DNA from: Gammaproteobacteria bacterium
GTDB taxonomy: Bacteria; Pseudomonadota; Gammaproteobacteria; SZUA-152
NCBI GenBank assembly: GCA_021647505.1
Contig: JAKIUN010000014.1
Coordinates: forward strand, 1-63,663
Reading direction: 5' to 3'
DNA: 63,663 nucleotides
Part shown: piece after piece, positions 1-63,663 of the stretch
Numbering within the stretch: position 1 is the first letter of the stretch
Layout of the letters: each line of letters begins with the position of its first letter
The notes under the pieces: model-generated
What the model saw: the letters and a program-made list of their open reading frames with translations, nothing else
Databases searched by the model: none
Told to the model about the DNA's origin: nothing
Program-made: the position numbers and the translations under genes

Positions 1-167
1 CATCATGCTTCGGGCATAGGGCAGCACATTCAGGGCAAGGGCCTTCGATATCGGTATACTCGATAGCAATGTCCACTCGCTGCTCTGTTATGTTGAGATC
101 CACGCTGTGGATATCCCACGGGGAATTGACACCCAGTAGCTGGCTGTAATGCTCTTCTATGTCCATG
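1..167 (-). CDS. ISL3-family transposase, N-terminal part only
   Basis: Partial reading frame starting at an ATG (complement of 165-167) and running off the left edge; about 55 residues are visible. The N-terminus MDIEEHYSQLLGVNSPW and the zinc-ribbon motif CPECAALCPKHD are typical of ISL3 transposases, where the zinc ribbon precedes the DDE catalytic domain. The catalytic domain is not in the window, so activity cannot be judged. The product would bind the element ends and catalyse cut-and-paste transposition. Confidence 0.75.
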
Positions 168-239
168 GAAAAAACCGCTCCAATCAATGGCTAAAGCAGG
201 GTATTTTACCGGAATTTCACACAGTTTTACGAAGAGCCT
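1..239 (-). mobile_element. ISL3-family insertion sequence, truncated by the window edge
   Basis: The first 167 bases encode on the minus strand the N-terminus of an ISL3-type transposase, and the probable terminal inverted repeat lies just outside it: GGCTCTTCGTAAAACTGTG read on the minus strand from about 238. GGCTCTTC-like ends are usual for this family. The sequence turns AT-rich immediately beyond 239, as expected for flanking DNA. The rest of the element is outside the window, so the second end and any target duplication cannot be checked. Confidence 0.7.
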
Positions 240-335
240 GCAAAAATAGGCTATTAAGATCATGGCTATATTTAAAAACAATGCGTTAAATGTGACAAAG
301 TAGAAATAACCATGCCATCGAAAAACGCATAACGA
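240..335. other. AT-rich spacer between the IS end and the cas6-like gene
   Basis: Ninety-six bases without a credible gene. It lies downstream of the minus-strand four-gene operon. I see no strong stem followed by a T-run, so no terminator is called. The base composition differs sharply from the GC-rich genes to its right. Confidence 0.5.
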
Positions 336-1010
336 TCAGTCCAGGGCCTGGATTCCCTTATGCGGAATAAACAGGCCGCAGCCCAGCATTCTATGTGGCC
401 CCAATCCCTGTTTCTGTAGTCGCAAGGACTCATCATAATCCAGGTCTGCAATCATCAGGCTGCGGGTCTGCACATCACCCACAGGCGTTTTAATCAGACG
501 CAGGGTGCCACACAACAATTTGCGTGGCTGGATATTCAGTCGTTGCAGTTGACCGGCCACCCAATCCAACAACTGCTCTTCGCTTTCGATATCGTGATCT
601 GTGGCCAGGTGGCGTGCAAATAACGTCGTCAGTACACTTAGCGGCCGCCGTGTGGCGCTTTTCAATACCAGTGGATAAGCACCCACATCCAGCGTCGCCC
701 CTTGCAGTTCCATAGCATCCCCAATGCAATGTTTCGGCACCCTCAGGGCGAATTTAGTACGCCGGGATAACTGCAACAAGTCATCCGGACCTTGCGGCCG
801 TACCCAGCCATTGCCGGACGCAGCACCGTGAATGGTATGCATGCCGGCAAGCGGTTCGCCGGACAACCAGGGCAATACACGCTGTATCGCCTGCGACAGG
901 TCATAGGCATGATCGACCGGCAGACAACGGCAATCGATGCCGAAGACGAGATCGACAACGGCATCACCCACTTCAGGTGGCTCACTGTCTTTATCTTCTT
1001 CCCAGTACAT
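336..1010 (-). CDS. Cas6/Cmx6-like RAMP-fold protein (stand-alone)
   Basis: 224 residues. The sequence fits the Cas6 variant called Cmx6 (I-MYXAN type): an N-terminal VVDLVFGIDCRCLPVDHAY segment, a middle LSRRTKFALRVP strand, and the C-terminal signature ESLRLQKQGLGPHRMLGCGLFIP, which has the glycine-rich loop of RAMP RNA-binding folds. Cas6 proteins normally cut CRISPR precursor RNA, but there is no repeat array or other cas gene in the window. The gene is the last of a four-gene minus-strand operon divergent from dsrA, 15 bp after the helical-protein gene. The conserved histidines and GLG loop suggest an intact RNA-binding fold; cleavage activity is not proven. Family assignment is from memory of the motifs. 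Confidence 0.72.
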   Translation of the reverse strand: MYWEEDKDSEPPEVGDAVVDLVFGIDCRCLPVDHAYDLSQAIQRVLPWLSGEPLAGMHTIHGAASGNGWVRPQGPDDLLQLSRRTKFALRVPKHCIGDAMELQGATLDVGAYPLVLKSATRRPLSVLTTLFARHLATDHDIESEEQLLDWVAGQLQRLNIQPRKLLCGTLRLIKTPVGDVQTRSLMIADLDYDESLRLQKQGLGPHRMLGCGLFIPHKGIQALD

Positions 1011-1025
1011 GGTTTTTCGACCCGT

Positions 1026-1733
1026 CTATTGATCCGGCAAAGTGGCCCAGATGGCCTCACGGTCGACCCACCAGTCTTCCTGTACCAGCACGTCGACGAC
1101 GTTGCGCAGACGCGGCAGGAACTTGGCGGGTTCCGTCAGCTCCATTTTTTCCATCCAGAAGTCGAATTGCTCTTGCTTCTGCACATCACTATGACGACGC
1201 GCGACACTGCCCATCATGTGATTGGTGAACAGCATCAGGTTGTCACGCTGCTTACCCTCAGCACGCAGATCCACCACGTAGTGCGCCACCGCCGCAGCCA
1301 CTGCGGCACCATCGGAGTCCGTCGGTGTTTCATCGATGATGTGCTGTAGCACGGCCACACTCAATTCGGGGTCGATGGGAAAAGTCACCGCCAGCCACAC
1401 TCCCTGTCCCAGCGCCGCCAGTGAATCGGGCTGGTCGGCCATAAACATGATGTTGCAGGCATGCACGACGCCTTCCCATTGAGCTGCTGCGGCAAAGGTA
1501 TCGAAGGCCTCACGGGCGGTATCGAAGGCCGCTTCGCCCTGCTCCAGGTCGATGAGAATTTCTGCAATGCGGTTCTGTATTCCGGCCTTCTGTATGGGCG
1601 CGTAACCAATGGGCAGTTCGGTCAGCTCCCGCTGCGCCACGGCCAGCTCCTGCTGGAGTTTCTCCCTGGAGACGAGGTCTTCATCACCGCTGTCGGCATC
1701 ACGCATGCCGGCCCCTTCATCGAGATATTTCAT
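1026..1733 (-). CDS. Helical repeat-like (TPR-like) protein of the dsr-adjacent operon
   Basis: 235 residues, acidic, rich in alanine, glutamate and leucine. No signal peptide or membrane segment is visible, so it is predicted cytoplasmic. Residues about 20-110 show paired amphipathic helices (a QNRIAEILIDLEQGEAAFDTAREAF-type pattern) resembling tetratricopeptide helices. The C-terminal half is also helical and tryptophan-bearing. I do not recognise a specific family. It starts 2 bp after the stop of the 75-residue gene and ends 15 bp before the cas6-like gene, so all are probably cotranscribed. A scaffold or adaptor role is an inference from fold only. Confidence 0.55.
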   Translation of the reverse strand: MKYLDEGAGMRDADSGDEDLVSREKLQQELAVAQRELTELPIGYAPIQKAGIQNRIAEILIDLEQGEAAFDTAREAFDTFAAAAQWEGVVHACNIMFMADQPDSLAALGQGVWLAVTFPIDPELSVAVLQHIIDETPTDSDGAAVAAAVAHYVVDLRAEGKQRDNLMLFTNHMMGSVARRHSDVQKQEQFDFWMEKMELTEPAKFLPRLRNVVDVLVQEDWWVDREAIWATLPDQ

Positions 1734-1735
1734 GT

Positions 1736-1963
1736 TCAGTCTTCTTCCGTACAGCCATGGGTGGTTCCCATCACCGAATACACGCCGGCGAAGGCACCTT
1801 CGACACGGTCTTCCCAGTTGGCCGGGGTATCGGGGTAATTGGGCTTGATGTCGATCTTGAGGTGGATTTCACCCTTTTTGGCCTGTTCGCCAATGACGTG
1901 AACCAGGTCGTCGAAGGATTCCAGGCCCGGGTTCTGAATCAACAGTTCACTCAGATAAATCAT
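1736..1963 (-). CDS. Small dsr-linked protein, 75 residues (possibly the type some annotations call DsrC-like)
   Basis: 75 residues, begins MIYLSELLIQNPGLESFDDL and contains a KGEIHLKIDIKPNYPDTPANWEDRVE core. A GGAGC ribosome site lies 6 bases before the ATG. Short proteins of this appearance occur next to dsr loci of sulfur oxidisers and, as I recall, some annotations call them sulfur relay protein DsrC. The true DsrC is encoded at 7011-7343, and this protein lacks its C-terminal arm with two cysteines; only one cysteine (in THGCTEED) is present near its C-terminus. I see no alignment with DsrC. It sits between the dioxygenase and helical-protein genes with 2-14 bp gaps. Function unknown. 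Confidence 0.6.
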   Translation of the reverse strand: MIYLSELLIQNPGLESFDDLVHVIGEQAKKGEIHLKIDIKPNYPDTPANWEDRVEGAFAGVYSVMGTTHGCTEED

Positions 1964-1977
1964 GCTTGCTCCAATGG

Positions 1978-2886
1978 TTATTCGCCGGTCGACGGCCCCA
2001 CACGCTGATAAAACCGCGCACGATACATCAGCCGCCCCTGCCCGGCGGGTGCATCGTCGTCAAAGGCGCTGCGGCTGTGCAGCACATTGTTGCAGATCAC
2101 ACCCTGGCCGGCAGCCAGCCGGTGACGGAAACTCTGCGGCGAATCCTCCGCCAGCACGGCCTCCAGCGCTCGTACCGCGGCCTGCGTGTCGGCATCCTGT
2201 TTCCACTCGATGGAACGGGTACGTGCGGTGTAGCGCATGTGCAGTTTGCCGCTCTGCGCATCCACGGAGAACACCGCTCCACTCTGCAACGAGCGGATCT
2301 CGACACCTGCTTCCACGTTAGCAGGAATGGTCATCACATCTGGCTGCATCAAGGCGGCAATGTAGTGTGGATTTTCGTCACGCAGACGAATATAGGCGAT
2401 CTCGTGATCCAGCAGCCTGTTTTCACCGCCCTGCGCCGCCGGGCGTACGCAGTGCAGTACCATGCCGAGCACCCGATGCTGCGGCAAATTATAGTAGCCG
2501 TCCGTGTGCCAGCTGATGGCGTGGTTGCTATAGGGAATGTATGCGTACCGGCGGCGCTGGGCCGACACCTGCAAGGCCGAGATACCGTCGTCATCGGCAT
2601 ACAGATGGCAATCCAGATCGCGCAGCCCGCACTGTACACCCAGATCCGTCAGCAGGGTCTTGTCCTGGGCCTCGCCGGGATGCGCCAGCGTATAGACGGC
2701 CATATTGGCGCGCTCACAGGCCCGCAATATCGCCGTATGCTCGACCTCGGTCAGCGCGCGCGGGTTTTCAACGGGCACCACCAGTTCATCCAGACTGACA
2801 GGATAGTTCACCAGCTTGCGCTCCCGCCAGGCACCGTAGGTCTGCACAGCATCGAGATCGAAGGGACTGTTGTCTTTTTGTACCAT
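1978..2886 (-). CDS. TauD/TfdA-type Fe(II)/2-oxoglutarate-dependent dioxygenase
   Basis: 302 residues from the chosen ATG, which gives the N-terminus MVQKDNSPFDLD; an in-frame ATG 54 bases upstream is possible. The iron-binding triad is visible: H-x-D in SWHTDGYYN and the distal histidine in NNVLHSRSAF. RLMYRARFY supplies the arginine that holds 2-oxoglutarate. The fold is that of taurine, gamma-butyrobetaine or clavaminate-type hydroxylases; the substrate is unknown. It is the first gene of the four-gene operon and is divergent from dsrA, suggesting a role around organosulfur compounds or modification of a sulfur carrier, but that is inference. Confidence 0.82.
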   Translation of the reverse strand: MVQKDNSPFDLDAVQTYGAWRERKLVNYPVSLDELVVPVENPRALTEVEHTAILRACERANMAVYTLAHPGEAQDKTLLTDLGVQCGLRDLDCHLYADDDGISALQVSAQRRRYAYIPYSNHAISWHTDGYYNLPQHRVLGMVLHCVRPAAQGGENRLLDHEIAYIRLRDENPHYIAALMQPDVMTIPANVEAGVEIRSLQSGAVFSVDAQSGKLHMRYTARTRSIEWKQDADTQAAVRALEAVLAEDSPQSFRHRLAAGQGVICNNVLHSRSAFDDDAPAGQGRLMYRARFYQRVGPSTGE

Positions 2887-3356
2887 GGTTCGTTTCCACA
2901 GGGTTCCGCACGAACGTTCCCCGAGATGGATGCCAGCCAAGCAGGTGACCTACACCCCGAATTATTAGCATATGCTTATATTGGCAGTATTTAACATAAC
3001 AAATACTCGGCGATAGGCAACACCACATCAGGGATAGATGCACCCACTCCAGCAGTGATGAAAATGAAACGTCAACAGACCCTTGCCAATGATCGTCACA
3101 CATTCCGCGTGGGCATGAAAAGCCTGCCCACCCTACCTGACTTGGTATCCCGAACAATTCGTCAGACTATTACCTAAGGGATAGCCCTGTCCCTTTGACC
3201 CCTCCCCTTTGACCCATTGCGCCTTGACATGAGTGCCATAGACTTCAGACAGTCATAGGCTGACCATTTGTATGGCTTCCCGGGAAGTCAAAAAAACAGA
3301 GTGGTCTGATAATACGCCGGAAAGGCTGCGAAATTTAAAACCAGGAGAAACGGGCA
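2887..3356. promoter_or_regulatory. Divergent control region between the dioxygenase operon and dsrA
   Basis: 470 bp without a credible gene. It holds a half copy of the GTAGGGTGGGCA repeat family (3107-3137), two exact direct repeats CCCTTTGACCC at 3191-3201 and 3205-3215 (14 bp apart) and a TTGACA hexamer at 3224-3229 that could be a -35 box. I do not find a good -10 box at 16-18 bp from it, so the promoter itself is not assigned. The dsrA ribosome site AGGAG lies at 3343-3347. Confidence 0.5.
3107..3137. repeat. GTAGGGTGGGCA-family palindromic repeat, half element
   Basis: Reads GCGTGGGCATGAAAAGCC then TGCCCACCCTACC. It matches the right half of the complete copies at 14699-14775 and 25284-25365, including the CGTGGGCATGAAAAGCCTG stretch. 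The left half is absent. It sits in the dsr control region. Confidence 0.8.
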
Positions 3357-4664
3357 ATGGCCGAGCAAACCCCCAAGAATCCCGAGAAGCACAGTACCTA
3401 TCTCCCCAAGGAGAAAATCTCCACCAAGCCATTGCATGCTACCCCGATGCTGGACAAGCTTGAATCCGGCCCCTGGCCAAGCTTTGTGACCGGCCTGAAA
3501 CGTCTCGCCATGGATAACAACATGATGGTGGATCTGCTGGGTCAGCTGGAGCACTCCTACGAGACCCGCCTGGGGTACTGGAAGGGGGGGACGGTCTCCG
3601 TATTTGGTTATGGCGGTGGCATCATTCCCCGCTTTACGGAACTGATGGACAAAGACGGTAAGCCCCTGTTTCCCGAGGCCAGGGAATTTCACACCGTGCG
3701 AGTGCAGCCGCCGGCCGGCAACCACTACTCCACCGACATGCTACGCCAGCTGTCCACGTCCTGGAACAAATACGGCTCCGGTCTCATCGCCTTCCACGGC
3801 CAGACCGGCAACATCATGTTCATCGGTACCACCACCAAAAATACCCAACCCTTCTTCGACGAGATCAACAGCTATGGCTGGGATCTCGGCGGCGCGGGCC
3901 CCTGCGTGCGTACCGGCATGTCCTGCGTCGGCGCCGCCCGTTGCGAACAGTCCTGCGCCAACGAGCAGAAGATTCATCGTCTGCTGGTGAACAATTTCCT
4001 CGACGACATGCACCGCCCGGCCCTGCCCTACAAATTCAAATTCAAGGTCTCCGGCTGTCCCAACGACTGCATGAACTCCATTCAGCGCTCCGACTTTGCC
4101 GTCATCGGCACCTGGCGTGACGACATGCAGGTCGACCAGGAAGAGGTGAAAACATTTGTCGCCGACAAAGGCCGTGACTATGTGGTCGAGAATGTTGTCA
4201 ACCTCTGCCCCACCAATGCCCTGAGTCTCAACAGCGACGACACCCTCAAGGTCGATAACCGCAACTGTGTACGCTGCATGCACTGTATCAACGTAATGAC
4301 CAAGGCACTCTCTCCCGGCAACGACAAAGGCGTCACCATCCTCCTCGGCGGCAAACGCACACTGAAGATCGGCGATCTGATGGGCACCGTCCTGGTGCCC
4401 TTCATGAAGCTGGAGACCGAAGAGGATTATGAGCGTATCGTCGAGCTGGCCGAAGAGATCATCGATTTTTGGGCCGAGAACGCCCTCGAACACGAACGCG
4501 TCGGCGAGACCATCGACCGTATTGGTCTGGCCAATTTCCTCGAAGGCATCGAACTTGAGGTCGACCCGCACATGATCAGCGAAACACGCCAGAGCAGCTA
4601 CGTGCGCATGGACACCTGGGATGAAGAAGCCGAAAAATGGAAACAACGACAGGCAACGGGTTAG
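3357..4664 (+). CDS. dsrA: Reverse dissimilatory sulfite reductase, alpha subunit
   Basis: 435 residues, cytoplasmic. DsrA with DsrB forms the siroheme enzyme that in sulfur oxidisers oxidises sulfane sulfur carried by DsrC to the sulfite level. The siroheme/[4Fe-4S] cysteines are Cys190 and Cys196 (C-X5-C) and Cys234 and Cys238 (C-X3-C in SGCPNDCMN). An inserted ferredoxin domain follows (Cys284, 304, 307, 310). Its length and N-terminus fit DsrA of Allochromatium-type bacteria. The start is fixed by AGGAG nine bases upstream. First gene of a co-directional operon; dsrB follows after 63 bp. Association with dsrEFH, dsrL and sulfur-oxidiser gene order indicates the oxidative type. Confidence 0.97.
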   Translation: MAEQTPKNPEKHSTYLPKEKISTKPLHATPMLDKLESGPWPSFVTGLKRLAMDNNMMVDLLGQLEHSYETRLGYWKGGTVSVFGYGGGIIPRFTELMDKDGKPLFPEAREFHTVRVQPPAGNHYSTDMLRQLSTSWNKYGSGLIAFHGQTGNIMFIGTTTKNTQPFFDEINSYGWDLGGAGPCVRTGMSCVGAARCEQSCANEQKIHRLLVNNFLDDMHRPALPYKFKFKVSGCPNDCMNSIQRSDFAVIGTWRDDMQVDQEEVKTFVADKGRDYVVENVVNLCPTNALSLNSDDTLKVDNRNCVRCMHCINVMTKALSPGNDKGVTILLGGKRTLKIGDLMGTVLVPFMKLETEEDYERIVELAEEIIDFWAENALEHERVGETIDRIGLANFLEGIELEVDPHMISETRQSSYVRMDTWDEEAEKWKQRQATG

Positions 4665-4727
4665 CCTGCGGATCGCCCAATGGTATAGCCGACAAAAATC
4701 AGACAGGAATTATTGGAGATTAACCCG

Positions 4728-5801
4728 ATGAGCGAGAAACCGAGCTTCCCCATTGAGAGCGGCGTACCCGACCCCTTTCAATACATGCACCCAACCTATA
4801 TTAAAAACTTCGGTAACTGGAAGTACCATGAACGCCCACGTCCCGGCGTGCTGCGTCACGTCGCCAAGAGTGGTGATGAAGTATGGACCGTGCGCGTCGG
4901 TACCCAGCGTCAACTCGGGCCCTACGAGATCAACCTGCTGTGCGACATCATCGACAAGTATGCCGATGGCTATGTGCGCTTCACTATCCGTTCCAACATG
5001 GAAGTCAGCGTCACCGACGAAGCCAAGGTCGGGCCGTTGATCCGGGCCTTCGAAGACGCCGGCTATCCAGTAGGTGGTACCGGCCCTTCCGTGACCATGA
5101 TCTCCCATACCCAGGGTTGGCTGCACTGCGACATCCCCGGCACCGACGCCTCCGGCGTGGTCAAGGCGCTGATGGATGAACTGCACGACGAGTTCACCGC
5201 AGAGAAAATGCCCAACCGTGTGCACATCACCACCTCCTGCTGCCAGATCAACTGCGGTGGCCAGGGCGACATCGCCATCAATATTCAGCACACCAAACCA
5301 CCGAAAATCAATCACGACCTGGTGGCCAACGTCTGTGAACGCCCCTCCGTGGTCGCCCGCTGTCCGGTCGCCGCCATCCGCCCGGCGATCGTCAACGGCA
5401 AGCCCTCACTGGAAGTGGATGAAAAAAAATGTATCTGTTGCGGCGCCTGCTTCCCGCCCTGTCCACCCATGCAGATCAATGATCCCGAACACTCCAAACT
5501 GGCCATCTGGATCGGTGGCAAACACTCCAATGCACGCAGCAAGCCCATGTTCCATAAGCTGGTCGCTGCCGGCATCCCCAACAATCCACCGCGCTGGCCC
5601 GAGGTATCCGAAGTCGTCAAGAATATCCTCTCCATCTACAAAGACGACGCCAAGGACTGGGAACGTATCGGTGACTGGGTCGAGCGCATCGGCTGGCCAC
5701 GTTTCTTCGAGCTGACTGAGCTGCCGTTCACCAAGTTCCACGTCGAGAACTGGCGCGGTGGCCGTCATACCCTCAACGCCTCAGCACACATCCGTTTCTA
5801 A
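4728..5801 (+). CDS. dsrB: Reverse dissimilatory sulfite reductase, beta subunit
   Basis: 357 residues from ATG 4728 (ribosome site TTGGAG just upstream; an in-frame TTG at 4713 is less likely). Partner of DsrA in the alpha2-beta2 enzyme. Cysteines of the siroheme-side cluster are seen in TTSCCQINCGG (Cys171, 172, 176) and RCPVAAIRP (Cys212); the ferredoxin insert is ICCGACFPPCPP (Cys235, 237, 238, 241, 245 region). The region YVRFTIRSNMEV is the typical nitrite/sulfite reductase half-domain. Sits between dsrA and dsrE, with a 35-bp gap to dsrE. Confidence 0.97.
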   Translation: MSEKPSFPIESGVPDPFQYMHPTYIKNFGNWKYHERPRPGVLRHVAKSGDEVWTVRVGTQRQLGPYEINLLCDIIDKYADGYVRFTIRSNMEVSVTDEAKVGPLIRAFEDAGYPVGGTGPSVTMISHTQGWLHCDIPGTDASGVVKALMDELHDEFTAEKMPNRVHITTSCCQINCGGQGDIAINIQHTKPPKINHDLVANVCERPSVVARCPVAAIRPAIVNGKPSLEVDEKKCICCGACFPPCPPMQINDPEHSKLAIWIGGKHSNARSKPMFHKLVAAGIPNNPPRWPEVSEVVKNILSIYKDDAKDWERIGDWVERIGWPRFFELTELPFTKFHVENWRGGRHTLNASAHIRF

Positions 5802-5836
5802 GAGGTATTGTCAATGACTAAGGTCGGAGGAATCGC

Positions 5837-6229
5837 ATGAAGTTTTCAATCCTGGTCAGTGAAGGGCCTTATACGCATCAAGCGGCAGATACGGCCTACA
5901 ATTTCACCAAGGCCGCGCTGGAGAAGGGGCACGATATCTATCGCATCTTTTTCTATCACGACGGCGTCAACAACGGCACACGCCTGACCACCCCGCCACA
6001 GGACGATCGCAACATCGTCAATCGCTGGTCGACGCTGGCGCAAGAGCACGAGCTTGATCTCGTGCTGTGTGTGGCGGCGGCCCAGCGCCGTGGCATCGCC
6101 GATGCCGACGAGGCCAGGCGCAACGGCAAGGATGCCGACAATATTGCAGCGGGGTTCCGCATTTCCGGTCTTGGCCAACTGATTGACGCCGGTATCGAGT
6201 CCGACCGTCTCATTACCTTCGGCGATTAA
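5837..6229 (+). CDS. dsrE: Sulfurtransferase subunit DsrE
   Basis: 130 residues. With DsrF and DsrH it forms a cytoplasmic hexamer homologous to TusDCB that passes sulfane sulfur to DsrC. The active cysteine is Cys78 in DLVLCVAAAQRRG, the same position as the essential cysteine known in Allochromatium DsrE. The N-terminus MKFSILVSEGPYTHQ is typical of the family. A GGAGGAATCGC ribosome site precedes the ATG. Presence of dsrEFH marks the operon as oxidative. Confidence 0.96.
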   Translation: MKFSILVSEGPYTHQAADTAYNFTKAALEKGHDIYRIFFYHDGVNNGTRLTTPPQDDRNIVNRWSTLAQEHELDLVLCVAAAQRRGIADADEARRNGKDADNIAAGFRISGLGQLIDAGIESDRLITFGD

Positions 6230-6239
6230 GGGGAGCGTT

Positions 6240-6641
6240 ATGTCCAAGCGTTTTTTATACGTCAACCGCAAGGCGCCCTACGGCACCATTTATGCCCTGG
6301 AGTCACTGGAAGTGGTCTTGATCGGCGCCGCCTTCGAGCAGGATGTCAGCCTCGCCTTTCTCGACGATGGCGTCTTCCAGCTCACTCGGGGCCAACAGAC
6401 CAACGAACTGGGTGTGAAGAATTTTTCGCCGACCTACAAGGCCCTGGGTGACTACGACGTCAACAAGATTTACGTTGAAAGAGAATCCCTGCAAGCCCGT
6501 GGCCTGACCCTGAACGACCTGCTCCCCCTCACCTACGAGGACGAAGACGACGACTGGGCGGAAAAGGATTCCATCAAGCTCGTCAGTGCCGCCGAACTTG
6601 CCGAAATCATGGAAGCCCAGGATGTGGTTCTAAGTTTTTAG
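6240..6641 (+). CDS. dsrF: Sulfurtransferase subunit DsrF
   Basis: 133 residues from ATG 6240, chosen because GGGGAG lies directly upstream and the protein then begins MSKRFLYVNRKAPYGT like other DsrF/TusC proteins; a longer frame would read back into dsrE. It is a structural member of the DsrEFH hexamer and lacks a conserved catalytic cysteine, as expected for DsrF. The acidic segment YEDEDDDWAEKD is near the C-terminus. Ten bp separate it from dsrE and 13 bp from dsrH. Confidence 0.95.
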   Translation: MSKRFLYVNRKAPYGTIYALESLEVVLIGAAFEQDVSLAFLDDGVFQLTRGQQTNELGVKNFSPTYKALGDYDVNKIYVERESLQARGLTLNDLLPLTYEDEDDDWAEKDSIKLVSAAELAEIMEAQDVVLSF

Positions 6642-6654
6642 AGAGAAATGACCG

Positions 6655-6957
6655 ATGCTACATACCGTGAATAAATCACCCCTGGATCGCAATGCACTGG
6701 AATCCTGTATCCAGCATGCGGTGAAAGGCAGTGCCGTACTTCTCATTGAAGACGGTGTTTATGGCGCCATGCAGGGTACACAAAAATCGCCGATGGTGGA
6801 AAATGCCATGAAAGAGGTTTCCTTCTACGTGATCGGGCCTGACCTCAAGGCGCGTGGCATCGATGAAAGCCGTATCATCGACGGCATCCATGTTATCGAT
6901 TACAGCGGCTTCGTGGATTTGGTGGCAGAATACGACAAGACCCAGTCCTGGCTCTGA
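6655..6957 (+). CDS. dsrH: Sulfurtransferase subunit DsrH
   Basis: 100 residues, the TusB-like third member of the DsrEFH complex. Begins MLHTVNKSPLDRNALESC; Cys18 matches the single conserved cysteine of the family (near residue 20). Ends in the DYSGFVDLVAEYDKTQSWL pattern common to DsrH/TusB. Located directly after dsrF and 53 bp before dsrC. Confidence 0.95.
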   Translation: MLHTVNKSPLDRNALESCIQHAVKGSAVLLIEDGVYGAMQGTQKSPMVENAMKEVSFYVIGPDLKARGIDESRIIDGIHVIDYSGFVDLVAEYDKTQSWL

Positions 6958-7010
6958 TTCAGCCAGATTATTATTCAAATAGACACTAGACAGATAGAGG
7001 AGAGACCGAT

Positions 7011-7343
7011 ATGGCCCTGGAAGTAAATGGAAAAAGCGTTGCCGTCGACGAAGAAGGCTATCTCGAAAATCGTGATGACTGGGATATGGATATCGCCAAA
7101 GCAATTGCCAAGGAAGAAGGCCTGGACATGTCCGACAGTCATTGGCAAGTGGTCAACTTCCTACGCGAATACTATGACGAATATCAGATTGCCCCTGCCG
7201 TTCGTGTGCTGACCAAGTCCATCGGCAAGAAACTGGGCAAGGACAAGGGTAACAGCAAGTATCTGTACGAACTGTTTCCCTACGGCCCGGCCAAGCAGGC
7301 CTGCAAGATCGCCGGCCTGCCCAAGCCTACCGGCTGCGTCTGA
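7011..7343 (+). CDS. dsrC: Sulfur carrier DsrC
   Basis: 110 residues. DsrC carries sulfane sulfur or a trisulfide between DsrEFH, DsrAB and DsrK. Both conserved cysteines of the flexible C-terminal arm are present, Cys98 and the penultimate Cys109 (QACKIAGLPKPTGCV), the arrangement required for trisulfide chemistry. A strong AGAGGAGAGACC ribosome site precedes the ATG, consistent with the high level of DsrC relative to its partners. A 270-bp inverted-repeat element lies just downstream, before dsrM, and could separate dsrC mRNA from the distal operon. Confidence 0.98.
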   Translation: MALEVNGKSVAVDEEGYLENRDDWDMDIAKAIAKEEGLDMSDSHWQVVNFLREYYDEYQIAPAVRVLTKSIGKKLGKDKGNSKYLYELFPYGPAKQACKIAGLPKPTGCV

Positions 7344-7349
7344 TTCATC

Positions 7350-7619
7350 CTAGTGTGGTGTAACGTATAAAGGGTACAAACCAGAGGCCCGCAAATGCCG
7401 CAAGACAAGGCGCAGTTCGCAGTTAATGGTTCTTCCCTTAACAAGGACTGCAACGCAGGATTGGGGCATTTGCGGGCCTCCCTCCGGGCGCGGCGGGAAG
7501 CCGTCATCTGCGGCGTTGCGTCTCTTGAAAAGGGCACACCATTCCCTGCGAGACGCGCCTTGCAGCTAACGGCTTCCCGCCACGCTGATCTGTGCCCTTT
7601 ATACGTTACACCACACTAG
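7350..7619. repeat. Cloverleaf-like inverted-repeat element (MITE-like) between dsrC and dsrM
   Basis: 270-bp element with perfect 25-bp terminal inverted repeats (7350-7374 and 7595-7619; the outer end reads CTAGTGTGGTGTAACG). Inside are two further perfect inverted repeats: 16 bp at 7384-7399 with 7465-7480 (GAGGCCCGCAAATGCC) and 13 bp at 7492-7504 with 7569-7581 (GGCGGGAAGCCGT). The second arm also contains GCGTCTC/GAGACGC. The whole can fold as a stem with two branches. No transposase is encoded. It begins 6 bp after the dsrC stop. Confidence 0.9.
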
Positions 7620-7670
7620 ACCAACCACCTCCCTGCCCTCTGGGCGGGGAGGTATTGTTGAGGTTTATTC

Positions 7671-8399
7671 ATGCTTCTTTCCGTGGTTTTCGCCATCTTG
7701 TTTTATGCCGCCACCCTCCTGTTGATTGTGGGTGTGGCACGCAAGATCGCGGTCTATGCGCGGACCCCCGCGCCACTAAAAATCCCGGTCACCCCGGCAC
7801 CCCTGACCCGGGCCGGCGTGGTTTGGCGTATGACCAAAGAAGTCACCTTATTCCGCAGCTTGTTCTTTGCCAACAAGTGGATCTGGCTGTTTGGCTGGAT
7901 GTTTCATGTCGCGCTGGCCCTGGTGCTGGCCCGCCACCTGCGTTATTTCACCGAGCCTGTGTGGGGCTGGGTCGTTCTCATTCAGCCGTTTGGAAAATAT
8001 GCTGCATTCGCCATGATCGCCGGTCTCGCCGGCCTCTGGGCACGTCGTTTCCTGGTTGATCGCGTGCGTTATATCAGCAGCCCTTCCGACCACCTGATGC
8101 TCGCCCTTCTGATGGCCATCGCCCTCAGCGGACTGGCTATCAAGTACCTGTCACACACGGATATCGTCCATATCAAGGCCTACATGCTGGGCCTGATGTA
8201 TTTCGACTGGCAGCCGCTACCCGCCGATGGTTTCGTGTTATTGCATTTCACCCTGGTCATTGTCCTGATGGTGGTGTTCCCGATCAGCAAGCTGCTGCAT
8301 GCACCCGGCATGTTTTTCGCCCCCACCCGCACCCAGATCGACGATGCACGTGAAGTTCGTCACACCGCGGGCTGGACAGCAAAGAGCACCGCAGAATAA
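7671..8399 (+). CDS. dsrM: DsrM, membrane cytochrome b subunit of DsrMKJOP
   Basis: 242 residues with about five membrane helices, the first at residues 4-22. DsrM resembles the haem b subunit of respiratory nitrate reductase (NarI-like) and exchanges electrons between DsrK and the quinone pool. Candidate haem-ligand histidines are His79, His89, His141 and His192. A TTGAGG ribosome site lies just upstream of the ATG. It is separated from dsrC by the cloverleaf-like element and followed 17 bp later by dsrK. Confidence 0.94.
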   Translation: MLLSVVFAILFYAATLLLIVGVARKIAVYARTPAPLKIPVTPAPLTRAGVVWRMTKEVTLFRSLFFANKWIWLFGWMFHVALALVLARHLRYFTEPVWGWVVLIQPFGKYAAFAMIAGLAGLWARRFLVDRVRYISSPSDHLMLALLMAIALSGLAIKYLSHTDIVHIKAYMLGLMYFDWQPLPADGFVLLHFTLVIVLMVVFPISKLLHAPGMFFAPTRTQIDDAREVRHTAGWTAKSTAE

Positions 8400-8416
8400 C
8401 AACGAGGTCGTATGAC

Positions 8417-9922
8417 GTGGCAAAGACAAGTTTCGATACCCCGGCACTGAAACCGCACCAGGAAACGCCGGATCTGCCGACCGTTAAACCCGGGGCGATG
8501 CAGTATCTCAAGACCTTTCCGGCCAAACCGATTCACAACGAGAATATCGGCTATCCCGGCGAGCTGGTTGAAGACTGGCAGAATAAGGCCGTCAAACGCC
8601 TTGGCGAACTGGTCGAGGGCTCACAGGCCCTGCGCGTGTTTCTCGACACCTGCGTCAAATGCGGCGCCTGTACCGACAAGTGCCACTATTTCCTCGGCAC
8701 TGAAGACCCACTGAACATGCCCGTTGCCCGTCAGGATCTGCTGCGCAGCGTCTACCGCCGTTATTACACCTTTGCCGGCAAACACTTTCCCAAGCTGGTC
8801 GGCGCCAAGGATTTCGACAAACCGATGCTGGACGACTGGTACAACTATTTTCACCAGTGTTCCCAATGTCGCCGCTGCTCCGTGTTCTGCCCCTACGGTA
8901 TCGACACCGCCGAGATTTCCATGGCCGCGCGCGAGATCATGGACTCCATCGGTGTGGGCCAAAAATACTGCAATGAAATCCTCGCCAAGGTGCACAAAAT
9001 CGGTAACAATCTCGGCCTGCCAGAGCCCGCGTTGGTCAACACCCTGGAGGGCCTGGAAGAGGACGTCGAAGAAGATACCGGCGTGCTGGTGCGCTTCCCG
9101 GTGGATCAAAAGGGCGCCGATGTGCTGCTGATCACACCGTCGGCCGATTTCTTCGCCGAGCCCCATATCGATGGATTGATCGGCTATGGCAAGGTGTTTC
9201 ACCAGGCAGGCATCAGCTGGACGCTAAGTTCCCACGCCTCCGAGGCCGCCAACTTTTCCATGTTCATCGGCAGTAACGATAACTTGAAAAAGACCGCCAT
9301 GCGCATCCGTGAAGCCGCCCTTGAGCTGGGCGTCAAGCGCATCATTGTCGGTGAATGCGGCCATGCCTGGCGCGTCGCCTACAGTTTCTGGAATACCCTC
9401 ATCGGTCCGTTCGATTTCCTCGATCCCAAGTATCCCGCACCACAGCACATCGTTGAATTCACTTACGACCTGATCCAGCGTGGCGCCCTCAGCCTGAATA
9501 AGGAAGCCAACGACCATCGCCGCATCACCTTTCACGATTCCTGCAACGTGGCGCGTGCCTCACGCATGGGCAACATACCCGGCGGTCAATTCATCCTGCC
9601 GCGCGAGGTGATCAAGGCTGCGGCCAACCACTTTTTTGACATGGCCCCTGACACCATCCACGAAAAGACTTTTTGCTGTGGTGGTGGTGGTGGCCTGCTC
9701 ACCGATGATCTGATGGAACTGCGGGTCAAGGGCGCGATGCCGCGTATGCAGGCTTTGAAACAGGTAGTGGACGAAAATGACGTCAACACCCTGGTGGCCA
9801 TCTGCGCCATCTGCAAGACACAGTTTGCCAAGACCCTGCCCTACTACCAATTCCAGGGCGACATGATAACCAGCCTGCACGAAGTGGTTGGCGACGCCAT
9901 CCAGTTGGATACCAAAAATTAA
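8417..9922 (+). CDS. dsrK: DsrK, HdrD-like iron-sulfur subunit of DsrMKJOP
   Basis: 501 residues, GTG start after AACGAGG; a nearby ATG at 8412 is in another frame. Cytoplasm-facing catalytic subunit thought to reduce or oxidise the DsrC trisulfide/disulfide. Two [4Fe-4S] motifs: Cys79/82/85/89 and Cys148/151/154/158. CCG-domain cysteines follow at Cys314, Cys376, Cys420-421 and Cys463/466, as in heterodisulfide reductase subunit D. It sits directly after its membrane partner dsrM. Confidence 0.95.
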   Translation: MAKTSFDTPALKPHQETPDLPTVKPGAMQYLKTFPAKPIHNENIGYPGELVEDWQNKAVKRLGELVEGSQALRVFLDTCVKCGACTDKCHYFLGTEDPLNMPVARQDLLRSVYRRYYTFAGKHFPKLVGAKDFDKPMLDDWYNYFHQCSQCRRCSVFCPYGIDTAEISMAAREIMDSIGVGQKYCNEILAKVHKIGNNLGLPEPALVNTLEGLEEDVEEDTGVLVRFPVDQKGADVLLITPSADFFAEPHIDGLIGYGKVFHQAGISWTLSSHASEAANFSMFIGSNDNLKKTAMRIREAALELGVKRIIVGECGHAWRVAYSFWNTLIGPFDFLDPKYPAPQHIVEFTYDLIQRGALSLNKEANDHRRITFHDSCNVARASRMGNIPGGQFILPREVIKAAANHFFDMAPDTIHEKTFCCGGGGGLLTDDLMELRVKGAMPRMQALKQVVDENDVNTLVAICAICKTQFAKTLPYYQFQGDMITSLHEVVGDAIQLDTKN

Positions 9923-10048
9923 AACTAAATTGAAACTGACACAGCAGGGGTGAACCAGCAACGTTGATTTGGTGGACGACGCTCACCCTGCAGTCTGTAG
10001 AAATAAACATAGAACGACCTAACACCAGTGGATTAGGAGACTGGCACG

Positions 10049-12025
10049 ATGGCAACACCGGCAGATAAACTGAAACAAGCACATACCTTCCGCAAATTCG
10101 AGGATGGCGACAGCACGCATATCCCCTGGGCGCAGCAGATTTTTTCGGCCGATACCAGCCACAAGTGTCCCACCTACCTGTTACAGACCCCACCCTGTCA
10201 GGGCAGCTGCCCGGCCGGTGAAGATATTCGTGGCTGGCTCGACATCGTGCGCGGTATGGAAAAACCCGCCGCTAATATGGACTGGCGTGAATATGCCTTC
10301 CGTCGTTCTACCGATGCCAACCCCTTCCCCTCGGTGATGGGCCGCGTCTGTCCCGCCCCCTGCGAGGAAGGCTGCAACCGCAATGAAGTGGAAGACTTCG
10401 TCGGCATCAATGCCGTCGAGCAGTTCATCGGCGACACCGCGCTGGACAATGGCTACACCTTTGAGCCCGGCGCCGACACCGGCAAGAAGGTCGCCATCAT
10501 CGGCGGTGGCCCCTGCGGCCTGTCCGCAGCCTACCAGCTACGCCGCATGGGCCACGCCTGCACCGTGTTCGACGACCACGAAGACCTCGGCGGCATGATG
10601 ATGTACGGCATCCCCGGCTACCGTACCCCGCGTGACGTGCTGCACGGCGAAATGAATCGCATCATCGACATGGGCGTCGAGACCCGCCTCAATACCCGCG
10701 TCGGCCGCGACGTCAGCCTGGAAGAACTGGAGAAGGACTTCGACGCCATCCTCTTCGCCATCGGCGCGCAGAATGGCCGTGACCTGCCCATTCCTCATTT
10801 CAAAGAGGCCAGCAACTGCCTGTCCGGCATCGCCTTCCTCGAAGCCTTCAACCGTGGCCATCTCAAGGCTGTGGCCGGCAAGGTGTTGGTGATCGGTGGT
10901 GGCGACACCTCCATCGACGTCGCCTCCGTGGCCCGCCGTCTCGGCAAGGTCGAGGCTCTTAGCGATACGGCCCGGGTCGAAAACGTCATCGCCAGCGGCA
11001 AAGAACAAGCCCTGCCGACCGATGCCCGGCACATCAGCGTCGACGTCACCCTGCTGTCCCGCCGTCCCATCGCCGACATGACTGCCTCACAACACGAAGT
11101 GGACGACGCCACCCGCGAAGGCATCGAGATCATCGGCTTGGTGGCCCCACTGGAAATCATCATGGGCGACGACGGCCGCGCCAAGGCCCTGCGCGTGCGC
11201 AAGCTGAAGGAGGAAAACGGCAAGATGGAGGCCATCGAAGGCTCCGAATACGAGATCAAAGCCGACATCATTGTCGCCGCCATCGGTCAAACCGGTCGCT
11301 TCGATGGCATGGAAGGCCTAGCCAACGAACGCGGCCTCATCGACGCCGACAAGAATTTCCAGATACCCAACAAAGAAGGCTATTTCGTCGCCGGCGATAT
11401 CGTCCAGCCGCACCTGCTGACCACCGTCATCGGCCAGGCCTCGGTCGCCGCCGAAAGCATCGATCACTACCTGAAACATCAGGCGCAGGGCAAGCGGCCC
11501 AAGGTCGACGTGCACCACTTCGACCTGTTGAAAAAATTGCAAGAGACCCATCTGGAACCGGAAAAATTCCAGCCGGAAGGTGACGCGCATACCCGAGGCA
11601 TCGACCGTGGCCGCCGCGGTACCGCCGAGGCCGGCTTCGCCATCCACAACTTCGAGGATCGCTCGGCCTATTCCATCGTTTCCGCCGATGAGCTGTTCCT
11701 CGGCCACTTCGAGTACGAACCACGCCACAAACGTAAGGAAGACGTACCGGACGCCAGCGAGGTACTGGGCCACTTCGAGGAGCGCGTGCAGGCCTTGCCG
11801 GAAGAAGAAGTGGTGGCCGAGGCCGGTCGCTGCATGAGCTGCGGCATGTGCTTTGAATGCGACAACTGCGTCATCTACTGTCCACAAGATGCCGTGCACA
11901 AGGTAAAGAAAGACAAGTACACCACCGGCCGTTATGTGGAAACCGACTACACCCGCTGCATCGGTTGTCATATCTGCGCCGACGTCTGCCCCACCGCTTA
12001 CATCAAGATGGGCCTGGGCGAATAG
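10049..12025 (+). CDS. dsrL: DsrL, NAD(P)H-linked iron-sulfur flavoprotein
   Basis: 658 residues, GltD-like. An N-terminal cysteine cluster (Cys40, 50, 54, 101, 105, 109) is followed by an FAD-binding segment AIIGGGPCGLSAAY (about 149-162), a second nucleotide-binding region around VLVIGGGDTSIDVA, and a C-terminal two-cluster ferredoxin domain (CMSCGMCFECDNC and CIGCHICADVCP). In sulfur oxidisers DsrL transfers electrons from DsrAB to NAD+ and is essential for sulfur-globule oxidation. Its C-terminal ferredoxin extension marks it as the form found with oxidative Dsr. 126 bp separate it from dsrK. Confidence 0.96.
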   Translation: MATPADKLKQAHTFRKFEDGDSTHIPWAQQIFSADTSHKCPTYLLQTPPCQGSCPAGEDIRGWLDIVRGMEKPAANMDWREYAFRRSTDANPFPSVMGRVCPAPCEEGCNRNEVEDFVGINAVEQFIGDTALDNGYTFEPGADTGKKVAIIGGGPCGLSAAYQLRRMGHACTVFDDHEDLGGMMMYGIPGYRTPRDVLHGEMNRIIDMGVETRLNTRVGRDVSLEELEKDFDAILFAIGAQNGRDLPIPHFKEASNCLSGIAFLEAFNRGHLKAVAGKVLVIGGGDTSIDVASVARRLGKVEALSDTARVENVIASGKEQALPTDARHISVDVTLLSRRPIADMTASQHEVDDATREGIEIIGLVAPLEIIMGDDGRAKALRVRKLKEENGKMEAIEGSEYEIKADIIVAAIGQTGRFDGMEGLANERGLIDADKNFQIPNKEGYFVAGDIVQPHLLTTVIGQASVAAESIDHYLKHQAQGKRPKVDVHHFDLLKKLQETHLEPEKFQPEGDAHTRGIDRGRRGTAEAGFAIHNFEDRSAYSIVSADELFLGHFEYEPRHKRKEDVPDASEVLGHFEERVQALPEEEVVAEAGRCMSCGMCFECDNCVIYCPQDAVHKVKKDKYTTGRYVETDYTRCIGCHICADVCPTAYIKMGLGE

Positions 12026-12039
12026 GCCGGCAACCACGG

Positions 12040-12480
12040 ATGACACACAGACCACAATCGAGCGTGAAACCGGGAGCACGGGTGGTGAAACGCTATGGGT
12101 TCCCCCTCTTGATGATCCTGCTGCTGACGGCTGGCGCACCGGCGCTCGCCGCTACCCCGCTGCCGGACATCCCCAAGGCCATCAAGGGTGAACAGTGCGT
12201 GGAAGACACCGGGTTCATGCGCCGCAACCACATGACGCTGCTCGAACACCAGCGTGATGACACCGTGCAACGCGGCATTCGCAGCAAAAAGCATAGCCTG
12301 AAACACTGTTTCACCTGCCATGTGGTGAAGGATGATGACGGCCAACCGGTCACGGCCGAGGATCCGCGCCACTTCTGCCGCGCATGCCACGACTATGCGG
12401 CCGTGCAGGTGGACTGCTGGCAGTGCCACGTTTCCACCCCCGAACCCTCAGCAACGTCGGTGAAGGGAGTACAGCCATGA
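12040..12480 (+). CDS. dsrJ: DsrJ, periplasmic tri-haem cytochrome c
   Basis: 146 residues from ATG 12040. An uncleaved anchor or signal segment lies at about 20-38 (YGFPLLMILLLTAGAPALA). Three haem c motifs: Cys90-Cys93-His94, Cys113-Cys116-His117 and Cys126-Cys129-His130. Cys53 (EQCVED) corresponds to the residue that gives the unusual His/Cys haem ligation known for DsrJ. Starts 14 bp after dsrL and overlaps dsrO by 4 bp (ATGA), indicating translational coupling. Confidence 0.93.
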   Translation: MTHRPQSSVKPGARVVKRYGFPLLMILLLTAGAPALAATPLPDIPKAIKGEQCVEDTGFMRRNHMTLLEHQRDDTVQRGIRSKKHSLKHCFTCHVVKDDDGQPVTAEDPRHFCRACHDYAAVQVDCWQCHVSTPEPSATSVKGVQP

Positions 12481-13247
12481 GCAATAAAAAAGCCATGAGC
12501 GGCAATCAGATCGACCGTTACCGTCGCCGTTTTCTCGCCCAGAGCGCCGCCATCGCCGGTGCAGCAACACTGGGCGGCGGCCTCGTGCTCACCCGCGTGG
12601 CGCATGCGCGTCCCGCCGACCAAGCGGTCAACAGCGACAAGCGCTGGGGCCTGCTCATCGATGCCGGCAAGTGCGCCAATGACTGCGACGAATGCGTCAA
12701 GGCCTGTGAAATGGAGCACGGCTGGGGGCGTGGTAGTAGCGACGAACAACACTCATCCCCCGAACAAAAGGCCCAGTGGATCCGCAAGGTCACGGTACGC
12801 GACCGCACCACTGGCCACGAAACCTCGTTACCCATGATGTGTCAGCACTGCGCCTATCCACCCTGCGTGGACGTCTGCCCCACTGGCGCCTCCATGAAGC
12901 GTGATGACGGCATCGTGCAGGTGGACAAGCACCGCTGCATCGGCTGCCGTTACTGCATGATGGCCTGCCCCTACAAGGCGCGTTCCTTTATCCATGAAGA
13001 CCTGCACGCACAGAAGACCGAATCGCCGCGAGGCAAAGGCACGGTGGAGAGCTGCAACCTGTGCGTCAATCGCGTCGACCGCGGCGAAAACCCGGCCTGT
13101 GCCGACGCCTGCCCGGAAAAAGCCATCCTGTTCGGCGATCTCAAGGATGCCAACAGCGAGATCGCCCGACGCCTGGCCAGCGAGCCAAGTACCGAGATCC
13201 GTGGCGATCTACGCCTCGACCTGGGCGTGCGGTATCAGGGTATTTGA
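12477..13247 (+). CDS. dsrO: DsrO, Tat-exported periplasmic ferredoxin subunit
   Basis: 256 residues from ATG 12477, which overlaps the dsrJ stop. The twin-arginine signal YRRRFLAQSAAIAG lies at residues 15-28, with probable cleavage after AHA near 44. Four cysteine clusters follow, including DCDECVKACEMEH, MCQHCAYPPCVDVCP, CIGCRYCMMACPY and CNLCVNRVDRGENPACADACP, the set expected for an HybA/NrfC-type electron carrier. Works with DsrP and DsrJ on the periplasmic side. A MITE-like element follows. Confidence 0.95.
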   Translation: MSNKKAMSGNQIDRYRRRFLAQSAAIAGAATLGGGLVLTRVAHARPADQAVNSDKRWGLLIDAGKCANDCDECVKACEMEHGWGRGSSDEQHSSPEQKAQWIRKVTVRDRTTGHETSLPMMCQHCAYPPCVDVCPTGASMKRDDGIVQVDKHRCIGCRYCMMACPYKARSFIHEDLHAQKTESPRGKGTVESCNLCVNRVDRGENPACADACPEKAILFGDLKDANSEIARRLASEPSTEIRGDLRLDLGVRYQGI

Positions 13248-13261
13248 CGAGGGCGTGACTA

Positions 13262-13413
13262 TTCGCCACAGAGGCACAGAGCACACAGAGAATGCATTGA
13301 TGTGATAAAAGCCGGAAAAAAACGTGGTGAGCGGATCGGGATCCTGCTTCTTTCCGTCAGCGAATGATTCCAACTATCCAGTCCCTCCGTGTACTCCGTG
13401 CCTCTGTGGCGAG
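13262..13413. repeat. MITE-like element with CGCCACAGAGGCAC ends between dsrO and dsrP
   Basis: 152-bp element. The left end TTCGCCACAGAGGCACAGAG (13262 onward) and right end (13385-13413) form a 29-bp inverted repeat with about four mismatches. No coding sequence. The same termini occur at 20185-20357 and, decayed, at 29504-29584 and 55165-55195. It splits dsrO from dsrP. Confidence 0.85.
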
Positions 13414-13470
13414 TTGAACTGTTACACGAAGACCAACAAGCGTTAAAGCAGCTAAATCGAGAGTTAAACC

Positions 13471-14688
13471 ATGAAACCAACCACCTTTCGTGAGATTTCC
13501 GGTGACAGCACCGGCTACTGGGCGCTGCTGGGCTTGCTGGGACTAATAATCGCCGCCGGTCTGGGTGCCGCCTGGTACATGGAGCACAACGGCCACTGGG
13601 TTACCGGCATGAACAACCAGATCGTCTGGGGCATGCCGCATGTATTCGCCGTGTTCCTCATCGTCGCCGCCTCCGGCGCGCTCAATGTCGCCTCCATGGC
13701 CTCGGTGTTTGGACGCACCGCCTTCAAGCCCCTGTCACGTCTCTCCGGCCTGCTCGCCATCGCCCTGCTGGCCGGCGGCCTGATGGTGCTGGTACTCGAC
13801 CTGGGGCGTCCCGACCGCCTGATCATGGCCATGATGAACCTCAATTTCATGTCCATCTTCGCCTGGAACATTATTCTCTATAACGGTTTTTTCGTCATCG
13901 TCGCGGTCTATCTGTGGACCCTGATGGAACGCCGTGGAAACCGTTTCACCAAGAGTGCCGGCCTGTTTGCCTTCCTCTGGCGTCTGATTCTCACCCTGGG
14001 TACCGGCTCCATCTTTGGTTTCCTGGTCGCTCGCCAAGCCTATGACGCCGCCATCATGGCGCCCCTGTTCATCGCCCTGTCCCTCTCCTTCGGCCTTGCC
14101 ATCTTCATGCTGGTGCTGTTCGCCAGCTACCGCGGGTGTGGACGCCCCCTCGGCGATGACATGATCATTCGCATGCAACGCCTGCTCGGCCTGTTCGTGG
14201 TCGCGGCATTGCTTTTCGTCATCGCCTACCACCTCACCAACCTGTATGCCGCAGAACACCGTGACGTGGAGCGGTTCATCCTTGACGGCAACAATGTCTA
14301 CAGTGGCCTGTTCTGGGTGGGGTATGTCCTGCTCGGCAGCCTGATCCCCATGGCCATTGCCTGGTTCGCTCCCTTCCGCGCCTCCCTTGGCTGGGCCAGC
14401 ACCGCCGCCGTGCTGGTGGTGACCGGCGGGATGGCCATGATCTACGTGATTATCATTGGCGGACAGGCCTATCCTTTACAATTGTTTCCGGGCAAGGAAG
14501 TCAGCAGTAGTTTCTTCGATGGCGTAGTCAGCCCCTACACACCCAGCCTGGCGGAAACCCTGCTGGGCATTGGCGGCGTCGGCGTCGCGCTGGCCATCGT
14601 GGTAGTCGGTATCCGCCTGCTCAAATTTTTGCCCCTGAGCCTGGAAGATGCCAAAGTTGATCCACACTACAAAGCGGATAAGGTGTAG
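13471..14688 (+). CDS. dsrP: DsrP, NrfD-type integral membrane subunit
   Basis: 405 residues with about ten hydrophobic helices and very few charged loops, matching the NrfD/PsrC quinone-interacting family. DsrP is thought to exchange electrons between menaquinone/ubiquinone and DsrO/DsrJ. The segment MVLVLDLGRPDRLIMAMMN, with the LGRP motif, is typical of this family. The gene is separated from dsrO by the MITE-like element, and repeat elements also follow it. Confidence 0.94.
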   Translation: MKPTTFREISGDSTGYWALLGLLGLIIAAGLGAAWYMEHNGHWVTGMNNQIVWGMPHVFAVFLIVAASGALNVASMASVFGRTAFKPLSRLSGLLAIALLAGGLMVLVLDLGRPDRLIMAMMNLNFMSIFAWNIILYNGFFVIVAVYLWTLMERRGNRFTKSAGLFAFLWRLILTLGTGSIFGFLVARQAYDAAIMAPLFIALSLSFGLAIFMLVLFASYRGCGRPLGDDMIIRMQRLLGLFVVAALLFVIAYHLTNLYAAEHRDVERFILDGNNVYSGLFWVGYVLLGSLIPMAIAWFAPFRASLGWASTAAVLVVTGGMAMIYVIIIGGQAYPLQLFPGKEVSSSFFDGVVSPYTPSLAETLLGIGGVGVALAIVVVGIRLLKFLPLSLEDAKVDPHYKADKV

Positions 14689-14698
14689 CCCAAGCCAT

Positions 14699-14775
14699 GT
14701 AGGGTGGGCACGTTTTTTGTGCCCACGCGGTTGGCGCATATTCCACGTGGGCATGAAAAGCCTGCCCACCCTACC
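14699..14775. repeat. GTAGGGTGGGCA-family palindromic repeat, complete copy
   Basis: 77-bp element bounded by GTAGGGTGGGCACG and CTGCCCACCCTACC in inverted orientation, with internal GTGCCCACGCGG and CCACGTGGGCAT halves. It starts 10 bp after the dsrP stop. A copy with the same architecture lies at 25284-25365. Confidence 0.88.
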
Positions 14776-14856
14776 GGGGTTTTGTGGGAAATCCTCAGAG
14801 ATTGAAGTAACAGCGTAGAACTATTCGAAGCACGGCGATCAAGGGACAAGCCCATC

Positions 14857-14878
14857 GCGGGCATGGCCCGCTCCTACA
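14857..14878. repeat. REP-like palindrome GCGGGCATGGCCCGC
   Basis: Reads CGCGGGCATGGCCCGCTCCTAC: a GCGGG/CCCGC stem followed by CTCCTACA, the form seen in many gammaproteobacterial REP sequences. It is a single copy in this window and distinct from the GTAGGGTGGGCA family. It lies in the 264-bp gap between dsrP and the TrpD2-like gene. Confidence 0.6.
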
Positions 14879-14952
14879 CGACTCCGTGGTTCATGTCATA
14901 GAATGGGCTAAAATCAACGCTCACAAAGCACCCTTCAACTCCGGAAAACACT

Positions 14953-15954
14953 ATGCAGACAGAACACCCATTCGCCCAATACGTTCGCATCCTCGGCAAG
15001 GGCAAGAACGGCTCCCGCGCCCTCACCCAGGAAGAGGCCTTGGAATCCTTCCGCATGGTAGTGAACGACGAGGTACGGCCTGAACAGCTCGGTGCCTACC
15101 TGATGCTGCTGCGCGTGAAGGAAGAGGAACCGGAAGAACTGGCCGGCTTCATCCGCGCCGTGCGCGAGACCATCACCCTGCCCGCCGACGCACCCAAGGT
15201 GGATCTGGACTGGTCGTCCTACGCTGGCAAACGCCGTCAGCTGCCCTGGTTCATCCTCAGCACCCTGCTACTGGCACAAAACGGCATAAAGATTTTCATG
15301 CACGGCGCCAGCGGCCACACTGCCGGGCGGCTCTACACCCGGGACGTACTGAGCGAACTGGGTATCACCCCCTGCACCTCCATGGCCGGGGCCGCGCAAC
15401 GCATCGAAGACACCAACTTCGCCTATCTCGATCTTGAATTCCTCTCATCCAAGCTGCATGAAATCATCGAAATGCGCCCCCTCCTCGGCCTGCGCTCGCC
15501 GGTGCACACCATCGCCCGCATGCTCAACCCCTTCAATGCCGACTACGTGATGCAGGGTATTTTTCACCCGGGTTATCGCCCCATGCATCAGGAAGCCGCC
15601 CTGCTGCTCGGCATGCCGCATCTGGCCGTGATCAAGGGTGACGGCGGCGAGATTGAACGCAACCCGGACAGCCCCTGCTTGGTGCAAAGCGTGCACGAGA
15701 GCGAGATGTCCGACGAGGAATGGCCAGCCATGTTCAAGACCCGCCACATGAAGGACGACGAGCTAAACGTGCAGCGCCTGCGTGCGGTATGGGAAGGTAC
15801 GGAGAACGATGAATATGGCAATGCTGCGATCATCGGCACCACCGCTATCGCCCTCAAACTGATGGGCCGGGCTGACAGCATCGCCGATGCCGAACGCCAG
15901 GCGGGTAACATGTGGCAGGCACGCGCCAGAGAACGCTTCGGCGCTGCGGCCTGA
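14953..15954 (+). CDS. TrpD2/YbiB-like glycosyl (phosphoribosyl)transferase-family protein
   Basis: 333 residues with the anthranilate phosphoribosyltransferase fold: an N-terminal helical domain (LTQEEALESFRMV..., AYLMLLRVKEEEPEELAGF) and a MHGASGHTAGRLYTRDVL phosphate-binding-like segment. YbiB/TrpD2 proteins bind nucleic acid and lack tryptophan-synthesis context; no other trp gene is present. It is inserted between dsrP and dsrN and ends 23 bp before dsrN, so it may be cotranscribed. A role in sulfur oxidation is not known. Confidence 0.8.
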   Translation: MQTEHPFAQYVRILGKGKNGSRALTQEEALESFRMVVNDEVRPEQLGAYLMLLRVKEEEPEELAGFIRAVRETITLPADAPKVDLDWSSYAGKRRQLPWFILSTLLLAQNGIKIFMHGASGHTAGRLYTRDVLSELGITPCTSMAGAAQRIEDTNFAYLDLEFLSSKLHEIIEMRPLLGLRSPVHTIARMLNPFNADYVMQGIFHPGYRPMHQEAALLLGMPHLAVIKGDGGEIERNPDSPCLVQSVHESEMSDEEWPAMFKTRHMKDDELNVQRLRAVWEGTENDEYGNAAIIGTTAIALKLMGRADSIADAERQAGNMWQARARERFGAAA

Positions 15955-15977
15955 TCGTCGCGGGGCCAACGCCTGCC

Positions 15978-17390
15978 ATGTCGCAGCTCTTCATCACCGC
16001 CGCCCACAAATCCTCGGGCAAGACCACCCTTAGTATTGGTCTCTGTGCCGCCTTCCGCCTGCGCGGCCTGGACGTGCAGCCGTTCAAGAAGGGGCCGGAC
16101 TACATCGACCCCCTGTGGCTGTCGCGTGCCGCCGGCCGCGACTGCCACAATCTCGATTTCCACACCATGAGCCGGGCAGAGATCCTGCGCACCACCCAGC
16201 GCCATGGCGGCGATGCCGGCCTCTGCCTCATCGAGGGCAACAAAGGCCTTTATGACGGCCTCGACCTGGACGGCAGCAACAGCAACGCCGCCCTCGCCAC
16301 CCTGTTGCGTTCGCCGGTGATCCTGGTCATCGATGCCCAGGGCATGACGCGCGGCATCGCACCGCTGATCCTCGGCTACCAGGCCTTTGCCCCGGAGGTG
16401 AACATCGCCGGCGTGATCCTCAATCAGCTCGGTGGACGCCGCCACGAAGCCAAACTACGCGCAGTCATCGAACACTACACCGACGTGCCGGTAATCGGCG
16501 CCGTGCACCGCAATCCCGCCCTGCGGATCCGTGAACGCCACTTGGGCCTGGTACCCAGCAACGAGGCCCAGGCTGTCAAACGGCAAATAGATGCCATAGC
16601 GCAGGCCATCGAGGCCCAGGTCGATCTGCACAGACTGCTGGCCATCGCCGACACCGCCCCCCTGCCCACCGCCACACCGCTCAAAAAACCCCGCCGACCC
16701 ACTGCCGACCTGCGCATCGCCATCGCCCGGGACGCCGCCTTCGGCTTTTATTATCCCGGCGATCTCGATGCCTTCGCCCAGGCTGGTGCCGAGCTGCTGC
16801 CCTTCGATACCCTGCACGATGGAAAACTACCCACCGACATCGACGGCCTGTTCATTGGCGGCGGCTTTCCCGAGACACAGATGCCAGCGCTGGAGGCCAA
16901 CCAGAGCCTGCGCGAGGATATCCACCGCGCCATCGACACCGGCCTGCCCACCTATGCCGAATGCGGCGGCCTGATGTACCTGACCCGCAGCGTGACATGG
17001 AAGGGTCACCGCTGCGAGATGGTCGGCGCCCTGCCCGCCGACAGCGTGATGCACGAACGCCCGCAGGGCCGTGGTTATGTACAATTGCAGGAAACCGGGC
17101 ACATGCCCTGGGCCGCCACCACATCGACGCTGCGGGACATCGAGGCACATGAATTTCACTATTCGGCGCTGGAAAACCTCTCCGACAAACTCCAGTTCGC
17201 CTATGCAGTGAAACGTGGCAGCGGTATTGATGGCCACCACGATGGTCTCATTCACCACAACGTGCTGGCCTGCTATGCGCATCTGCGAGACGTGGAAGGC
17301 AACCGCTGGGTCGCACGCTTCGTCGATTTCGTGCGCCAACAGAAGTTATGTAGGGTGGGCACTGCCCACCAGAATATTGGGGTGCGTTAA
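15978..17390 (+). CDS. dsrN: DsrN, siroheme amide synthase (CobB-like)
   Basis: 470 residues from ATG 15978. A glutamine-dependent amidotransferase of the cobyrinic acid a,c-diamide synthase family; DsrN amidates siroheme for DsrAB. The P-loop-like TAAHKSSGKTTLSIGL is at residues 8-23, PFKKGPDYIDP follows, and the class I glutaminase region includes FIGGGFPE and TYAECGGLMYL with the nucleophilic cysteine. The last 14 residues (LCRVGTAHQNIGVR) are encoded by a GTAGGGTGGGCA-family repeat, so the natural C-terminus was probably replaced. Confidence 0.93.
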   Translation: MSQLFITAAHKSSGKTTLSIGLCAAFRLRGLDVQPFKKGPDYIDPLWLSRAAGRDCHNLDFHTMSRAEILRTTQRHGGDAGLCLIEGNKGLYDGLDLDGSNSNAALATLLRSPVILVIDAQGMTRGIAPLILGYQAFAPEVNIAGVILNQLGGRRHEAKLRAVIEHYTDVPVIGAVHRNPALRIRERHLGLVPSNEAQAVKRQIDAIAQAIEAQVDLHRLLAIADTAPLPTATPLKKPRRPTADLRIAIARDAAFGFYYPGDLDAFAQAGAELLPFDTLHDGKLPTDIDGLFIGGGFPETQMPALEANQSLREDIHRAIDTGLPTYAECGGLMYLTRSVTWKGHRCEMVGALPADSVMHERPQGRGYVQLQETGHMPWAATTSTLRDIEAHEFHYSALENLSDKLQFAYAVKRGSGIDGHHDGLIHHNVLACYAHLRDVEGNRWVARFVDFVRQQKLCRVGTAHQNIGVR

Positions 17391-17415
17391 TAATGGTGGG
17401 CGATGCCCACCCTAC
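17350..17415. repeat. GTAGGGTGGGCA-family repeat overlapping the dsrN 3' end
   Basis: Left half GTAGGGTGGGCACTGCCCACC (first bases at 17350) and right half GGTGGGCGATGCCCACCCTAC (ending at 17415) form an inverted pair about 66 bp long. The left half is translated as the DsrN tail and supplies the sequence up to its stop codon; the right half lies in the dsrN-dsrR gap. Confidence 0.85.
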
Positions 17416-17458
17416 AAATTCCACTGCCTATCGAAAAACATAACCTAGAGTAGAGACT

Positions 17459-17800
17459 ATGAGCCTAATCACACTGTCCGCCAGCGCCATTGAGCAGATC
17501 AAACAATCCAACCAGCAAGGCGACACACAAGACATGACACTGCGCCTCGCCGCGAAGATGAATGCCGACGAAAACATCGAATATGGTATAGGCTTCGACG
17601 AGGCCAAGGACGACGATGCCCGGGAAACCATCGACGGCATCCATATTGTCATCGCCGCCGATTGTGTGGAACTGCTCAACGGCACGCACATGGATTATGT
17701 TGAACTGGAACCCGGCCAGCATCACTTTATCTTTCTCAACCCCAACGACCCCAATTACAAACCACCGACCGACGGTGATATGCTTGAGCAGCCTTCCTGA
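17459..17800 (+). CDS. dsrR: DsrR, A-type (IscA-like) protein without cluster cysteines
   Basis: 113 residues with the IscA fold, beginning MSLITLSASAIEQIKQSN. The three cysteines that bind Fe-S in IscA/SufA are absent; only one cysteine (IAADCVELL) is present. This matches DsrR of Allochromatium, which acts on dsr expression at a post-transcriptional level and not as a cluster carrier. It lies 68 bp after dsrN, across the repeat, and 11 bp before the sensor kinase gene. A dsrS gene is not seen after it. Confidence 0.9.
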   Translation: MSLITLSASAIEQIKQSNQQGDTQDMTLRLAAKMNADENIEYGIGFDEAKDDDARETIDGIHIVIAADCVELLNGTHMDYVELEPGQHHFIFLNPNDPNYKPPTDGDMLEQPS

Positions 17801-17811
17801 GTACGGATCCG

Positions 17812-19467
17812 GTGCTGAAAAAACAACAATCGGGCACTGAACCCCGGGACGATAAAGAGCGCCGCCGTCACAAACGCTCGGCAGTCAGCAGCGAGCTGTT
17901 CGTGCCGCTGGCCGGGCTGGGAGTGGTGCTGGTGTCCATTACCCTGTTTGGTTTTGCCAGCCAGCACTGGCCTGCGCTGGCAGAAACCCTGCTGGTGCTT
18001 CAAGTACTGGCCGCCGCCAGCGGCCTGGCACTGATTGCCCTCACCCTGCAACGCATCAAGCGCCACCTGCGGCAACCGCTGGAGCAACTGCGTGACTGGG
18101 CGCAGAAAATGCGCAGCGGCAACCTGTCGGCGCGCGTGCCACAGCCCCGTCACGGCGAGTTCGCCGCCCTCGCCCGCGACATCAACAAGCTTGGCGAATC
18201 GTTGCGCTCCCTGACCCGGGAAATGGACGACCGTGTCAATCAACAAACCCTGCGCCTGCAGCGTAAGACCCGTTCACTGGAAATCCTCTACGACGTAGCC
18301 GCGCGCAGTAATGCCGCGCAGGATCTGGACGAACTGCTGACGCTCTTTCTGCACACCCTTACCGAGATCGTCTACGCCCACGCCGGTACCGTACGCCTGC
18401 TCACCGACGATGATCAGATGCGCCTGGTCGGTAGCGTCGGTCTCGACGACGCTACCATTGAGAAAATTCATCTGGCGCCCATTGAGCGCTGCCTGTGCGC
18501 ACAGGAATTCGACCTCAATATGATCGTCTGCCGGAATGATCACAGCCAGTGTCCCAACGTGATCAAGAACCTTCTGTTCGCCGGTGACAAACTGGAAAAT
18601 ATCGCCATTCCTCTACGCTACCAGAACCGTACCCTCGGTATTTATAACCTATTTGTGGAAAAACTCGGCCTTGCTGATCGCGACGATATCAAGGACATCC
18701 TCACCAACATCGGCCAACACCTCAGCATGGCCATCGCCAAATCACGCTGGGACGAGGAATCCAAACGCATGTCCATCATGCAGGAACGCACCATGCTGGC
18801 CCATGAGCTACACGACTCTCTGGCGCAAACTCTGGCCAGCCTGCGCTTCCGTGTCAGCGTGATTCAGCAGGCCTGTCATGCCGGCGATATCAGCAATGCC
18901 AAAGTGGAAATCGACCAGCTCAGGGACAGCCTGGACGAGGCCAACATCGAGCTGCGTGAACTGCTCACTCACTTCCGTATCCGCATGGACGAGCGCGGCC
19001 TGATCCCAGCCATCGAAAATCTCGTCGAACGTTTCAAAAAGGAGTGTGACATCCACATCTTCTTCCAGAACGAATGCCAGGATCTCAATCTGCCGCCGGT
19101 ACAGGAGGTACACCTGCTGCACATCATTCAGGAATCGCTGGCCAACATCCGTAAACATAGCGCAGCGGAAAATGTGCGTGTGATGATTCGCTGTCAGTCC
19201 GAACAAATCTTTCATGTACTCATCGAGGACGACGGCCAGGGTATCGCCGACAAAATCTGCGACGGCCAGCCGGGTGAACACATCGGCCTGACCATCATGA
19301 AGGAGCGTGCCGGACGCATCGGTGCTGTGCTGAATATCGAAAGTGAAGCCGGTGAAGGCACACGGGTTGAATTAAAACTACACTACGGTCAGGATGACAA
19401 CAGCGGCATGCGGGACACATTTGACCGACAGAACACCCGTCCCGCCACTGATCATGACCTCCACTGA
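17812..19467 (+). CDS. NarX-like sensor histidine kinase with cysteine-bearing GAF domain
   Basis: 551 residues, GTG start. Two membrane helices (about 30-48 and 57-78) enclose a very short periplasmic loop, so sensing is unlikely to be by a large periplasmic domain as in true NarX. A HAMP region lies at 80-130, a GAF-like domain at 165-310 with cysteines 227, 229, 240 and 247, the HisKA_3 dimerisation helix with ELHDS (His334), and an HATPase domain ending near 530. It is 11 bp downstream of dsrR and followed by its response regulator. Probably senses a cytoplasmic redox or sulfur signal; inference. Confidence 0.9.
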   Translation: MLKKQQSGTEPRDDKERRRHKRSAVSSELFVPLAGLGVVLVSITLFGFASQHWPALAETLLVLQVLAAASGLALIALTLQRIKRHLRQPLEQLRDWAQKMRSGNLSARVPQPRHGEFAALARDINKLGESLRSLTREMDDRVNQQTLRLQRKTRSLEILYDVAARSNAAQDLDELLTLFLHTLTEIVYAHAGTVRLLTDDDQMRLVGSVGLDDATIEKIHLAPIERCLCAQEFDLNMIVCRNDHSQCPNVIKNLLFAGDKLENIAIPLRYQNRTLGIYNLFVEKLGLADRDDIKDILTNIGQHLSMAIAKSRWDEESKRMSIMQERTMLAHELHDSLAQTLASLRFRVSVIQQACHAGDISNAKVEIDQLRDSLDEANIELRELLTHFRIRMDERGLIPAIENLVERFKKECDIHIFFQNECQDLNLPPVQEVHLLHIIQESLANIRKHSAAENVRVMIRCQSEQIFHVLIEDDGQGIADKICDGQPGEHIGLTIMKERAGRIGAVLNIESEAGEGTRVELKLHYGQDDNSGMRDTFDRQNTRPATDHDLH

Positions 19468-19512
19468 CATCCTGCAGCCTGTGTACTGCGGGTCACATTG
19501 ACGGAGCATTCA

Positions 19513-20175
19513 ATGCGGGTATTACTCATCGACGACCACACCCTGTTCCGGCTCGGACTGAAAAACCTGCTGGAACGCAGCGGTATTGATGTCGTCGGCG
19601 CCGCCAGTACCGGTCACGAAGGCCTCGACATCGTCCACGAAACCAAACCGGACGTGGTATTACTGGACATGCGCATGCCCGACATGGACGGTCTCAGTGT
19701 GCTGAAAAAGTTACGCGAAAACGGCGTCAAGGTGCCCATCGCCATGCTCACCACCAGCAGTGAAGAACACGACCTGGTGGAATCCCTGCGCAATGGCGCG
19801 CAGGGCTACCTGCTCAAGGACATGGAACCGGAAGACCTGGTCGCCGCGTTACAACGCATCGTCGATGGCGAAACCGTGGTCACCCCGCAGTTGGCCGGTA
19901 CTCTCGCGCGCGCCCTTAGCGGCAATAGCGGGGAAACCGAGGAAGAGAAAACACCGTTATCCGGACTGACCCCACGCGAAACAGAAATCATCGAACACCT
20001 TGCCGAAGGTCAAAGCAACAAGGTCATCGCCCGCGAACTCGGCATCACCGACGGTACCGTAAAACTGCACGTCAAGGCCATCCTGCGTAAGCTCAATATC
20101 AGCTCGCGCGTGGAAGCCGCCGTCATCGCCGTGGAACAGGGCCTCGGACGCCGACGGCCGCCGCCCGGACGTTGA
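19513..20175 (+). CDS. NarL/FixJ-type response regulator
   Basis: 220 residues from ATG 19513 (ACGGAG upstream; a TTG 15 bases earlier is less likely). Receiver domain with phospho-acceptor Asp52 (VVLLDMRMPDMDG), conserved acidic pair LLIDDHT and Lys in GYLLKDMEPED. C-terminal LuxR-type helix-turn-helix: LTPRETEIIEHLAEGQSN to VKLHVKAILRKL. Pairs with the kinase 45 bp upstream. Likely activates transcription after phosphorylation; its targets could include the dsr operon, by location only. Confidence 0.93.
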   Translation: MRVLLIDDHTLFRLGLKNLLERSGIDVVGAASTGHEGLDIVHETKPDVVLLDMRMPDMDGLSVLKKLRENGVKVPIAMLTTSSEEHDLVESLRNGAQGYLLKDMEPEDLVAALQRIVDGETVVTPQLAGTLARALSGNSGETEEEKTPLSGLTPRETEIIEHLAEGQSNKVIARELGITDGTVKLHVKAILRKLNISSRVEAAVIAVEQGLGRRRPPPGR

Positions 20176-20184
20176 AGCTTTAAG

Positions 20185-20357
20185 TTCGCCACAGAGGCAC
20201 GGAGTACACAGAGAAAAAACAGGAATCAACTGCAAAGGCCGCAAAAAAGCGCTAAGAAAAACACATCAATAACTTTGCACTCCTTGGCGGTAAAAAATTA
20301 GTTGGCACTTACACTCCAACAATCTTTTCTCTATGTACTCCGTGCCTCTGTGGCGAA
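20185..20357. repeat. MITE-like element with CGCCACAGAGGCAC ends, second copy
   Basis: 173 bp. Left end TTCGCCACAGAGGCACGGAG from 20185, right end CCGTGCCTCTGTGGCGAA to 20357, nearly perfect inverted repeats of about 30 bp. It starts 10 bp after the response regulator gene and ends 35 bp before the rhodanese ATG. An apparent upstream extension of the rhodanese frame is simply read-through of this element. Confidence 0.87.
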
Positions 20358-20392
20358 AACAATTTTCCGTACCCATTCAAACGGAACACGAC

Positions 20393-20860
20393 ATGCGAAA
20401 AACCTACACCAATCTGGTCAACGAATGCCTGCCCCACATCCGCGAGCTGTTTCCCTGGGATCTCGCAGAGGAACTGACCAATGGCAGAGAACTGCTGCTG
20501 GTAGACGTCAGCGAACCTTACGAATATATGCGCTACCACATCCCCACCGCCATCAATGTGCCGCGAGGCATCCTCGAAGCCGCCTGCGACTGGGACTACG
20601 ACGAGACCGTGCCGGAGCTGGCGCACGGCCGCGACACCGCCATCGTCGTCATCTGCCGCTCCGGCAACCGTAGCGCCCTGGCCGCCTACACCCTACAGCA
20701 GATGGGCTTCAGCAATGTACGCTCGCTGAAGACCGGCCTGCGCGGCTGGAACGATTATGAGCAACCGCTGGTGGACGGCAATGCCCAACCCGTCGATGCC
20801 GACGATACCGATGAAATGATGACCACCAAACTGCGCCCGGAACAGCTGTCCCCGGCCTGA
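20393..20860 (+). CDS. Rhodanese-like sulfurtransferase
   Basis: 155 residues from ATG 20393. Single rhodanese domain; active-site loop CRSGNRS with Cys88, then AAYTLQQMGFSNVRSLKTG and GWNDYEQPLVD, the usual C-terminal part. DVSEPYEYMRYHIPTAINVP is the conserved N-terminal CH2-type motif. The N-terminal 35 residues (YTNLVNECLPHIRELFPWDL) form an extension. Cytoplasmic, with no signal peptide. Rhodaneses load sulfane sulfur onto carriers in sulfur oxidisers, so proximity to dsr is suggestive. Confidence 0.9.
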   Translation: MRKTYTNLVNECLPHIRELFPWDLAEELTNGRELLLVDVSEPYEYMRYHIPTAINVPRGILEAACDWDYDETVPELAHGRDTAIVVICRSGNRSALAAYTLQQMGFSNVRSLKTGLRGWNDYEQPLVDGNAQPVDADDTDEMMTTKLRPEQLSPA

Positions 20861-21040
20861 GTCGATGTGATAAACGGCCTGAACCGATGTGATAAACGGC
20901 CTGAACCGATGTGACAAATCCGTGATATTGACTTGTAACACCGCTCTGCGGTGTTACACATCCTGTGGCGCTCAGCGCCACGTCATCCGCGAGGGAATAA
21001 TCTACCCATTGACGTTACACCGCAGAGCGGTGTAACGAGA
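20861..21040. repeat. Direct repeats and three strong hairpins downstream of the rhodanese gene
   Basis: From 20864 the 22-base unit CGATGTGATAAACGGCCTGAAC is repeated nearly three times (third copy GATGTGACAAAT). Then follow hairpins TGTAACACCGC-TCT-GCGGTGTTACA (20935-20959), GTGGCGCTCAGCGCCAC (about 20965-20981) and GTTACACCGC-AGA-GCGGTGTAAC (21014-21036). The first and third hairpins share the same arm, so they could also pair with each other. No long T-run follows, so simple termination is not the obvious role. Confidence 0.75.
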
Positions 21041-21330
21041 ATTAGTCGGAAACAGTAACCGTCTCAATGACCAATGTTCGACATCCGCTTCACGCAAACG
21101 GTGCGGTTCACTACCACTCACCAGCACCCTAACACCAATGACCGAAACACCTTTCCATCACATCCCGCCTTCTCAACCAGCTTCGGGCATCGCGCTAAGT
21201 CAAACATTACAGCATTCGAAGCAAAACGCGCTGCATCGACCGTCGACGGCGCAATACCTTTACATCCCCCCGCCCATTGCTTAACGTAGACGGTCTTTTT
21301 TTCATCCGCAGATCGAGCAATAAACAAGCC
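21041..21330. other. 290-bp gap upstream of ettA
   Basis: I see no credible gene or known RNA here. A short T-run (GGTCTTTTTTTCATCC, about 21290-21305) lies 25-40 bases before the ettA ATG but has no clear stem in front of it. The ettA ribosome site is weak. Confidence 0.4.
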
Positions 21331-22998
<1,668 letters not shown>

Positions 22999-23046
22999 TT
23001 TGATTCACCACAGGGGCACGGAGGACATGGAGGGCCTCTAACGAAA

Positions 23047-23085
23047 AACCGGAACACCCCGTAAAAGAGGGTGTTCCGGTTTCTC
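23047..23085 (+). terminator. Probable terminator of ettA
   Basis: Perfect 13-bp stem AACCGGAACACCC (23047-23059) with GGGTGTTCCGGTT (23069-23081), nine-base loop, followed by a short pyrimidine run TCTC. The T-run is weak, so efficiency is uncertain. It lies about 50 bp after the ettA stop, beyond a fragment of the CACAGAGGCAC repeat. Confidence 0.6.
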
Positions 23086-23161
23086 ATGCTGGGCCCCGCC
23101 AATAACGACCCTTGCAGTCCGAGGTTATTCCTGTATCGCTTGGCCCAAGCCGTCAAGAATA

Positions 23162-23254
23162 TTGACTTATACGGACGTCCGTTCAATACAACTGTTAGCT
23201 GTATGAAAAATCCTCAATTTTCTTCATAGCCGGACGTTAACCTGTATGTTAACC
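23162..23254 (+). promoter_or_regulatory. Candidate promoter and operators of the HigBA-like pair
   Basis: TTGACT (23162-23167) with 17 bp to a weak -10 AATACA (23185-23190). The spacer contains the perfect 12-bp palindrome ACGGACGTCCGT (23171-23182). Nearer the gene are two direct repeats GTTAACC (23236-23242, 23248-23254), each containing the palindrome GTTAAC. Autoregulation by the antitoxin is usual for such modules; which site it binds is unknown. Confidence 0.45.
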
Positions 23255-23261
23255 TTGGCAA

Positions 23262-23615
23262 GTGAGGGAAATACGCTTCTATCGAACTGAATTCGGTGCT
23301 TGCCCTATCGAAGAATTCTTGAACTCCTTGTCAGGCAAGCAAGCACAAAAAGTGGCATGGGTGCTCCAACTCATTGAAGAAATTGAAGTTGTACCTGTTC
23401 AATATTTCAAAGAGTTGGTCAATACCGATGACCTGTGGGAAGTAAGAATTCAGGCAGGCAGCAACATATTTCGCCTGTTGGGGTTCTTGGATGGTGATCA
23501 GCGAGTAGTTCTAAACCATGGTTTTCAGAAAAAAACTCAAAAGACACCCAAAAAGGAAATTCAGGTCGCAGAGGCTCGGAAGAAAGATTATCTCAACAGG
23601 AGATATGAGTTATGA
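23262..23615 (+). CDS. HigB/RelE-like toxin of a toxin-antitoxin pair (Gp49-type)
   Basis: 117 residues, GTG start shortly after the GTTAACC repeats. MREIRFYRTEFGACPIEEFLNSL, then LWEVRIQAGSNIFRLLGFLDG and a lysine/arginine-rich C-terminus match phage Gp49/HigB mRNA interferases that cut ribosome-bound mRNA. Overlaps the antitoxin gene by 4 bp (ATGA), toxin first as in higBA. AT-rich compared with ettA, so probably acquired. Confidence 0.88.
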   Translation: MREIRFYRTEFGACPIEEFLNSLSGKQAQKVAWVLQLIEEIEVVPVQYFKELVNTDDLWEVRIQAGSNIFRLLGFLDGDQRVVLNHGFQKKTQKTPKKEIQVAEARKKDYLNRRYEL

Positions 23616-23887
23616 GTGATTTAAAAAAATATGTGAGCAATCGTAAGGCTGGCGACCCTGATTTCAGAGAGGGGTTTGATGAAGGGTATCAATCATTCAA
23701 AATTGGAGCCTTGTTACGTCAAGCCAGAGAAAACTCTGGGCTAACACAAGAAGAAATAGCTGAGCGTCTGAATACAAAGAAATCAGCAATTTCAAGAATT
23801 GAAAATCATGCTGAAGATATCAAGCTCTCTACTTTGGAAAGATTTGCATCTGTATTGGGGCTTAAAATTGAGGTCTCAATCACATAA
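23612..23887 (+). CDS. HigA-like helix-turn-helix antitoxin
   Basis: 91 residues. An Xre-type helix-turn-helix occupies residues about 32-75: LLRQARENSGLTQEEIAERL and SAISRIENHAEDIKLSTL. The N-terminus contains GDPDFREGFDEGYQSFKIG, common in antitoxins paired with Gp49-like toxins. Probably neutralises the toxin by direct binding and represses the operon through the palindromes upstream. Confidence 0.88.
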   Translation: MSDLKKYVSNRKAGDPDFREGFDEGYQSFKIGALLRQARENSGLTQEEIAERLNTKKSAISRIENHAEDIKLSTLERFASVLGLKIEVSIT

Positions 23888-23939
23888 AAAAACAGCTAGG
23901 ATTGGCCAAACAATTATTGTCATATTGACGGAATAGCCC

Positions 23940-23971
23940 GGTAGGGTGGGCAGGCTTTCCATGCCCACGGG
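23940..23971. repeat. GTAGGGTGGGCA-family repeat, half element
   Basis: GGTAGGGTGGGCAGGC followed by CATGCCCACGGG. One half of the palindromic family, lying between the antitoxin gene and the second ettA 3'-end copy, 16 bp before the homology to ettA begins. Confidence 0.75.
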
Positions 23972-23986
23972 AAACGTGATTCAATC

Positions 23987-24300
23987 GTGTGCACTTGGCC
24001 AAGCTGCTGGCCGCCGGTGGCAACGTCTTGTTGCTGGATGAGCCCACTAATGACCTCGACATGGAGACCCTGCGCGCCCTGGAAGAGGCCCTGCTGGATT
24101 TCCCAGGCTGCGCCGTGGTGATCTCTCATAACCGCTGTTTCCTCAACCGCGTCGCCAGCCACATCCTCGCCTTCGAAGGCGACAAGCACAGTAACCTGGT
24201 TCAAGGGCAACTACGCCAACTATGAGGCCGACCGCAAATGCCGATTGGGTGCCTAGACCGACCAGCCGCACCAGATGAAATACAAGAAGCTGCCGCGCTG
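23987..24300 (+). pseudogene. Decayed copy of the ettA 3' end (copy 2)
   Basis: Nearly identical to the last 312 bp of ettA (22687-22998), from the second ABC signature region to the stop codon. One inserted A after GGCGAC shifts the frame, a GAG-to-TAG change adds a stop (GGTGCCTAGACC), and the conserved SHDRWFLDR reads SHNRCFLNR. The similarity continues past the stop into GATTCACCACA, so the duplicated piece included flanking DNA. Cannot encode a working ABC domain. Confidence 0.92.
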
Positions 24301-24570
24301 ATTGGATTCACCACACAGACCCATTTGCGCAGCTCAGAAATATGCAAATCAAAGGATTGCGGTGACAACGTACTCAGTACACTATTTATTATTACAGTGC
24401 GATTACTGTGACAGTTCAAATAAAAAGGGGGACATAAGCATTTTGTATAATCGTTCCTTTTTTGCTTTTAATTAAGTATATTTAGTAGACTGTCACCGTA
24501 ATTCTAGCCTCACCAGACATAACTGACACTTTAATTATTAATCTTACAAATAATACTAAAGGAATAGATA
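24301..24570. other. AT-rich gap upstream of the aquaporin gene
   Basis: 270 bp without a gene. A TATAAT hexamer is at 24446-24451 but has no convincing -35. CGGTGACA-type and TGTCACCG-type sequences face each other across about 130 bp (near 24358 and 24490), and GTGACAGT/ACTGTCAC also pair, so a decayed inverted-repeat element may lie here. Composition contrasts strongly with the ettA copy to its left. Confidence 0.4.
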
Positions 24571-25272
24571 ATGACACTAACAAAGAAACTAAGCGCTGAA
24601 TTCATTGGTACATTTTGGCTTGTCTTAGGAGGGTGTGGCAGTGCGGTTCTAGCCGCTGGGTTCCCAGATGTAGGAATAGGCCTGTTAGGGGTGTCATTAG
24701 CATTCGGGCTTACCGTGTTGACGATGGCATATGCTATTGGACATATATCGGGATGCCATCTTAATCCAGCTGTTTCAATTGGTCTTTGGTCCAGTGGAAG
24801 ATTCCAAACGGCAGAACTTTTCCCTTATATAATTGCACAAGTTGCGGGTGGTCTTGCTGGGGCGGCAGTGTTATATGTTATTGCTACAGGGCAAGCAGGT
24901 TTTGATGTGACAGCTGGTTTTGCATCGAATGGTTATGCAGAGCATTCTCCAGGAGGGTACAGCCTAACAGCGGTATTAGTGACTGAAATAGTGATGACAT
25001 TCATGTTTTTGATCATTATTTTAGGCGCAACAGATAAACGTGCACCACAAGGGTTTGCGCCCTTGGCTATTGGCTTTGGCCTTACCCTTATTCACCTTAT
25101 CAGCATCCCCGTTAGCAACACATCAGTTAACCCAGCGAGAAGTACCGGTGTTGCAATATTTCAAGGAGACTGGGCAATGTCTCAATTATGGCTTTTTTGG
25201 CTCGCCCCTATCGTAGGCGCTATTTTAGCAGGGGTTGTGTACAAATGGTTTGAAGCGGACAAAAACGCCTAA
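24571..25272 (+). CDS. aqpZ: Aquaporin Z-like water channel
   Basis: 233 residues with six membrane helices and two NPA half-helices: HLNPAVS (residues 65-67 are NPA) and SVNPARS in the second half. The N-terminus [19 protein letters not shown] is typical AqpZ. Catalyses passive water flux across the inner membrane. The gene is AT-rich relative to neighbours and lies among toxin-antitoxin modules and ettA fragments, so it looks acquired. AAAGGAAT precedes the ATG as ribosome site. Confidence 0.95.
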
Positions 25273-25283
25273 CGAATTAGCCT

Positions 25284-25365
25284 GGTAGGGTGGGCACGTT
25301 TTTTGTGCCCACCGATAATCCAAATATCTCGTCCGCGTGGGCACATAAAACGTGCCCACCCTACC
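25284..25365. repeat. GTAGGGTGGGCA-family palindromic repeat, complete copy
   Basis: 82-bp element with outer ends GGTAGGGTGGGCACG and CGTGCCCACCCTACC, and inner halves GTGCCCACC and CGCGTGGGCAC. It begins 12 bp after the aquaporin stop. Same layout as the copy at 14699-14775 but a different middle. Confidence 0.88.
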
Positions 25366-25406
25366 GGGCTGCAAAAAAACCTAAATTTAACGACAAGGAG
25401 AATATC

Positions 25407-25769
25407 TTGAGTTATAAAATTACAGTAAAAAGGATGGTTAAAGACGGCGATTTAACTTTCACGGGTGAAGGAAAATCAATAACAACTAAATGTTACTGGA
25501 ACACTAATAAAAAAATTCCAGCAGGAACATATCCCGGCTGTTCTGCCACCACAATGTCAAGAAAGAAGAATTCTAAAGGTATGCCTCGAGAGGCTATTTT
25601 TATTCCAAACATCAAAGGCTATTCTGAAATATTTATTCACATGGGAAAAGTTCCGTATGAAACGTGGTCTGACGGTTGTATCGTAATAGATGAAGAAAAA
25701 ATCATTGAAATATACAATGCCATTATTCCAAAAAATGGACACAATATTAAAGTTGTCATTACTGGTTAG
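25407..25769 (+). CDS. L,D-transpeptidase-like / DUF5675-like small protein
   Basis: 120 residues from a TTG start chosen because AAGGAG lies six bases upstream; upstream in-frame sequence is only the repeat element. The motif IFIHMGKVPYETWSDGCIVI has the spaced histidine and S-x-GC of L,D-transpeptidase-type and DUF5675-type domains that act on, or resemble enzymes acting on, peptidoglycan. No signal peptide is visible. The lipoprotein gene starts 4 bp after its stop. The pair resembles a wall-targeting effector with an envelope partner, but this is inference. AT-rich. Confidence 0.55.
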   Translation: MSYKITVKRMVKDGDLTFTGEGKSITTKCYWNTNKKIPAGTYPGCSATTMSRKKNSKGMPREAIFIPNIKGYSEIFIHMGKVPYETWSDGCIVIDEEKIIEIYNAIIPKNGHNIKVVITG

Positions 25770-25773
25770 TTCA

Positions 25774-26334
25774 ATGAAAAGTCTAATATTCGCTATTTTA
25801 TTGTTGTTATTTTCGGGGTGCGCATCTTTGGGTGAGAGCGAGCCCAATAAAAGTGAAAAAAACGACTATTATGCCATTTTTTCAAGCTTGCTTGGAATAA
25901 ATGAAAATAGATTTATTTACACGGACAATGAAGGAAACTCACATTCCGACCAGCTTAGATTATTTAAAGAACTCGAGGGTATCTATAGTCGGTATATTGA
26001 GCCTCAAGAAAATGGCACATACAGCCCGGAACAGGTCAAGGTTATTATGTTGTTCTCCTTCTATGCCACTAATCGTAGCTCGGGGGCATTTAGTGAGTAT
26101 CTGGCATCGGACTTGAAGCCGGTATACTCTAAAAACAGACTAATGTTCCTGGAATCGATGAGCGAACTACCCTTCCTGATCCCATCGGTATGTGACCGGC
26201 TAAATGCATTTTTTGGGTTTGAAGGTAAGAATAGCTCTGGAAAAGAAAATTTCATAAGAGATAATAAAGTTCACTTTGAAGCACATTTTTCCAAGCAACA
26301 AGTAGAGACATGTCTTTCCCAGTTCAATGAATAA
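25774..26334 (+). CDS. Predicted lipoprotein of unknown function
   Basis: 186 residues from ATG 25774. A lipoprotein signal MKSLIFAILLLLFSGC ends in the lipobox LFSGC with acylated Cys16. The mature part is hydrophilic and helical, with no family I recognise. Serine at +3 and no aspartate at +2 after the cysteine would favour outer-membrane sorting under the Lol rule. Four bp from the L,D-transpeptidase-like gene, so cotranscribed. A protective (immunity) role for the first gene is a possibility without direct evidence. Confidence 0.6.
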   Translation: MKSLIFAILLLLFSGCASLGESEPNKSEKNDYYAIFSSLLGINENRFIYTDNEGNSHSDQLRLFKELEGIYSRYIEPQENGTYSPEQVKVIMLFSFYATNRSSGAFSEYLASDLKPVYSKNRLMFLESMSELPFLIPSVCDRLNAFFGFEGKNSSGKENFIRDNKVHFEAHFSKQQVETCLSQFNE

Positions 26335-26672
26335 GCTTAGATTGTGTGCAGATCGATGGAGTCATGCTGATCGACGAGATCAGGCTCGATCGATTTTAGA
26401 GTGGTAGACTGGGGTGACGACTGCATGGATGCAGGAGGTAGGGCAACGCAGGATGCCAAAGCCGAGGAACGAATCCCAACATCTCTTCCAAAGTCGTACC
26501 ATGGCCTCGCTGCGATGACCAACGGCCCCTTGCCACGCCCGCCACGACCGGCATTCCCCCTGTGCCAGCAGCGTTGCCACGGTACAAAGCCGCGCACCCA
26601 CTAACGCAGTGTTTGACAAGAGGCATCGATAGATATAGCGTAGCACAAGGATCTTATCGATGAGACGCTGCC
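26335..26672. other. GC-rich intergenic patch of unknown origin
   Basis: 338 bp without a supported gene, flanked on both sides by AT-rich genes. Contains an inverted pair around GATCGATGGAGTCATGCTGATCGACGAGATC and ATCGATCGAT-like sequence near 26350-26400. Open frames on both strands are low-complexity translations of GC-rich DNA and have no recognisable domain. It may be the remnant of an insertion, but no IS end is identifiable. Confidence 0.4.
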
Positions 26673-26879
26673 ATGCGAACCGTAACAGTTTCCCCAAAAT
26701 TCCAGGTAGTTATCCCAAAAGAAGTCCGTGAGTCCATGGGAATAGTCTCGGGCCAAAAAATACAAATGCTGACCTATCGCAACCGCATAGAGCTGATTCC
26801 CATCAAGCCAATGAAAAAAATGCGAGGGCTTTTGAAAGGCATCGATACGGATGTGAAGAGAGATAAAGATCGCGCATGA
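26673..26879 (+). CDS. AbrB/MazE-type antitoxin (VapB-like)
   Basis: 68 residues. The swapped-hairpin AbrB motif is clear: TVTVSPKFQVVIPKEVRESMGIVSGQKIQM. The basic C-terminal tail (MKKMRGLLKGIDTDVKRDKDRA) is the usual toxin-binding part. Overlaps the PIN gene by 4 bp (ATGA). Binds DNA to autoregulate and blocks the toxin. Confidence 0.88.
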   Translation: MRTVTVSPKFQVVIPKEVRESMGIVSGQKIQMLTYRNRIELIPIKPMKKMRGLLKGIDTDVKRDKDRA

Positions 26880-27256
26880 ATGTTGTGGACTCCTCCGCTT
26901 GGTTATCTTATTTTGCGGACGATGATAATGCGGTGGCGTTTTCCCGTCCCATAGAGAAAGTCGACAAGCTGCTGGTCCCGAGTATTACCATCACTGAAGT
27001 TTTCAAATGCATTTTTCATCAGCGTGGCGAAGACCTGGCCCTGGAATGCGTTGCCCACATGGAGCAAGGTAAGGTTGTGCCACTGGATAGTGCGTTGGCG
27101 ATTAATGCGGCACACTACGGTATCGAATATAAGCTTCCACTGGCGGATAGTATTATTTACGCAACAGCACAGAAATTTGATGCGCTTATATGGACGCAAG
27201 ATTGTGATTTTGAGTCGCTGAAAGGCGTAAAGTATTTTGCTAAAACCACCCCTTGA
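26876..27256 (+). CDS. PIN-domain ribonuclease toxin (VapC-like)
   Basis: 126 residues. PIN acidic residues are visible: Asp5 in MNVVDSSAWL, Glu in ITITEVFK, Asp in LADSIIYATA and Asp in WTQDCDFESL. VapC toxins cut tRNA or rRNA. Translationally coupled to the antitoxin upstream. Followed 110 bp later by the third remnant of the ettA 3' end. Confidence 0.9.
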   Translation: MNVVDSSAWLSYFADDDNAVAFSRPIEKVDKLLVPSITITEVFKCIFHQRGEDLALECVAHMEQGKVVPLDSALAINAAHYGIEYKLPLADSIIYATAQKFDALIWTQDCDFESLKGVKYFAKTTP

Positions 27257-27365
27257 AATAATCAATGTGCCCATACGGTAGGATACGGTGAAGAATGAAC
27301 CGCATCAATCGCGGCTGAAACTTCTCGACCAATGCGGTTCGCAAGCTCACCGACATCTTACAGAG

Positions 27366-27440
27366 AGATTCGCGGGCAACTGCGCCAGCTACCAAGCCGA
27401 CCAGCCACAGCGGATGAAAGACAACAAGCTGACCCGCTAA
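27366..27440 (+). pseudogene. Decayed copy of the ettA 3' end (copy 3)
   Basis: Reads F-A-G-N-C-A-S-Y-Q-A-DQPQRMKDNKLTR and stop, which aligns with the EttA C-terminus [10 protein letters not shown] plus [13 protein letters not shown], with ten codons deleted in between. About 75 bp remain. It marks the right edge of the AT-rich cargo region; mog follows 42 bp later and may have been the original neighbour of ettA. Confidence 0.85.
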
Positions 27441-27482
27441 GTCCGCACAATTACCCCACAACACCCAGGAAACAGAGACATC

Positions 27483-28037
27483 ATGAGTCAACAAGACGTT
27501 CGTATCGGCATCGTCACCGTGTCCGACCGCGCCAGCCGCGGTGAATATGAAGACCTGGGTGGCCCGGCCATCCGCGAATGGCTGGAAAAGGCCCTCACCA
27601 CTCCCTGGGAGGCGGTGGCCCGGGTGGTGCCCGACGAGCAGGATCAGGTGGAAGCGGCGCTGAAGGCCCTGTGCGACGAAGAAGGCTGCTGTCTGGTGGT
27701 CACCACCGGTGGCACCGGCCCGGCGCCCCGCGACATCACCCCTGAGGCCACCGAGGCGGTATGCAAAAAGATCCTCGACGGCTTCGGCGAGCAGATGCGC
27801 ACGGTCTCCCTGAAATTCGTCCCCACCGCCATCCTCTCGCGGCAGATCGCCGGCATCCGCGGCCGTTCCCTGCTGATCAATCTGCCGGGCAAACCCTCGG
27901 CCATCGCCGATTGCCTGGATGCGGTATTCCCCGCAGTGCCCTACTGCATCGATCTCATTGAGGGGCCGTATCTGGAAACCGACGACACGCTGCTCAAGGC
28001 CTTCCGGCCCAAACACGCCCGCAAGCCGTCGGCTTGA
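27483..28037 (+). CDS. mog: Molybdopterin adenylyltransferase
   Basis: 184 residues. Catalyses adenylation of molybdopterin before molybdenum insertion. Family motifs: RIGIVTVSDRASRGEYEDLGGPAI at the N-terminus, the nucleotide-binding VVTTGGTGPAPRDITPEAT, and INLPGKPSAIADCLDAVFPAVPYCIDLI near the C-terminus, typical of MogA (the last is characteristic). Length is usual for bacterial Mog. Monocistronic here, convergent with rlmD. Confidence 0.95.
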   Translation: MSQQDVRIGIVTVSDRASRGEYEDLGGPAIREWLEKALTTPWEAVARVVPDEQDQVEAALKALCDEEGCCLVVTTGGTGPAPRDITPEATEAVCKKILDGFGEQMRTVSLKFVPTAILSRQIAGIRGRSLLINLPGKPSAIADCLDAVFPAVPYCIDLIEGPYLETDDTLLKAFRPKHARKPSA

Positions 28038-28122
28038 CGCTGCACCGGTTCAGTCCTCAATATCGTCCACCGAAAAGGCCCGTCTCTCAGGACGGCGGTT
28101 CATATCCGTGTAGCCCAGAAAA

Positions 28123-29463
28123 CTATTGCCTGCTGAGCTCGAACAAGGCGATGGACTCGATGTGTCCGGTCTGCGGAAACATATCCATGACGCCGGCACT
28201 GACAAGACGATAGCCCTGCTCATGCACCAGGGTGCCGGCATCACGGGCCAGGGTGGCGGGATCGCAGGAAACATAGACAATGCGTTTCGGCAGCGGCTCT
28301 GGCAGATTCGCCACCACCACTGACGCACCGCTGCGCGACGGATCCAGCAACAGCTTGTCGAAGCCCTCGCCATACCAGGGTTCGAGGCTCAGATCCCCAT
28401 TAAGGTCGGTGGCGTGGAATGCCACGTTGTCGATGCCATTGCGCACGGCATTCTCGCGTGCACGCGCCACCAATCCAGCCTCACCCTCGACGCCGACCAC
28501 ATGATCGGCCCGGCGTGCCAGTGGCAGGGAAAAATTGCCCAGGCCGCAGAACAGGTCGAGGATACGCTCGCCCGGCTGCGGATCGAGCAGCTCGATGGCT
28601 TGGGCAATCATTTTCCGGTTCAGTTCGGCGTTGACCTGGGTGAAGTCGGTGGGACGAAACTGCATCTTCACGTCGTAATCGGGCAGACAGTAACCAAGCA
28701 CATAGCTCTCCTCCCCTTCCGGCCACAGACGAGCGATGGTCTTCGGCCCACCGGATTGCAGAAAGATCAGCAATTGGCGTTCACGGCCGTAGTCACGCAA
28801 CAGGCCGAGGTCTGCCGCATTGAGATCGGCGAGATGACGGAACACCAGCGCGGCACTGTCGTCACCCACGGCCACCTCGATCTGCGGGATCTGATCCTTA
28901 ATACTGAGCCGGCCTACCAATGCGGACAGTTCATCAACATGCTCGCCGATGCGCGGATGCAACACCTCGCAGTGCTTCAGATTGGCGAGGAAAGAACTGC
29001 TGCGCTCACGAAAACCAACCCGCACTACTTGATCACGGCGCATGTATTTCACCCCCAGGCGGGCCTTGCGGCGATAGCCCCAACTGCCGGCAGTCAACGG
29101 CGGCAATACGATCTCCGGCTCGACACGGCCGATTTTGCGCAGGCTGCCCAACAGGTGCTGTTGCTTGGCCGCGATCTGATCCTCCGCCCCCAGGTGCTGC
29201 AGACTGCAGCCGCCGCAGATGCCGAAGTGGCCACAGCGCGGCTCGACACGCTGCGGCGAGGGACGGATGACCTCCAGCACGTCGCCTTCATCAAACTTAC
29301 CGCGCGTGCGGCAATAGCGAAACAGCACCTCTTCGCCGGGCAGGGCGCGGTGGATAAACACCGCCTTGCCCTCGATGTGAGCGATGCCACGGCCATCGTG
29401 GGCCATGTCATCGATGGTAGCGATACGAGGCTCGGGGAGTTTTTTGCGGCATTTGTTGGACAT
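28123..29463 (-). CDS. rlmD: 23S rRNA (uracil-5)-methyltransferase RlmD
   Basis: 446 residues. An N-terminal TRAM domain (ATIDDMAHDGRGIAHIEGKAVFI) is followed by Fe-S cysteines Cys77, 83 and 86 in RCGHFGICGGCSLQHL. The SAM-binding motif LDLFCGLGNFSLPLAR and the C-terminal nucleophile region IVYVSCDPATLARD follow. Methylates U1939 of 23S rRNA. Close to the 433-residue E. coli enzyme. Divergent from nothing; a short repeat element separates it from cysM, which lies upstream on the same strand. Confidence 0.95.
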   Translation of the reverse strand: MSNKCRKKLPEPRIATIDDMAHDGRGIAHIEGKAVFIHRALPGEEVLFRYCRTRGKFDEGDVLEVIRPSPQRVEPRCGHFGICGGCSLQHLGAEDQIAAKQQHLLGSLRKIGRVEPEIVLPPLTAGSWGYRRKARLGVKYMRRDQVVRVGFRERSSSFLANLKHCEVLHPRIGEHVDELSALVGRLSIKDQIPQIEVAVGDDSAALVFRHLADLNAADLGLLRDYGRERQLLIFLQSGGPKTIARLWPEGEESYVLGYCLPDYDVKMQFRPTDFTQVNAELNRKMIAQAIELLDPQPGERILDLFCGLGNFSLPLARRADHVVGVEGEAGLVARARENAVRNGIDNVAFHATDLNGDLSLEPWYGEGFDKLLLDPSRSGASVVVANLPEPLPKRIVYVSCDPATLARDAGTLVHEQGYRLVSAGVMDMFPQTGHIESIALFELSRQ

Positions 29464-29503
29464 AGAAGTTCTACATCAGAAAAAACAGGAAACAGTCTAT
29501 TCT

Positions 29504-29584
29504 ATTCACCACAAAAACATGGGGAACACGAAGAGAAACTTAGCGTTCTCCTCTCCATGCTCTCCGTGTCTCTGTGGCAAAAAG
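29504..29584. repeat. Decayed short copy of the CACAGAGGCAC MITE-like family
   Basis: About 81 bp between cysM and rlmD. Left end ATTCACCACAAAAACATGGGG and right end CTCTCCGTGTCTCTGTGGCA are in inverted orientation, as in the copies at 13262-13413 and 20185-20357, but with a shorter middle and diverged left arm. Confidence 0.65.
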
Positions 29585-29587
29585 AAT

Positions 29588-30478
29588 TCAGGCCGGAAAC
29601 ACGTCCGTGGACAAATAACGGTCACCGCGGTCGCAAATGATAGCGACGATGACCGCATTCTCCACCTGCCGTGATAGCTGCAACGCCGCAGCCACTGCAC
29701 CGCCGGAGGAGATGCCGGCGAAGATGCCCTCACGCGTGGCCAGGGCGCGGGTAATGTCTTCGGCGTCCTCCTGGGTCACATCGATGACACGATCCACTCG
29801 CGAAGCCTCGAAAATGGCTGGCAGGTACTCTTCCGGCCAGCGGCGGATACCAGGGATGGAGGCGCCCTCGGCGGGCTGCACACCGACGATCTCGATGGCA
29901 GGGTTCTGTTCCTTGAAGTAGCGGGAACAGCCCATGATGGTGCCCGTGGTGCCCATGGCACTGACGAAGTGGGTAATGGCTCCATGGGTATCGCGCCAGA
30001 TCTCCGGGCCGGTACCCTCATAATGGGCCAGTGGGTTGTCTGGATTGGAGAACTGATCCAGCACTTGGCCCTGGCCTTCGTCCTCCATCTGCTTGGCCAG
30101 GTCGCGCGCGCCTTCCATGCCCTCCACCTGCGTCACCAAAATGATCTCGGCGCCAAAGGCCTTCATGGCGCCACGGCGCTCCATGCTCATATTATCGGGC
30201 ATAATCAGCAGCATACGATAACCCTTGATGGCGGCAGCCATCGCCAGGGCAATGCCGGTATTGCCACTGGTGGCCTCAATAAGGGTATCGCCGGGCTTGA
30301 TCTCACCACGCGCCTCGGCATGCTGGATCATGCTCAGGGCCGGGCGATCCTTCACCGAGCCGGCGGGGTTGTTGCCCTCCAACTTGACGAGAATCGTATT
30401 GCCATTGCCCACAGGCAGGCGTTGCAGGCACACCAGTGGCGTATTGCCGACAAAGGACTCAATGCTCGGATAGGTCAT
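29588..30478 (-). CDS. cysM: Cysteine synthase B (O-acetylserine/thiosulfate sulfhydrylase)
   Basis: 296 residues, PLP-dependent. Lys43 in NNPAGSVKDRPA is the PLP lysine; EATSGNTGIALAMAAAIKGY binds substrate, and GTTGTIMG binds phosphate. The R-R-G segment SMERRGAMKAFGAEI and lack of the longer C-terminus favour CysM over CysK. It can use thiosulfate to form S-sulfocysteine, fitting a sulfur oxidiser. An AAAGGAGG ribosome site lies upstream. Confidence 0.92.
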   Translation of the reverse strand: MTYPSIESFVGNTPLVCLQRLPVGNGNTILVKLEGNNPAGSVKDRPALSMIQHAEARGEIKPGDTLIEATSGNTGIALAMAAAIKGYRMLLIMPDNMSMERRGAMKAFGAEIILVTQVEGMEGARDLAKQMEDEGQGQVLDQFSNPDNPLAHYEGTGPEIWRDTHGAITHFVSAMGTTGTIMGCSRYFKEQNPAIEIVGVQPAEGASIPGIRRWPEEYLPAIFEASRVDRVIDVTQEDAEDITRALATREGIFAGISSGGAVAAALQLSRQVENAVIVAIICDRGDRYLSTDVFPA

Positions 30479-30629
30479 GGCCAGTACCCTGAATCTGACA
30501 AAAGGAGGCTTAATTTAATCCATCGTTCGTACTTTGCAAAGTAGCGGTGAATAAATCAAACAGTGGGAGACATCGACACCCTGCCTGTTAAAATGACCAA
30601 GTAATAATGGCAGTATGACCACCAGCAGT

Positions 30630-30680
30630 TATCGGGAGGGAATACCCAAGCAAGCGGCAGAAATGCCACTCTCCGGACGT
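30630..30680 (+). ncRNA. Candidate three-way-junction leader RNA upstream of the TonB receptor gene
   Basis: In the last 65 bases before the ATG, CGGGAG pairs with CTC-T-CCG (one bulged base), enclosing two small hairpins: GGG-AATA-CCC and GGCA-GAAA-TGCC. The GAAA tetraloop is a stable type. I do not recognise a named riboswitch class, and there is no cobalamin-type consensus. It could be a regulatory leader, but chance is not excluded. Confidence 0.3.
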
Positions 30681-30693
30681 ATTTGAGGCCAAC

Positions 30694-32730
30694 ATGCAGC
30701 ACAAGAAATTTTTTTACCGGCTCCTTGCCGCCCTGCTGATTGCCACACCCTGCAGCACTTCCGCCAGCGAACCTCTACCACCACAGGACAATTCCCTGTT
30801 TTCAGAAGAAGATTTTCTCAACGAACTGCCCGTCGTGCTGACAGCAACACGACTTTCACAGCCGGCCCGTGAAGCACCCGCAGCAACCACCATCATCGAC
30901 AGAGAACTCATCAAGGCCTCCGGCGCACGCGAAATCGCCGACCTGTTTCGCCTGGTGCCAGGCTTCGTGGTCAGCCACGATAACGGCTACACCCCCATCG
31001 TCACCTACCATGGCTTGAGCAATGAACAGGCGCGTCGCATGCAAGTGCTGGTGGACGGGCGCTCCGTCTATTCCGTCGTATTCGGGGGAACCAAATGGAT
31101 GGATCTGCCCCTGGCCATCGACGACATCGAGCGCATTGAGGTCATTCGTGGCCCCAATGCCGCAACCTATGGCGCCAACGCCTTTCTCAGCACCATCAAC
31201 ATCATAACCCGTCATTCGAGCGAAACCAACGGTGTATTTGCACGTGTCAACGTTGGCAACATCGATATCCGCGACGGCTATCTGCGCTATGGCAACAGCC
31301 GGGATGAGCTGAGCTACCGAGTGACCCTGGGCTACAATCACGATACGGGCTTTGCCGGTCGCCAGGATAGCCATCAGGTGCGCATTGTCAATTTTCGCAG
31401 CGACTATCAGCTCACCCCCTCCGACGCCATGGAATTCCAGCTAGGCTTCAACAACGGCGAAATGGGCGTGGATTCAAAGACCCTGAATGCCACAGACGAA
31501 AAAAGTAACAAAAACCATTTTGCACAAATTCGTTGGCAGCACCACCTGTCCACAGACGAAAATTTCAGTCTGCAGTTTTATTACATCAAAGAGGACACTG
31601 CCCAGACCTATGATATCCGTATTCCCGTATTGGGTCGTGTGATCGCCAACAATTCATACAAAGCCAATCGACTCGACCTGGAAGCACAGCACATCAAACA
31701 ACTTGCCCACGATGCGCGCATCGTCTGGGGCGGGGGTATTCGCCGTGACTCCGCCAGCGCTCCCGGGTATTTCGGCAGCGAAGAAATGCCTTTTAAGAAC
31801 CTCTATTACAACAACAATCTCTATCGTATTTTTGGCAATCTGGAATGGCGCCTGACGCAAAAATTACTGCTCAACACCGGCGCCATGTGGGAAAAAACAG
31901 ATTTATCCGGAACCGGCTTCGCACCCCGCATTGGTCTCAACTACCTGTTCAACCCAGTACACAGCATGCGCCTCACCGCCAGTCATGGCACTCGCAGCCC
32001 AACCCTGGCTGAGTCAAAATCTAATTTCCGCGTACCTGTCTACGACAGCACATTACCGACCCTGCCGACTACCCCCTCCAACTTTGTCAGTACACTCTGG
32101 AAAGGCAATGAGGATCTTGAATCAGAAACCATCACCGCCTATGAGCTGGGTTATATGGCATCCTTGCCTAAGCAGGGTTTCACACTGGATATCAAGATTT
32201 ACCGGGAAGAACTGGCAGGGCTTATCTACATGGATGAAAACAGGGTTTACGATCCAAACGATTACTTTGATTTCCGCTATGAAGTTTCAGAGAACTTCGG
32301 TGAAGCCACCATCAAAGGCGTAGAAACCACCATTAATTACCAACCATTGCGGGACACGCGCTTCACCCTTTCCCACTCATATACCAAACTCAAGAGCACA
32401 TTGCCAAAACTTTTACCTGACCAGGGAAAGCGAACCGCACCCGAACTTATTTTCTCCTTCCTCGCCATGCAGAAATTTCCGCGAGGCATAAACGGCAGCC
32501 TGGCCTACTATTACGTCAGCGAAAGCGATGGCCTCGGCTCCGGCAGGCCGATACCCGCTATCAGGCGTCTGGATCTACGTCTCGCGCTGGCATTCAGCGG
32601 GCGAAAAATGCGCGGAGAAATTGCCATCATTGTGCAAAATGCATTGCCTGACAATGACTATATCGACTGGCGGGATGACAACATTTTTGAAAGACGACAA
32701 TACGTTTCCCTGGATGTGCAATTTAACTAA
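30694..32730 (+). CDS. TonB-dependent outer-membrane receptor
   Basis: 678 residues with a signal peptide (RLLAALLIATPCSTSAS), a plug domain starting LPVVLTATRLSQPAREAPAATTIIDRELI, the plug signature VEVIRGPNAATYGANAFLSTINIITR (read here IEVIRGPNAATYG), and a beta-barrel ending YVSLDVQFN. Substrate unknown; it resembles BtuB/colicin-type receptors. It heads an apparent operon with a binding protein and a hybrid kinase, suggesting receptor-linked signalling. 58 bp to the next gene. Confidence 0.9.
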   Translation: MQHKKFFYRLLAALLIATPCSTSASEPLPPQDNSLFSEEDFLNELPVVLTATRLSQPAREAPAATTIIDRELIKASGAREIADLFRLVPGFVVSHDNGYTPIVTYHGLSNEQARRMQVLVDGRSVYSVVFGGTKWMDLPLAIDDIERIEVIRGPNAATYGANAFLSTINIITRHSSETNGVFARVNVGNIDIRDGYLRYGNSRDELSYRVTLGYNHDTGFAGRQDSHQVRIVNFRSDYQLTPSDAMEFQLGFNNGEMGVDSKTLNATDEKSNKNHFAQIRWQHHLSTDENFSLQFYYIKEDTAQTYDIRIPVLGRVIANNSYKANRLDLEAQHIKQLAHDARIVWGGGIRRDSASAPGYFGSEEMPFKNLYYNNNLYRIFGNLEWRLTQKLLLNTGAMWEKTDLSGTGFAPRIGLNYLFNPVHSMRLTASHGTRSPTLAESKSNFRVPVYDSTLPTLPTTPSNFVSTLWKGNEDLESETITAYELGYMASLPKQGFTLDIKIYREELAGLIYMDENRVYDPNDYFDFRYEVSENFGEATIKGVETTINYQPLRDTRFTLSHSYTKLKSTLPKLLPDQGKRTAPELIFSFLAMQKFPRGINGSLAYYYVSESDGLGSGRPIPAIRRLDLRLALAFSGRKMRGEIAIIVQNALPDNDYIDWRDDNIFERRQYVSLDVQFN

Positions 32731-32788
32731 CACTTTTTGATTTACCAACATCTCCGCTGACACAAACATTTATCAAGGCAGAAAACTA

Positions 32789-33853
32789 GTGCAGTGTCTT
32801 GTATTAAAGGCAAATATAGACAAAACGAGGAAGGACTGCTGCAAGGCGCATGCTCGCCAGGGTAGTGGTGCTATCTTAAGAGAACGTACGGTATCATTTT
32901 TCAGATACTGCGCTGTTCTGTGCCTGTTCGCAGCCAGCTTATCAACTGCCAATGCAGACATATTCCGCGTCACCCTTATCTCAAGTCACGATGGCGGAAC
33001 CTATCAACGTGTCATCGATACCATTACCACACATATCGATGAGCAATCACAACACACCATTTTATTAGAAGCCGTCAGCCTGGATGACTTCAACCAGCAC
33101 AGTACTGCGATTGATCGAACCAGCGATCTTTTGATACCCATTGGCATTCGTGCCACAGATAGCATAGTCCAACACCCAGGCAGTACCTCGATCCTTGCCA
33201 CGCTGGTGCCCCGCTCAAGCTTCAATGCCAGCCGCAAAAAAATAACGAGCGAAATGCCGCTGGAAAGCCCACGCAATATCAGTGCCATATTGCTGGATCA
33301 ACCCATCGAACGACAACTAAACCTTACCCGGCTATTGTTTGGTAATGTCAAACGTATCGGCATCCCGCTGGGGCTTAGCAGCCAATTGAAACACGATGAA
33401 ATCGAGAATATTGCCCGCCAATTCAATCTCTCGATTGAAATCGAAAACATCGACCCTGTCGAAAACCTGATACACCAGATTTCCAGGCTTCTGGATCGCA
33501 GCGACGCTCTGCTGGCATTGCCAAATCCAGTAATTTTCAATCGCCGCAATGTCCGTTACATCCTTTTGAGCACGTACCGAAAACGTATTCCCGTGATTGG
33601 TTTCTCAAAGAGCTATGTAAAAGCTGGTGCCCTTGCCGCAACCTACTCTAGCCCTGAACAAATCGGCAAACAAACCGCTGAAGCGATTATTTCCCTACAA
33701 AAAAAACCAGCACGTGAATTCCCTGCTGCTGCACCGCCAATATATTTTTCTGTCGCCATCAACGAGCAGGTCGCACGTTCATTCGGTTACACCGGCCTCT
33801 CCGCACAACAGCTGGCGCGGAAAATCAGCCAACTTGAGCGTGAAGAACAATGA
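32789..33853 (+). CDS. ABC-type substrate-binding-like periplasmic protein
   Basis: 354 residues from a GTG; no better in-frame start is seen, which leaves an unusually long n-region before the hydrophobic signal YCAVLCLFAASLSTANA. The mature part (IFRVTLISSHDGGTYQRVIDTI... VKAGALAATYSSPEQIGKQTAEAI) fits the ABC_sub_bind family of binding proteins. No ABC permease or ATPase is nearby. It overlaps the kinase start by 4 bp, so it may serve as the sensory binding protein of the kinase rather than as transporter component. Confidence 0.8.
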   Translation: MQCLVLKANIDKTRKDCCKAHARQGSGAILRERTVSFFRYCAVLCLFAASLSTANADIFRVTLISSHDGGTYQRVIDTITTHIDEQSQHTILLEAVSLDDFNQHSTAIDRTSDLLIPIGIRATDSIVQHPGSTSILATLVPRSSFNASRKKITSEMPLESPRNISAILLDQPIERQLNLTRLLFGNVKRIGIPLGLSSQLKHDEIENIARQFNLSIEIENIDPVENLIHQISRLLDRSDALLALPNPVIFNRRNVRYILLSTYRKRIPVIGFSKSYVKAGALAATYSSPEQIGKQTAEAIISLQKKPAREFPAAAPPIYFSVAINEQVARSFGYTGLSAQQLARKISQLEREEQ

Positions 33854-36570
33854 TCAATCTGGGCATCAAGGGTCGTATCCTGCTATTGGCACTAATACCC
33901 GTTACGGGTATTGCACTTGTACTGTCGACTTATTTCATTCATTCCCAGCTGCAAAGCCTCGACTATGCACTCAACAATCACGGACAGGCGCTGGCCCGTC
34001 ATCTCGCCATTGCCAGTGAGTACGCCGTATTTTCCGGAAACCGTGAAATCCTCGAAGCACTGGCAAAGCAGGCCCTGTCAGAAGACTCTGTCGTCACCAT
34101 CATCATCACGGACAAGCGGGGAGTCACGCTACTGAATTTTCGTAACAGGCTTGCAGAAACAGATATCGACGAAAGACAGAAAATACGCATCTTCAGCCAG
34201 CCGATCATCCAACAAATTATCACCAACCTGGATGAGGATGAGGCCTTCTATACGGAGGAAGACAGCACAAACCCTACACAAGAGACACTGGGTTGGGTAG
34301 CGGTCAAACTATCTCTTGATGCGTTACAGACAGAAAAAAATGAAAGTATTTTCAATTCTCTTCTGATTACTCTTCTGGGTATTATTCTCAGCCTGCTATT
34401 GGCTATCCGACTTGGCCGTGGATTGACTCGCCCTCTGCTGAAACTTCATTGTGCGGCGGAAGAAATACAGCGCGGTAATCTGGATGTCCATATCAAACGG
34501 GAATCAAAGGGTGAAATGCGAACTCTTGAAGAAGGCTTCCAGTCCATGGCAACGGCCCTGCGTAAATCACGCAAAAACCTTCAACAACAGATCGACAGAG
34601 CCACCGCAGGATTACATGAATCCATTCAGACCGTCGAACAACAAAATACCGAACTGAAGCAGGCACGCCAGAAAGCATTGGCCGCCAGCGAGGCAAAATC
34701 TGTTTTCCTCGCCAACATGAGCCATGAATTGCGTACACCACTAAATGGCATTCTCGGCTTCACAAGGCTTATTCAAAAAACCCAACTTACCAGCGAACAA
34801 CAGGACTATATTGAAACCATCGAAAAATCTGCCGACAACCTCCTTCACCTGCTCAATGATATTCTTGATATCTCAAAGATTGAAGCGGGAAAACCGACCT
34901 TGCAGAAATCCTTCTGCAATCTGAGCAGCACCATCGACGATGCACTTTCACTGCTTGCCCCGGCCGCGCAGGACAAAGGGATCGAACTAATATCACTTTT
35001 CTATCAGGACGTTCCCGAAACCCTCTTCACTGCAGCGGATCGTATTCGTCAGATCATGCTGAACCTCATTGGCAATGCCATCAAATTTTCTCCAGCGGGT
35101 TTTATTGTCATTCGCACCATGTTGGAAGAAGAAACCGATGAACGTGTCCTGATAAGAATTTCCGTCACCGATCAGGGTATCGGAATTTCAGCAGAGAACC
35201 AGAAAAAGCTGTTTCATAACTTTGAACAGCTCGATAATTCAATGGCACGTCAATATAAGGGGGTCGGGCTGGGCTTGGCTATTTCCCGCTCACTGGCGGA
35301 ATTACTCGGTGGAGAAATCGGCGTTGACAGCCACGAGGGTAATGGTGCGACTTTCTGGTTCACTATTCGCTGTCATAAGCTGCAACACAAACAAGGTGAG
35401 CAGACACCTATGCCGCAGTTTAGCGGCTATTCTGTCGGCATTTATGACCCCAATGAGACATCCAGCCTTTCCCTTATGCATATATTGAAAGCATTGGATC
35501 TGAAGGTTTACCCGCATCAACATCCAGAGACTCTGTTCCGGCAGATTGCCTCGGGCACAAAAATTGACATTGTCATCATGGCTACCAGCCTTGACAGTCA
35601 GGATACGGAAATCCTGCAATCGCTACTCAGTAAACGGCGGCACAAGACCGACTTCAGCATTATCCTGCTAGTCAACAGTGTCGACCCTGTTACCCTTCTT
35701 TTCGTGCGCCAACAATATGAATGTCTCTGTATACCCAAACCGCTGCGCAAACAAGAAATAATTTCTGCGCTGGAATCACTACTTGCCCCGCACAGTCCGC
35801 AACAAACAGCAGAAATATCAACGAGCAGTAATGCCATTGACAGTTTGTCCGGGTATAAGCTACTGGTTGTGGAAGACAATGCAATAAACGCCAAACTCGT
35901 CGCACACATACTCACCCAGGTTGGCGCATCGGTATCTCTGGTCGAGAATGGCCAAGAGGCCATTGACAGCTATAGAAATACGTCTTTTGATGCCATTCTC
36001 ATGGATATGCATATGCCGGTTATGAATGGTATTCAGGCCGCCCAGTGGATCAGAGGCCAGGAAGCAAACGATGAACATATCCCTATTATAGGCCTCACTG
36101 CCAGCCTTCTGGATACGGATCGGGAAAACTATTTCCAGGCGGGGATCGATGCCATGCTGGTAAAACCTGTCGACAACGGGCATTTGATTGCACTGATAAA
36201 AAAGCTCTGTGCACAACCTGAATCCTCACAAAGGGTTTGTGTAAAAACCCCGCCTTCAGTGGACGCCGACACAGACACTTCCTCGTCTATAAAAACATCA
36301 CTGACATCCATGCTGATCAAGGAAATACCGGATGTCCGAGCCAAAATGCAAACGGTCAGCGATGTGGGAGACTGGCAACAACTCCAGGAAATTTCGCACA
36401 AGTTCTTCGGCGGCCTGGGTTATTGCGATGCCAAAAAATTACGCGCAGCGACCGGCCGCCTCCACCGTTGCTTGATATCAGGAGAGTACAGCACCATTAC
36501 CGACACGCTCGCAGATGTCTTTATGGAAATGGACAGACTACTCGCATCACACAAAAATGATCGCGCATAG
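33850..36570 (+). CDS. BarA-like hybrid histidine kinase with receiver and Hpt domains
   Basis: 906 residues. An N-terminal membrane helix (8-28), periplasmic region to about 165, second helix 168-186, HAMP about 187-240, coiled region, HisKA with His292 (FLANMSHELRTPL), HATPase with VTDQGIGIS and GVGLGLAIS, a degenerate receiver (about 525-640), a true receiver with Asp719 (LMDMHMPVMNG), and a C-terminal Hpt with His850 (EISHKFFGGLGYC). This is the BarA/phosphorelay layout. No partner UvrY-like regulator is adjacent. Convergent with galU, with only 7 bp between them. Confidence 0.92.
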   Translation: MINLGIKGRILLLALIPVTGIALVLSTYFIHSQLQSLDYALNNHGQALARHLAIASEYAVFSGNREILEALAKQALSEDSVVTIIITDKRGVTLLNFRNRLAETDIDERQKIRIFSQPIIQQIITNLDEDEAFYTEEDSTNPTQETLGWVAVKLSLDALQTEKNESIFNSLLITLLGIILSLLLAIRLGRGLTRPLLKLHCAAEEIQRGNLDVHIKRESKGEMRTLEEGFQSMATALRKSRKNLQQQIDRATAGLHESIQTVEQQNTELKQARQKALAASEAKSVFLANMSHELRTPLNGILGFTRLIQKTQLTSEQQDYIETIEKSADNLLHLLNDILDISKIEAGKPTLQKSFCNLSSTIDDALSLLAPAAQDKGIELISLFYQDVPETLFTAADRIRQIMLNLIGNAIKFSPAGFIVIRTMLEEETDERVLIRISVTDQGIGISAENQKKLFHNFEQLDNSMARQYKGVGLGLAISRSLAELLGGEIGVDSHEGNGATFWFTIRCHKLQHKQGEQTPMPQFSGYSVGIYDPNETSSLSLMHILKALDLKVYPHQHPETLFRQIASGTKIDIVIMATSLDSQDTEILQSLLSKRRHKTDFSIILLVNSVDPVTLLFVRQQYECLCIPKPLRKQEIISALESLLAPHSPQQTAEISTSSNAIDSLSGYKLLVVEDNAINAKLVAHILTQVGASVSLVENGQEAIDSYRNTSFDAILMDMHMPVMNGIQAAQWIRGQEANDEHIPIIGLTASLLDTDRENYFQAGIDAMLVKPVDNGHLIALIKKLCAQPESSQRVCVKTPPSVDADTDTSSSIKTSLTSMLIKEIPDVRAKMQTVSDVGDWQQLQEISHKFFGGLGYCDAKKLRAATGRLHRCLISGEYSTITDTLADVFMEMDRLLASHKNDRA

Positions 36571-36577
36571 CGATATA

Positions 36578-37462
36578 TCATTCCAATGGCAGACAAAGGC
36601 CTCGCAGATACTGCAGAAACTCACCCTTGAGTTGCGGATGTTTTAAGGCATATGCCACGGTGGCCTTGAGGTAACCAAGCTTGCTGCCACAGTCATAGCG
36701 CTGGCCATCAAACTGATAGGCCATAACCACCTCTTCCGCAAGCAGGTCAGCAATGGCATCTGTCAGCTGGATCTCACCACCGGCACCTTTCTGGGTGTTT
36801 TCGAGCAGGGCAAAGATCCGCGGTGTCAGAATATAGCGGCCAACGACGGCCAGGTTCGATGGCGCCTCTTCGATTCGCGGCTTTTCAATAATTTGTTCAA
36901 CGCGCCCAAGCCGCTGACTCTTTTTATCCAGCCGGACAATGCCATACTTGTCTGTTTCCTGTGCATCAACTTCTTCCACACCCAATAAGCTACACTGCTG
37001 ATGGGTAAACAATTCGGTCATCTGTGAAAGACAGCTGTGCTGGCCGCCATCGATCAGGTCATCGGCCAGGATAACCGCAAACGGATCATCACCGACAACA
37101 CTCTTCGCACACAGCACGGCATGACCCAGCCCCAACGCCTCCGGTTGACGGATATAGACGCAGTTCACCCCGGACGGAAGAATGTCATGCACGATATCCA
37201 ACAGCGTTTGCTTGCCGCGCTGCTCAAGCTCATATTCCAGTTCAAAATTGCGGTCAAAGTGATCCTCGATGGCGCGTTTGCTGCTGCTGGTGACAAAAAT
37301 CAGCTCGGTCACACCGGCGGCCACTGCCTCCTCTACCGCGTACTGAATCAGCGGCTTGTCGACGATAGGCAACATTTCCTTGGGATTTGCCTTGGTGGCC
37401 GGCAAAAAGCGTGTGCCCATACCCGCAACGGGAAAGACAGCCTTGCGAATTTCCTGTGTCAT
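36578..37462 (-). CDS. galU: UTP-glucose-1-phosphate uridylyltransferase
   Basis: 294 residues. Makes UDP-glucose from UTP and glucose-1-phosphate for surface polysaccharide synthesis. The nucleotide-binding N-terminus [34 protein letters not shown] and the motif VILADDLI are characteristic, as is the C-terminal [14 protein letters not shown]. Normal length. Single gene between the hybrid kinase and pnp; the pnp terminator lies just upstream. Confidence 0.96.
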
Positions 37463-37528
37463 TACTCTATTTACCCTTTGCTCTGTTGGCTAAAATAATT
37501 TGAAATAGACAATACACTTTTATCTACA

Positions 37529-37558
37529 CAAAAAAGGGGCCATCCGGCCCCTTTTTTG
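37529..37558 (-). terminator. Rho-independent terminator after pnp
   Basis: Stem GGGGCC-ATCC-GGCCCC (37536-37551) with A/T runs on both sides; on the minus strand the hairpin is followed by TTTTTTG. It lies about 20 bp after the pnp stop. The symmetric runs would let it work in both directions. Confidence 0.85.
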
Positions 37559-37577
37559 TCACACAACGGGGCCTTCC

Positions 37578-39665
37578 TTATTCGGCGCCCACCGCCTTCA
37601 TGCTGAGGCGAATGCGGCCCTGCTTGTCGATCTCCAGCACCTTGACCTTGATCACGTCACCTTCTGACAACTTGTCACTGACGTTCTCGACACGCTCGTC
37701 GGAAATCTGCGAAATGTGTACCAGTCCATCCTTGCCGGGCAGGATGGTGACGAAGGCGCCAAAATCCATCAACTTGGCGACCTTGCCTTCATAGACCTTG
37801 CCTACTTCGACATCGGCGGTGATCTGTTCGATCAGGCGCAACGCCTCTTCGCCGGCGGCACTGTCCACGGAGGCGATCTTGATGCTGCCGTCGTCTTCAA
37901 TGTCGATACTGGCGCCGGTCTGCTCGGTAATCGAGCGGATAGTGGCGCCGCCCTTGCCGATCACGTCGCGGATCTTGTCCGGATGGATCTTGATGGTCAG
38001 ATAGCGCGGTGCAAACTCGGACATCTCTTCACGCGGCGAGGTGATCGCCTCGTTCATTTTACCGAGGATGTGCAGATAGCCTTCTTTGGCCTGGCCCAGC
38101 GCCTGCGCCATGATATCGCGGGTAATACCGGTGATCTTGATATCCATCTGCAGGGCCGTTACACCACTTTCGGTACCGGCAACCTTGAAATCCATGTCGC
38201 CGAGATGATCCTCGTCACCGAGGATATCGGACAGCACGACAAAGTCATTTTCGTCCTTGATCAAGCCCATCGCAATGCCGGCCACGGGTGACTTGATGGG
38301 CACGCCGGCGTCCATCAGCGCCAGGCTGGTGCCGCACACGGAGGCCATGGAGCTGGAACCATTGGACTCGGTGATTTCTGATACCACGCGAATGGAATAC
38401 GGGAAGTCATCGACATTGGGCATCACCGCCAGCACGCCGCGCTTGGCCAGACGGCCATGGCCAATTTCGCGGCGCTTGGGGCTGCCGACGAAGCCGGTCT
38501 CGCCGACGCAGAAGGGCGGAAAATTATAATGCAGCATGAAGGGCTCTTTACGTTCACCTTCGATGGCATCAATGATCTGTGCATCACGCGCGGTACCCAG
38601 AGTGGTCACCACCAGGGCCTGTGTCTCACCGCGGGTAAACAGCGCCGAGCCGTGGGTACGTGGCAGCAGGCCGACACGCACATTGATGGGACGCACAGTG
38701 CTCTTGTCCCGCCCATCGATACGCAGCTCACCAGCGATAATACGGCTGCGAACAATTTTCTTTTCCAGTTTGCCGATGGCCTCTTTCACATCGCCGTCAG
38801 CAAAGGCGGATTCATCGCCTTCAGCGCACAACTTTTCGACCACGGCGCTGCGAATCTCACTCAGGCGTGCATAGCGATCCTGTTTGTCGCTGATCTGATA
38901 GGCCGCATTTAAGTCGGCCTCGGCCAGTTCTGCAACACTGTTAGCCAACGCGCTATTGGCCTCGGGTGCCGTCCAGTCCCAGGAGGTGACACCGGCTTCG
39001 GCAACCAACTCACGAATGGCCTGAATCACGACCTGCATCTGCTCGTGGCCAAACATCACGGCGTCCAGCATCACCTGTTCCGACAACTCCTTGGCCTCGG
39101 ACTCCACCATCAACACGGCATCCTCGGTACCGGCAACCACCAGATCCAGGTCAGACTCCTTCAGCTGTTCGGCGGTTGGGTTGAGCAGGTATTCACCGTC
39201 CTTGTAACCCACGCGTGCACCGCCAATGGGACCACTGAAAGGCACACCGGCGAGAGACACGGCTGCGGAGGCACCGATCATAGCGGGGACATCGGGGTCG
39301 ATGGCAGGATCCAGCGAAATGACGGTGGCGATCACCTGCACTTCGTTGACGAAGCCCTTGGGGAACAGCGGACGCAGCGGGCGATCAATCAGACGGCTAG
39401 TAAGAGTTTCCTTCTCACTCGGGCGCCCTTCACGTTTGAAAAAGCCACCCGGAATCTTTCCGGCGGAATAAGTGCGTTCCTGGTAATTGACGGTCAAGGG
39501 GAAAAAGTCTCGGCCCGGATCGGCTTCCTTGCGGGCAACACAGGTCACCAGCAGAGTGGTATCGCCCAGACTAATCATCACTGCACCGTCGGCCTGACGG
39601 GCAATTTCGCTCGTTTCCATCGTCAGGGTCTGGTCGCCATACTGTATGACTTTCTTGATAGACAT
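37578..39665 (-). CDS. pnp: Polyribonucleotide nucleotidyltransferase
   Basis: 695 residues. 3'-5' phosphorolytic exoribonuclease, part of the degradosome. Two RNase PH domains (first: [26 protein letters not shown]; second, catalytic: [18 protein letters not shown]), a KH domain ([20 protein letters not shown]) and a C-terminal S1 domain ([17 protein letters not shown]). Usual length. Follows rpsO on the minus strand, separated by stem-loops, as in E. coli where RNase III processing controls pnp. Confidence 0.97.
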
Positions 39666-39766
39666 TTTGTGGGATTCCTTAAATTACACCGGTTAACAAG
39701 ATTGCTTGAATAATTGACGCGTCAATGCAGCCCTTTCCTGCAGAACTGTAAAACGCAGACCCGCAA

Positions 39767-39836
39767 AGGCCCGGTCACACCATTGTGACCGGGCCTTCCT
39801 GTTGTCAGGAAACCCTTTGCCGCCATTGCGGCAAAG
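39767..39836 (-). promoter_or_regulatory. Two stem-loops in the rpsO-pnp intergenic region
   Basis: Stem 1: AGGCCCGGTCAC (39767-39778) with GTGACCGGGCCT (39785-39796), six-base loop; minus-strand readout ends in TTT only. Stem 2: CTTTGCCGC-CATT-GCGGCAAAG (about 39814-39836). Together they could act as a partial terminator after rpsO and as a processing site in the pnp leader. The rest of 39666-40051 has no recognised gene. Confidence 0.6.
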
Positions 39837-40054
39837 AGGCTTGCAAATAATCTCTTGCAAGGGACGCAAGATCTCGAATAACGGATTCAAGGAACCGCTG
39901 ATCAATTCATGACTGGCTGCCATGAGTCCAAAATCGCCAATCCCCGCGTTGCTGATTTTGCCAATAGTTCCCGCTATTGGCTGCAATCAGTGCCTTGGTC
40001 TTGACGATTTTGAATCTCATGTCAGCTCACCCAGAATTAATCAGAGATTCCTTA

Positions 40055-40324
40055 GCGACGCAGGCCAAGGCGTGAAATCAGGTCACGGTAGCGCTCGACG
40101 TTCTTGCTCTTGAGATAGTCCAACAACTTGCGGCGACGACTGACCATGCGCAGCAGACCTTGGCGGGAATGGTGATCATGGATATGGGACTTGAAGTGTC
40201 CGGAAAGATGGTTGATGCGAGCGGTCAGCAGGGCCACCTGAACCTCGGGGGAACCGGTGTCGGTTTCGGCGCGCGCATAATCCTTGACGATCTGTTCTTT
40301 CTGCTCGGCAGACAATGAAGACAT
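40055..40324 (-). CDS. rpsO: 30S ribosomal protein S15
   Basis: 89 residues: [20 protein letters not shown], the [18 protein letters not shown] core and [22 protein letters not shown], which are classic S15. Binds 16S rRNA at the three-way junction of the central domain. Located between truB and pnp as usual. Stop codon within 40052-40057. Expression is normally autoregulated at its leader. Confidence 0.97.
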
Positions 40325-40488
40325 ACATACTCCTAGTAGTTAGATATATATAACAAGAATGGGCAAAGCCGGTTACTAGGTCCAGCCCCACCAAGAGAGT
40401 GCGCGATTCTACCCCATTTCCGCCTGGGCAACCACTGGAGATAGTAGGAAATCGTTGTATTTATCCAGGCAACTTCGATCCAGGCTGC

Positions 40489-41409
40489 TCAGCTCGACGG
40501 CACCAGCAGTCGCTTGGGCGCCACGCGGCCATCATCCAGCACTGTGCCCAGACCCAAAAACTCCTTGTCACCGCGATAAAGGCGTACCCAGCCACGATCC
40601 TTGAGCTGCGGCACAAAGACCGGCTGTCCCTGGCACAGATAAAAACTGGCGTCTTCGGACAAGCGAACCGCCGGCCATTCCGGCAGCGCATCGCCAGCAG
40701 GCAGCAGCAAGGCATCCAGCGCCTCGAAGCCCTGTTCAGCCAGTGACTCAAGAGCCTCAAAATCCACCATGCGCAGGTTTTCCAGCCCCCCGACTGCGGT
40801 ACGATACAGCGCGGCAATATGTGCGCCACAGCCCAGCATCTCGCCGATATCTTCGGCCAGGGTGCGGATATAGGTTCCCTTGGAACAACACACGTCGATC
40901 TCCAGCTCATCGCCGTCAAGACGCAACAACTCGATGCGGTGGATGGTCACCTCGCGCGCCTCACGCGCCACCTCAATGCCCTGGTGTGCCAGTTTGTACA
41001 ACGGCACTCCCTGCTGTTTGATGGCCGAGTGCATGGGAGGAGTCTGCATTTGCGGGCCGAGGAAGCCCTCCAGCACCTCGCTGACCTGGGCACGCGTGAG
41101 TGGGCCGACCGGCCGTTCCTCGATCACCTCGCCTTCGGCATCGCCACTGCGGGTCTTCACCCCCAACTTGCACACAGCACGGTACTGTTTATCGGCATTG
41201 AGCAGAAAGCCGGACACCTTGGTGGCCTCGCCGAGGCAGATGGGCAGCATGCCGGTGGCCAGCGGATCGAGGCTGCCGGTGTGCCCCGCTTTGTTGGCGT
41301 TAAACAGGCGCTTGACCCACTGCAAGGCACGATTGGAGGTCAACCCAATGGGCTTGTCCAGCAACAGAATGCCGTGAACATTGCGTCCGCGATTTCGCCG
41401 TCGTGCCAA
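40489..41409 (-). CDS. truB: tRNA pseudouridine(55) synthase
   Basis: 306 residues. Makes pseudouridine 55 in the T-loop of tRNAs. Catalytic aspartate in HTGSLDPLATGMLPI, near residue 46. NVHGILLLDKPIGLTSN opens the enzyme, and a PUA-like C-terminal domain follows. Normal length and position between rbfA and rpsO. Confidence 0.96.
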   Translation of the reverse strand: MARRRNRGRNVHGILLLDKPIGLTSNRALQWVKRLFNANKAGHTGSLDPLATGMLPICLGEATKVSGFLLNADKQYRAVCKLGVKTRSGDAEGEVIEERPVGPLTRAQVSEVLEGFLGPQMQTPPMHSAIKQQGVPLYKLAHQGIEVAREAREVTIHRIELLRLDGDELEIDVCCSKGTYIRTLAEDIGEMLGCGAHIAALYRTAVGGLENLRMVDFEALESLAEQGFEALDALLLPAGDALPEWPAVRLSEDASFYLCQGQPVFVPQLKDRGWVRLYRGDKEFLGLGTVLDDGRVAPKRLLVPSS

Positions 41410-41469
41410 CTTGCTGCTCCAAAAAATCTGCGTGAGAATCGGAAGAAAAGGAAAATACCGCAGATGCGC

Positions 41470-41838
41470 TCAGTCGTCGGAAGACTTCTGTCCGCGCACG
41501 GCTTCATTGATCAGCGCCGTCAAACGGTTGCCTCGCTCCATACTGAGATCACGCTGGAAATGTAGTGCGGGGGTGGTGCGCAGCTTAAGCCGACGAGCCA
41601 ATGCACTGCGCAGAAAACCCGCCGCCTTGTTCAGCACCTTGGCGGTAATGTCCGCCTGGGCCTCGTCACCCAGCACGGTGAAATGCACCTTGGCATGTTC
41701 GAGCTCGTGACTAACCTCTACCGCAGTGATCGTCACCATGCCCACGCGCGGATCGCGGATTTCCGTCTGGATCAGCTCCGCCAGCTGGCGCTGGATCTCA
41801 TCTGCGACGCGTTGTCCCCGACTGTATTCTTTGGCCAT
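41470..41838 (-). CDS. rbfA: Ribosome-binding factor A
   Basis: 122 residues. 30S maturation factor of the KH-like fold. [24 protein letters not shown] and [23 protein letters not shown] are characteristic. Lies 21 bp after infB and 60 bp before truB, in the standard order. Confidence 0.95.
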
Positions 41839-41859
41839 GGCTAATCTCTGTATGCCGGT

Positions 41860-44379
41860 TTACAGCGTACGCTCCACCTTGACCTGCTCGAACACTTCAA
41901 TCTGGTCACCGGCCTTGACGTCGTTGTAGTTCTTCACACCGATACCACATTCTGTGCCGGCGCGCACTTCTTGCACGTCATCCTTGAAGCGGCGCAGGGA
42001 TTCCAGCTCGCCCTCATAGATCACCACATTGTCACGCAGTACGCGAATGGGGTTGTTGCGCTTCACCACACCCTCGACCACCATGCAGCCCGCGATGGCA
42101 CCCAGCTTGGGTGAACGGAACACGTCACGCACCTCGGCCAGACCAACGATCTGCTCCTTGAACTCCGGTGCCAGCATGCCGGTCATGGATGATTTGATCT
42201 CTTCGATGACGTCGTAGATCACACTGTAATAATGCAGATCCACGCCCTCTTCCTCGATCAGGCGCTTGGCAGAGGCATCGGCACGCACATTAAAACCAAT
42301 GATAATGGCCTCAGAGGCAACTGCCAGGTTGACGTCGGACTCGTTGATGCCGCCGACGCCGGAAGAAACGATATTCACCCGCACCTCTTCGGTAGACAGC
42401 TTGGTCAGCGACTCGCTGAGCGCTTCGGCGGAACCCTGCACATCGGCCTTGATGACCAGATTGAGGGTGCTGACCTTGCCCGCTTCCATCTGCGAGAACA
42501 TGCTCTCCAGCTTGGCCTTCTGTTGACGGGCCAGCTTGATGTCACGGTACTTGCCCTGGCGGAACAGCGCCACTTCACGCGCCTTGCGTTCATCAGCCAC
42601 CACCACAACCTCATCACCGGCACCGGGCGTACCGGACAGGCCCAGCACCTCCACCGGCATCGACGGGCCTGCGACCTTGATCGGCTTGCTATTTTCATCC
42701 AGCAACGCGCGCACGCGGCCGTATTCATGGCCGGCCAGCACCACATCGCCCTTTTTCAGGGTGCCACTCTGCACCAGCACGGTGGCCACCGGGCCGCGGC
42801 CCTTGTCGAGGCGCGCCTCGATAACGACACCACGCGCCGGGCCTTCCGCTACGGCCTTCAATTCCAGCAATTCGGCCTGCATGGAAATAGCCTCCAGCAG
42901 TGCGTCCACGCCTTCGCCGGTGAGCGCGGAAACGGGCACGAACTGGGTGTCGCCACCCCAATCCTCGGGCACCACTTCCTCGGCCACCAATTCCTGTTTG
43001 ACGCGATCCGGCTGTGCATCCTCTTTGTCGATTTTGTTTACCGCAACGATCATCGGTACCCCAGCCGCTTTGGCATGCTGGATAGCCTCACGGGTCTGCG
43101 GCATCACGCCGTCATCGGCGGCAACCACCAGCACTACGATATCGGTGGCCTTGGCGCCACGCGCACGCATGGCGGTAAAGGCCGCGTGTCCCGGCGTATC
43201 AAGGAAAGTGATAGGGCCATGCGGTGTATCCACCTGATAGGCGCCGATGTGCTGGGTGATTCCACCCGCCTCACCCGCCGCCACCCTGGCCTTGCGGATA
43301 TAATCCAGCAGCGAAGTCTTACCATGATCGACATGGCCCATAATGGTGACGGCCGAGGCGCGGGGAACCTCTTCGGCCTCGCTTTCATCTGCAATAACCA
43401 ACGCCTCTTCGATAGCATTATCCTTCACCAGCGTGACCGTGTGGCCCATTTCTTCGACCACGATGCTGGCCGTTTCCTGATCCAGAACCTGGTTGATGGT
43501 CGCCATGGTGCCCATGTTCATCATGACCTTGATGACTTCAGCAGCCTTTACCGCCATCTTCTGCGCCAGTTCGGCGACCGTCACGCTTTCGGGAATCGCT
43601 ATTTCACGTACGATGGGCGCTGTTGGTTTCTCAAACCCGTGTTCACCCGAGCTGGCGGTAACGGCAGTACGGCGGGCGCCACGCCCCTTTTTCTTGCGAC
43701 GACCCGACTTGCTGGCGTCGACGTGCAATTCCTTGCGGCCATACTTGGTGGCCTTGTCCTTGTTGGCGCCACGCTTGGGGCGTTTGTTGTCTGTCGCCGC
43801 AGGCGCGGGTGCCGCAACGGCGGATACCGCAGCTTCCTTCTGCAATTGCACAACCTTTTCACGCTCTTCCTGTTCACGGCGCGCCTCTTCAGTCGCCTTA
43901 CGGTCGGCTTCCGCTTCACGCACCTTGGCCTCTTCGGCCTCACGCTGACGGCGCTGCTCATCAACCTCATTAGCCTTGCGCTGTTCCTCGAGGCGCTCTT
44001 CATCCATCTTGGCCTTCTCGGCCTTGATGCGTTCGGCGTCTTCTATCACCACTTCGCTGCGCTTCACGTAAGTGCGCTTTTTGCGTACTTCCACGTTCAC
44101 CGTCTTACTGCGGCCGACAGTACGCCCCTGGTTGCTGCTCGGCACTTTCAGCTCACTGACCGTCTTGCGCCGCAGCGTCACCTTTCGAGGCTCCGTGCTC
44201 GCACCTTCCATTGAACCATGCGCACTGCGCAGAAACTCCAGCAGTTTCTGCTTTTCTTCGTCGCTAACGGTCTGATCCGGGGACTCGAAAGTCATGCCGG
44301 CCTTGTCCAGTTGGCTGAGCAGACGCTCGGGCGATACGCCCAGAACATCTGCGAGTTGTTTTACGGTCACACCCGCCAT
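41860..44379 (-). CDS. infB: Translation initiation factor IF-2
   Basis: 839 residues. Brings initiator tRNA to the ribosome. N-terminal IF2-N domain ([23 protein letters not shown]), a long charged linker, the GTPase with G1 [17 protein letters not shown]2 [11 protein letters not shown]3 [10 protein letters not shown] and G4 NKIDKEDAQ, then domains II-IV ending KVERTL. Follows nusA by 17 bp. Functionally linked with the initiator tRNA gene at the head of this block. Confidence 0.97.
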
Positions 44380-44396
44380 ACTTTCCCCCGGAAACC

Positions 44397-45929
44397 TTAA
44401 CCCTGCTGCTCGTCAGCAGGCGACTCTTCTGCAAACCATGGCGCCCGCGCGGTCATAATCAACTCGCCCGCGCGCACCTCATCCAAACCTTCAATGTCCA
44501 GCAGATCATCCACCGACAGTTCGGCCAGATCTTCCATACTGATAACCCCACGACTGGCCAGCACATAGGCCAGATGCTGATCCATGCCGTCCATATTCAG
44601 CAGGTCATCGTCCGGCTTGGCCTCTTCCAACACTTCTTCCTGCATCAGGGCGCGGGTCAACAGCACATCCTTGGAGCGGTTGCGCAGTTCCTGCACCATG
44701 TCTTCATCGAATTCTTCAATCTGCAGCATTTCTTCAAGCGGCACATAGGCCACTTCTTCGATACTGGTAAAACCTTCCTGCATCAGGATATTGGCCACTT
44801 CCTCATCCACATCCAACTGCTCCATAAACAGCTGTAGCGCAGCCTGACCCTCGCTCTCACTCTTTTCCTGGGCCTGCTGCTCGGACATCACATTGATATT
44901 CCAGCCGGTCAGCTCGCTGGCGAGACGCACATTCTGGCCGCCACGGCCGATGGCCTGCGACAATTGATCCTCCTCCACCGCGATATCCATGGAGTGGCTG
45001 TCTTCATCCACGATAATGGAAACCACCTCCGCTGGTGACATGGCGTTGATCACGAACTGAGCCGGATTTTCGTCCCACAGAATAATATCGACACGTTCGT
45101 CGGCCAACTCATTGGAGACCGCGCGCACACGCGAACCGCGCATGCCGACGCAGGCGCCGACGGGATCGATACGTGAATCATTGCTCTTTACCGCAATCTT
45201 GGCGCGGAAACCCGGGTCACGAGCGGCACCGAGAATCTCGATCAAGCCCTCACCCACTTCCGGCACTTCCAACTGGAACAGGGCCAGCAGCAGCTCCGGG
45301 GCGGTGCGGCTGACAAACAGCTGCGGGCCACGCGGCTCCAGGCGGACATCTTTCAAGTAACCACGAAGGCGGTCACCGGGACGGATGGCCTCGCGGGAAA
45401 TCATATCCTCGCGTAGAATCAGTGCCTCGACGTTTTCACCCAGATCCAGGATCACATTGCCCTTGTCCAGGCGCTTAACGACGCCCATCACCAGCTCGCC
45501 CTTGCGATCCTTAAATATCTCGACGATGCGCTCACGCTCGGCCTCGCGCACCTTCTGCACGATAACCTGCTTGGCGGCCTGCGCGGCGATACGGCCAAAT
45601 TTGGCGGATTCCATCGGTTCCTCAATAAAGTCACCGACCTGAATATCCGGATTCTGCTTGCGCGCATCACTAATCTTGATCTGACGATCAGGGAGTTCGA
45701 GTTCCTCGTCACCCTCTTCGGTCACATCCTCGACCACCTCCCAGCGCTGGAAGGTATCGTAATCACCGGTATCACGATCAATCGCCACACGGACGTCGAT
45801 ATCCTCCGGGATCAGCTTCTTACTAGCAGTTGCCAGGGCCGCCTCGATGGCGCCGAAGATGACCTCACGATCAATGCCCTTTTCATTGGACACCGCATCT
45901 ACAACGAGCAAAATCTCTTTGTTGTTCAT
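44397..45929 (-). CDS. nusA: Transcription termination/antitermination factor NusA
   Basis: 510 residues from the ATG giving [18 protein letters not shown], with AAGGCAGAG just upstream; a start seven codons earlier is less likely. N-terminal RNA polymerase-binding domain, S1 domain ([18 protein letters not shown]), two KH domains ([32 protein letters not shown]), and two C-terminal acidic repeats as in gammaproteobacteria. In the rimP-nusA-infB operon. Confidence 0.97.
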
Positions 45930-46048
45930 TGCACTCTGCCTTAAATACATAAAGGGCCGAATCGTCAGCGGCCTCTCGCCTCAAACGCTTGCGCGCCTCA
46001 CCTTGTCTCAGTACACGTCCCAAAAGTCAGGGCGCTCTGAGTAAAAAT

Positions 46049-46504
46049 CTAGAGTTGCGCGACCAGGTTCGCCTTGTCGATCGAAGCCAACGGCACCCGT
46101 ACCTCTTCGCCGTCCACCAGTAGCCGGACATCACCGTCCTGAACATCCACCAGCACACCGCGGAACTTGCGGCGACCATTGAGCGGCGCATCCAGGCGCA
46201 GCTTGACCTCGGAACCGGCAAAGCGCTCAAAATGCGCGGCGCTGAACAGCGGCCGATTCAGTCCTGGCGAAGATATCTCCAGGCTGTAATGTCCCTTGAT
46301 GACATCTTCCACGTCCAGCACGCCACTCAGCTGATGGCTGACACGCTGGCAGTCTTCCACCTTGATGCCATCTTCAGCATCGATGTAGACGCGCAACAGG
46401 CCATCATGCCCCTGAGCCAGATATTCCACACCCACCAGCTCATAACCCAGCGATTCCACCACAGGCTCAACCACATTCAGCACGTTTGCCGGTGCCTGGC
46501 GCAT
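46049..46504 (-). CDS. rimP: Ribosome maturation factor RimP
   Basis: 151 residues from ATG 46504 (GTGGAG seven bases upstream; a GTG four codons earlier is possible). Needed for 30S assembly. VVEPVVESLGYELVGVEYL and LLRVYIDAEDGIKVEDCQRVSHQL, then DYSLEISSPGLNRPL-type motif (HYSLEISSPGLNRPLFSAAHF), are characteristic. First protein gene of the nusA operon. Confidence 0.95.
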   Translation of the reverse strand: MRQAPANVLNVVEPVVESLGYELVGVEYLAQGHDGLLRVYIDAEDGIKVEDCQRVSHQLSGVLDVEDVIKGHYSLEISSPGLNRPLFSAAHFERFAGSEVKLRLDAPLNGRRKFRGVLVDVQDGDVRLLVDGEEVRVPLASIDKANLVAQL

Positions 46505-46562
46505 GCACAACTCCACGATTCACTGCCGTGCGGCCGGAGATGCAAAAAGCCTCTGCCGCAAA

Positions 46563-46600
46563 AACAAAAAATGGGCCCAAGGCCCACACGATCCACTACA
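46563..46600 (-). terminator. Hairpin with T-run upstream of rimP
   Basis: On the minus strand GTGGGCC-TT-GGGCCCA is followed by TTTTTTGTTTTTG. It lies between the tRNA block and rimP, about 60 bases before the rimP start. It could be an attenuator in the operon leader or a second terminator for the tRNA transcript. Confidence 0.6.
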
Positions 46601-46675
46601 TCCTGTAAGGCGTAAATTATAACGCCCTGAGGCCTTTCAGCCAAGCCGCAAAAAACCGACAGTGCTGAAAAAAAT

Positions 46676-46702
46676 CTAAAAAAAAGCCTCGTAACCGAGG
46701 CA
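46676..46702 (-). terminator. Terminator after the tRNA and tandem-repeat block
   Basis: GCCTCG-GTTA-CGAGGC stem (46686-46701) followed on the minus strand by an eight-T run and more Ts. A strong intrinsic terminator for transcripts coming from the tRNA gene and repeats. Confidence 0.85.
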
Positions 46703-46756
46703 TTCTTTTTCTTCTCTCATTGAAAAGGCAGCGCCTTCCAATATTCGTCTGGTCAC

Positions 46757-47136
<380 letters not shown>

Positions 47137-47300
47137 ACCGAGGCTGCGCATTCTACCTAAACCAGAGAGAAACACAAGTCCCAGCCTTGTCCAATACGCA
47201 GTGAATTTGTTCTCAAGATCAACACGCCGACTTGCCCCGCGCCGTCAGGGTAATACCCAAGCAGGCGAGAGGCCTTGCGAGCGTCATCGAAGAACAGCTC
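47137..47300. other. Gap between tRNA-fMet and the integrase remnant
   Basis: A minus-strand frame here (for example NELFFDDARKASRLLGYYPD) continues from the broken integrase region to about 47160 but matches no family I know. The usual neighbours in this genomic position (secG, tRNA-Leu) are not present, so this side of the operon head has been rearranged. Confidence 0.4.
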
Positions 47301-47303
47301 ATT

Positions 47304-47818
47304 AGGAGTCCCCCATCCGGTAAAACAACAACGCATCCGGCAGCATCGCCACCCTATCCTTGTCGCCCTTGCCACTTCGAACCGTGATCTGGCGCATACC
47401 AGCTCCATACAGCAGACTCGCCATCAGCCACTTCTTTCCCTCGAGATGCGCAAACACAGAGCGCACCTCAGTCTGCCGTCAAAACCACGGAAAGTCGCTG
47501 CGGCTTCTTCACCCGCTGTGCGTTATCGAGCCAGGGCAGCTCGACATCCAATACCTCACGATACAGAAACAGCAAGGCACTCAAGGCCTGATTCTGGGTA
47601 GAAGCCGCCACATTGCGCTCCGAGGCCAGGTGAGACAAAAAGCTCTCCACCTCCGACGCCCCCATCTCGGTAGGGTAGCACTTGCCATGAAAAAGAATGT
47701 AACGTCGAACCCAGGCAATGCAGGATTCTTCTGTGCAGATACTGTAGTTCTTGCGGCAGATCCTGTCTCGAACCTGATCCAATAGGCGGGGTTTTGATGA
47801 AATCCGTGACGGGTGCAT
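47304..47818 (-). pseudogene. Integron-type tyrosine recombinase (IntI-like), broken
   Basis: Start ATG at 47818 with AGGAG in front. The N-terminal core-binding domain is intact (SSKPRLLDQVRDRICRKNYS, YTEMGASEVESFLSHLA-type, NVAASTQNQALSALLFLYREVL). A stop/frameshift follows at SVVLTAD (near 47466). In the next frame [25 protein letters not shown] continues, then jumps directly to [19 protein letters not shown], missing about 20 codons (the MECLRLRVKD segment). The catalytic C-terminus with the tyrosine is gone. Cannot be active. Confidence 0.88.
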
Positions 47819-47903
47819 AACTCCTCCTGAGTAGTGTCGCATATCCAGGGGGTGAATCTAGGATATTCAGCGACTTGGAGCAATAATACAGGAGTTATGC
47901 ACC
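47812..47903. repeat. 92-bp nested inverted repeat at the integrase start
   Basis: Outer arms GGTGCATAACTCCT (47812-47825) and AGGAGTTATGCACC (47890-47903) are a perfect 14-bp inverted repeat. Inner arms GTCGC-ATATCC and GGATAT-TCA-GCGAC also pair. Each outer arm contains AGGAG plus ATG, so it looks like mirrored translation starts. The arms GCATAAC/GTTATGC differ by one base from attC core boxes RYYYAAC/GTTRRRY. AGTTATGC occurs again at 47947-47954. Confidence 0.7.
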
Positions 47904-47952
47904 GCTTTTGGTGTAATCCATACTCCCTTTAAGGTGATCTATATCTAGTTAT

Positions 47953-47961
47953 GCGTTAAAA
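47953..47961 (+). other. Integron core-site-like sequence GCGTTAAAA
   Basis: Three bases before the ATG of the cassette-like gene. The GTTRRRY recombination core is matched in six of seven positions. Its place, between the divergently oriented integrase remnant and a promoterless low-GC gene, is where attI or an attC boundary would lie. Recognition by sequence alone is weak. Confidence 0.4.
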
Positions 47962-47963
47962 GT

Positions 47964-48237
47964 ATGGTTCTTGAAGTTGCAATTTTAGATGTAAAAAAAG
48001 GTGAAGAATGTGCATTCGAAGAATCATTTTCAAAAGCACAAGCTATTTATCAGTGGCATGAAAGGATATGTTTCTCATCAACTTCAAAAATGTATAGAAA
48101 ATAACTCAAGGTATATTTTGCTAGTAAATTGGGAAAATCTTGAAGATCATACAATGGGATTTAGGGAGTCAGCTGAGTATCAAGAATGGAAGAATTTACT
48201 ACATCATTACTATGATCCATTTCTATTTCTGGAATAA
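47964..48237 (+). pseudogene. ABM-domain (antibiotic biosynthesis monooxygenase-like) cassette gene, frameshifted
   Basis: MVLEVAILDVKKGEECAFEESF to SKAQAI in one frame, then ISGMKGYVSHQLQKCIENNS through LLVNWENLEDHTMGFRES and LLHHYYDPF in the next. One extra T in GCTATTTATCAG (48043-48054) breaks the frame; removing it restores AIISGMKGY. The C-terminus after HHYYDPF also departs from the family pattern. ABM proteins are small dimeric monooxygenases or haem-degrading relatives and are frequent integron cassettes. Strongly AT-rich. Confidence 0.85.
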
Positions 48238-48524
48238 TCGATCTGGCTCGGCCGCACTCCCCATTTCTTCTTTCTGCATTTCTACAGGGCATGCCATCGG
48301 AAGTGAGGTCGTCGATGTGGATGAGGCGGAGAGTGTGGACAAATGCCGTCATGGGGTGGGGCATCCTTTATCGGGGGTGACGGCCACAGAAGGAGGGTGC
48401 TTCCTGCCATTCTTCCTGTCTCCCTGTTATTTTCCCGGGAGAATTAGGCGTACTGCTCTGCCTGGGAATCAAGTGAAATCGGCGTGCTGGGTAATATGCA
48501 CATTTTTGGCAGGGCAGTAATGCC
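48238..48524. other. Gap between cassette remnant and acpS
   Basis: 287 bp with no supported gene. GGGCA-GTAA-TGCCC (about 48514-48527) forms a small hairpin at the acpS stop without a T-run. No clear attC-type fold is identified after the cassette gene. Composition returns to GC-rich near 48250. Confidence 0.4.
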
Positions 48525-48905
48525 CTACAGGCACTCCAGAATGACGAAGGCCAGTGCGTACTCCCGCTCATCCGTTAGACTGAGATGCTGCTGTGTGACA
48601 CCCTGGGAACGCAATCGATCAGCCAGCTTATCACTGAATACCAGCACCGGTTTACCCAGCGCGTCATTGGCCACAGCAACGTCACGCAGGCTGAGGCCGT
48701 CGCGAAACCCGGTGCCCAAGGCTTTCACCAGCGCCTCCTTGGCAGCAAAGCGCTTGGCGAGGAAATGGGCTTGGCTCTGCGTCTGCCGAAAATCGCTCAT
48801 TTCCGACGTAGTGAGAATGCGCGCCGCGAAGCGTTCCCCGTAGCGATCCAGGCTTATTTGCAGACGGGGCACAGCAACAACATCGGTGCCAATACCGTAG
48901 ATCAT
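48525..48905 (-). CDS. acpS: Holo-[acyl-carrier-protein] synthase
   Basis: 126 residues. Transfers phosphopantetheine from CoA to ACP. Mg-binding motif [12 protein letters not shown] with Asp8 and the [15 protein letters not shown] motif are diagnostic. Overlaps pdxJ by 4 bp. Last gene of the lepA-lepB-rnc-era-recO-pdxJ-acpS string, the same order as in E. coli. Confidence 0.96.
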
Positions 48906-49660
48906 CGCACGGCCGCCGCTTCCCGCATCAAGCGCTTCATTTCACGCACGGCCTCTTCAAGGCCGGTGAACACCGCGCGGGCAATGATGGCATGACCGAT
49001 GTTCAGTTCAGCAAGGCCGGGAATGGCCGCGATAGCCTGCACATTCTGATAGTTGAGGCCGTGGCCAGCGTTCACCTGCAGGCCCAGTTCCAGTCCCTGA
49101 TGGGTAGCCTGAACCACCCGCGCCAGCTCGCGCTGCTGCTGTTCACGGCCCCTGGCATCGGCAAAGTGGCCGGTGTGAATCTCGATCACCGGCGCACCAA
49201 CCTCCTGCGCCGCCGCCACCTGCGCCTCATCGGCATCGATGAACAGGGAGACACGCACGCCGGCATCCGCCAAGCGCACACAGGCCTCGCGCATGCGTGC
49301 TTTCTGTCCAAGCACATCGAGGCCGCCCTCGGTAGTCAATTCTTCGCGCCGCTCCGGCACCAGGCAGCAGTCCTGTGGGCGGATGCGTTCGGCGATGGCG
49401 AGCATTTCATCGGTCACGGCCATTTCCAGATTCATGCGCGTCAACAGAATATCGTGCAGCATCTCCACATCGCGATCCTGTATGTGGCGGCGATCCTCGC
49501 GCAGGTGCAAAGTGATGACGTCAGCGCCCGCCTGCTCGGCGGCAATGGCGGCCTGGATGGGATCCGGATAACGTGTGCCACGCGCCTGGCGCAGGGTAGC
49601 GACGTGATCAATATTGACACCCAGCAGCAAGTCTGTGGTGTATGTGGTGTGTTCGCTCAT
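48902..49660 (-). CDS. pdxJ: Pyridoxine 5'-phosphate synthase
   Basis: 252 residues. Condenses aminoacetone phosphate derivative and deoxyxylulose 5-phosphate to [26 protein letters not shown] at the N-terminus and [18 protein letters not shown] are diagnostic; [12 protein letters not shown] lies near the end. Overlaps recO by 4 bp and acpS by 4 bp. Confidence 0.97.
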
Positions 49661-50412
49661 TGATGTCCTTCTGCTTTCTCAGTGTTGTTGCTTCGACGCA
49701 CCAGCAGTTGGCGGCTGAACAGGGGTTTGGGGCCCAGATAACGCGCCAGCACCGCCCGCATCAGGCGCTTGGCCTCACGGCGCGCCTGTGGGTCGGACAG
49801 ATCTGTCTTGCGAATCGCCAGCAGGGTGCTGCCGTACACGACAATACCCTGCCCTGCTCCAGCCTCGGACAGGCCTACCGGGCCACGCTCGACCTGGTAG
49901 TCATAGACCTGCGCTGGCAGCAACGGCCGACCCGTTTCCACTTCACGATCCAGCACCAGGGCATAGCCCAGCGCTGCCAGCAGATCCCGCTCGAAGTAGC
50001 GCAACACTCGCTCCAGCGCGGCATCGTCCTGCACAGCCGCCAAGGCACGCAGGCTGGCATCATAGCAGCCAAACAATGTCAGCTGGGCATCCAGGCGCGC
50101 CAGCAAACGCATGAGCAATTCATTGAGATAGAAGCCACTAACCAGTGATGACGGTGGCAACTTCAGCGCCATGCCCTGCGCCTCGACGTTGGTGAGAGTC
50201 TTCAGTTCCCCGCCGCCCCGCCACGAAACCAGCAATGGCTGGAAGAGCTGCAGCAAACCCCGCCAGGGTGATTTGGGGCGCTTGACACTGCGCGCTACCA
50301 CACCCACCCGGCCATATTCCGGGGTAAAGAGTTCGACGATGGCGCTACTGTCGCGGTAGGCTCGCTGGTGCAGTACATAGGCGGGCTGCAGGACGGTTTG
50401 CTTGCTGGACAT
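49657..50412 (-). CDS. recO: DNA repair protein RecO
   Basis: 251 residues. Mediates RecA loading on SSB-coated DNA with RecR. An N-terminal OB-fold begins [35 protein letters not shown] (quoted in parts), followed by helical domain with [13 protein letters not shown]. The zinc-finger cysteines of some RecO proteins are absent, as in enterobacterial RecO. 27 bp after era. Confidence 0.93.
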
Positions 50413-50439
50413 GGCAAATCAGCTTTCCACCCGCAAGAC

Positions 50440-51357
50440 TCACTCGTCCCGATAGCCGAGACTACGCAGCGCACGCTCGTCATCGGACCAGCCCTGGCGC
50501 ACCTTGACCCATAACTGCAAGAAGACCTTGCCGTCAAAGGCGCGTTCCATATCCTTGCGCGCCTGTTCACCGATGCGTTTCAACTGCTGCCCCTGTTTGC
50601 CGATAATAATACCCTTCTGTCCCGGACGTTCCACCCAGATGATGGCATGGATGTGGCGCACCGGCGGCTTGCCCGGCGTGGTCTCTTCGAGGCTAAATTT
50701 TTCGATCTCCACGGTGCTGGAATACGGCAGCTCCTGGGCCAGGGTGCGCACCAGCTTTTCGCGCACCAGCTCGGCGGCCATAAAGCGTTCGCTGCGGTCG
50801 GTGACCTGATCCTCGGGAAAGAACGGCCCGGAGGTGGACATCATGTCCTGCAACAGGGCCTCAAGACGATCGACGGATTCACCGCTGCGTGCGGAAAGCG
50901 GGATGACTGTGGCGAAATCCCGCTTGCCAGCCAGTATCTGCAGATGCGGCAACAACTCTTCCCGATTTTTTATCTCGTCGATCTTATTCACCACCAGCAC
51001 CACCGGCGCGCGGGCATTTTCAAGTTTTTCCAGTACATTCTGGTCTTCCTCATTCCAGCGCGTACGGTCGACGACAAACGCCACCACGTCCACATCGCTG
51101 ATACTACTGGTCGCCTCACGGTTCATATAGCGATTGATCGCCCGCTTGCCGCCCAGATGCATGCCGGGAGTATCGACATAGATCATCTGTGCCGTATCGG
51201 TGGTTTTCACACCAAGGATACGATGCCGGGTAGTCTGCGGCCTGTGCGCCGTAATGCTGATTTTCTGGCCGAGAATACGGTTAAGCAAGGTGGATTTGCC
51301 GACATTCGGCCGCCCCACAATGGCCACGAATCCACAGCGGAATTCTTTATTTTCCAT
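50440..51357 (-). CDS. era: GTPase Era
   Basis: 305 residues. Essential GTPase for 16S rRNA 3'-end maturation. G1 [19 protein letters not shown]3 YVDTPGMH, G4 VNKIDEIKN, and a C-terminal KH domain ([20 protein letters not shown]). Sits 5 bp after rnc, with which it is coexpressed in many bacteria. Confidence 0.97.
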
Positions 51358-51362
51358 ACATA

Positions 51363-52040
51363 TTACTTCTCATGGACATTACTCAGAAACTCCAAGGCCT
51401 GTTGTGCAGCCGCCTGTTCAGCCTTGCGCCGGCTGTTACCCACACCGCATGCAGGTTCGGACAAACCATCAACAACACACTGTACTGCAAATTGTTGATC
51501 ATGGGCGGTACCGTGTGTCGCCGTTACACTGTATTCCGGAAGCGGCTGGCGCCGCGCCTGCAGAAATTCCTGCAATTGTGTCTTTGGATCCTTCTGCACT
51601 TGAAGGTGCTCAAAACGATTCCCTAGGCTGTGCAACACAAAGTCGCGTGCTGTCGGCATATCACTGTCAAGATAAATGGCACCAATGATCGCCTCCATGG
51701 CATCGGCCAGGATGGAATCGCGACGAAAACCACCGCTTTTCAGCTCGCCCGGCCCAAGTCGTAGGTAGTCACCCAGTTGATAGCTGCGCGCCATTTCCGC
51801 CAGGGTCTCCTTTTTTACCAGAGAGGCTCTGAAACGGGTAAGTACCCCCTCAGACTCTCCGGGAAAACGTGCAAACAAAATCTCGGCAACCACAAAACCC
51901 AGGATCGCATCACCGAGAAATTCCAGGCGCTCGTTATTCACGGCTCCCTTGCTGCGATGGGTCAGTGCCTCTTCCAGCAGGTTCGCCGTCTTGAACCGGT
52001 AGCCAATCGTCGCGGCAAGTTCATCGACATTGCGCCTCAA
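51363..52040 (-). CDS. rnc: Ribonuclease III
   Basis: 225 residues. Double-strand-specific endonuclease that processes rRNA precursors. The signature [18 protein letters not shown] and the second acidic segment [16 protein letters not shown] carry the catalytic residues. A double-stranded RNA-binding domain follows ([20 protein letters not shown] to [16 protein letters not shown]). Overlaps the DUF4845 gene by 4 bp. Confidence 0.97.
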
Positions 52041-52411
52041 GGATTGATCTCGACCTCATCAATAAAGCTAATCACCATGTCCACATTGCCAAAGGCCGGC
52101 GTACGCACCTCATATTCAATGGCGATAATCATCGTGTTGCGGTCTGGACGCTCAATAAAGATGTCTTCAGGACGGACACGCTCGACATCATCAATATCAA
52201 AACGCTTGGCCAGGGTTTTGAGGATTTCCTTGTCACTGAGATTGCCAACACCCTCTTCAGCGGCCAGATTTTCCAGATGACTGGATACTTTAAAATGTTC
52301 CAGATAAACGGGAAACAGGCGAATGGCAAGCAGCGAAAAAAAGGCTATCAAGGCCACAATCAGGATCACCGTGATCCCAGTTACCCCCCGTTGATGGTGC
52401 AAACCTTTCAT
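52037..52411 (-). CDS. DUF4845 small membrane protein
   Basis: 124 residues from the ATG giving [23 protein letters not shown] lies eight bases upstream. One N-terminal membrane helix (about 9-28) resembles a pseudopilin-like start, then a periplasmic domain. Proteins of this family are regularly encoded between lepB and rnc in gammaproteobacteria. Function unknown. Confidence 0.85.
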
Positions 52412-52463
52412 CTCAAAATCTCCATGATTGTTTTTTATTGGAAAGTGTGGGCATATCCACCAC

Positions 52464-53294
52464 TTATTCAATGCTGTCACCAATACGTTCAAAGTTGATG
52501 CCGCCATCCCAGCTCATCCAGATCATGAAAGCCTTACCGACAAGATTTTCCTCCGGCACATAACCCCAATAGCGGCTATCGTTGCTGTTATCACGATTAT
52601 CGCCCATCATGAAATAGTGACCTTCGGGCACAACAAACTCACCCTCCACAGTACCACGACTGGTATCGATGAGAATGTTGTGTGTCACCTCAGCCAGCTT
52701 TTCAACACGCACCTTGGCACCGGTCATGGCGCTGCCTGCACCTTCACCCACATAGGTTTCCCAATCCGTCTGCGGAACTGGCTTATCATTGATAAACAAC
52801 TGCTTATTATGATAACCGATACGGTCACCAGGCAGGCCGACGACCCGCTTGATGTAATCGATAGAGGGATCCTCGGGGTAGCGGAACACCACTACATCAC
52901 CGCGCTCTGGCTCACCCACATCGATAATCTTAGAGTCCAGCACTGGCAGACGGATGCCGTAGGAAAACTTGTTAACGAGAATAAAATCTCCCACCAGTAG
53001 TGTCGGCATCATGGAGCCGGAGGGAATACGAAAGGGTTCCACCACGAACGAACGCAGCAGCAAGACGACAAGAATCACTGGAAATAGCGAGCGGGCATAT
53101 TCAACCAGCACGGGTTCTTTGAGCAGCTTCTCCCGTGCCTCGTCCAGCGATGCACTATTACCGTCAGGCACATTCTGCCCCAGTGCAGAGACACTGGCAC
53201 GACGCTTAGGTGCCCACAACCAAGCATCCAGCGCCCAGATAATGCCGGTAACAAACGTAGCGGTGACCATAATGGCCGGAAAATCAAAATCCAT
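52464..53294 (-). CDS. lepB: Signal peptidase I
   Basis: 276 residues. Cleaves signal peptides of secreted proteins at the periplasmic membrane face. Catalytic Ser94 in RIPSGSMMPTLLVGD and Lys149 in DYIKRVVGLPGDRI, plus HYFMMGDNRDNSNDSRYWG. Membrane helices at about 5-24 and 69-85. 16 bp after lepA. Confidence 0.97.
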   Translation of the reverse strand: MDFDFPAIMVTATFVTGIIWALDAWLWAPKRRASVSALGQNVPDGNSASLDEAREKLLKEPVLVEYARSLFPVILVVLLLRSFVVEPFRIPSGSMMPTLLVGDFILVNKFSYGIRLPVLDSKIIDVGEPERGDVVVFRYPEDPSIDYIKRVVGLPGDRIGYHNKQLFINDKPVPQTDWETYVGEGAGSAMTGAKVRVEKLAEVTHNILIDTSRGTVEGEFVVPEGHYFMMGDNRDNSNDSRYWGYVPEENLVGKAFMIWMSWDGGINFERIGDSIE

Positions 53295-53310
53295 GGATTG
53301 CTTACCTTCC

Positions 53311-55110
53311 TTACTTGCCTACCTTGAGAACGGCCAGAAAGGCCTCTTGCGGAATCTCTACCGAGCCCACCTGTTTCATGCGTTTCTTACCGGCTTTTTG
53401 TTTCTCCAACAGCTTCTTCTTGCGTGTTATGTCACCACCGTAACACTTGGCGGTGACATTCTTGCGCAGTGCCTTGACGTTGCTGCGGGCGATGATGTGC
53501 GCACCGATAGCGGCCTGGATGGCAACATCGAACATTTGTCGCGGAATGATCTCGCGCATTTTTTCCACTAGTGCACGGCCACGATATTGGGCCTGATCCC
53601 GGTGTACGATAAGCGCCAGCGCATCCACGCGCTCGCCGTTAATAAGGATATCCAGGCGCACCAAATCAGCGACCTGAAAACGCAAAAAATGATAATCCAG
53701 CGAGGCATAACCGCGACTCACAGACTTAAGTCGGTCAAAAAAGTCCATCACCACTTCGTTCATGGGTAGTTCGTAATCCAGTGCCACCTGCTTGCCCACA
53801 TACAGCATTTTTCTCTGCACCCCGCGTTTTTCCACACACAGGCCAATGACGTTGCCGATGTATTCCTGCGGCACCAGGATGCTGGCATGAATAATCGGCT
53901 CGCGAAATTCCTCGATACGCGCCGCATCCGGTAGCTTGGATGGGTTGTCCACGGTCATCACGTCGCCACTGCTGGTCTTCAGTTCATAGACCACGGTCGG
54001 TGCGGTGGTGATGAGGTTGAGATCGTACTCACGTTCCAACCGCTCCTGGACAATTTCCATGTGTAGCATGCCGAGAAAGCCACAGCGGAAACCCAACCCC
54101 AAGGCGGTGGAGGTCTCCGGCTCGTAGAACAGTGCAGCATCGTTGAGGCGCAGCTTGGCCAACGCATCGCGCAGGTCTTCATAATCCTCCGCACTGATGG
54201 GGAAGAGCCCGGCAAACACCTGTGGCTGAATGGGCTGAAAGCCAGGCAATGGCCCCTCGGCCGGCTTGTCAGCCATGGTCAGAGTATCACCGACCGGCGC
54301 GCCCTCGATCTCCTTGATGCCGGCGATGACGTAACCCACCTCACCGCAGGACAGCTGTGGCTGATCGTGACGCTTGGGGGTAAAAATACCGACGTGATCG
54401 ATCAGGTGATTCCGCCCGGTGGACATCACCTGCACCTTCTTGCCGGCGCGCAGGGTGCCCTGCATGACGCGTACCAGTGACACCACACCGAGATAGTTAT
54501 CGAACCAGGAGTCGATGATCAACGCCTGCAACGGCGCGTCCGGATCCCCTTCGGGGGCAGGGACGCGCTGCACCAGTTGCTCCAGCAGATCCTCGATACC
54601 AATGCCGGTCTTGGCGCTGACGCGGATGGCGTCCCCGGCCTCGACGCCGATGATGTCTTCGATCTCCTGAATCACCCGCTCCGGGTCAGCGGCCGGCAGG
54701 TCGATCTTGTTCAGCACAGACACCACTTCCAGGCCCTGCTCTACGGCCGTGTAACAATTGGCAACACTCTGCGCCTCGACGCCCTGCGAGGCATCCACCA
54801 CCAACAGCGCGCCCTCGCAGGCAGCCAGTGAACGCGATACTTCGTAGGAAAAATCGACGTGTCCCGGGGTATCAATGAAATTTAGCTGATAGGTATTACC
54901 GTCACGGGATTTGTAACGCAGTGTCACGCTCTGTGCCTTGATGGTAATGCCGCGCTCACGCTCCAGATCCATGGAGTCCAGTACCTGCTCCGACATCTCG
55001 CGGTCTTCCAACCCGCCACAGTGCTGGATAAATCGGTCTGCGAGGGTCGATTTGCCGTGATCGATATGGGCAATGATGGAGAAATTACGGATGTATTCCA
55101 TGTCAGACAT
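53311..55110 (-). CDS. lepA: Elongation factor 4 (LepA)
   Basis: 599 residues. Ribosomal GTPase. G1 [18 protein letters not shown]2 [13 protein letters not shown]3 [18 protein letters not shown]4 [11 protein letters not shown]; the LepA-specific C-terminal domain contains [31 protein letters not shown] (in parts). Start [11 protein letters not shown]; the internal ATG three codons later is also possible. Normal length. Confidence 0.97.
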
Positions 55111-55448
55111 TAAATGCTACCACCTGCATTGGGGCCGGGAGGCTGTCATCAGCCTGTCAATATTTCAGTTCGCCACAGAGGCTCGGAGGGTACAGCGTAC
55201 AATCGAAGGCCTCAAAATTGGAATCTGCTGGCACTCTGTATGATTGACCCACTATTAATGTAGGTCATGCCCAGCCTGAGGTTCTCTTGTGTCCTCCGCA
55301 GCGAGGGTCTCGTTGCGCAAAAAAACAGGCACACGAGATGCCCGTTGCGCATTGTAGTTCATCTGGCACACGGCCGAAACAGAAACGCCCGCCCCACAGT
55401 CAGTGGGACGGGCGCCGATCGTGCAAACTGTGCACGTCGTTGGCGAAA
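55111..55448. other. Gap between lepA and mucD with repeat fragment
   Basis: 338 bp without a gene. It holds a lone arm of the CACAGAGGCAC family (TTCGCCACAGAGGCTCGGAG, about 55168-55187) and, toward mucD, the mucD terminator. The lepA promoter or ribosome site is not obvious. Confidence 0.55.
55383..55417 (-). terminator. Probable terminator after mucD
   Basis: Minus strand: GCCCGTCCCAC-TGA-CTGTGGGGCGGGC (with one mismatch), followed by GTTTCTGTTTC. The stem is strong; the T-run is interrupted. It lies about 30 bp after the mucD stop. Confidence 0.65.
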
Positions 55449-56894
55449 TCAGTCCTCGTCAATCTTCAGGGCGAGGAACACCGGACCGCCACGCCGCTGA
55501 ACCAATATCGGCACCGATTTTCCCGCCGGCAGGCTTTCCACCAATTCGCGGAACTGCTCGGTGTCTGTGACCTCGATGTTATTGGTCATCAGGATCACAT
55601 CACCACGCCGCACACCGGCTTTGCGTGCCGGGCCAGCCAATACCTGATTCACCAACACACCCTTCTCACGAATACCCAGACGCTTACGCTGCTCCGGGGT
55701 CAGGTCGGAAACGGTGATCTTGATGCGGCTGGTCTTGGCGCTTTTCGGCTCGCCACCACCCAACTGGATCTCGTCCTCGGACAGCTCACCCAGTTCGACA
55801 GACAGGTTCTTGACCTTGCCGTTGCGCAAAATTTCCACGCTAACGTCCTCACCCACCGGCGTGACGCCCACCAACGGTGGCAGATCGGAAGAAACAATCA
55901 CCGTCTTGCCATTAAACTGAGTAATAATGTCACCCACCTTCAGTCCGGCAGACTCTGCCGGGCTGTCCGGCACCACTTTGGCCACCAGCGCACCGCGCGG
56001 CTTGTCCATGCCAAAGGACTCGGCCAGTTCACGGGTCACATCCTGAATCAACACACCCAACCAACCGCGTGTCACACGGCCGCTGTCCTTCAGCTGCCCA
56101 ACCACCTGCATCGCCATATCAATGGGAATGGCAAACGACAAGCCCATGAAGCCACCGGTGCGGCTGTAAATTTGTGAATTGACACCCACCACTTCACCAT
56201 CCAGGTTGAACAACGGGCCGCCGGAGTTGCCCGGATTGATGGCCACGTCGGTCTGAATAAAGGGCACATAATTCTCGCGCGGCAGGGCGCGGCCCTTGGC
56301 ACTGACGATACCGGCAGTCACGGAATGATCAAAGCCAAACGGCGTGCCGATGGCCAGCACCCATTCACCCACTTTGAGCTTCTCGGAATCACCGATCTTC
56401 ACCACCGGCAGATTATCCGCATCTATCTTCAGCAGGGCGACATCACTGCGCTCGTCACTGCCGATCAGCGTGGCCTCCAGTTCGCGACGGTCACTCAGGC
56501 GCACCAGAATTTCCGTGGCGTCCTTGATGACGTGGTGGTTGGTCATCACATAACCATCGGATGAAATAATAAAACCCGAGCCCAGCGACTTGGCATCGTA
56601 GTGCTCACCACCTGGATCACCGCCACCATGCCCACCTGGGCCCTGTTCACCGAAGAAATGGCGAAACAAATCGCCGAAGGGGCCCTCGGGAATGCCTTCC
56701 GGCATGCCATGCGGCAGGCGCGAAACTTTGGGATGCTTTATCTTCTGGGTTGTGCTGATATTGACCACCGCAGCACCGTGGTTTTCCACCAGCTCGGTAA
56801 AATCAGGCAATGATGCCTGGGCCGCGCTGGAAAACATCAGTAGTGCCAACACCGGGATCCACGAAAACCGCCGCAGGGGTTGATGTAAAGACAT
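55449..56894 (-). CDS. mucD: Periplasmic serine protease MucD/DegP-type
   Basis: 481 residues from the ATG preceded by TAGGAG; a GTG seven codons upstream is rejected. Signal peptide about 1-27 (WIPVLALLMFSSAAQA). Catalytic triad His121, Asp151 and Ser224 (INPGNSGGPLF), followed by two PDZ domains (LGVLIQDVTRELAESFGM; LAGPARKAGVRRGDVI). Degrades misfolded envelope proteins and limits sigma-E activation. Position after rseC matches the mucD arrangement of pseudomonads. Confidence 0.95.
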   Translation of the reverse strand: MSLHQPLRRFSWIPVLALLMFSSAAQASLPDFTELVENHGAAVVNISTTQKIKHPKVSRLPHGMPEGIPEGPFGDLFRHFFGEQGPGGHGGGDPGGEHYDAKSLGSGFIISSDGYVMTNHHVIKDATEILVRLSDRRELEATLIGSDERSDVALLKIDADNLPVVKIGDSEKLKVGEWVLAIGTPFGFDHSVTAGIVSAKGRALPRENYVPFIQTDVAINPGNSGGPLFNLDGEVVGVNSQIYSRTGGFMGLSFAIPIDMAMQVVGQLKDSGRVTRGWLGVLIQDVTRELAESFGMDKPRGALVAKVVPDSPAESAGLKVGDIITQFNGKTVIVSSDLPPLVGVTPVGEDVSVEILRNGKVKNLSVELGELSEDEIQLGGGEPKSAKTSRIKITVSDLTPEQRKRLGIREKGVLVNQVLAGPARKAGVRRGDVILMTNNIEVTDTEQFRELVESLPAGKSVPILVQRRGGPVFLALKIDED

Positions 56895-56925
56895 ACTTGC
56901 TCCTAATCGAGTCACGAAAGAATAA

Positions 56926-57405
56926 TCACTGTGTATTGTAGATAGAAATAACTGGTGTCGTATTAACCAGAATCACCGGCTGGTAACGCCGATCCCCACG
57001 CGCATAACGCCGCGCCCAGGCAAAACCCAACAGCAGTCCCAACAGACTGAAAACAATGCTCAAAGCCTCACCACTATCCAGTAGCAATTGTCGGGCGAGT
57101 ATCTGACCGAGCACACCAAAGAGGAAAAGGCTGAGCAGGGGAACCAGGTAAACCGCCATCGAGCCGCGCACCAACGCCGATTCATCGATACCGATCACCA
57201 CTTCGTCACCCACATGCACTCGGGCCTGGTTGGGATTGGCCACCCGCACCCGACTGCGCTTCTTCCCCAACACCTTACTCAGCACCGCCGTGCCGCAACC
57301 CTTGCGTGCGGCACACTGACCGCAGGCCGACTGACGCTGGGTTTCCACCCACACGCCGTCCGGCCCAGCGGCAACAACATGTGCCGTTTCTTCAATCATT
57401 GCCAA
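56926..57405 (-). CDS. rseC: RseC/MucC-type membrane protein
   Basis: 159 residues. N-terminal cysteine cluster CGQCAARKGCG (about 23-33) and two membrane helices (AVYLVPLLSLFLFGVLGQILA and ALSIVFSLLGLLLGFAWARRYA). A positive modulator of sigma-E or SoxR reduction component in other bacteria. Overlaps rseB by 14 bp, so translationally coupled. Confidence 0.92.
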   Translation of the reverse strand: MAMIEETAHVVAAGPDGVWVETQRQSACGQCAARKGCGTAVLSKVLGKKRSRVRVANPNQARVHVGDEVVIGIDESALVRGSMAVYLVPLLSLFLFGVLGQILARQLLLDSGEALSIVFSLLGLLLGFAWARRYARGDRRYQPVILVNTTPVISIYNTQ

Positions 57406-58372
57406 CCCCTGGAGCCTGTCGATAGAGCGACCTTGCCATCATTTCCACCGTCGCCGCCGGCACCTCACCAACCACCACAATCTGATGGCCGTCCAATGCC
57501 GTACTGTATACATTCACCGCACCCCGCTTAAAAGGGCCGTCAAAGGGCGCCGGCTCCCCATCCAGCGCCTCGATATAGATCGACACGCTGGCCAGACCGT
57601 CGGTGATCAGCAGGTGCTCGGCCAGCTGTGAACTGTCCGGCAGAAGGTGACGCATTTGGGAGACGACCTTGAAACCCACAGGCATCTCAGCGACTCGCCA
57701 GGTTTGCTCTGCCGGTGAAATTTCCTCGGTCTCGTTGCTCTCTTCGTACCAGACGAAATCATCGCTGCGGGTCGAGGGCTGCAGCATGGCCGGCGGCACC
57801 TCATCAACGATAGAGACCTCCGCAAACATGGCCTGTTCGAGTATTTCCGCTGATTCGCTCAGCAAATCCGACTTGAGCAACAGGCCGCTATCCCTATCCA
57901 GCCACAGGCGGTACCCGTAACGGAAGGCATCATGGGGCTGGATCAGTACGCGCCGGGTCGGATAACCCGCCACCCGGTCTTCGCCATCCATCTGAAAAAG
58001 ATAGAGCGCCTGCATGGCGGCAAAATCATTGGCCACCAGCTTTGACAGCCAGCCACCTTTGCCCGAGCGGCGCGTACTCACGGTGACTGTTTTGCTATCG
58101 GGAAGGTAGCAGGTAACGATATCGTTCTTGCGAATCACCTCGCGTGCATAACCGTTCAGATTGACGATACGCTCGACCCCACCGTCCTCGGTTGCCTGAT
58201 GCGCCAGACTCATGGACTGTACATCCCCGCCCTGCATGAAGACCAGGGTGCCGTAGTAATTCAGGTTTTGTAGTGCGTCCTGCATCTGGTTGAGGGACTT
58301 GAGCAGTTCATCCTCGGCCAGTACGACCCCAAAGGGTAGATAAAGAAGGAGAAAAAATAGACTCCGTTTCAC
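57392..58372 (-). CDS. rseB: Sigma-E regulatory protein RseB/MucB
   Basis: 326 residues with signal peptide FFLLLYLPFGVVLA. MucB/RseB fold: SLNQMQDALQNLNYYGTLVFMQGG at the N-terminus and a C-terminal small domain ending LPDSSQLAEHLLITDGLASVSIYIE (in parts). Binds periplasmic RseA and lipopolysaccharide intermediates, delaying RseA cleavage. Overlaps rseA by 4 bp. Confidence 0.94.
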   Translation of the reverse strand: MKRSLFFLLLYLPFGVVLAEDELLKSLNQMQDALQNLNYYGTLVFMQGGDVQSMSLAHQATEDGGVERIVNLNGYAREVIRKNDIVTCYLPDSKTVTVSTRRSGKGGWLSKLVANDFAAMQALYLFQMDGEDRVAGYPTRRVLIQPHDAFRYGYRLWLDRDSGLLLKSDLLSESAEILEQAMFAEVSIVDEVPPAMLQPSTRSDDFVWYEESNETEEISPAEQTWRVAEMPVGFKVVSQMRHLLPDSSQLAEHLLITDGLASVSIYIEALDGEPAPFDGPFKRGAVNVYSTALDGHQIVVVGEVPAATVEMMARSLYRQAPGVGND

Positions 58373-59103
58373 CGCTGGACTGATCTCTGTTGTACACCAG
58401 GGTAGGTTACGATGCGTGCATAAGGCATCACACCCTGAATATTGGAGCGCGCCGCCTGCTGGTTATGGTTGATGAGGTATTTGTGCAAACGGGGATCAAT
58501 GCGCCGGACGATATCTGGGTGTGCCCGGAGCATCTCCGCACGAACCGTCTGTGAAGGGGCCGCCAGCGGAGAAGGGACTGCCAACGGAGAAATCATCAAC
58601 GGTGCATTCACGACGGATGCCAGCGATGCGGCGGCAGGCAGAGACGGCTGTTTTGCGAGACGTATGTAGTCGGACGGAGGGGTGTTGTTTTCTGCTACCT
58701 GCTGATTGAACGGCGCCGCAGGATCCTCATGATACAGTGCCTCGACCCCCATCACCGCGACGGCGGCCACAGTGGCGGCAACGGCCAAGCCGGCAAAGCG
58801 TTTGCTCAATCGGGAAGGCGCATGTGTGCGTGTGCTAGAAGTGGAAGTGGATGACTGCCGGGGAAGTGACGGAGCAAGAATGGCGGGTTCATCGTCAATG
58901 GCAGCCATAACACGGGAGGCGAACCGGGGATCGATGGCCTCCGCCAGGTCGCCGTGCAGGGCATCGCCCGCTAAATGAAAACGCTCCCAGCGCTCGCGAG
59001 CCTCGGCATCACCGCCCAGAGCATCGACGGCATGTCGCTGCTGGGTATCATCGAGTTCGCCATCTAGCAGGGATGACAGTCGTTCATCGGATAGATTGCT
59101 CAT
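58369..59103 (-). CDS. rseA: Anti-sigma-E factor RseA/MucA
   Basis: 244 residues from the ATG giving MSNLSDERLSSLLDGELDD; four upstream codons are dropped. The N-terminal zinc-free anti-sigma domain binds RpoE (ARERWERFHLAGDALHG). One membrane helix lies at about 104-120 (FAGLAVAATVAAVAVMGVEAL). The periplasmic C-terminus is low-complexity in alanine and proline. Releases sigma-E after regulated proteolysis. 94 bp after rpoE. Confidence 0.93.
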   Translation of the reverse strand: MSNLSDERLSSLLDGELDDTQQRHAVDALGGDAEARERWERFHLAGDALHGDLAEAIDPRFASRVMAAIDDEPAILAPSLPRQSSTSTSSTRTHAPSRLSKRFAGLAVAATVAAVAVMGVEALYHEDPAAPFNQQVAENNTPPSDYIRLAKQPSLPAAASLASVVNAPLMISPLAVPSPLAAPSQTVRAEMLRAHPDIVRRIDPRLHKYLINHNQQAARSNIQGVMPYARIVTYPGVQQRSVQR

Positions 59104-59197
59104 TGCGCCTACCACCTAGCTACATTCGTATTGAAAGAAACAACTACTTACCTTACCGCCTATCCCGGATTGTTCCAGACAACAAAACAGCTGTTGC

Positions 59198-59779
59198 TCA
59201 CTGATGACTCAACAAGGGCCTGAGTTTTTTGTCGATGGCTTCCCGGGCACGAAATATCCGTGACCTCACCGTACCCACCGGACAATCCATGGCTTCAGCG
59301 ATCTCTTCGTAACTCAATCCTTCCAGTTCGCGCAGGGTAATCGCCGTTCGCAAATCACCTGGCAACTGATCAATGGCGGAGTATACCGTGGATTCGACCT
59401 GATCTCTCATCAACAGGCGCTCCGGCGTTGCATATTCCCTCAGACCCGGTGCACCCTCGAATTGTTCCGCCTCCTGGGCGTCAATATCGATATTCGGCAA
59501 ACGTCGCCCCTGTGCCACCAGATAGTTCTTCGCCGTATTGATAGCAATACGGTACATCCAGGTATAAAAGGCACTGTCGCCACGAAAGCGCGGCAAGGCG
59601 CGATAGGCCTTGATGAAGGCCTCCTGTGCCACATCATAGACCTCGCTCTGGTCTCGCACGTAACGGGATATCACCTTGATCACCTTATGCTGATACTTGC
59701 GCACCAACAGATCAAAGGCTGTTTTGTCCCCACGCTGAACGCGCTCGACGAGCGCCTGGTCTACATTCTTTTCGCCCAT
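59198..59779 (-). CDS. rpoE: RNA polymerase sigma-E factor
   Basis: 193 residues, group 4 sigma factor. Region 2: FDLLVRKYQHKVIKVISRYV and DVAQEAFIKAYRALPRF; region 4: TAITLRELEGLSYEEIAEAM then VGTVRSRIFRAREAI. Very close to gammaproteobacterial RpoE/AlgU. Heads the rpoE-rseA-rseB-rseC-mucD operon controlling the envelope stress response. Confidence 0.97.
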   Translation of the reverse strand: MGEKNVDQALVERVQRGDKTAFDLLVRKYQHKVIKVISRYVRDQSEVYDVAQEAFIKAYRALPRFRGDSAFYTWMYRIAINTAKNYLVAQGRRLPNIDIDAQEAEQFEGAPGLREYATPERLLMRDQVESTVYSAIDQLPGDLRTAITLRELEGLSYEEIAEAMDCPVGTVRSRIFRAREAIDKKLRPLLSHQ

Positions 59780-60034
59780 CCGGGCCTATCCTTTTTTATC
59801 AATTATGTCGAAAGGCAGGCCCGGCCCCTCACCCCGATAGACCGTGGCCTGTACGGATAGTTCGCCGGAACCGGAAGATTTCTTCCCGCCGCAAAAGAAC
59901 CTGCGGCACGCGGGCCCATAATACGCCAATCTTACCCAGTGCTCTATCCGTACGGTCATTACGGGTTCAGCGATTACCGTACGGATAGCACAGGAAGTGT
60001 GGGCGATAATCGGGGAATCAAGTAAGCTGTGGCG
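59780..60034. promoter_or_regulatory. Divergent control region rpoE/nadB with GTACGGATAG repeats
   Basis: A perfect 13-bp inverted repeat CTATCCGTACGGT (59944-59956) and ACCGTACGGATAG (59976-59988), each containing the palindrome CCGTACGG; the centres are 29 bp apart. A third half-copy GTACGGATAG is at 59851-59860. The pair is 47-91 bases before the nadB ATG. Likely a protein-binding operator; the regulator is unknown. Confidence 0.6.
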
Positions 60035-61699
60035 ATGAGTCAGCACTTCAATCACGATATTCTCATCATCGGCAGCGGCGCCGCCGGCCTCAGTCTGGCC
60101 CTGCGTCTCGATCCCGCCATTCGCATCGCCGTCATCGCCAAATCAAATCTGTCCGAAGGCAGCACCCGCTACGCCCAGGGCGGCATCTCCGCAGTGCTCG
60201 ACCCCGGTGATTCGGTGCAGGCCCATATCACCGATACCCTCAGCGCCGGCGGCGGTCTGTGTAAACCGGAAACCGTCCGTTTCACCACCGAACACAGCGC
60301 CGCACAAATCCACTGGCTACAGTCCCTGGGTATGCCATTCACCGCCCGCGAAGGCCACGGTGACGAATATCACCTCACCCGTGAGGGCGGCCACAGCCAT
60401 CGCCGTGTGGCCCACGCCACCGATGCCACCGGGCGGGCGCTGGAAGATACCCTGATCCATGCCGTGCAGACACGGCCCAACATCGAGGTATTCGAAAACC
60501 ACATCGCCGTCGACCTCATCACCGCCACCAAGCTTGGTCAACAGCCGCAGCGCGCACTGGGTGCCTACGTGCTGGATCGCGACAGCGGTCAGGTGCAGGT
60601 CTTCCATGCCCGCAATGTAGCGCTGGCCACCGGTGGCGCCAGCAAGGTCTATCTCTACACCAGCAACCCGGACGTCTCCACCGGCGACGGCATCGCCATG
60701 GCCTGGCGTGCCGGCTGTCGCACCGCCAACATGGAATTCATCCAGTTCCACCCCACCTGCCTCTATCACCCGCAGGCCAAGTCATTCTTGATTTCCGAGG
60801 CCCTGCGTGGCGAAGGCGCCAGACTACTCTTGCCCGATGGTTCCACCTTCATGGAACGCTTCGACCCACGCGGCGAACTGGCTCCACGCGACATCGTCGC
60901 GCGTGCCATCGATCACGAAATGAAACGCCTCGGCGCCGATTGTCTGTACCTCGACATCAGTTTCAAAGCAGCCGACTTTATCCAGAGACACTTTCCCAAC
61001 ATCCATAAACGCTGCCTGGAATACGGCTTCGACATGACGAAAGAGCCACTGCCCATCGTGCCTGCCGCCCACTACACCTGCGGTGGTGTGGTAACCGACC
61101 TGCACGGCCGCAGCGACCTGGCCGGATTGTACGCCATCGGTGAAACCGCCAGCACCGGTCTGCACGGCGCCAACCGCCTGGCCAGCAATTCGCTGCTGGA
61201 GTGTCTGGTGTTTGCTGAGGCCGCCGCCATGGACATCAATCGGCACTGGCAGGAACACCGCATCCCCGAACAGCTGCCGGACTGGGATGAAAGCCGCGTC
61301 AGCGACTCCGACGAACAGATCGTCGTCGCCCACAACTGGGACGAACTACGGCGTTTCATGTGGGATTACGTGAGCATCGTGCGTACCAGCAAGCGCCTGC
61401 AACGCGCCCAACGGCGTATCGAGCTGCTGGAGCTGGAGATCGAGGAGTACTACAGCAACTTCAGCATCACCAACGACCTCATCGAACTGCGCAACCTGGT
61501 GCAGGCCGCCGAGCTGATCATCCGCTCCGCCCTGCAACGCACCGAGAGCCGTGGCCTGCATTACACCTTAGATTATCCCCACACCGACAACACTCACCCG
61601 CCACAGGATACTATCCTCACGCCGACGAATTATTCGTCCCAAGCCAAAGCCGAGCAGCTAGTGAACCAAGCGGAGGGTTTGGCCAAAAAGCTGGGGTGA
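60035..61699 (+). CDS. nadB: L-aspartate oxidase
   Basis: 554 residues from ATG 60035. FAD enzyme that makes iminoaspartate for NAD synthesis. FAD motif [18 protein letters not shown], active-site region [27 protein letters not shown], and [15 protein letters not shown] followed by [18 protein letters not shown]. Length as in E. coli NadB. Divergent from rpoE, the usual gammaproteobacterial arrangement. Confidence 0.96.
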
Positions 61700-61733
61700 A
61701 GATCAAATGCTGATACCACGTGTGCAAATGTTA

Positions 61734-62003
61734 TCAACGACGCTGTTTGCGCCTTGGGATTTCAGCAGGAGCTATGGGTTCGTATGCTTTCAGCCCTGTG
61801 TCGCCGGTCAGTATTTCAACCTGATAACTCATCTGCGCATAATATTCCGCGACATCCTTAATTGTGGCATCACCGAGAGAAAGTTTCTGGACTGCGAGTT
61901 CGGGCCAGCTATCAGCGAGTTGCGTTAATCTTTCCGATGACCAAAGAACCGATTGCTCCGAGAAAGCAGCCCAGGGGGTTTGTTGGTTTGCGCTCTTTCT
62001 CAT
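61734..62003 (-). pseudogene. C-terminal remnant of an unidentified protein
   Basis: 89 residues can be read from an ATG, but the same frame continues upstream without a start (FITGSIIETGNHIAQAAHSRLNRGQSLAEL, read in pieces) to a stop near 62090. It is therefore probably the tail of a larger broken gene. C-terminus is basic, ending EIPRRKQRR. No family recognised. It lies at the end of a minus-strand string that looks like a decayed restriction or defence locus. Confidence 0.45.
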
Positions 62004-62085
62004 TAGCTCGGCCAGCGACTGCCCACGATTCAGTCGGCTGTGTGCTGCCTGGGCAATATGATTCCCCGTTTCAATAATGCTTCCA

Positions 62086-62130
62086 GTTATGAAGCTTTAG
62101 TTCTTTCAACATATAGCTCTCCTTACACCT
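62086..62130 (-). pseudogene. Start of an AAA-type ATPase gene, lost after 13 codons
   Basis: After AAGGAGAGCTAT the minus strand reads MLKELKLHNWKHY and then a stop. The start resembles the opening of AAA15/OLD-like ATPases (LKLxNWKxF) often encoded beside methyltransferases. The ribosome site is good, so this was probably a real gene start. Very short; identification is tentative. Confidence 0.35.
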
Positions 62131-62132
62131 GC

Positions 62133-62451
62133 GTCATCACAAAGTTGAACAGGTTGGCCTGTTTTCTGGTGGTGTCAAGTTGCAGAGCGGGTCGATAAAA
62201 ATATACTTCACCTCCCCCGCATATTTATCCTCCAATGCCTTCAGTGCCAGCAGGTTGTCACCGTGAATTAACGGGTTATCATCAAAGGTTTGGGGTTGCT
62301 CATCTTGTTCAGTAAACAAGTCGCCAGCTACTGCCTTGAGTGCTTCCACATGGTAGGAGAGTTTTTTATCCTCCAGCAGAATGCGCGGCTCCCGTCGTCG
62401 ACGTTTGTGTTTGCCGATCCAGGTGAGCTCGAGTTTCTGTTTGGTCTTCAT
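62133..62451 (-). pseudogene. Type III/Mod-like DNA methyltransferase, N-terminus joined to its own or another C-terminus
   Basis: About 90 residues of a Mod-type adenine methyltransferase: MKTKQKLELTWIGKHKRRR, RILLEDKKLSYH, LIHGDNLLALKALEDKYAG and KYIFIDP. The catalytic DPPY motif is cut (FIDPLCN). In the next frame the sequence reads LQLDTTRKQANLFNFVMTQV and a stop, which looks like a genuine C-terminus, so a large internal deletion joined the two ends one base out of frame. No activity possible. Confidence 0.75.
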
Positions 62452-62479
62452 ATTATTCCGTTACTGCATGGATAGGATA

Positions 62480-63394
62480 TTATTTCCATTCTGGTGTGGC
62501 CTTTAGCAAATAACGAGGCCGTCCTTGACCTACTCGGGTGACGACAAATTGTGCATCTACGGGTTTTTTCAAGTGTTGATTTATCGGTTCTGGCTCACCA
62601 ACAGCGGCACTGATTTTTGCCAATAACACATTTGTTTCACCGTCAATCACAAACTCGCAGCTGCGGCGATGCGGCAGAACACCTACAAAACGTACACGCA
62701 AAGTGACATCGTCTTCATGCAAGTTATCCTGGCTTAGGCGTTCCAGACTGCGTTGAACCTGCCCCCGGTCACGAAAGCGGAATTGGTGGCTGGCGTATTG
62801 CAGCGCACAAACGGCTTCGCTTTCATCCAGAGTTTTGATGAAGTCACGGATTTTATCCAGCGCCCTTTGGTCTAGTTCGGTTGCTGAGTCCGCTAATTGC
62901 TCATCATCATCACTAAGAGTGCTGTTCAAAAGCTCGAGGATGCGCTCTAGCGACGCTTCCACGGGGGTTTTTTCTTCGAACTCAAGCCGGCTTGGTGGTT
63001 GATGCTCCTCCAGTTCAAAACCAAACGAACCTTTCGCCGTTGCTGTAATCAGTAGACGGGTTTGATCTCGGTTTGGGATGGGCCCCATCGCGGCAAGTGT
63101 GCCTGAAAGAGAAGCGGCGACCGCAGAAACAGCATCGTTAAAACTATTGACTGCCTTCATTCCGAAGTCAGCAAAAATGCCATGAGTTCCAATGACGGGA
63201 CGACCATTGAAGGTGAGGCGAGCCTTGGCGGGTGTTTTTTCCACAACCTGGGCTTGCTCCAATCGTTGCTTGACCTGCCCAAGGCGGGATTCAATACTCA
63301 TACGGTCGAGCACATCTTCTTCCGGTATGTTTTCCAGCATACGCTGAAGTGAGTTATGTTCGCCGAGCAAGTGCAGGTATTCTGTACGGTTCAT
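62480..63394 (-). CDS. Uncharacterised protein of the decayed defence-like locus
   Basis: 304 residues, intact frame. Begins MNRTEYLHLLGEHNSLQRML with a coiled N-terminus to about 50; the middle reads VIGTHGIFADFGMKAVNSFNDAVSAVAASLSG and the C-terminal half is beta-rich, LRVRFVGVLPHRRSCEFVI to KTPVDAQFVVTRVGQGRPRYLL-like. No signal or membrane helix. I do not recognise the family. Overlaps the upstream gene by 4 bp and lies 29 bp before the broken methyltransferase. Confidence 0.65.
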   Translation of the reverse strand: MNRTEYLHLLGEHNSLQRMLENIPEEDVLDRMSIESRLGQVKQRLEQAQVVEKTPAKARLTFNGRPVIGTHGIFADFGMKAVNSFNDAVSAVAASLSGTLAAMGPIPNRDQTRLLITATAKGSFGFELEEHQPPSRLEFEEKTPVEASLERILELLNSTLSDDDEQLADSATELDQRALDKIRDFIKTLDESEAVCALQYASHQFRFRDRGQVQRSLERLSQDNLHEDDVTLRVRFVGVLPHRRSCEFVIDGETNVLLAKISAAVGEPEPINQHLKKPVDAQFVVTRVGQGRPRYLLKATPEWK

Positions 63395-63663
63395 GACTGC
63401 ACCTCCTGTTGATCGAGTTGGTTAAGCTGTTGCCTGGCCTCGGCATCCCCATCAGCCGATAGCAAAATACGGGCAAAACCTTTCCAGGTCATATCTCTGC
63501 GATGCGACCAGATGCTGTACCAATAGGTACTGCGTTCTACCAGTGATTGTTTGTCTTTTGTGTTGAGATCGAAAACATAGGCATCCGCCCTGTATTCGGT
63601 CTTGCGCCATGATACGTCACCAGCTTGAAATAACCTGGGGTTCTTGCGCTGAATTTCTAGCTG
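63391..63663 (-). CDS. C-terminal part of an unidentified protein, cut by the window edge
   Basis: 90 codons and stop are visible: ends in SLVERSTYWYSIWSHRRDMTWKGFARILLSADGDAEARQQLNQLDQQEVQS (read in short segments). Tryptophan-rich patch YWYSIWSHRRDMTW. The stop overlaps the next ATG (ATGA), so the two genes are translationally coupled. Family unknown; the start is outside the window. Confidence 0.6.
   Translation of the reverse strand, partial: QLEIQRKNPRLFQAGDVSWRKTEYRADAYVFDLNTKDKQSLVERSTYWYSIWSHRRDMTWKGFARILLSADGDAEARQQLNQLDQQEVQS

Follow-up and report, generated by a model that had tools for sequence, protein, structure and literature searches.

Why should a gene for a protein of the Cas6 family stand beside the genes of dissimilatory sulfur oxidation? 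Among the principal ways in which sulfur is oxidised by marine and vent bacteria and by thiotrophic symbionts is the dsr pathway, whose complement of genes is generally taken to be known. The window analysed here is an entire gammaproteobacterial contig of 63,663 nucleotides (G000:C36:1-63663), its left side being the contig end. Close to that end lie four minus-strand ORFs (336-1010, 1026-1733, 1736-1963 and 1978-2886) with gaps of 2-15 bp, divergent from dsrA, which starts at 3357; this tight layout, first described from the letters of the sequence, is confirmed.

A Cas6-family protein in an operon divergent from dsrA

The first gene of the divergent operon (1978-2886, minus strand) codes for a TauD/TfdA-like 2-oxoglutarate dioxygenase (PF02668 TauD, 71.9 bits against a cut-off of 27). 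It is followed on the same strand by genes for a 75-aa protein, p75 (1736-1963), and a 235-aa helical repeat protein (1026-1733), whose AlphaFold2 model is all alpha at low confidence; neither of these two products recovered a family above cut-off in profile searches. The fourth gene (336-1010, minus strand) codes for the 224-aa Cas6-family (RAMP) protein that we call dsr-Cas6. Across the intergenic region 2887-3356 lies dsrA, to which the operon is tied (3357-4664, plus strand; alpha subunit of the oxidative dissimilatory sulfite reductase), followed by the remaining dsr genes in the order B, E, F, H, C, M, K, L, J, O and P (4728-14688, plus strand), named by homology and order.

The sequence-only reading had assigned the product of 336-1010 to the Cas6 superfamily, and this assignment is borne out by two families scoring above their curated cut-offs, namely PF09559 Cas6 (198.2 bits versus 26.7) and TIGR02807 cas6_cmx6 (116.9 bits versus 98.85). 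PADLOC likewise called it a Cas6-family protein, and its profile matched one solved member of the family, the Cas6 of a type I-B CAST (PDB 8FCJ_B, E 8e-25). The AlphaFold model, built from five close sequences, is weak (pLDDT 54); its top fold match is again a Cas6 (8fcu_B, 3e-6, TM about 0.3), and the predicted order of strands and helices in this same low-confidence model is compatible with two tandem ferredoxin-like (RRM) domains. The protein is a genuine member of the Cas6 family.

By both profile and fold, the type I-B CAST Cas6 proteins (PDB 8FCJ and related entries) are the best solved relatives; they form part of a transposon-linked Cascade, whereas the dsr-type protein stands alone beside dsr. 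The Cas6/Cmx6 proteins of type I-MYXAN (I-B) systems, for instance those on cyanobacterial plasmids, belong to the same Pfam and TIGRFAM families and are 26-29% identical to the dsr type, with which they share the G-rich loop and a DH motif containing His34. Five of six Cmx6 loci encode CRISPR Cas proteins (cas3, cmx8 or cas8a1), and the sixth, from Gloeobacter, has no other cas gene within 12.6 kb. What sets the dsr type apart from these is the absence of a CRISPR context and of the helix-1-end histidine, together with an insertion that contains W69.

Coupling to dsr and independence from CRISPR

We searched 369 Gammaproteobacteria with the window's Cas6-like protein and DsrA as queries. An orthologue of the former, at 36-81% identity, was found in single copy in 118 genomes (the copy of G264 being split into two matches), and strong DsrA matches in 120. 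Both genes were present in 112 genomes, the Cas6-like gene alone in 6, dsrA alone in 8 and neither in 243. The Fisher p of 2e-76 for this co-occurrence is uncorrected for relatedness and hence overstated; the tally covers many families and genera. Where the two genes share a contig, 83 of 85 pairs are divergent, 0.57-4.4 kb from dsrA, the exceptions being two genomes of one family (G109 and G325) in which they are 41 or 517 kb apart. All 12 single-contig dsrA-positive genomes of the class sample carry the Cas6-like gene. A phylum-wide draw added three more dsrA-positive members of the class (G569, G596 and G620), each with a copy of 37-38% identity that is the divergent neighbour of dsrA across a gap of about 0.4-0.6 kb, and in the same draw none of 31 dsrA-positive genomes from other classes had the gene. 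Most of the genomes with only one of the two genes are fragmented assemblies, and the gene found lies at a contig edge in some of them (dsrA in G110 and G207, the Cas6-like gene in G127); therefore, several of these cases may be assembly gaps. The trees of the Cas6-like protein and DsrA have 23 of 73 splits in common, as against 0.18 in shuffles. The gene is also kept in five genomes of 1.0-1.1 Mb from two families (G039, G287, G142, G255 and G351), which we take, on size alone, for reduced thiotrophic symbionts or their relatives, and which retain the tauD, p75, cas6, DsrC-like and 68-aa genes. Thus, far from occurring mostly without dsr, as it might have done had the proposed link been spurious, the Cas6-like gene is a standard, fixed accessory of dsr in Gammaproteobacteria as GTDB defines them, with the former beta lineages probably included.

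The 118 neighbourhoods of the gene define the make-up of the operon. The order of transcription is the tauD-like gene (81 copies in the 118 loci), a gene for a protein of 60-75 aa (p75, 86 copies), in some lineages the 235-aa helical protein, the Cas6-like gene, and then two short genes, one DsrC-like (about 113 aa) and one of 68 aa. Downstream of the 68-aa gene, a hairpin resembling a terminator is enriched. The helical protein is encoded in the operon in about 44 of the 118 loci and elsewhere in the genome in others; p75 is in the operon in most carriers and also lies beside dsrA in some Alphaproteobacteria. In the genome of the window, the DsrC-like gene, rspA, is found at the start of another contig (C94, 458-796), whereas in four close relatives it directly follows the Cas6-like gene. 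Bases 2-187 of the window (minus strand), at the contig end, look to us, by their sequence, like the start of an ISL3-type transposase; this stretch had no Pfam match at E 1. Given the displaced rspA, an IS element is the likeliest cause of the split and has probably separated the Cas6-like gene from rspA and the 68-aa gene here.

Among five dsr loci from other classes (L181-L185), which we take to be probably alphaproteobacterial, four (L182-L185) carry a tauD-like gene in divergent orientation to dsrA; p75 comes next in most of these and a DUF6967 gene is present in some, and none of them has the Cas6-like gene. Hence, the latter was apparently added to a dsr accessory operon that already existed, the link between the dioxygenase and dsr looking older than that of Cas6. 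In G620 a single fused protein (L188 1728-2615, minus strand) combines DUF6967 (PF22295) and the Cas6-like part, a hint that they might act together. To the left of the operon, genes for the Sfum_1244 family (DUF6866), the Alvin_2107 family of sulfur-globule proteins and PKHD-type dioxygenases recur in many dsr genomes (L036-L152), forming a wider accessory neighbourhood of dsr.

The family to which the protein belongs raises the alternative that it is a crRNA-processing Cas6 acting in trans on CRISPR arrays elsewhere in the genome. The genome of the window does possess a type I-G CRISPR-Cas system on contig C38 (L207, L208), with cas3g, csx17, csb1, csb2 and cas4g/cas1g; however, this system has its own Cas5-Cas6 fusion, Csb2, alongside a Cas4/Cas1 fusion followed by two copies of the 36-nt repeat GTTATCCGTGGCAAAACGCCACGGCCTCATTGAAGC. 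Furthermore, of 40 carriers 21 have no Cas1, among them closed genomes and those of 1.0-1.1 Mb, and the presence of the Cas6-like gene follows dsrA. We therefore regard the action in trans as very improbable. The PF09559 model matched only dsr-type proteins in 166 Gammaproteobacteria, and the recurrent neighbours in the 118 loci, whose singleton neighbours were scanned in part, are dsr and accessory genes rather than cas genes. As had been proposed, the Cas6-like gene works outside CRISPR; it is independent of it and no stray cas gene. Use of Cas families outside CRISPR loci is described for solo Cas4 and Cas1-solo in two earlier studies (PMC5704561, PMC9939771). These genes are largely tied to mobile elements, whereas the dsr-type protein is tied to an energy-metabolism operon. 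It follows that a gene automatically annotated as CRISPR Cas6 in many Gammaproteobacteria is no CRISPR gene; tallies of CRISPR that rely on PF09559 or TIGR02807 are affected accordingly.

The DsrC paralogue and the conserved residues of the Cas6-like protein

The DsrC-like neighbour, for which we use rspA, presumably the name given to Cys-less DsrC proteins, is a member of PF04358 and TIGR03342, the same families as DsrC/TusE. Its product ends in GLPESRRKGGY or similar, usually without the cysteine of DsrC: 82 of 90 copies adjoining the Cas6-like gene are devoid of cysteine over their final 30 residues; a few copies have one cysteine at another site, and two of the 90 represent a second, single-Cys copy. 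Of 74 DsrC-family copies on the plus strand, by comparison, 67 show the two-Cys pattern. In DsrC, the residue that bears the sulfur is the penultimate cysteine, Cys111 (PMC3397948). Since the C-terminal cysteine is usually missing, the rspA-type paralogue, to judge from its sequence, cannot carry sulfur the way DsrC does.

For the Cas6-like protein itself, we compared 117 dsr-type sequences with six plasmid-borne cyanobacterial Cmx6 proteins, five of them from CRISPR loci. The C-terminal G-rich loop of the RAMP fold, before the last strand (G202, G204, G210, C211, G212 and F214), is kept in the dsr, beta-like and CRISPR types, and two arginines, R84 and R90, are invariant in the 117 dsr-type sequences. 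His34, directly after strand 1, is present in 116 of the 117 and in all six CRISPR-type relatives. Conversely, helix 1 ends in a histidine in five of the six relatives and in 8FCJ, and nearly all dsr-type proteins have another residue there. His58 (110 of 117 dsr types), a candidate for the catalytic histidine, was dropped, as none of the six CRISPR-type relatives has it while His34 is common to both groups. Active sites of Cas6 proteins vary, and one crenarchaeal Cas6 has no histidine at all (PMC3652601). Given this variability and the retention of the G-rich loop, R84, R90 and His34, RNA binding has likely been retained, and RNase activity may have been lost in view of the missing helix-1-end histidine. 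The gene is under purifying selection, with dN/dS of 0.165-0.185 between the window's copy and those of four relatives.

The same residues bear on the possibility that the RAMP fold has been turned into a non-RNA part, such as a scaffold or a factor that helps to assemble the Dsr enzymes, acting with the DsrC paralogue and the dioxygenase. The lost helix-1-end histidine would fit such a role, as would conserved partners that are sulfur-relay-like and enzymatic rather than RNA-related. Nevertheless, a pure scaffold need not keep the G-rich loop, His34, R84 and R90, all of which persist across the 117 sequences, and we consider this reading unlikely.

We instead posit, at about an even chance of being correct, that the Cas6-like protein serves the Dsr pathway as an accessory which binds and possibly cuts RNA, and that it operates outside CRISPR and together with the DsrC paralogue. 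Its role as a non-CRISPR dsr accessory is favoured by the family, the near one-to-one occurrence with dsrA, the conserved operon, purifying selection, the independence from CRISPR, and the G-rich loop with His34; against the proposal as a whole stand the lack of an RNA partner among our results, the missing helix-1-end histidine, the distant location of the gene in G109 and G325, and the weak AlphaFold model. That the protein binds RNA is inferred, as is its partnership with the DsrC paralogue, for which gene order is the sole basis. On this proposal, the protein would still bind, and possibly cut, a cellular RNA, and would probably act together with the products of the other operon genes, chiefly the mostly Cys-less DsrC paralogue. 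The paralogue could dock, without carrying sulfur, on DsrAB, DsrEFH or another partner of DsrC, and the pair would then link an RNA required by the pathway, be it the dsr mRNA, a small RNA or a tRNA, to the state of the Dsr machinery.

Junction hairpins and the candidate RNA

The hairpin-rich dsr transcript had been suggested as the target, and we accordingly scored hairpin strength by z score at the internal junctions of the dsr operons (L035-L152). Strong hairpins follow dsrA and dsrC (median z about -2.6), with z below -2 in 60% and 64% of operons, as opposed to only 1-16% at the other internal junctions. Their stem sequences are not conserved. These hairpins occur in Gammaproteobacteria and partly in other classes, and are possibly step-down or mRNA-protecting elements. 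No enriched RNA structure emerged across relatives in the divergent region 2887-3356 or upstream of tauD, and Rfam returned nothing convincing for positions 1-20000 of the window.

A more specific alternative is that the Cas6-like protein acts on the dsr mRNA as an RNase or chaperone: it would recognise the dsrA and dsrC hairpins and, through the processing or protection of transcript ends, determine how much DsrAB and DsrC is made relative to the membrane proteins. Cas6 proteins are classically hairpin binders, and the hairpins stand out at exactly two internal junctions; moreover, in three genomes (G109, G325 and G255, too few to test) a protein without His58 coincides with a missing dsrA hairpin. 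However, the dsrA hairpin is present in four of the five alphaproteobacterial operons that have no Cas6-like gene, and a strong dsrC hairpin in two gammaproteobacterial operons from genomes, both drafts, without a Cas6 match. Conversely, the five genomes of 1.0-1.1 Mb have lost most of the operon hairpins while keeping the gene, and the variable stems offer no shared sequence. This alternative thus appears improbable to us. The hairpins do not track the gene, and their proposal as its target, or as an obligate one, is unsupported; occurring without the gene and mostly lost in small genomes that have it, they are better read as general features of dsr mRNAs, at which a role for the Cas6-like protein is possible.

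The element between dsrC and dsrM (7344-7670, 327 bp), which had been counted as part of the target, fares no better. It is self-complementary and has 10 matches in the genome, including itself and its own reverse complement, which leaves about eight partial matches elsewhere; in a close relative (L032) the gap is only about 65 bp. It has probably inserted into the dsr operon in the manner of a MITE or REP element and lies outside the conserved system; as a multicopy repeat absent from that relative, it was ruled out as a conserved RNA target.

Returning to the RNA-binding accessory that we prefer, the persistence of the gene in 1 Mb genomes without most operon hairpins would favour a constitutive role in expression or maturation over fine-tuning at those hairpins. 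A bolder version, which we advance tentatively and deem somewhat less probable than its opposite, is that gammaproteobacterial sulfur oxidation needs a dedicated RNA-protein system, in which an exapted Cas6 and a mostly Cys-less DsrC paralogue would bind a cellular RNA and control or mature the Dsr machinery. If true, a CRISPR processing protein would have been domesticated for core energy metabolism. So constant a companion from an RNA-processing family implies that either the dsr pathway has a missing RNA step or the RAMP fold has found a new use, and we take the CRISPR-independent Cas6 companion of dsr as a pointer to a step of microbial sulfur oxidation that is related to RNA and has so far gone undescribed. 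No publication linking Cas6 to dsr was found among open-licence PMC papers, and a large study of Dsr protein synteny makes no mention of Cas6 or TauD (PMC10504309).

As a separate observation, nine loci (L153-L157, L161, L162, L167 and L169) represent second, separate copies of dsrAB. Within the fetched stretches these have no dsrE and no close dsrC, and several display a strong hairpin after dsrB.
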